Virus record (IMG/VR): IMGVR_UViG_3300030328_004119
Span: 1-24,449 of that record
Source of the DNA: a virus
Strand: one strand, 5' to 3'
Length of the DNA: 24,449 nt
The position numbers and the translations under genes were made by a program. Positions 1 to 24,449 of the stretch are shown here, piece after piece (position 1 is the first letter of the stretch; every line of letters starts with the position of its first letter). Under the pieces are notes generated by a model that worked only from the letters and a program-made list of their open reading frames with translations, was not told the DNA's origin and did not search any database.

Positions 1-1
1 A

Positions 2-1588
2 AGTTCTGGTAGAAATGTTGATATTATAATTGTTGATAGTCATATTGATCCAAATCATTCTGAATTTTCAGATGGAAATGGTGGTAGTAGAGTTATTCAA
101 GAAAATTGGTTTAAGGAGGAATATAGATCTATAGTTGATCCAACTAATGAACATAATATTCCAAACAATTATTCATATAGTAATATGACTAGTGCTCATC
201 ATGGGACTCATGTTGCAGGAATAGCAGCAGGTAATACGCAGGGTTGGGCAAGAGATGCTAATATCTATAATATAGGATTTGATAGTAGTATTGTTAGTGG
301 TGATTTTACATTTCCTGTTTGGTCTGCAATGTTATATGAATTTATACAAGCATTTCATGAAACTAAAGAAATAAATCCTGCAACTGGAAGAAAAAATCCT
401 ACAATAGTTAATGGTAGTTATACATTACAGATCGGTCCCATATATCTTTACAATTTTATACCGTCTGTTGGAACTGAAATGGTGGAATCGATTCGATATA
501 GAGGTTCTGATATTAATATTATGGGTAATTCAGATGAAAGGAAAGTAATGGTGGAAGACAGGAGAGTTTCTGTTACAGGAAACGATGATAAAGGTAATTA
601 TATACCAAACCCTCCTGCTAGAAGTGCGGAAGTAGAGAATGATATTAAAGATCTTATTGATATGGGTGTAATTATTGTTGCAGCTGCTAGTAATGATAGT
701 TTTTCAATAGATGTTGAGGGTGGTGATGATTATGATAATTTTATAGCCTACAAGAAACGTCATGAAAATGGTATCATATATAATTATCCCCTTTATTATC
801 CAAATCGAGGAGCGACTCCTGGAGCAGCAGAAGGTGTGATTTGTGTTGGTTCTGTTGGTACTAAGGTTGCTGAATATAAATCATCTTTTAGTAATTTTGA
901 TAAAAGAGTTGATATATGGGCACCTGGTTCTAATATTATGTCTAGTGTACCTCCTAGTAATTATAAGTATTCACGTACTGGAGGATCACAGCCTTGGCCT
1001 TCATCAGATTTCTATTGTGAATGGTATTTTGCCGATCCACCATTCACTCCTCAAACTTTTTCTGGTATGTATATAGTATGGGAGGGTCAGGTAGTTTATG
1101 CTAGTCAAGCTGCTTCTGGAGATACAGAACCTGTACCTGAAGGAGATAATAGGATTTTTATAGGAAATGAATTTGTATATGAAGTAGGAAGTGTAAAGGG
1201 GGATCATAGTGATGATTTTACTGTAGCATACTCATATGAAGTAAAAAGATATGGTCTTGGTAATCTAAATGGAACAAGTATGGCATCACCTCAAGTTGCT
1301 GGTTTACTTGCCTGTTTAGCAGAGCAATGGCCTACTATGAAGCAAGCAGATGCTCTTCAGTTCTTAAAAGAAGGATCTAAAAGTCAAGTGGGAAATAATT
1401 TACCAGCAGGTAATTCAGTAACTGAATCTCCATATGAAGCATTTGGTGATGGTAATAATAGGTATGTTCATTATGTTTATAAAAGACCTCAGACAGGAAC
1501 GGTTTACCCACATCCAAATTATGCGAATCGTAATGTAAATACTTCAGGAATTAAATATCCTAGAGTCCGTTATACGGTTATTAAATGA
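2..1588 (+). CDS. Subtilisin-like (S8) serine protease, virion-associated, 5'-partial
   Basis: The reading frame is open from base 2, so the gene starts upstream of the window; the first ATG at 185 is internal and would lose the catalytic Asp. Counting from base 2, 528 residues are visible. The subtilase triad is intact: Asp12 in IIIVDSHIDPNHSEF, His67 in HHGTHVAGIAAG and Ser426 in GTSMASPQVAG, with the oxyanion Asn231 in AAASNDS. The fold family is therefore secure and the enzyme is probably active. Spacing is unusual: Asn to Ser is 195 residues, against about 66 in subtilisin, because a segment of roughly 90 residues rich in Tyr, Phe and Gly sits just before the Ser motif. The C-terminus (RPQTGTVYPHPNY, YPRVRYTVIK) resembles tails of cyanophage structural proteins from memory. 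It lies directly upstream of fibre genes, so I infer a virion protease or a processing enzyme for structural proteins. Substrate is unknown. Confidence 0.88.
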   Translation, partial: SSGRNVDIIIVDSHIDPNHSEFSDGNGGSRVIQENWFKEEYRSIVDPTNEHNIPNNYSYSNMTSAHHGTHVAGIAAGNTQGWARDANIYNIGFDSSIVSGDFTFPVWSAMLYEFIQAFHETKEINPATGRKNPTIVNGSYTLQIGPIYLYNFIPSVGTEMVESIRYRGSDINIMGNSDERKVMVEDRRVSVTGNDDKGNYIPNPPARSAEVENDIKDLIDMGVIIVAAASNDSFSIDVEGGDDYDNFIAYKKRHENGIIYNYPLYYPNRGATPGAAEGVICVGSVGTKVAEYKSSFSNFDKRVDIWAPGSNIMSSVPPSNYKYSRTGGSQPWPSSDFYCEWYFADPPFTPQTFSGMYIVWEGQVVYASQAASGDTEPVPEGDNRIFIGNEFVYEVGSVKGDHSDDFTVAYSYEVKRYGLGNLNGTSMASPQVAGLLACLAEQWPTMKQADALQFLKEGSKSQVGNNLPAGNSVTESPYEAFGDGNNRYVHYVYKRPQTGTVYPHPNYANRNVNTSGIKYPRVRYTVIK

Positions 1589-1592
1589 CCCT

Positions 1593-1600
1593 AATAAATA
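1593..1600 (+). promoter_or_regulatory. T4-type late promoter motif AATAAATA
   Basis: AATAAATA matches the NATAAATA late motif reported for T4-like cyanophages (T4 itself uses TATAAATA). It begins 4 bases after the protease stop and ends 21 bases before the ATG at 1622. The sequence continues as ATAAATAAC, as at 1876 and 16270. AT-rich context makes chance matches possible; placement and recurrence are the support. Confidence 0.5.
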
Positions 1601-1621
1601 ACAATAAATTCTTTTATAAAA

Positions 1622-1879
1622 ATGCCTGAAATTAAAGTCAATATTACTGATACTGAAGAGAAGTGTTTGAATACTGTTATGGTTGGTATTGGAACATGGA
1701 CTGATAATTTTGTAAAGAATCGTGCAAGAATTGTACAGGAGGAAATATTATCAGATCTATTGAAGCATTGTAATGATAATAATATTGCAATTGCTACAGG
1801 AGTTGATGCACAGATTACTCAAGCATATGCTGTAGGAGTTGCTCATACTGCTACAACTGAATATTCTACACCTGAATAA
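1622..1879 (+). CDS. Small conserved phage protein of unknown function (85 aa)
   Basis: This 85-residue acidic protein begins MPEIKVNITDTEEKCL and appears mostly helical in the middle (NRARIVQEEILSDLLKHC), with an Ala/Thr-rich C-terminus. It has no signal peptide, membrane segment or catalytic motif. The start at 1622 is the first ATG after the protease stop and lacks a Shine-Dalgarno site; an AATAAATA motif lies upstream. The stop codon at 1877-1879 sits inside the next late-promoter-like motif. From memory, similar short proteins occur beside structural genes of cyanomyoviruses, so a minor virion or assembly role is possible, but nothing in the sequence proves it. Confidence 0.75.
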   Translation: MPEIKVNITDTEEKCLNTVMVGIGTWTDNFVKNRARIVQEEILSDLLKHCNDNNIAIATGVDAQITQAYAVGVAHTATTEYSTPE

Positions 1880-1882
1880 ATA
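1875..1882 (+). promoter_or_regulatory. T4-type late promoter motif AATAAATA
   Basis: AATAAATA overlaps the stop codon of the 85-aa gene and ends 17 bases before the ATG at 1900. The 15-mer ATAAATAACTAAAAA at 1876-1890 recurs exactly at 16270-16284 before another structural gene. Predicted initiation 5-7 bases downstream would give a leader of about 10 nt with no Shine-Dalgarno site. Confidence 0.55.
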
Positions 1883-1899
1883 ACTAAAAATAATAGATA

Positions 1900-4800
1900 A
1901 TGTCAATTAAGATATACAAAGGTGGTTCTTGGGTAACGGTAAGTCAGACTGTAAATACGGCTATTGCTAAGGCGGATACCCTTTCTATTGGTCAGACTAA
2001 TACTTCCCTTTCAGAAGCTGATAAAGCTTATTATCTTTCTTTTGTTGATGTTAATAATCCTCATGGTGCTAGAGATTATGAGCATTTCTATACTGGTGCT
2101 GGAGTAACATTTAGTGCAATTACTAATGATTTATATTTAAGTGGATCATTTAATTTATTTGGTACAGAATCTAGTGGTGATGGTGATATTCATAGTAAAG
2201 GTGGGTCTGATGGTATTTTTGCTATTCATAATGCTGGCGCAGGACATCTTTCACTTAATATAAGAGATAATAGTAATTCTAATTTAGGAATTGCCAGCTT
2301 TAGTGGAAAAGCAGGGGCAAACTCTCAGTGTAATATTTCATATTTTAGATCAAATGTTAGTCCACAAGCAACAGATACTTATAATTTAGGAGATAGTACA
2401 TCTCTTCGTTGGAATAATGTTTATGCTAATCAGTATTATGGTGATGGATCAAATTTAACTTGTGTTGGTGGTGCAACTGCTTGGCAACCAGATCAATATG
2501 AAAACTTAAAAGCAGGTGATAATGCTGGTGCTGCTGTTGATGCTGGTACTTGTTATAATATTTTTATAGGACATGAAGCGGGAAGATATACCAAAGCATC
2601 AAATGCAGGTGATACTGGAAAGGGTGATGATAATGTCTTTGTTGGCTTTATGGCAGGAAATAAGAATACTACTGGTTCTTATAATATTTTTACTGGATCA
2701 TCTAGTGGATTTTGCAATCAAACTGGGGATGCTAACATTGCACTTGGTAGGGAAGCAGGGAAAACTGTTACTGGAAGTTGTAATATATTTTTAGGTCCTC
2801 TTGCAGGTAGATGTAGTACTGGTGGTAATCATAATATCTTTATGGGTTATCAGGCAGGATGTATTAATGGGGTACATGAGGATAATATTTTCCTTGGAAG
2901 GTATTCAGGAATTAATGTAACTGGAATGTCTAATGTTGCCATAGGTAGGCAAGCATTACTTGGTGGAGGAGAAGATGCAGTTCCACTTACTGGTCAGGGT
3001 AATGTTGCCATAGGTCAGGGTAGTGGTAAATTGCTTCAAAATGGAGCTCATTCTCATAATGTTTTCTTGGGTCATTCTGCAGGACAGAATCAAACAGCGG
3101 GATGTTTCAATGTAGTTATTGGATATAATGCTAATACTGCTTGTTTAACAGAAGGTTGTCAATTAATAATCGGTATTAATGCTAATAATTGGTTATCTGG
3201 TGATAAGAATTATAATATTAAACCTGGTAAAGGTATAATCGATTGTACTGGTTCTTGTGGTACAACAGATCAAGTATTAACTTCACATAAAGTAGCAGGT
3301 ACTCCAGATAATTATTATGTAAAATGGGCAACATCTGTATCGAATTCAACTAGTGCAGATAAAGTTGGTATTGGAACTACTACTAATGAAGGTGGAGATG
3401 ATTTACAAAGTTACTATGTTCCTTTTGTTAGAGATAATAACCCTCATAATTCTAGAGATTATGAGCAATTGTATAGTGATAGTAAATTAGTTTATGATTA
3501 TAAGGCATCTGATGATTCTGGTAAAGTTGGTATCAATACTGATGTTTTAGGACAAGAACTAAATGTATTTTCAAAAGCATATGCTGGTGTAAGACTTAAG
3601 AGTTCAAGAATAGCATCTGCACCTCTGGATACCATGACCCAGATAGGTGGTTTGCAATTTGCTGATAGTGATCATACTACTTTTAATAGTGGTAAAACTA
3701 TGTCAGCAATTGTTGGCACAGTTGGTGGTGATTTAATTTTAAAAACAGGACATGATGCAACTGACAATGGATCCATTGATAGAGTTACTATTACACCAAT
3801 AGGTCATGTTGGTATAGGAACCACAAATCCAATTGCTGATGATATTAATACTGGTAAAAAAATTAAAGATTATCTTGAAACCAATACTAACGTTTTAGCT
3901 GTTGGTATCGTTACGGCACATGAATATTATGGTAATTTTAAAGGTACTATTGATTCTAGTGCAGTGGTAGTAACTGATAAAATACAGGCTAGTGATGGTA
4001 CATATGCACAAGTAGTTGATGGTGGTACTGATGGACACTTTAAGGTATTAACAGAAGGAGAACAAAGACTTCTTATTGATAATGTAGGAAAGTCTTTATT
4101 TAATTCTGATCAAGCACAAATAGCTCAATTTGAAAGAAAAAAGATTGATTCAGGTGATGGATTATGGTCAAAGATAGATATTAAAACAGCTAGAAATACT
4201 AACGAAGGTAATAAGAATAAGTCATGGATCACATTTAGTAATATTTCTATAGATGAAGTTTCTGCAATTGAATATCAACATCCAGAAATTAATAGTACTA
4301 GTGGTGCAATAACTGGTGGTAATAATTATAAATTTAAAACTTGGATTGGAAATAATCTTGGTCCTGGTACTGATGATATAATTGAAAGAATTCGTATCAC
4401 AGGAATTGGTTCACTTGCTGTTGGTGTTGGAACTCAACCATTTGATCCATCAGCAGCTTTAGATGTTAGAGTTGGAAATAAAGTTGGTGATGTTGCAAAA
4501 ATCCAATTATATAATGGAGATCAGGGTAATACCTTAACACAAACTGCAGAGATGGTTTTATCTCCTGATATTAGAGGAATGGCTGGAGTAGGTATTAGTG
4601 CAAGTAAAGAAAATGCTGCCGATTGGACAAATATAAGTGCTAATAGAGATATGTCTCTTGCATTAATGAATGTTAAAAATAATCAGAAAAAAGTACAACT
4701 TACAATTAAATCTAATAGTGCATGGGGACTTCCTAAATCTAATGGAACAATAAACTATGGAACAGATGGTCAGGTATTAAAGAGTGGTGGAGATAGTGCA

Positions 4801-7800
4801 AGTGTTTATTGGGATGATGAATCTGGTGGAAGTGGAACTGGAAATCCTGCTGGAACTAATAAACAAGTTCAATTTAATGATAATAATAGTCTTGCAGGTG
4901 CTGAAAATTTATTATTCACTAAATCAGATACTTCTCCAACTTTAATACTTAGTTCTAAAAATGACCCACCTTCATCTACTAATGGTGGTTACATACAAGT
5001 TAGAAATCCAGGTACCACTAACACCGATACAAATGCTGCAACGATTACTTCAGATGGTGGATTAGAACTAAAGAGAGCTAATCAAAGTGGACCAACTGGT
5101 GGTCCTTATATTGATTTGAAATATACTGCGAGTGACATGGATTCTCGCATTCAAATGGATGTTGGTGATGGATATATTCCAACTGGAACTACAGCTGCTG
5201 ATAAATTTTCCTCAATTACTTTCTCAACAGGTGGTGGTGGAATTTACGTACCCACTGGTCAGCCAGATGCTAATCCAGATGGTAAATTAACTGAAAAAAT
5301 ACGTATTGGAAGGGATGGTGAAATTGGAATTCAAGCTGGTAGTCAGGTATATGATGCTAGTGACGACAAAGTGCTGAATAATACTAGAAGTGCTGCTGAT
5401 ATTTATGGATCATTAGGTCAAGTATTAATGAGTAGGGGAAAAGGTGCATCTGTTTATTGGGGAAACAGTGCTGCTGATGGTCAAGCTAATACGGTTGAGA
5501 GTGAATCGGTTTCTGATAATACAGATTATATTTTAACTTTTATTGATTGGGATAATAATGCACCTAAGAATGATACTTCCCCTGCTTATAGAGGTCTCAA
5601 ATTTGATGCTGATAGGAATCTTAAATACAATCCTTCTACTGATTTATTAACTGCACCTAATTTAACCGTAACTGGTAATATAACTCTTGGTGATGCTAAT
5701 AGTGATACAACAATATTCAATTCTAAGGTAAAGAGTCATATTATACCTCACGGAACAAGTTCAGAAGATCCAGTATCAGATTATTCTCTGGGAGAAGCAG
5801 GTGCTCAATGGAATGAAGTTCATGCAAAAACATTTATTGGAGCTATAAGTGGATCAACAGACAAAGTTCAAACACAATCAAATACAGATAAAACAGATGC
5901 TTTTATAACATTTGTTGCAGCAAATCATCCAACTGCTAGTGATTCATATCTCTTTACTAATGCATTATTAAAATATACGTCACAAGGTAGTAGTGAAAAA
6001 TTAACTATTGATGGTAGTGCTGATTTAGGTGATACTATTACTGATGAAATTTCTATTAAAGGTTCACTTACTTCTACTCTTGATAGTGATGGTAAAGGTT
6101 CAATAGTACCACTTATCAATTCAGGTGTTGTATTAGCAGTATCTCTTACTACTGGTGGTACTGGAGGATATGTTATTGGTAGCTTTAAAACTACCACAGG
6201 TGGTACTGGTACTGGATTGACTGTTGAGATCACATCAATTGCATCTGGTGGTGTTGTTAATGGTATAATACTTGATGGTGCAGGTGGTAGTGGTTATACA
6301 ATCGGAGATATAGTTACCATTGATGGTGGAAATAATGATGCAACAGTTACAATCACTGATATTAAAGGTTTAGATTTTGGTAGTAGTACGAAATATTGGA
6401 GAAAGATTTATGCCAAAGAATATGTTGGTAAGTTTATTGGTACTTTAACATCAAGAAACATTGCAATGACTGGTGATGTTGCATGGGATGTTAATTTTGA
6501 TGGTAGTGATAATGTAACTAGTGCTGGAACATTAGCAACGGTTAATAGTAGTCCTGGTACTTTTGGTAGTGCTACTAAAGTGGCTACATTTAGTGTTAAT
6601 GAGAAAGGTTTAATTACATCAGCTTTAGATGTTGATATTGATTTTTCTAATGAAACTTCAGGAACAGCAAATGCATTAAAGATTAATGAAACTGATGATG
6701 ATTCTGATCATTATTTAACATTTGTTGGTGATCATGGAGTTTCTAAAGATGTTTATATGGATGATGAACTTAAGTATAATCCCAATAAAAATATTTTAAC
6801 AATTAGTAAGTTCTCTCCTGATGGAACTGCACCTGATGCTGATAATAAAGTCCCACTTAGTGCTTCTGATGGTACTTGGTCATGGGGAACTATTACAAAT
6901 ACTATTGTTAGTGGATCAAATAAGATAGTACAAGATAATACATCTGCAGAAGTAATTGATGATGGTAGTGGTACAAATCCCACTGGACACTTTAAGGTAA
7001 TAACAGAAGGAAAAGAAAGACTTCGCATCGAAAAAAATGGTAGAGTTTTAATAGGAACTGATATACCAAGTACTTCTAATTTATTGATTTATGGTCAAGG
7101 GTCGAAATCATTCACTGGTACTATTACTGCTGGTCAAGATAAAATTACAAATATTATTCTTGCAAGTGGTAGCACATTTCCTGGTGTAGATGATGTAATT
7201 ACTATTGTATCTGGAAGTAATAGTGTAGCAATTGGTAGCAACGTTAAGGTTGTAAATGTAAATATTGCAGGAGCAGAAGTTACACTTTCTGCATCATTTA
7301 CTGGAAATGGAACTGCAAATGGTGCTTCATTATCTGCTAATCCTATTGATGAGAATGGACAGACCATCAATAAACCAGCAACAATTTACCAAAATGCAAT
7401 AAGTGGAACTGGTTATAATAAGGGTTTTTATGTTGGAATTGATCATAATGATGCAAAGGGATATGTATGGAATTATGAAAATCTACCAATTATTTTTGCA
7501 ACAAATAATAATGAAAGACTTCAGATAGGAAATGTAGGACAACTTGGAATTGCGGGTGCAAATTATGGAACAGCAGGTCAGGTATTAAAGAGTGGTGGAC
7601 CTACTGGAAGTGTTGTTTGGGGTAGTATGGGTGACTTTACTTCAGGAACAACTAAAGTTGCAACAATAAAAGATCAAAGAGTGGTTGATGGTGGTGATGA
7701 TGAATTTGATAATGGAGGAACAGCTCTTGCAGGTAGTAATATCAGAGCTCTTAACACAATACATGATCCACATAATATTGGTATTGCTCTTATTGGGCAG

Positions 7801-9933
7801 CCAGAAGTTCCTTCTGTCCATGGTTTTCCAACAGTAGTTTCTGTTCCTGCAGGAACTTATAGTATTAAATGGTCAGCTCCTGCTTGGAATGTTGAAGTAC
7901 ATAATACTCAATTACAATATTCTACTGAAACACAATTTCTAACAGCATCTACGACGAAAGTACAGGGTTCTTCTGAGTTTGCTGCAACAAAGGAAACTAT
8001 GACAGCTGCAGCATGGGTAGGTGGTGATGTAGATAAAGTTATCAATCATACAGCCTCATCTTCATTTGGAAAGATTGCTTCTGTAACCTTTAATCAAACC
8101 ACTTATGTTCGAATAGTTCATTGGTGCCAAGCAGGACAGAGTAAATATGGACTTGGTTCTGCCAACTATTCTGACATTGCTGGTGATTCAATTTATACAC
8201 AAATAGAAATAGAAGATTTAACAACTGCTGTTAAAGAAGGGTCAGGAACTGGTATAAATGTTACAAAGACTGATGATAAGAGCGTTTTGTATCTACTTGG
8301 TGTTGAAAATGCATCAGGAGAAAATATTGCTAATGGTAGTGTAACATCAGGGAAAACACTATATCAAAAAACTCAAAATACCTTATTTTTCGATAGTTCT
8401 AGTGATACTCTTCGTGTACCAAAAATTAGAGGTGAATTAGTTGGTGGTAGTTCTTGGCCAGGAATACAAGGTAATCTTACGATACAAGTAAATCATCTTA
8501 TACCTAGTAGCACTACTACTGCTGCAACTGCTGGACAAAACTTGGGTGCAACTGACAAATATTGGAGTAATCTTTATGTAAGAAAAGTTAATGCTGATAC
8601 TATAACTGGAGCATTAGAAGTTGGTACAGATAATACACAAGTTTTATATACAAAAACAGTTAGTTCTAATAAAGTAGCTGCTGGTACTGATAATTTTACA
8701 TTTGTAGAAACTACCCCATCGGATGGTAAAAATAGAAGTATATTAGAATTAATTAATAGTGCTAATGATGGTTCTGGTGGAGTAGTTAAAGCATCATCAA
8801 AAGATGCTAAGAATTATGTTGAAATACATTGTGATGGTGGTATAGAGATATGTAGAACTGTATCTGACACAGGGGGAACTGGTGGAGCATTTCTTGATTG
8901 GAAAGATAATGATAGTGATGATTATGATGTTCGTTTACAATTAACAACTAATCAAGCTGGTTCAGTATGGGAGGAAGCTGATAAAGGTGGGTTATTATTT
9001 GAAACTGGTGGAAAAGAAAATCGACATATGTTGTTAACTAATGAAGGAACTTTAGGTATAACAACTTCTAATCTTGGTGCTGGTGCAATAGTTAATAAAT
9101 CTGCAAGAACATCTGGATTTGCTCCAGGATATTCTAGAGATAGTGAATCCTTTGTTGATGGTAAAGTTGCTTTAGATATTGATGGGATTGTAATGGTTCG
9201 TAGGTCTGGTGATGGAACAAATCATGAGGGTGGTCAAATAACATTTAATAGTGACGAAGATCAGATTGCATATAGTGTTGATGTTTATGGTAGTACTGTT
9301 AATAATAGTCGTTTAAGAATTGTTGATGAAAAAACAATACCTGAAGGTGAAACGAGAGGAACTCAAAGATTTGCCATGAATAGGAAAGGTGCAATAACCT
9401 TTAAGGATATTAGTAGTAGTGATGGTACTGATAATGCTAATGATGATTATGGGACAGATGGTCAGTTTTTAAAGAGTCAAGGACATGAAAATCCTCCTGT
9501 ATGGGCAGACCTTAATGCTGCTAATTTTGTCACTGGTATGATAATGATGTTTAGTGGTGCTACTGTTCCATCTGGTTGGAAATTATGTGATGGAAATAAC
9601 AACACACCAGATTTAAGGGATAAATTTATTATTGGTGCTCATTCGTATAATAGTGGTAATGGTAAATGGCAAACAAATGTTACTGGAACTTTAAGGCAGC
9701 AGGGTGGTAATAAAAATGCAGTATTGATTGGGCATAAACATACTTTCCAAGTACAAGATGGTAGTGGTGGTGATGATGGTGGTCAAATATATACTAGTGC
9801 TGATGGTGATTCAAAAGCTCGCGATACTGCATACACTGGTTATAATACGAATGGAGTAAGTACTCCTAGCCAATCAGGAACTAATAAGAACTTACCACCA
9901 TATTGGGCACTAGCATATATAATGAAAACATAG
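1900..9933 (+). CDS. Giant modular tail-fibre-like protein with Tail Collar C-terminus (2677 aa)
   Basis: This is a very large, Gly/Asn/Ser/Thr-rich virion protein. Modules seen, in order: an FVDVNNP-type unit near residue 44; about twelve N-[IV]-F-[IL]-G-x-x-A-G repeats at residues 220-430, like stacked beta-rolls of trimeric adhesins; VGIGTT motifs near 488 and 637; and GHFKV-TEG-RL units near 710 and 1695. GQVLKS-type linkers begin near 953, 1169, 1889 and 2517. W-x-x-[VIL]-[YH] motifs (LRWNNVYAN, AQWNEVHAK, YWRKIYAKE, YWSNLYVRK) occur through the chain, and a GGTGTG/GSGYT module spans about 1418-1489. Residues 2546-2677 form a phage Tail Collar/Mdp-like domain (FSGATVPSGWKLCDG, NLPPYWALAYIMKT) at the very C-terminus. 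By family knowledge this is a host-recognition fibre; N-terminal attachment and C-terminal receptor contact are inferred. No frameshift interrupts it. The ATG at 1900 follows a late motif and has no Shine-Dalgarno site. Confidence 0.88.
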   Translation: MSIKIYKGGSWVTVSQTVNTAIAKADTLSIGQTNTSLSEADKAYYLSFVDVNNPHGARDYEHFYTGAGVTFSAITNDLYLSGSFNLFGTESSGDGDIHSKGGSDGIFAIHNAGAGHLSLNIRDNSNSNLGIASFSGKAGANSQCNISYFRSNVSPQATDTYNLGDSTSLRWNNVYANQYYGDGSNLTCVGGATAWQPDQYENLKAGDNAGAAVDAGTCYNIFIGHEAGRYTKASNAGDTGKGDDNVFVGFMAGNKNTTGSYNIFTGSSSGFCNQTGDANIALGREAGKTVTGSCNIFLGPLAGRCSTGGNHNIFMGYQAGCINGVHEDNIFLGRYSGINVTGMSNVAIGRQALLGGGEDAVPLTGQGNVAIGQGSGKLLQNGAHSHNVFLGHSAGQNQTAGCFNVVIGYNANTACLTEGCQLIIGINANNWLSGDKNYNIKPGKGIIDCTGSCGTTDQVLTSHKVAGTPDNYYVKWATSVSNSTSADKVGIGTTTNEGGDDLQSYYVPFVRDNNPHNSRDYEQLYSDSKLVYDYKASDDSGKVGINTDVLGQELNVFSKAYAGVRLKSSRIASAPLDTMTQIGGLQFADSDHTTFNSGKTMSAIVGTVGGDLILKTGHDATDNGSIDRVTITPIGHVGIGTTNPIADDINTGKKIKDYLETNTNVLAVGIVTAHEYYGNFKGTIDSSAVVVTDKIQASDGTYAQVVDGGTDGHFKVLTEGEQRLLIDNVGKSLFNSDQAQIAQFERKKIDSGDGLWSKIDIKTARNTNEGNKNKSWITFSNISIDEVSAIEYQHPEINSTSGAITGGNNYKFKTWIGNNLGPGTDDIIERIRITGIGSLAVGVGTQPFDPSAALDVRVGNKVGDVAKIQLYNGDQGNTLTQTAEMVLSPDIRGMAGVGISASKENAADWTNISANRDMSLALMNVKNNQKKVQLTIKSNSAWGLPKSNGTINYGTDGQVLKSGGDSASVYWDDESGGSGTGNPAGTNKQVQFNDNNSLAGAENLLFTKSDTSPTLILSSKNDPPSSTNGGYIQVRNPGTTNTDTNAATITSDGGLELKRANQSGPTGGPYIDLKYTASDMDSRIQMDVGDGYIPTGTTAADKFSSITFSTGGGGIYVPTGQPDANPDGKLTEKIRIGRDGEIGIQAGSQVYDASDDKVLNNTRSAADIYGSLGQVLMSRGKGASVYWGNSAADGQANTVESESVSDNTDYILTFIDWDNNAPKNDTSPAYRGLKFDADRNLKYNPSTDLLTAPNLTVTGNITLGDANSDTTIFNSKVKSHIIPHGTSSEDPVSDYSLGEAGAQWNEVHAKTFIGAISGSTDKVQTQSNTDKTDAFITFVAANHPTASDSYLFTNALLKYTSQGSSEKLTIDGSADLGDTITDEISIKGSLTSTLDSDGKGSIVPLINSGVVLAVSLTTGGTGGYVIGSFKTTTGGTGTGLTVEITSIASGGVVNGIILDGAGGSGYTIGDIVTIDGGNNDATVTITDIKGLDFGSSTKYWRKIYAKEYVGKFIGTLTSRNIAMTGDVAWDVNFDGSDNVTSAGTLATVNSSPGTFGSATKVATFSVNEKGLITSALDVDIDFSNETSGTANALKINETDDDSDHYLTFVGDHGVSKDVYMDDELKYNPNKNILTISKFSPDGTAPDADNKVPLSASDGTWSWGTITNTIVSGSNKIVQDNTSAEVIDDGSGTNPTGHFKVITEGKERLRIEKNGRVLIGTDIPSTSNLLIYGQGSKSFTGTITAGQDKITNIILASGSTFPGVDDVITIVSGSNSVAIGSNVKVVNVNIAGAEVTLSASFTGNGTANGASLSANPIDENGQTINKPATIYQNAISGTGYNKGFYVGIDHNDAKGYVWNYENLPIIFATNNNERLQIGNVGQLGIAGANYGTAGQVLKSGGPTGSVVWGSMGDFTSGTTKVATIKDQRVVDGGDDEFDNGGTALAGSNIRALNTIHDPHNIGIALIGQPEVPSVHGFPTVVSVPAGTYSIKWSAPAWNVEVHNTQLQYSTETQFLTASTTKVQGSSEFAATKETMTAAAWVGGDVDKVINHTASSSFGKIASVTFNQTTYVRIVHWCQAGQSKYGLGSANYSDIAGDSIYTQIEIEDLTTAVKEGSGTGINVTKTDDKSVLYLLGVENASGENIANGSVTSGKTLYQKTQNTLFFDSSSDTLRVPKIRGELVGGSSWPGIQGNLTIQVNHLIPSSTTTAATAGQNLGATDKYWSNLYVRKVNADTITGALEVGTDNTQVLYTKTVSSNKVAAGTDNFTFVETTPSDGKNRSILELINSANDGSGGVVKASSKDAKNYVEIHCDGGIEICRTVSDTGGTGGAFLDWKDNDSDDYDVRLQLTTNQAGSVWEEADKGGLLFETGGKENRHMLLTNEGTLGITTSNLGAGAIVNKSARTSGFAPGYSRDSESFVDGKVALDIDGIVMVRRSGDGTNHEGGQITFNSDEDQIAYSVDVYGSTVNNSRLRIVDEKTIPEGETRGTQRFAMNRKGAITFKDISSSDGTDNANDDYGTDGQFLKSQGHENPPVWADLNAANFVTGMIMMFSGATVPSGWKLCDGNNNTPDLRDKFIIGAHSYNSGNGKWQTNVTGTLRQQGGNKNAVLIGHKHTFQVQDGSGGDDGGQIYTSADGDSKARDTAYTGYNTNGVSTPSQSGTNKNLPPYWALAYIMKT
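2557..3180 (+). repeat. Tandem coding repeats, NIFxGxxAG family (about 12 units)
   Basis: Within the giant fibre gene, units of about 20-28 codons repeat the core N-[IV]-[FAV]-x-G-x-x-[AS]-G: NIFIGHEAG, NVFVGFMAG, NIFTGSSSG, NIALGREAG, NIFLGPLAG, NIFMGYQAG, NIFLGRYSG, NVAIGRQAL, NVAIGQGSG, NVFLGHSAG, NVVIGYNAN and QLIIGINAN. They resemble the NTAIG-type head repeats of trimeric autotransporter adhesins and many phage fibres. Cysteines cluster between and within the units. Confidence 0.8.
4768..4791 (+). repeat. 24-base direct repeat, copy 1 (GQVLKSGG linker)
   Basis: The 24 bases encoding GQVLKSGG here recur identically at 7576-7599, in the same frame and 2808 bases (936 codons) downstream. 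Recombination between the copies would delete 936 codons without a frameshift. Confidence 0.85.
7576..7599 (+). repeat. 24-base direct repeat, copy 2 (GQVLKSGG linker)
   Basis: Exact second copy of the 24 bases at 4768-4791. The other two linker copies (starting near 5404 and 9448) have diverged at the DNA level, although the protein motif is kept. Confidence 0.85.
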
Positions 9934-9939
9934 TATAAT
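9934..9939 (+). promoter_or_regulatory. Possible -10 element (TATAAT) before the dioxygenase gene
   Basis: TATAAT directly follows the fibre-gene stop codon within TAGTATAAT; the same nine bases occur at 23666-23674. No convincing -35 hexamer lies 16-18 bases upstream, and the DNA is almost pure A+T, so this is weak. Confidence 0.25.
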
Positions 9940-9963
9940 ATAAAAATATAAAAATATAATTCA

Positions 9964-10554
9964 ATGTTTAAAGAATTGATTTGGGTCAAAAAAAATTCCT
10001 TAAGTGAAGATTTTTGTGATAAAGTAATAGAAAAATTTGAAAACGAATCAAGAAAAGGTGAGGGAAGAGTTGGTGGTGATCATAATCCTAGAGTTGATAA
10101 GTCTATAAAAGATACAACAGATCTGAATATAACAAATCTTAGTGGATGGGAAGAGGAAGATCAAATACTTTTTAATGCATTGCAAGAAGGAATGAAGGGA
10201 TATGAATCACACTTAAGAAATATTCATCCACATTGTGTTCCACAACCTGGATATTTTATTCAAGATACTGGATATAAATTACAAAAATATGAACCTAATG
10301 GTTTTTATAATTGGCATACTGATATGTCCATGACTAATAGTGAGGGAATGAGAGTTTTTGTTTTTATGTGGTATTTGAATACAATTAAAGTAGAAGATGA
10401 AGGTTATACGGAATTCTATGATGGTACAAGATTGCAACCTGAGTGTGGAAGTTTAGTATTTTTCCCTGCTACATGGACATATGTTCATCGTGGTTATAGA
10501 CCAAAGGTTTGTAAGTATTTGTGTAATGGTTGGATATATGCAAAACCATCTTGA
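9964..10554 (+). CDS. 2OG-Fe(II) dioxygenase, prolyl 4-hydroxylase-like (196 aa)
   Basis: The protein carries the double-stranded beta-helix oxygenase signature. H118-x-D120 in YNWHTDMS supplies two iron ligands and H175 in TYVHRGYRP the third; K184, nine residues later, sits where the 2-oxoglutarate-binding basic residue is expected. Supporting strands include FMWYLN, GYTEFYDG and GSLVFFPA, all typical of P4H-like phage enzymes. Length (196 aa) fits the compact phage and bacterial forms. The reaction would be Fe(II)- and 2-oxoglutarate-dependent hydroxylation; the substrate cannot be read from sequence. It lies between two giant fibre genes, so a virion protein is a plausible target (inference); a nucleic acid or host protein is equally possible. 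The start at 9964 is the first ATG and has no Shine-Dalgarno site. The TGA stop lies inside the -35 box of the next promoter. Confidence 0.87.
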   Translation: MFKELIWVKKNSLSEDFCDKVIEKFENESRKGEGRVGGDHNPRVDKSIKDTTDLNITNLSGWEEEDQILFNALQEGMKGYESHLRNIHPHCVPQPGYFIQDTGYKLQKYEPNGFYNWHTDMSMTNSEGMRVFVFMWYLNTIKVEDEGYTEFYDGTRLQPECGSLVFFPATWTYVHRGYRPKVCKYLCNGWIYAKPS

Positions 10555-10579
10555 CAAAATAGAATAGATAGTCTATAAT
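10551..10579 (+). promoter_or_regulatory. Perfect consensus sigma-70 promoter (TTGACA-17-TATAAT)
   Basis: TTGACA at 10551-10556 and TATAAT at 10574-10579 are separated by exactly 17 bases, the ideal host vegetative promoter. The -35 box contains the stop codon of the dioxygenase gene. Initiation near 10585-10587 would give a leader of about 16-18 nt before the ATG at 10603. This is an early-type promoter inside a block otherwise marked by late motifs. Confidence 0.82.
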
Positions 10580-10602
10580 TAAAAAAACTTATAGTAACTT
10601 CT

Positions 10603-10788
10603 ATGGACGAGAATGTTCTTGGTGTGGTAATTGATTTGTGTTCTCGTACATTCTTGATTAAAAGTAATCAAGGATGTGAAAAATATTTAAAATGTGAGGA
10701 TACTGATCAATTCATGAGAGTATTGAAGGTATGCACCGATCTTTTGAATGAAGATGAGATAAAATATGACTCAATACCACCTCGATAA
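10603..10788 (+). CDS. Small phage protein of unknown function (61 aa)
   Basis: The protein is 61 residues, acidic overall, with a predicted beta-strand start (NVLGVVIDLCSRTFLI) and a helix (DTDQFMRVLKVCTDLL). It has three cysteines (C13, C25 and C31) plus a fourth at C44, but no metal-binding motif I can name. The fold could be a small beta-beta-alpha domain. It is driven by a perfect sigma-70 promoter and has no Shine-Dalgarno site. Position between the dioxygenase and a giant structural gene says little about function; the promoter suggests expression early in infection. Confidence 0.7.
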   Translation: MDENVLGVVIDLCSRTFLIKSNQGCEKYLKCEDTDQFMRVLKVCTDLLNEDEIKYDSIPPR

Positions 10789-10844
10789 AAATTATTAATT
10801 TCTGCCTTACTAAATATATCATAGAAATAGATTAGAAGTCAGCG

Positions 10845-13800
10845 ATGCCACTGAATAAGCTAGATAATTTCCTAAAGAATGTAGAAGGTCGTATTCTTTA
10901 TGTCAGTCCAAGTGATTTAGATTCATCGGACAACATTACAAATGAAGGTAATTCTCAGATAAGACCTTTTAAGACTCTGCAGAGAGCATTAATTGAAGCA
11001 GCAAGATTTTCCTATCAAATAGGAAACAATAATGATTTAATAGAGAAAACTACTATATTATTAATGCCAGGGGAACATTTAATTGATAATAGACCTGGTT
11101 ATGGAATATTGAATGATGGAGGAGCTAAAGCACTGACACCTGGTGGTGTAAAAGTAGATGCATCAATTTTTGATTTAACATTAGATTCTAATTTTGATCT
11201 AAATCAAGAAGATAATATACTTTACAAATATAATAGTGTTCATGGTGGAGTTATTGTACCTAGAGGTACATCTGTTGTTGGATTAGATTTAAGAAAGACA
11301 AAAATAAGACCTAAGTATGTACCAAACCCAACAGATGATACTCCAAATTCTGCTATATTCAGAATAACTGGTGGTTGTTATTTCTGGCAATTCTCTATTT
11401 TTGATGGTGATGATACAAATGAAGTTTATATTAATAGTTCTGACACTGAAAGACCTACATTCTCTCACCATAAACTAACAGTATTTGAATATGCTGATGG
11501 TATAAACAAGTATGATAGGACTAATATAGATGATTTGAATATGTATTACCATAAGCTTTCTGTAGCTTATGATTCTGCATCTACGAGAAATATTCAAGAT
11601 AAGTACCCTGGAATTCCTACAGGGTTTGCATCAAGAAGACCAGAGTATGAAATTGTTGGTGCATTTGCATCAGATCCTATTGAAATAACTAAAGTTTATT
11701 CAGGTACAGGTGTATTTGCTAGAGCTGATGTTACGGTACAAACTAAAACTAATCATAATCTTGATGTAGGAACTCCTATCAAAATTAATGGAGTTGTTCC
11801 AGACGCTTATAATGTATCTGCTGTAGTTACAACAATTTCTGCAACTAATCCTAAAGAATTTACATATACTTTTGCTAAGTTTGATCCAGCAATACAAGCA
11901 ACTGCTGGTGATGTATCAAAGGCCACAGTAACTATTGAGACTGATACTGTATCAGGTGCATCACCATATATCTTTAACTGTTCAATGCGTTCAGTTTATG
12001 GTATGAATGGTATGAAGGCAGATGGTAATAAAGCAACTGGATTTAAATCTATGGTTGTTGCTCAGTTTACTGGTGTCTCACTACAAAAAGACGATAGAGC
12101 ATTTGTAAAATATAATAAAACAAGTAGATCATATGAAGGAATTAATATAGAACCAACATCAGGATCTGCATTATCACAAGATTCTGCTTCAACAAATCCA
12201 GCAGAAGTATATCATTTAGATTCTAATGCAATTTATAGATCTGGATGGGAAAATACACATGTTAGTATTACTAATGATGCTATTCTTCAAATAGTTTCTG
12301 TATTTGCCATTGGATTTAATAAGCATTTCTATGCTGATACTGGTGGTGATGCTTCTATTACAAACTCTAACTCTAACTTCGGACAATTTGCATTAATTGC
12401 TGAAGGATTTAAAAAAGAGGCATTTGAAAAAGATGATACGAGTTATCTAACACACATTATTACACCAAAAGCAATTGGTTCTGCTGAAGAAAATATTGAT
12501 TGGTTAAGAATAGATACCAATGAAACTGCAACTAATAAATTATATCTATTTGGATTTGAGAAAGAAGACGCTAAACCACCTTCCATAACACAGGGTTATC
12601 GTATAGGTGCTAAAAAGGATGATGAGTTATATTTGCAACAGGTACAGGATGGAACTGTATATAAAGCAAAAATTAGAATGTTGGATAATGATGGTGGTCA
12701 TACTACAAGTTCAGTAAAAGAATATTCTATTAGTTCACCATCATCAAACAAATTTGCATCAACAGTCACAAATCAACTTGCAACTGGTGAAAAAGTTCTT
12801 GTTAGAAGTTTAAGTGGTGATCTTCCTGTAAATATTGAAGAAGATACTGTTTATTATGTAATAAGAGAAAATACTACAGAATTTAAATTAGCATCATCAT
12901 TATCAAATGCTAGAATTAATGATGCAATTAGTGTTTATGGGGGATCAGATCTTAAGCTTTTAAGTAGAGTTACCGATAAAGAAAGTGGTGATGTTGGACA
13001 TCCTATTCAATGGGATGACACTAAAAACCATTGGTATATTTGTGTTTCTGCATCTGGTGCTGATAATACAATATATGCTCAATTGGCACCATTATATGGT
13101 CAGACTCCTTCGGTAACTAAGACAGAACCAACTTATGTAAAGAGAATAGAAGATTCTAGAAATATAGATGATAAGATTTATAAGTTAAGATTGGCAATTC
13201 CATCTGAAACTCTTATTGCAAAGAATCCTGAGAATGGATTTGTTTTGCAAGAGTCTAGTAAAACTTCGCATGAAGTAGTTACTGACTTTACGAGTACTGA
13301 TGATTTAGATAGATCTGATTATGATTTTGATAGAAATTTAAAATATATACGTGCTGGTTCTTATAGTAATGGTAGTCAACGTGTAACTATAGATGCCGAT
13401 AGACCACATAACTTAAAAGTTGGTGATAGTGTTGTTATTAAAAATATAAAATCAACTAATAATACTACGGGTGTTGGTAATTCTGGATACAATGGAACAT
13501 TTACAGTTAATACTGTTCCTGATAATATGTCATTCACATATCTTCCAGGAAGAGATATAGGAGCAACAGCAACAAATCCATTCTCAGGTAAGATTGATGA
13601 TAATGATCTTACTGTATCATTCCCTAGATTTGAAAGAATAGATATGCAATCTAATGTATATCTTTATAGGAATGAGATTCTTTCATCTTATAATAATGAA
13701 GATAATTCGGATGGTATATATCATGCATATCCATTAAATGCAGAAAATAACTGTCCTTCAGATGAAAAAGGATTTGGTAATTATCAATATAGTCAGAATG

Positions 13801-16277
13801 TTGTTAATTTATATCCACAACTTGATAGGGATAATAATAATGAAAATCCAAAATCAGCAAAAACAAAAGCTGTATCACAACCATTAGGTAATGTAGCAAC
13901 TAATTATCCTGAAAGAAGTTTAACAAGAGAAACCGTTGATAAACTTAATGTAAGTCTTGGTATTGGTGTAACAATTAATTCAATATCATATAGTACCGAT
14001 AGCTCAATAATTAGTTTTTCGAAAGATCATAATTTAAAGGGTTTGATGCAAGGAACCCTTACAGGTGGTAGTGGATATACTAATGGAACATATTATAATG
14101 TAAAAATATTATCTGGTAGTTCATCAGGTACTTGGTATGGAACATTAGCAACTGTTAAAGTTAGTAGTGGTTCTGTATCTGATGTTACTATTACAAATCC
14201 TGGTTCAAATTTCCCTGCAGGTACAGGTTATTTTGAAAATATTCTGGGTAGTGGTAGTAGTGCTCAACTTGCAGTTGTTGCTAATCAACTTGGTAATTCG
14301 AATAATCTTACAGTTCAATTTACAGGATCTGATGTTACCGATGATTTATATTATAGGATAACTTCAATTACTGGTGGAAATCAAATAGGTATTTCAACAG
14401 CAGTAGGAGATACGAGACCTACTCCAGATCAATATGGTATTATTGTTGGTCCTAGTATTCAAGCAGATGTTGTAATAGCAGATAATGTTGCCACATTTAC
14501 ATCTACTAATCCTCATGGATTGGTTAAAGGAAATAAATTTAGATATAATAGGAGTACTAATACTAATCGAGGAGACTTTGTTGTTACCTCAGTTACAAGT
14601 CCTACAATATTTACCTCTAAAACTACTTTAAATGATCAAAGTATAAGTAATGGATGGATTCTAAAACATGGATTGTCTGCAAATGATGAAGTTTCTTCAA
14701 GTGGTAATGAAAATTTATCTGCAAGAGGTGTAGAAATATTTAATTATGAAGGTGGAGTGTGTAAGGTAAATACAGAAACAATTGGTTCAACAACTTATGA
14801 CACAGTTGAAATTGTTTCTTTATTAACAGGTGCTGTATCAAGTTCTGCAGCAAGATTTCCACGTGGTTCTTATGTACAAATTGGTAGTGAAATTTTAAGA
14901 ATTATTAGTTCTGATTTGATAGGGAGTAGTACCAATAAGTTAAAGGTTATTCGGGGTGTTTTAGGAACACGAAAACAGACTCACCCTGACAACTCACTAT
15001 TTAAGAGTATTAGACCTGTTCCAGTTGAGTTCCATAGACCTTCTATCTTACGTGCTTCTGGACATACATTTGAATATCTTGGTTATGGACCAGGTAACTA
15101 TTCAACAGCACTTCCACAGGTTCAAGTAAAAACCATTACAGAAGACGAAGAGTTCTTATCACAATCACAAGAGAGGGCTTGTGGTGCAGTTGTTTATACT
15201 GGTATGAATAATAAGGGTGACTTCTATATTGGTAATCAAAAGAAATCTGCTCTAACAGGTGAGGAGGTTACATTTGACACTCCAATTCCAACTATTGCTG
15301 GAGAAGATCCTGCAAGATTGAGTGTTGTATTTGATGAAGTTACTGTTAAAGAAAGATTAGTTGTTGAAGGTGGTAAATCTAATACATCACTATCCGAATT
15401 TAGTGGACCAGTAACATTTAGTGAAACTTCAGATGTTCAAATAAAGTCACCACTTAGGCTAAAAAATGATACACAATCTGAAAGTGTATCTACTGGTGCT
15501 CTTCAAGTTGAAGGTGGTGTTGGTATTAAAAAGAACTTATGGGTTGGTGGTACACTAAATGTTAATAGTGATACTACACTTAAGAACACCAAAATAACTG
15601 GTAATTTGGAAATTGATACTTCAGAAGGAAGTTCTGGTACTATTAAAATTGGTAATTTAACACCTCAACGTGTTGTTTTTGTTGGTACAGGTAGTACATT
15701 AACAGATAATGCTAACTTTCATTATAATGAAAGTTTGGATATTCTTCATGTAGGTGGTATGCTCTCTGTCAACGAACCAGCAGCAGATGGAACAGCAATC
15801 CGATGTAAGGCATCTAATGGGTCTAATTCGGTACACCAACTATGGGGTCCTTACAATGCTGATAGAATGGAAATGAAGGATGTTGGAACTGCAGGTGATT
15901 ATGACCTTGTAAATACAGGGAATAATAATGGAATAAGATTCTTTGACGATGCTACTGGTATTAAATTTCTTGCTGGTTGGGATGGGAGTGGTAATGTTCA
16001 AAGTAGAATGCATATAGCGGGTGATACTGGTATTATTACGATAGAAAAGGAACTGCGTTGTAAAGATGATATTACTGCTTACTATTCATCTGATATAAAC
16101 TTGAAAGATAATATCTCACCTATCAAACAGGCACTAGATAAAGTTAAATCAATTAGTGGTAATACATTTGATTGGAATGCAATAAGGTACGAGAAATTAG
16201 TACCATTACTAATTGAGTCTATTAAAGAACTCTCTGCTAAAGTTGAAAAACTAGAGCAACACATATCAGATAAATAA
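10845..16277 (+). CDS. Large virion structural protein, beta-helix-like N-terminus, shortened S74-like C-terminus (1810 aa)
   Basis: Residues 17-75 (ILYVSPSDLDSSDN, IRPFKTLQRALIEAARF, TTILLMPGEHLIDNRPG) match the opening of phage and bacterial right-handed beta-helix proteins (pectate-lyase or DUF1565 style) and of large cyanophage virion proteins. The middle is a long series of beta-rich modules, including a GGSGYTNGT unit at about 1070-1130 related to one in the 2677-aa protein. The end resembles the Peptidase_S74 intramolecular chaperone: SSDINLKDNISPI supplies Ser1749 and Lys1754, spaced like the endosialidase Ser-Lys dyad, then ALDKV, SGNTFDWN and a coiled-coil helix (KLVPLLIESIKELSAKVEKLE). 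The usual segment with the G-x-I-A-Q-E-V motif is missing. By family knowledge the domain trimerises the fibre and may cleave itself before Ser1749. No clear late motif precedes ATG 10845; the gene may be read from upstream. Confidence 0.85.
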   Translation: MPLNKLDNFLKNVEGRILYVSPSDLDSSDNITNEGNSQIRPFKTLQRALIEAARFSYQIGNNNDLIEKTTILLMPGEHLIDNRPGYGILNDGGAKALTPGGVKVDASIFDLTLDSNFDLNQEDNILYKYNSVHGGVIVPRGTSVVGLDLRKTKIRPKYVPNPTDDTPNSAIFRITGGCYFWQFSIFDGDDTNEVYINSSDTERPTFSHHKLTVFEYADGINKYDRTNIDDLNMYYHKLSVAYDSASTRNIQDKYPGIPTGFASRRPEYEIVGAFASDPIEITKVYSGTGVFARADVTVQTKTNHNLDVGTPIKINGVVPDAYNVSAVVTTISATNPKEFTYTFAKFDPAIQATAGDVSKATVTIETDTVSGASPYIFNCSMRSVYGMNGMKADGNKATGFKSMVVAQFTGVSLQKDDRAFVKYNKTSRSYEGINIEPTSGSALSQDSASTNPAEVYHLDSNAIYRSGWENTHVSITNDAILQIVSVFAIGFNKHFYADTGGDASITNSNSNFGQFALIAEGFKKEAFEKDDTSYLTHIITPKAIGSAEENIDWLRIDTNETATNKLYLFGFEKEDAKPPSITQGYRIGAKKDDELYLQQVQDGTVYKAKIRMLDNDGGHTTSSVKEYSISSPSSNKFASTVTNQLATGEKVLVRSLSGDLPVNIEEDTVYYVIRENTTEFKLASSLSNARINDAISVYGGSDLKLLSRVTDKESGDVGHPIQWDDTKNHWYICVSASGADNTIYAQLAPLYGQTPSVTKTEPTYVKRIEDSRNIDDKIYKLRLAIPSETLIAKNPENGFVLQESSKTSHEVVTDFTSTDDLDRSDYDFDRNLKYIRAGSYSNGSQRVTIDADRPHNLKVGDSVVIKNIKSTNNTTGVGNSGYNGTFTVNTVPDNMSFTYLPGRDIGATATNPFSGKIDDNDLTVSFPRFERIDMQSNVYLYRNEILSSYNNEDNSDGIYHAYPLNAENNCPSDEKGFGNYQYSQNVVNLYPQLDRDNNNENPKSAKTKAVSQPLGNVATNYPERSLTRETVDKLNVSLGIGVTINSISYSTDSSIISFSKDHNLKGLMQGTLTGGSGYTNGTYYNVKILSGSSSGTWYGTLATVKVSSGSVSDVTITNPGSNFPAGTGYFENILGSGSSAQLAVVANQLGNSNNLTVQFTGSDVTDDLYYRITSITGGNQIGISTAVGDTRPTPDQYGIIVGPSIQADVVIADNVATFTSTNPHGLVKGNKFRYNRSTNTNRGDFVVTSVTSPTIFTSKTTLNDQSISNGWILKHGLSANDEVSSSGNENLSARGVEIFNYEGGVCKVNTETIGSTTYDTVEIVSLLTGAVSSSAARFPRGSYVQIGSEILRIISSDLIGSSTNKLKVIRGVLGTRKQTHPDNSLFKSIRPVPVEFHRPSILRASGHTFEYLGYGPGNYSTALPQVQVKTITEDEEFLSQSQERACGAVVYTGMNNKGDFYIGNQKKSALTGEEVTFDTPIPTIAGEDPARLSVVFDEVTVKERLVVEGGKSNTSLSEFSGPVTFSETSDVQIKSPLRLKNDTQSESVSTGALQVEGGVGIKKNLWVGGTLNVNSDTTLKNTKITGNLEIDTSEGSSGTIKIGNLTPQRVVFVGTGSTLTDNANFHYNESLDILHVGGMLSVNEPAADGTAIRCKASNGSNSVHQLWGPYNADRMEMKDVGTAGDYDLVNTGNNNGIRFFDDATGIKFLAGWDGSGNVQSRMHIAGDTGIITIEKELRCKDDITAYYSSDINLKDNISPIKQALDKVKSISGNTFDWNAIRYEKLVPLLIESIKELSAKVEKLEQHISDK
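16269..16276 (+). promoter_or_regulatory. T4-type late promoter motif GATAAATA
   Basis: GATAAATA overlaps the last codons and stop of the 1810-aa gene and ends 14 bases before the ATG at 16291. It lies in the 15-mer ATAAATAACTAAAAA (16270-16284), identical to 1876-1890. The predicted leader is only about 6-9 nt. Confidence 0.55.
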
Positions 16278-16290
16278 CTAAAAAGAAATA

Positions 16291-18312
16291 ATGGCAAATT
16301 ATACTAAGTCATTCAATTTTAGAAATGGGGTACAGGTTGACGATGATAATTTCGTTATAAACCCTAGTGGATTAGTAGGAATAGGAACTTCAGAACCAAA
16401 TAAAGAACTTGATGTTCTGGGAGATAGTAGAGTTTCTGGAATTGCTTCTTTTAATCATATTGGGGCGGTAGGAGTTGTAACTGTTGGTACAGCAATTAAG
16501 TTAGATGCTTCCACTGGAATTATAGAAGCAACTGGATTTAAAGGTAGTCTTTCTGCAGCAGATGGAATAGTTGCTATTACTACTGCTGGTTGGACACAAC
16601 ATGTAGTTGGTTTATCAACCGAAGCTAATGTTGGTATTGGAACAACTGAATTTCGTAAATACCAACTCCAAATAGGTAAAGATCCTGAAATTGATGTGGG
16701 TGTTGGTATTACTGAAGGAAATCTTACTGTAAGTGGATTAACAACTACTAAAAACTTCTTTGCATCTGGAGTATCTACTTCAGTAGGACTTTCTACATTT
16801 AAGGATGGTGTATATGTTTCTGGAGTATCAACATTTGCAGGAATTACAACTGTAACTGGAGATACTTTATTTGCTAAGGATGTTACTGCATCTGGTATTT
16901 CTACTCTCAATAATGTTGTTGTTGGTGGTGCTACAACAGAATTGGTTGTAGGTGGTGATACAAGAGTTACTGGTGTTATTACTGCACATGTTCTTGCCTC
17001 AGATACTTTTGTAAATGAACGTCGTATTCCTTTTGTTGGTGCTGCTGGAACATTAAGAGAATCTTCCGACAAATTAACTATTAGTGCTGATGGTGGTAGT
17101 ATAACTGCTCAGTATCTTACTGCAGATGCTATCACCGCCAACGCTAGTGTTAGTGCAGCAAGTTTTGTTGGTAGTGGTGCACCATTAACATATATTTCAC
17201 CAGAAAACTTTAATAATAATGGAATTGGTACAGTTAAAGGACTAGAGATATCAGGAATTAATACTACTGGTATTCTTTATGTCAGAGATACCGTAGGTAT
17301 TGGTACTACTGATCCATTAAGTGATATTGGAATTAAGAAAGATAAAGACTCATTTGTTCAATTTATTGGTCAAACTGGAGTATCAACAGTAAGTATTGGA
17401 CAATCTATTGGTATTGGTAGAAGCACTGCTGTTTTAGAATTTGGATCATCTTCTCGTACTTTTGATATTATTAATAATGATACTGGAGATGTAAGATTTG
17501 GAATACATGGTGGTCCTATTGATGATCCTGGTGCTGGTATTCATACAGGAGACTTTAAGTGGATTAGAAGAAATACTAATACCTTAATGACTCTTACTGG
17601 TATTGGTGGTAGTTTAGGTATTAATGAAGAGAATCCTCTACATCCATTACATGTTACTGGAGTTTCAACATTTACTCAGAAGGCATGGTTTGGTAATGAT
17701 ATACATGTAGCAAATAATATAAATTGTGATGGTACAATTACTGGAACCTTTACATTACAGAATCCTATTGAATATGATATAAATTCTGCAGGTGTAAGCA
17801 CTGTTGGTAGTTTGTATATATTTGACGGTGTTTCTAATAGACTTGGTGTTAATACCACTGAGATTACTACTGGTGCAAAAATGCAAGTAGATGGTTCAGG
17901 ATTATTTAAATCTTCTGAAGGTGCTACTGTTTCTGTTGGTATTAATACGGATACACTAGATACACAATATCCATTATCTGTACGTGGTCATGTTAAAGCA
18001 TCTACAATTACTGGATGGAGTAAACCAGATCAAGTAGGTGCTGGTGTAACATTACAATATAATGGTAATGATAAAATAGCATCTGTTGAATATGGTGCAA
18101 ACATAACTGGTATTTCGTCTGCAAGTACTGGAGTCAAGGTTGGTACTGCTGCTACTCTTGATGCTGGTGGTCTTAGAAGTGTTGGTGTAGTTACTGCAGC
18201 AGGTGGATTTACAAGTGGTACTGGAAATCCAGTTCAAATAAGTGTAAATAACACTGGTACCACACTAACATTTACTGTTGGTACTAAAACTGCTACCCTT
18301 ACACTGACTTAA
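16291..18312 (+). CDS. VGIGT/SGVSTF-repeat virion structural (fibre-like) protein (673 aa)
   Basis: The N-terminus (ANYTKSFNFRNGVQVDDDNF) followed by LVGIGTSEP at residues 28-36 is a pattern I recognise from cyanomyovirus structural proteins; VGIGTTDP recurs at 335-342. A second short repeat of the type [AVI]-[ST]-G-[VI]-[SN]-T starts near residues 158 (ASGVST), 176 (VSGVSTF), 200 (ASGIST), 320 (ISGINT) and 455 (VTGVSTF), consistent with repeated beta-hairpins in a fibrous trimer. No enzyme motif, signal peptide or S74 domain is present; the chain ends in alternating hydrophobic strands (TLTFTVGTKTATLTLT). It probably forms a short fibre or a fibre-associated virion protein. The start at 16291 follows a late motif and has only a weak AGAAA upstream. 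The next gene begins 3 bases after its stop, so the two are likely co-transcribed. Confidence 0.82.
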   Translation: MANYTKSFNFRNGVQVDDDNFVINPSGLVGIGTSEPNKELDVLGDSRVSGIASFNHIGAVGVVTVGTAIKLDASTGIIEATGFKGSLSAADGIVAITTAGWTQHVVGLSTEANVGIGTTEFRKYQLQIGKDPEIDVGVGITEGNLTVSGLTTTKNFFASGVSTSVGLSTFKDGVYVSGVSTFAGITTVTGDTLFAKDVTASGISTLNNVVVGGATTELVVGGDTRVTGVITAHVLASDTFVNERRIPFVGAAGTLRESSDKLTISADGGSITAQYLTADAITANASVSAASFVGSGAPLTYISPENFNNNGIGTVKGLEISGINTTGILYVRDTVGIGTTDPLSDIGIKKDKDSFVQFIGQTGVSTVSIGQSIGIGRSTAVLEFGSSSRTFDIINNDTGDVRFGIHGGPIDDPGAGIHTGDFKWIRRNTNTLMTLTGIGGSLGINEENPLHPLHVTGVSTFTQKAWFGNDIHVANNINCDGTITGTFTLQNPIEYDINSAGVSTVGSLYIFDGVSNRLGVNTTEITTGAKMQVDGSGLFKSSEGATVSVGINTDTLDTQYPLSVRGHVKASTITGWSKPDQVGAGVTLQYNGNDKIASVEYGANITGISSASTGVKVGTAATLDAGGLRSVGVVTAAGGFTSGTGNPVQISVNNTGTTLTFTVGTKTATLTLT

Positions 18313-18315
18313 GAT

Positions 18316-20442
18316 ATGACTATTGAAGTTGTAAAAGATAATAATTTCCCATCAGGTGAAATAAAGTTTAGTGCATTGAGAGATACCTTTAGAGGTACTG
18401 GAACTACAATAAAAGCATCTGAACTTTTTAGAAACACTAATAATAATAGAAGAACTGATATAATTGTTCCAGATTCAACTGAAAATGCTGCTATAGCAGG
18501 AGATGATTATACTGGTGAAGATCATAGTTTTTCTGGAAGTGGAACTAATTTAAGTCTTCTTACATTTAGAAATTCAATAACATATTATCATTTAAAACAA
18601 ACTGGTGTTGATTCAAAATTAGATTTTGATACACCAGATCTATGGAATAGTAATTTAGCTAAGAATGTTCTTAAAAAAATTAATGTGAATGGCACCATTC
18701 ATTCTGATGATCCTGATGTACCTGCTGCACAAATTGGTGGTACTGAAACAGTAGGTCCACGTAATTTAACTATTCATGCTTATAATGGTAGTAAGATTTT
18801 GGGTGCTGGTGGTGAAGGTGGTCCATATTATTATCCACGATGGGGTATTACATACACAAAAGGACAAGATGGTGGAACTGCTCTTTATGCCGCATCCTAT
18901 AATGTTGAGGATACTCCTGTCACTAGATGGATTAATGTTCAATTAGATGCAGGTTGCCAGATTTATGGAGGTGGTGGAGGTGGTGGACGTGGTGCCACTG
19001 GTGGAAAAGGTGGAAAAGGTGGAAGTGTTGTGGGTGCAGATGGTGGTGATGGTGGAAAAGGTGGTGATGGTGGAAAAGGTGGACATGGGCAAGAATATAA
19101 TCAATTAGCAACTGCTGGTAATGCTGGAAGCGCTGGGGAATCTGGTGATGCTGGATCTACCAAACAGTACATGGTAAGTGAAGAAAGTAATTCAGGATCA
19201 CGTACTTTTAATGGTGGTATTGGAGGTACTGGTGGAAAAGGTGGTGATGGTGGAAATGGTGGATCTTGGGGAGATTCAGGTGTTAGTGGAAATAATACTG
19301 ATAGGGGTAACGGACTTCGAGGAGGTGATACATCACCAAACGCATTTTTACTTAAAATCCCATCTAGACCTTTTAGTGGGATGCCTATAAATTATGGCAG
19401 ACAATATAATGGAACTTTCGTTGGTTTAAATAAAGCAAATTTGTGGAAGACCAGTTACTCTAAGAAGGGTACTGCTTACTATCAAAGTGGTAATCCAGTT
19501 ACTAAGGATGGTGATGTGGTTGGGTATAGAAAAATGTGGTTTGAGGATTATGATAATAACGGTGCCCATCAAGGTGGTGCTGTTGATGGTCATAATGCTA
19601 GATTATCATTAGAGGTTCCGCAGGGTGGTTCAGAAGCACTAAATGCTAGATTTACTACGGATGGTTGGGGTTTAACTGCTGATGGTGCTGGAAGAATTAG
19701 GGTTGTATTCACATGGGAGAATCCATTGGAGTATTCATCACGTGGTTATATCTTTGGATCTGTTACTTTTGAGGGTTCTAGTGCAGATAAAACTATTAAC
19801 ATGTATGATAGTGGTAATACAACAAGGACAGAAACAATAGAATTTAATTATGATCCTAAAATTACAAATGGTAATCTAGTAACTATTGTTAGTTCTAAAT
19901 CTGCAGGTCATAATCAAGGATACACTATTGGTGGTAAATATACTGGTTCTGGAAATCCACCATGGAATGGTGGACTAGGTAGTTCCCTTATAGAGAGAGG
20001 GAATTTTAGTGAAAATACAGGTGCACCTTATCTGGGTCAAATAACCCACCTAAATTCTCCTGCATCTGAAGTTTGGGGTCCAATTTGGTGTTATGATTGT
20101 AACAAGCAAAATTCTAGAAGAGATATGTATATAGGAACATTAGATTATACTAGCATATCTGCTATAAAATATAATGATAATGGTGGTGATTCGGATTATA
20201 TTGATCAGCAAATTACTCCTATACTACCTAATGATAAAGATTCAAATGATAATAGTATTGGTGACTTATTTTATGAAGGAAAGGTTAAGGGAAAATATGG
20301 AGAAGGGCACCGTTTGGGGGGATCATTACCCAATGATGGTACTGCTGGTGGTGAAGGAGGATATTCTGTTATTGGATACTATTATCATCTGATGGGTGAT
20401 ATATCTAATAGTACTCTTAAAGGACCATACACAAATTCTTAA
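18316..20442 (+). CDS. Glycine-rich adhesin-like virion protein (708 aa)
   Basis: The N-terminus (FPSGEIKFSALRDTFRGTG, IKASELFRNTNNN) resembles a widespread phage structural N-domain. Residues about 155-180 (GAGGEGGPYYYPRWG, KGQDGGTALYA), then G218 to about 258 (GGGGGGGRGATGGKGGKGG and on), and about 298-335 (GGIGGTGGKGGDGGNGG) are glycine-rich runs like those of T-even gp38-type adhesins and related cyanophage proteins, where glycine strands form packed polyglycine-II helices. Inference: this is a receptor-binding or fibre-tip protein. Residues from about 350 onward are mixed beta-type sequence rich in Tyr and Trp, and GGEGGYSVIGY lies near the C-terminus. The gene begins 3 bases after the previous stop and has no separate promoter. 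It is the last gene before a terminator. Confidence 0.8.
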   Translation: MTIEVVKDNNFPSGEIKFSALRDTFRGTGTTIKASELFRNTNNNRRTDIIVPDSTENAAIAGDDYTGEDHSFSGSGTNLSLLTFRNSITYYHLKQTGVDSKLDFDTPDLWNSNLAKNVLKKINVNGTIHSDDPDVPAAQIGGTETVGPRNLTIHAYNGSKILGAGGEGGPYYYPRWGITYTKGQDGGTALYAASYNVEDTPVTRWINVQLDAGCQIYGGGGGGGRGATGGKGGKGGSVVGADGGDGGKGGDGGKGGHGQEYNQLATAGNAGSAGESGDAGSTKQYMVSEESNSGSRTFNGGIGGTGGKGGDGGNGGSWGDSGVSGNNTDRGNGLRGGDTSPNAFLLKIPSRPFSGMPINYGRQYNGTFVGLNKANLWKTSYSKKGTAYYQSGNPVTKDGDVVGYRKMWFEDYDNNGAHQGGAVDGHNARLSLEVPQGGSEALNARFTTDGWGLTADGAGRIRVVFTWENPLEYSSRGYIFGSVTFEGSSADKTINMYDSGNTTRTETIEFNYDPKITNGNLVTIVSSKSAGHNQGYTIGGKYTGSGNPPWNGGLGSSLIERGNFSENTGAPYLGQITHLNSPASEVWGPIWCYDCNKQNSRRDMYIGTLDYTSISAIKYNDNGGDSDYIDQQITPILPNDKDSNDNSIGDLFYEGKVKGKYGEGHRLGGSLPNDGTAGGEGGYSVIGYYYHLMGDISNSTLKGPYTNS
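19050..19076 (+). repeat. 27-base direct repeat, copy 1 (Gly-Lys-Gly coding)
   Basis: 27 bases in the glycine-rich segment recur exactly at 19230-19256, 180 bases (60 codons) away and in frame. Recombination would remove 60 codons cleanly. The core GGTGGAAAAGGTGG also occurs between and around the copies. Confidence 0.88.
19230..19256 (+). repeat. 27-base direct repeat, copy 2 (Gly-Lys-Gly coding)
   Basis: Exact second copy of 19050-19076; the two copies diverge at the next base on the 3' side. Confidence 0.88.
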
Positions 20443-20514
20443 AATTATACATACCTTTGTATGGTTTGTAGTCGAGGGTATATAATTCTTTAAGGGAACC
20501 AGTAGGAAAACTGG
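20443..20514 (+). other. Structured 3' UTR or possible small RNA upstream of a terminator
   Basis: Just after the stop of the glycine-rich gene, AATTATA (20443-20449) can pair with TATAATT (20481-20487). This encloses the hairpin CATAC-CTTT-GTATG (20450-20463). A third helix, CCAGT-AGGAAA-ACTGG, lies at 20499-20514. These stand directly before the intrinsic terminator. ACCATAC at 20424-20430 could compete for GTATGGT at 20459-20465. Folding is read by eye only. Confidence 0.45.
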
Positions 20515-20517
20515 CAC

Positions 20518-20542
20518 AAGACCCAATACAGGGGTCTTTTTT
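20518..20542 (+). terminator. Rho-independent terminator
   Basis: AAGACCC (20518-20524) pairs with GGGTCTT (20532-20538) around a 7-base loop, followed by a T run ending at 20542. It stands between the structural block and the helicase operon and reads only on the + strand. Confidence 0.87.
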
Positions 20543-20543
20543 A

Positions 20544-20552
20544 TGCTATAAT
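20544..20552 (+). promoter_or_regulatory. Extended -10 promoter (TGCTATAAT) for the helicase operon
   Basis: TGCTATAAT combines a perfect TATAAT (20547-20552) with the TGn extension, two bases after the terminator. No good -35 hexamer is present at 17 bases, as is usual for extended -10 promoters. Initiation near 20558-20560 would leave a leader of about 15 nt to the ATG at 20574. Confidence 0.6.
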
Positions 20553-20573
20553 ATATTCAGTTGAGTTTTTTTA

Positions 20574-21770
20574 ATGCAATTACGTCCCCACCAACAGGAT
20601 GCTATTGATGCTATGTTGGCAAATAATAAGGGACAAGTAATTGTTCCTACAGGTGGTGGTAAAACCATGTGTATGATTGAGGATGCTAAGAGAGTATTGA
20701 GTACAAAAGAGATTGCAACCATTGTTGTGGTTGCTCCTCGTATTCTATTAGCAGGTCAACTATGTTCTGAGTTCATGGAACAGAATCTTGATGGTAATTA
20801 TAATGTTGGTATTCAAGTATTACATGTTCATAGTGGTGAGACTGATTACAATTCTACTACAAAGGTAGATGCAATTAGACTTCATAACAATGTTTGCTAT
20901 GAATCAAATAGTCATCAAATCATCTTTACAACATATCATTCATTACAGAGAGTAATGGAAAGTGATATTGTAGTTGATGTAGTTTATTTTGATGAAGCAC
21001 ATAATAGTGTTCAGAAAAACTTCATTGGTGCTGTAGAGCATTTATCTCTACATTCTGAACGTGCATACTTCTTTACTGCCACACCTAAGCATAGTCTAAC
21101 ACCACTTAAGGTGGGTATGAATGAACCTGATATATTTGGCAATGTAATATGCCAAGTACCTGCACCTAAGTTAGTGCAGGGTGGTTATATTCTACCACCT
21201 AAAGTTAAGGTTTATAAGACTGACATACTACAGAAGGATGAGATAACATTTGATGTAGAATGTAATCAGATTATTGATAACATTGATGACCACAATACAA
21301 AGAAGATTCTTGTATGTGCCAAGTCAACTAAGCAGATTACAGGATTGATTACATATCCTAAGTTTATTGCTGAATTGACATCAAGAGGTTATGATTACAT
21401 GTATATTACAGCAAGAACTGGTGCTGTTATCAATGGTAAGAAAGTAAGTAGAGATAAGTTCTTTGAGGTATTATCTGCATGGGGTAAGGATGAGGAGAAG
21501 AAGTTTGTAGTTTTACATCATAGTATATTATCTGAGGGTATCAACGTCAGAGGACTTGAGGCGGTTCTATTCTTAAGATCTATGGATTATATCGGTATCA
21601 GTCAAACGATAGGCAGAGTGATCCGTAAGGGTTGCAAAGAGAAGACTTATGGTTTAATATGTGTACCAGTCTACTCTAAAGTAGGTATATCTACTGCCAA
21701 AAAGGTAGAGGCAGTTGTTGATGTTATTTTCAACAAGGGTGAAGCAGCAACCAGTGTGGTGACAAAATGA
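20574..21770 (+). CDS. Superfamily II DNA/RNA helicase (398 aa)
   Basis: All main SF2 motifs are visible: an N-terminal LRPHQQDAI (Q/0-like), Walker A VPTGGGKT at residues 24-31, motif II DEAH at 140-143, motif III FTATP at 167-171, motif V LSEGINVRGLEAVLFLR starting near 319, and motif VI QTIGRVIR at 344-351. It is an ATP-dependent translocase of the type often annotated as DEAD-like or type III restriction res-subunit helicase in cyanophages, related to but shorter than T4 UvsW (about 500 aa). No nuclease or extra N-terminal domain is attached. A role in replication, recombination or branched-DNA processing is likely by analogy; the exact substrate is unknown. The start at 20574 is set by the terminator and promoter just upstream; there is no Shine-Dalgarno site. 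The TGA stop overlaps the next ATG. Confidence 0.9.
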   Translation: MQLRPHQQDAIDAMLANNKGQVIVPTGGGKTMCMIEDAKRVLSTKEIATIVVVAPRILLAGQLCSEFMEQNLDGNYNVGIQVLHVHSGETDYNSTTKVDAIRLHNNVCYESNSHQIIFTTYHSLQRVMESDIVVDVVYFDEAHNSVQKNFIGAVEHLSLHSERAYFFTATPKHSLTPLKVGMNEPDIFGNVICQVPAPKLVQGGYILPPKVKVYKTDILQKDEITFDVECNQIIDNIDDHNTKKILVCAKSTKQITGLITYPKFIAELTSRGYDYMYITARTGAVINGKKVSRDKFFEVLSAWGKDEEKKFVVLHHSILSEGINVRGLEAVLFLRSMDYIGISQTIGRVIRKGCKEKTYGLICVPVYSKVGISTAKKVEAVVDVIFNKGEAATSVVTK

Positions 21771-21919
21771 TACCTGATAAAGATCGCAAAGAACAACATA
21801 ATCTTTTCTTTGAAATGATGGGTTATAAACCCAGAAGAAGAAAGAAATACCACAGATGGTGGGAGTCTCCATGGATAGACTATGATGATCCAAGAAACCT
21901 TTATTATGAAAAACAATGA
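21767..21919 (+). CDS. Small basic protein of unknown function (50 aa)
   Basis: A 50-codon frame starts at the ATG overlapping the helicase stop (ATGA) and ends in an ATGA overlap with the next gene. The residues start MIPDKDRKEQHNLFFEMMGY, then PRRRKKYHRWW (basic, aromatic) and an acidic-aromatic tail (WIDYDDPRNLYYEKQ). No known motif is recognised; the basic patch could contact nucleic acid. Precise overlaps on both sides, with no spare bases, are the main evidence that it is real. Confidence 0.7.
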   Translation: MIPDKDRKEQHNLFFEMMGYKPRRRKKYHRWWESPWIDYDDPRNLYYEKQ

Positions 21920-22221
21920 CAACAGCATTAGAAACGATTCAAGAAACCTATGACATTGATACTCTCAGAGAGATCATGGAGCATGGATGTGCATCAGGTG
22001 TGGCACACGATCACATTTATTATGCAGACAATGTGAAGTTCTTCAATGATTATGAGGATGAAATGACTGACTACCTTGTTGATAACTTTGGTAGTGAAAT
22101 GTTAATTGAGTTGTTCTCTAACAATGAGGGAAACTTGCGTGGGTATATGAATGATGTAGTATGGACATACATTGAGATGATAGCATCTACAATTATTGAT
22201 GAACATGAGGATCAACAATGA
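21916..22221 (+). CDS. Conserved phage protein of unknown function (101 aa)
   Basis: Acidic, apparently helical protein. The pattern LREIMEHGCASGVAHDHIYY, then FFNDYEDEMTDYL, then GNLRGYMNDVVWTYIE, resembles a family found in many phages with an HGC-SG-A signature; it may be the one called DUF7222, but I cannot confirm the number. No membrane segment or catalytic motif is obvious; the conserved His, Gly and Cys could matter. Start and stop both overlap neighbours as ATGA, so it is translated within the helicase-methyltransferase operon. Function unknown. Confidence 0.8.
   Translation: MTTALETIQETYDIDTLREIMEHGCASGVAHDHIYYADNVKFFNDYEDEMTDYLVDNFGSEMLIELFSNNEGNLRGYMNDVVWTYIEMIASTIIDEHEDQQ
22207..22211 (+). 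promoter_or_regulatory. Shine-Dalgarno site GAGGA for the membrane protein gene
   Basis: GAGGA ends 6 bases before the ATG at 22218. It supports this start and shows that this operon, unlike the structural genes, uses ribosome-binding sites. Confidence 0.65.
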
Positions 22222-22463
22222 GTAAAGAAATTCCTACAAAAGAATACATGCAAGATGGGTGGGATTCTGGACCGACTGGTTGCCATCCATATAAAAGAGG
22301 TTCACGTCACAATAAGATTGGCATGTGGATCATGTGGATATTTTATGGTATAGTCATACTACAAATACTTCACGTGGTTACAGTAATTCCATTCTTTCCT
22401 ATTACGTTTATGATGTTATTAGGGTTGGGATTTATATGTTATGTGGCATGGAGGGCAACATGA
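22218..22463 (+). CDS. Small membrane protein, two predicted transmembrane helices (81 aa)
   Basis: Residues 1-33 are polar and partly basic (MSKEIPTKEYMQDGWDSG, HPYKRGSRHNK). Two hydrophobic stretches follow, at about 34-55 (IGMWIMWIFYGIVILQILHV) and 57-77 (VIPFFPITFMMLLGLGFICY), ending in WRAT. This predicts a hairpin membrane protein with both ends on the same side, probably cytoplasmic given the positive residues before helix 1. A holin is conceivable from size and topology, but nothing specific supports it and no endolysin is adjacent. The gene overlaps both neighbours by ATGA and has a good Shine-Dalgarno site. Confidence 0.78.
   Translation: MSKEIPTKEYMQDGWDSGPTGCHPYKRGSRHNKIGMWIMWIFYGIVILQILHVVTVIPFFPITFMMLLGLGFICYVAWRAT
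22450..22455 (+). promoter_or_regulatory. Shine-Dalgarno site GGAGGG for the 78-aa gene
   Basis: GGAGGG lies 4 bases before the ATG at 22460, inside the end of the membrane protein gene. It decides the start at 22460 rather than at 22325, which would overlap the membrane gene in another frame. Confidence 0.72.
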
Positions 22464-22696
22464 TTGATTGGGTAAAAGGATATGAGGATAAACATTCTAA
22501 TCCTGTATATAAACATGCTAAGAACCCAGACAAGTGGGAAATAAAGGATAGTAGATTTATTATGTTTGAGTATGGTGAAGGTAATGCCATAGATATTAGG
22601 ATCATGGAGAACAATACTGATCTTAGACATGATATAAACATTACTGTCGATAAGGATGGTAAGTTAAAGGCAATAGTATCGGAGCAAACTAAATGA
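22460..22696 (+). CDS. Small phage protein of unknown function (78 aa)
   Basis: The open frame extends upstream to an ATG at 22325, but that part is a shadow of the membrane protein gene. The real start is the ATG at 22460, which overlaps the membrane gene stop as ATGA and has GGAGGG in front. The 78-residue protein begins MIDWVKGYEDKHSNPVYKHA and then has beta-type strands (RFIMFEYG, AIDIRIME, HDINITVDKDGKLKAIV), suggesting a small beta-sheet domain. No family is recognised. The stop overlaps the methyltransferase start. Confidence 0.75.
   Translation: MIDWVKGYEDKHSNPVYKHAKNPDKWEIKDSRFIMFEYGEGNAIDIRIMENNTDLRHDINITVDKDGKLKAIVSEQTK
22681..22684 (+). promoter_or_regulatory. Shine-Dalgarno site GGAG for the methyltransferase gene
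   Basis: GGAG lies 8 bases before the ATG at 22693, near-ideal spacing, supporting this start together with the ATGA overlap. Confidence 0.6.
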
Positions 22697-23673
22697 GAGA
22701 TACAATTCTATATGGTGATTGTCGAAAGACATTAGGCACACTACATGCACAAATAACAACTGGTATTGCAGATAGACCACGTATGTGTGTTACATCTCCA
22801 CCTTACTATGGTCTTAGAGACTATGGTGGAGAAGAATCCCAGATAGGATTAGAACAATCTCCAGAAGAATATATTGAGCAGATGGTAGAGGTAATGTCAT
22901 TAGTGAGAAATTGTCTTACTGAGGATGGTACACTGTGGTTGAATATAGGTGATAGTTATTATAATTATCGACCAGGTAAATCATATGTTAAACAAACAGT
23001 TAGTAAGACTGATCAAGACTTACCTGAACATACATCAAAGAGGGCAAATAAGTTAGATGGACTCAAAGAGAAGGATTTAATTGGTATCCCATGGATGTTG
23101 GCATTTGCATTAAGAGCAGATGGATGGTATCTAAGGCAGGATATTATATGGAATAAACCTAACCCAATGCCTGAGAGTGTGAGGGATAGATGCACTAAGT
23201 CACATGAGTATATCTTTCTATTGAGTAAGAATAAGAGATACTTCTATGACAATGAGGCAATCAAGGAACCTGCAAAGGACTGGGGAACCAGAGATAGAAC
23301 TAATGGTAAGTATCATAATCCTGGTACTGGACTGCAACCACATTCAGGGTTGACAAAGAGTTATGAAAAGAAAAATAAGAGGTCGGTATGGACTGTGAAT
23401 AAGAAACCATACAAGGGAGCACACTTTGCAACATATCCATCTGAATTGATTGAACCATGTATCCTAGCAGGTAGTGAGAGGGGTGATGTGGTATTAGATC
23501 CATTTATGGGTAGTGGAACAACAGCAGCAGTGGCAAAGTCATTAGGTAGAAATTATGTGGGGTGTGAATTACATGAGGACTATGGTAAACTAATTCAGAG
23601 AAGAGTTAATGAATATCAACCAGTTAGTGAAGTGGCACAAGAGCCACCCATAAACATACTTGATATAGTATAA
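22693..23673 (+). CDS. DNA amino-methyltransferase, beta class (N4-cytosine or N6-adenine)
   Basis: Catalytic motif IV TSPPYYGL is at residues 34-41 and the S-adenosylmethionine-binding motif I DPFMGSGTT is at 269-277. This IV-before-I order defines the beta class. Motif X-like sequence (FATYPSELIEPCI) precedes motif I, and YVGCELHEDY after it is the motif II region. The TSPPY form is common in both N4-cytosine and N6-adenine enzymes, so the target base is not settled. Residues 95-125 and 190-240 (including KKNKRSVWTV) are variable and may form target recognition. At 326 aa it has the usual length for an orphan phage methyltransferase. No restriction endonuclease is next to it, suggesting genome self-protection or epigenetic control (inference). 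It is the last gene of the coupled operon, with a good Shine-Dalgarno site. Confidence 0.92.
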   Translation: MRDTILYGDCRKTLGTLHAQITTGIADRPRMCVTSPPYYGLRDYGGEESQIGLEQSPEEYIEQMVEVMSLVRNCLTEDGTLWLNIGDSYYNYRPGKSYVKQTVSKTDQDLPEHTSKRANKLDGLKEKDLIGIPWMLAFALRADGWYLRQDIIWNKPNPMPESVRDRCTKSHEYIFLLSKNKRYFYDNEAIKEPAKDWGTRDRTNGKYHNPGTGLQPHSGLTKSYEKKNKRSVWTVNKKPYKGAHFATYPSELIEPCILAGSERGDVVLDPFMGSGTTAAVAKSLGRNYVGCELHEDYGKLIQRRVNEYQPVSEVAQEPPINILDIV

Positions 23674-23674
23674 T
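23669..23674 (+). promoter_or_regulatory. Possible -10 element (TATAAT) before the 46-aa gene
   Basis: TATAAT overlaps the methyltransferase stop, within TAGTATAAT as at 9931-9939. The ATG at 23696 is 21 bases downstream. No convincing -35 hexamer is visible. Confidence 0.3.
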
Positions 23675-23695
23675 AAAATTAACAACAAAATCATT

Positions 23696-23836
23696 ATGAA
23701 GTGCGAAGTCAAACTTTATGTTGCTGGTTCAGTATTTACTGAGCAGGTACATGCAAGAAATTATGATGAGGCAAGGGAGGTTGCACTTGCAAGAAACCCC
23801 AATGCTAGGGTAATCAGTGTCAATGCCCGTCCATAG
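23696..23836 (+). CDS. Conserved small phage protein (46 aa)
   Basis: The frame encodes 46 residues: two predicted strands (CEVKLYVAG, SVFTEQVHA), a helix (NYDEAREVALARNP) and a final strand (ARVISVNARP). I recognise this small beta-beta-alpha-beta protein as recurrent in T4-like cyanophages; its function is unknown. There is no Shine-Dalgarno site before ATG 23696. The TAG stop shares its last base with the GTG that may start the next gene (TAGTG). EQVH-ARNY recurs in the next protein. Confidence 0.78.
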   Translation: MKCEVKLYVAGSVFTEQVHARNYDEAREVALARNPNARVISVNARP

Positions 23837-24063
23837 TGGTTGACTATAGAAACTTCTATCCCTGCCCTAATAAAGGCATCCTAAACCCTCTGTGCGGCAG
23901 TCCAGAGGGTTATGTAACTAAAGATGGAATGTGGGCAGCAATTCCTCTTATGGGAAGTGAAACTAAATTAGTTATCATTCATAATGGTGAGCAAGTGCAT
24001 ACTGCCCGAAATTATCAATCTGCTAAGAACTACATACTAAAGGAAATTAAGAAATCCAAATGA
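23836..24063 (+). CDS. Small protein of unknown function, related to the preceding 46-aa protein (75 aa, or 44 aa from 23929)
   Basis: Two starts are possible. A GTG at 23836 overlaps the previous stop by one base and gives 75 aa. An ATG at 23929 gives 44 aa, close in size to the 46-aa neighbour. The C-terminal part (ETKLVIIHNGEQVHTARNYQ, then SAKNYILKEIKK) aligns by eye with the neighbour's VKLYVAG...EQVHARNYDEAREVAL, so the two look like related mini-domains. The DNA between the two starts holds several inverted repeats, which favours an RNA or regulatory role if the shorter start is correct. The stop overlaps the next ATG as ATGA. Function unknown. Confidence 0.6.
   Translation: MVDYRNFYPCPNKGILNPLCGSPEGYVTKDGMWAAIPLMGSETKLVIIHNGEQVHTARNYQSAKNYILKEIKKSK
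23846..23911 (+). other. Cluster of three inverted repeats (possible structured RNA)
   Basis: Three hairpins follow one another: ATAGA/TCTAT (23846-23850/23855-23859), TGCC/GGCA (23863-23866/23875-23878) and a perfect 9-bp stem AACCCTCTG/CAGAGGGTT (23884-23892/23903-23911) with a 10-base loop. No T run follows, so this is not an intrinsic terminator. It lies within the uncertain N-terminal coding part of the 75-aa frame. Confidence 0.45.
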
Positions 24064-24365
24064 GTGAAACTAAAAAAGATAAATGGGATCGTGGGAAGAC
24101 TCTTATGCTGGAGTCTTTACATAAACCTGATGATAGATTGAGAGGGTGTGCCCACAATCAAGAATGTTATCATGAACTGATGGAGATAAGAGATGAGGTG
24201 ATTGAAATTGTAAGGAACATGCCTAATCCTCATGCTGATCCAATACCATTTGGTAAGAAGAATAATTTTGTAACTCCTACAGTTACTACACCCAATGGTG
24301 AGATTAGTGAAACTCTAATGAGTGGAGCATTGGGTAATTATTATGCAGATAAGAGGGAGTATTAG
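24060..24365 (+). CDS. Protein of unknown function (101 aa)
   Basis: This starts at an ATG overlapping the previous stop (ATGA) and encodes 101 mostly polar residues. The first half looks helical (KWDRGKTLMLESLH, CYHELMEIRDEVIEIVRNMP), with C31 and C37 in GCAHNQECYH. The second half is Pro/Asn/Thr-rich and probably extended (DPIPFGKKNNFVTPTVTTP). There is no signal peptide, membrane segment or motif I recognise. An AAGGA at 24040-24044 is rather far from the start, so translation probably depends on coupling to the previous gene. Confidence 0.72.
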   Translation: MSETKKDKWDRGKTLMLESLHKPDDRLRGCAHNQECYHELMEIRDEVIEIVRNMPNPHADPIPFGKKNNFVTPTVTTPNGEISETLMSGALGNYYADKREY

Positions 24366-24422
24366 TATTACTTATAGGCATAAATTTTTGTTAAATGTAT
24401 CAGGGAATACAGACACAATTTG

Positions 24423-24430
24423 CATAAATA
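24423..24430 (+). promoter_or_regulatory. Late promoter-like motif CATAAATA at the window edge
   Basis: CATAAATA matches NATAAATA and lies 58 bases past the last stop. The next gene would lie beyond the window, so it cannot be assigned. The rest of 24366-24449 shows no hairpin terminator or frame I can support. Confidence 0.35.
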
Positions 24431-24449
24431 ATGATAGAATTAGGGATAA

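Follow-up and report, generated by a model that had tools for sequence, protein, structure and literature searches.

Genes at the locus

The window analysed here is the whole stretch of DNA, 24,449 nucleotides long, from a virus of marine cyanobacteria. Genes around the locus match families of T4-like phages; they include those for a tail fibre of 1810 aa, a tail protein, a helicase, and a DNA methyltransferase. Upstream of the fibre gene lie a 2OG-Fe(II) oxygenase gene and a small gene of the DUF7294 family, with a host-type promoter sequence at the junction of the two (Table 1).

Table 1. Genes, promoter elements, and late-type motifs considered in the window
Feature	Position	Strand	Basis or remark
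Late-type motif AATAAATA	1593..1600	+	precedes ORF at 1622
Late-type motif AATAAATA	1875..1882	+	precedes 2677-aa ORF at 1900
2OG-Fe(II) oxygenase gene, 196 aa	9964..10554	+	ORF and domain match; unrelated genes here in other relatives
-35 box TTGACA	10551..10556	+	sequence; kept in relatives
-10 box TATAAT	10574..10579	+	17-nt spacing; kept in relatives
Expected transcription start	10585..10587	+	inferred solely from distance to the -10 box
DUF7294 gene, 61 aa (PF23966; PHROG 662; T4-GC 29)	10603..10788	+	Pfam E 3.5e-15; PHROG; homologues
Late-type motif ACTAAATA	10809..10816	+	36 nt before fibre ATG; core TAAATA
Tail fibre gene, 1810 aa	10845..16277	+	PHROG 529 tail fiber protein
Late-type motif GATAAATA	16269..16276	+	precedes tail protein ORF at 16291

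Judged by its sequence, the 61-aa ORF is a genuine gene, and its profile score of 56.2 bits against a Pfam cut-off of 27 places it in the DUF7294 family. The label T4-GC 29 is used in the records of P-SSM2, P-HM1, S-SM2, and P-HM2, in the last of which the gene is PHM2_028. By tblastn, DUF7294 occurs in 43 phage records (by record name, 28 Synechococcus, 10 Prochlorococcus, and 5 Marine), and IMG/VR holds 24 loci. A profile search of seven genomes was positive for six, Syn9, P-SSM4, and P-RSM4 among them, and negative for S-PM2. In the S-8S55 record (L043 2501-2629), the gene is unannotated, though both its reading frame and its promoter are present.

The AlphaFold model of the protein is confident (mean pLDDT 91.6), and no confident fold match was obtained, the top PDB matches in Foldseek being FtsH periplasmic domains with E values of 0.085 and above. 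Structural alignment with VIA-align returned eukaryotic ribosome chains (Z at most 6.1) and FtsH N-domains (Z at most 4.7), a range in which similarity may mean only a common arrangement, and neither was taken to indicate a function. Six matches in a viral library reached E 0.001 or better, and the five that carry names are uncharacterized cyanophage proteins. A host relative was not found in genome contigs using one strict peptide pattern, which is weak evidence. The proposal of the first-pass annotation that the product is a regulator or host-takeover protein was not borne out, since DUF7294 has neither a known function nor a confident fold match; the place and conservation of the gene may point to an early, host-directed role.

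A probable host-type promoter and its conservation

The site had been described as an exact sigma-70 consensus whose -35 box shares bases with the preceding stop codon, and a sequence scan of the window confirmed both points. TTGACA-N17-TATAAT on the plus strand (10551-10579) matches at all 12 box positions, falls within the 16-18 nt between boxes expected of sigma-70-type promoters, is separated by 23 nt from the start codon of the 61-aa ORF, and is the sole 12/12 site in the window. The TGA at 10552-10554 lies inside TTGACA and is the stop codon of the oxygenase ORF. It is very improbable that this is a chance match in AT-rich DNA. Weaker promoter-like sites are indeed no commoner than in shuffled sequence (97 seen vs 100.9 expected in window positions 1-20000), but only 0.03 exact sites are expected per window, 3 of 100 dinucleotide shuffles contained one, and the conservation of the site across diverged phages already contradicts an accidental origin. 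Because weaker sites are not enriched, the case for a promoter consists of the exact match together with its conservation, and on these sequence grounds the promoter before DUF7294 is very probably real.

Conservation was assessed in the 24 IMG/VR loci and in 22 of the 43 phage records, most of the other records being second or near copies. After one locus without upstream DNA (L033) had been dropped, 46 sequences including the window were reduced to 33 non-redundant loci, and each was scored by the best site within 130 nt upstream of DUF7294. Exact sites were found in 12 loci, and scores of 11, 10, 9, and 8 in 10, 3, 3, and 5 loci, respectively. At least 11 of 12 positions were therefore matched in 22 of the 33 loci, compared with 1 of 117 control ORFs of at least 100 aa from the same loci, none of which had an exact site; among 3300 shuffles, 13 reached 11 and none reached 12. 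Eleven loci score 10 or less, eight of them 9 or less, and these eight include P-SSM2, P-TIM68, S-PRM1, and several single-cell genomes. P-SSM2 carries a 10/12 site approximately 675 nt upstream, directly before piuC, which is the gene preceding DUF7294. Outside the 33-locus set, the distant relative Syn9 carries an exact site ahead of gp21, at 18628-18656 of NC_008296.2, and the best sites of P-SSM4, P-RSM4, and P-HM2 score 10. In bases 1-36828 of S-SM2 (plus strand), no site other than that ahead of DUF7294 comes within one mismatch of the consensus.

The first-pass annotation had asked for both boxes to be conserved where the flanking sequence has diverged, and this pattern was found: spacers and flanks differ widely between loci, and the hexamers are kept. 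Mean information content is 1.80 and 1.67 bits in the two boxes, 0.36 in the spacer, and 0.12 upstream, for 25 loci picked for scoring at least 10/12, a choice that favours the boxes. The expectation that a small gene is served by a strong host-type promoter is likewise supported, the gene being DUF7294.

The sequence GGTAA occurs just 3′ of the -10 box, near the expected transcript start, in 10 of 29 DUF7294 promoters vs 2 of 30 other sigma-70-like sites, L083 and L087 being excluded from the latter. Its bearers are L042, L043, L045, L053, L054, L055, L057, L096, and L097, with L046 having it at another offset; they belong to Synechococcus phages, Syn9, and P-SSM4.

The genes upstream of the promoter differ between relatives. 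In six close relatives of the window, 26-29 of the 29 promoter bases and 172-177 of the 186 gene bases are identical, vs 58-89 of 240 bases further upstream; similarity begins approximately 60 nt before the gene in five of them, and in the sixth it begins at the promoter. In 8 of 25 loci (window included), a frame of at least 200 open codons ends at the TGA within the -35 box, and in Syn9 the frame ending there has 839 open codons. In several lineages whose upstream proteins are unrelated, this TGA closes a long open frame, and the annotated upstream genes of S-SM2 and Syn9 stop exactly there.

Late-type motifs and the stretch up to the fibre gene

Motifs of the form N[AC]TAAATA stand ahead of the window ORFs at 1622, 1900, 10845, and 16291. 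According to the accessible part of PMC2984593, early genes of cyanomyoviruses are thought to be read from sigma-70 sites by the unmodified host polymerase, and late genes from NATAAATA. The TAAATA core is present at a distance of 20-60 nt ahead of the fibre ORF in 28 of 30 loci vs 7% of shuffles, where the fibre is taken as the longest ORF after DUF7294, where L037 and L051 (short ORF) and L034 (contig end) are left out, and where the rate is favoured by the core having been chosen after these loci were inspected. It precedes 9 of 97 ORFs of at least 150 aa in general, and, among annotated plus-strand genes in the first 50 kb, 11 of 57 in S-SM2 and 9 of 66 in Syn9 vs 2.1 expected in each. A strict scan for NATAAATA misses the fibre motif of the window, where the form is CTAAATA; this variant, rather than the published one, is often found before the fibre gene (the window, L014, L015, L017, L042, L045, and L049).

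Before DUF7294 itself, the core was found in 1 of 33 loci, and neither NATAAATA nor the core occurs there in the window or, in all, in 32 of the 33. The nearest late form is the -10 region of the window, TATAATTA, which agrees with the late consensus TATAAATA at all but one letter. This near match speaks for a promoter used both early and late, with expression of the middle type, such as has been proposed for psbA and others in S-PM2. Overlapping early and late elements have been described for cyanophage psbA (PMC5931967) and for middle genes (PMC2984593), as far as the accessible parts of these papers go. A dual promoter is nevertheless quite unlikely here, given the near-general absence of the core and the variation of the bases 3′ of TATAAT from lineage to lineage. 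As TATAATTA is only one letter from TATAAATA, some late use of the DUF7294 promoter may occur.

DUF7294 and the fibre gene are 56 nt apart in the window, and a strict scan detected no terminator between them. These features would suit a promoter that mainly feeds the fibre gene early or continuously, with DUF7294 as a passenger or leader ORF, and the first-pass annotation had raised early transcription into the 1810-aa gene. Such a role is unlikely and that claim is less well supported, considering that a late-type motif of its own precedes the fibre gene, that the promoter travels with DUF7294 rather than with the fibre gene, and that Synechococcus phages place up to approximately 1.6 kb of other genes between the two, with a terminator in 4 of 24 loci (S-SKS1, S-B43, Bellamy, and S-SM2; strict scan). 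Since this interval showed no terminator in the window, read-through from DUF7294 into the fibre gene may still take place.

The stretch between the presumed early and late promoters holds tRNAs, cpeT, and small ORFs in many relatives, and DUF7294 alone in the window. In 10 of 29 relatives scanned, the interval from DUF7294 to the fibre gene contains between one and four tRNA genes; the annotated stretch of Syn9 has four, and a tRNA scan of the window found none. The same island of Syn9 also has a second exact sigma-70-like site (L091 19075-19104) with an 18-nt spacer, 50 nt before gp23. Further downstream in the window, a hairpin with a T run resembling an intrinsic terminator (20518-20538) is directly followed by an extended -10 box, TATGCTATAAT (20547-20552), ahead of the helicase ORF at 20574; by its sequence, the region 20518-20552 is probably where the late block finishes and the next unit begins.

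A probable early gene within the late block

The reading that we favour, with a probability of roughly three in four, is that a host sigma-70 promoter works early and has DUF7294 as its first gene, amid late genes that have separate gp55-type motifs. Host RNA polymerase, in its unmodified form and carrying the main sigma factor, would recognize the site, and a transcript of early infection would open with DUF7294 inside the late structural block. Surrounding late genes would be read from their own gp55-type motifs, N[AC]TAAATA, and the motif just 3′ of DUF7294 would serve the fibre gene at a later time. Where cargo is present behind DUF7294, the early promoter may cover it as well, and the island in the window would have been reduced to DUF7294 alone. 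Promoter activity, early firing, and use of the late motifs are all deduced from the sequence, and early expression of DUF7294 fits the account of cyanomyovirus sigma-70 promoters given in the accessible part of PMC2984593.

Features of both kinds, early promoters and the gp5 hot spot, are already known. The DUF7294 promoter shares its hexamers, spacing, orientation on the gene strand, and short leader with the sigma-70 early promoters of T4-like cyanophages such as S-PM2 and Syn9 (PMC2984593, accessible part), and exact or one-off sites number approximately 10 to 36 per genome in 16 genomes, whereas the reversed pattern gives 0 to 8. Unlike those promoters, it is surrounded by late structural genes and, across the group, goes with one small gene. 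Like the sigma-70/gp55 overlap at psbA (as seen in the available portion of PMC5931967), it is a conserved promoter of the host type ahead of a non-structural gene in the same phage group, but here the clear late motif is separate, approximately 230 nt downstream and before the next gene. In Synechococcus phages, the neighbourhood of gp5 is a gathering place of genes and tRNAs (PMC3037559, in the part available). DUF7294 with its promoter occupies the same place in S-SM2, Bellamy, S-SKS1, Syn9, and others, where it flanks the tRNA-bearing stretch towards gp5; the window differs in having no tRNA and only DUF7294 between the promoter and the fibre gene. The open literature searched, mostly in excerpt, yielded no description of a conserved promoter and DUF7294 heading the hot spot with a paired late motif, and a search by the name DUF7294 and by locus tags from phages other than P-HM2 gave nothing relevant.

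More tentatively, the arrangement may be a portable module, consisting of a TGA-bearing -35 box, the host promoter, DUF7294, cargo, and a late promoter, that forms an early island in the late block and exists to express DUF7294 as a constant, early, host-directed gene. In such a module, the -35 box would supply a stop codon, so that upstream genes could be swapped there without harm to the promoter.

The proposed early promoter singles out one small protein, common to many T4-like cyanophages including Syn9, P-SSM2, P-SSM4, and P-HM2, as the likely product of an early gene that would not be expected at this location. A further suggestion is that the tRNA and metabolic genes of the gp5 hot spot are switched on separately from the tail genes that surround them.
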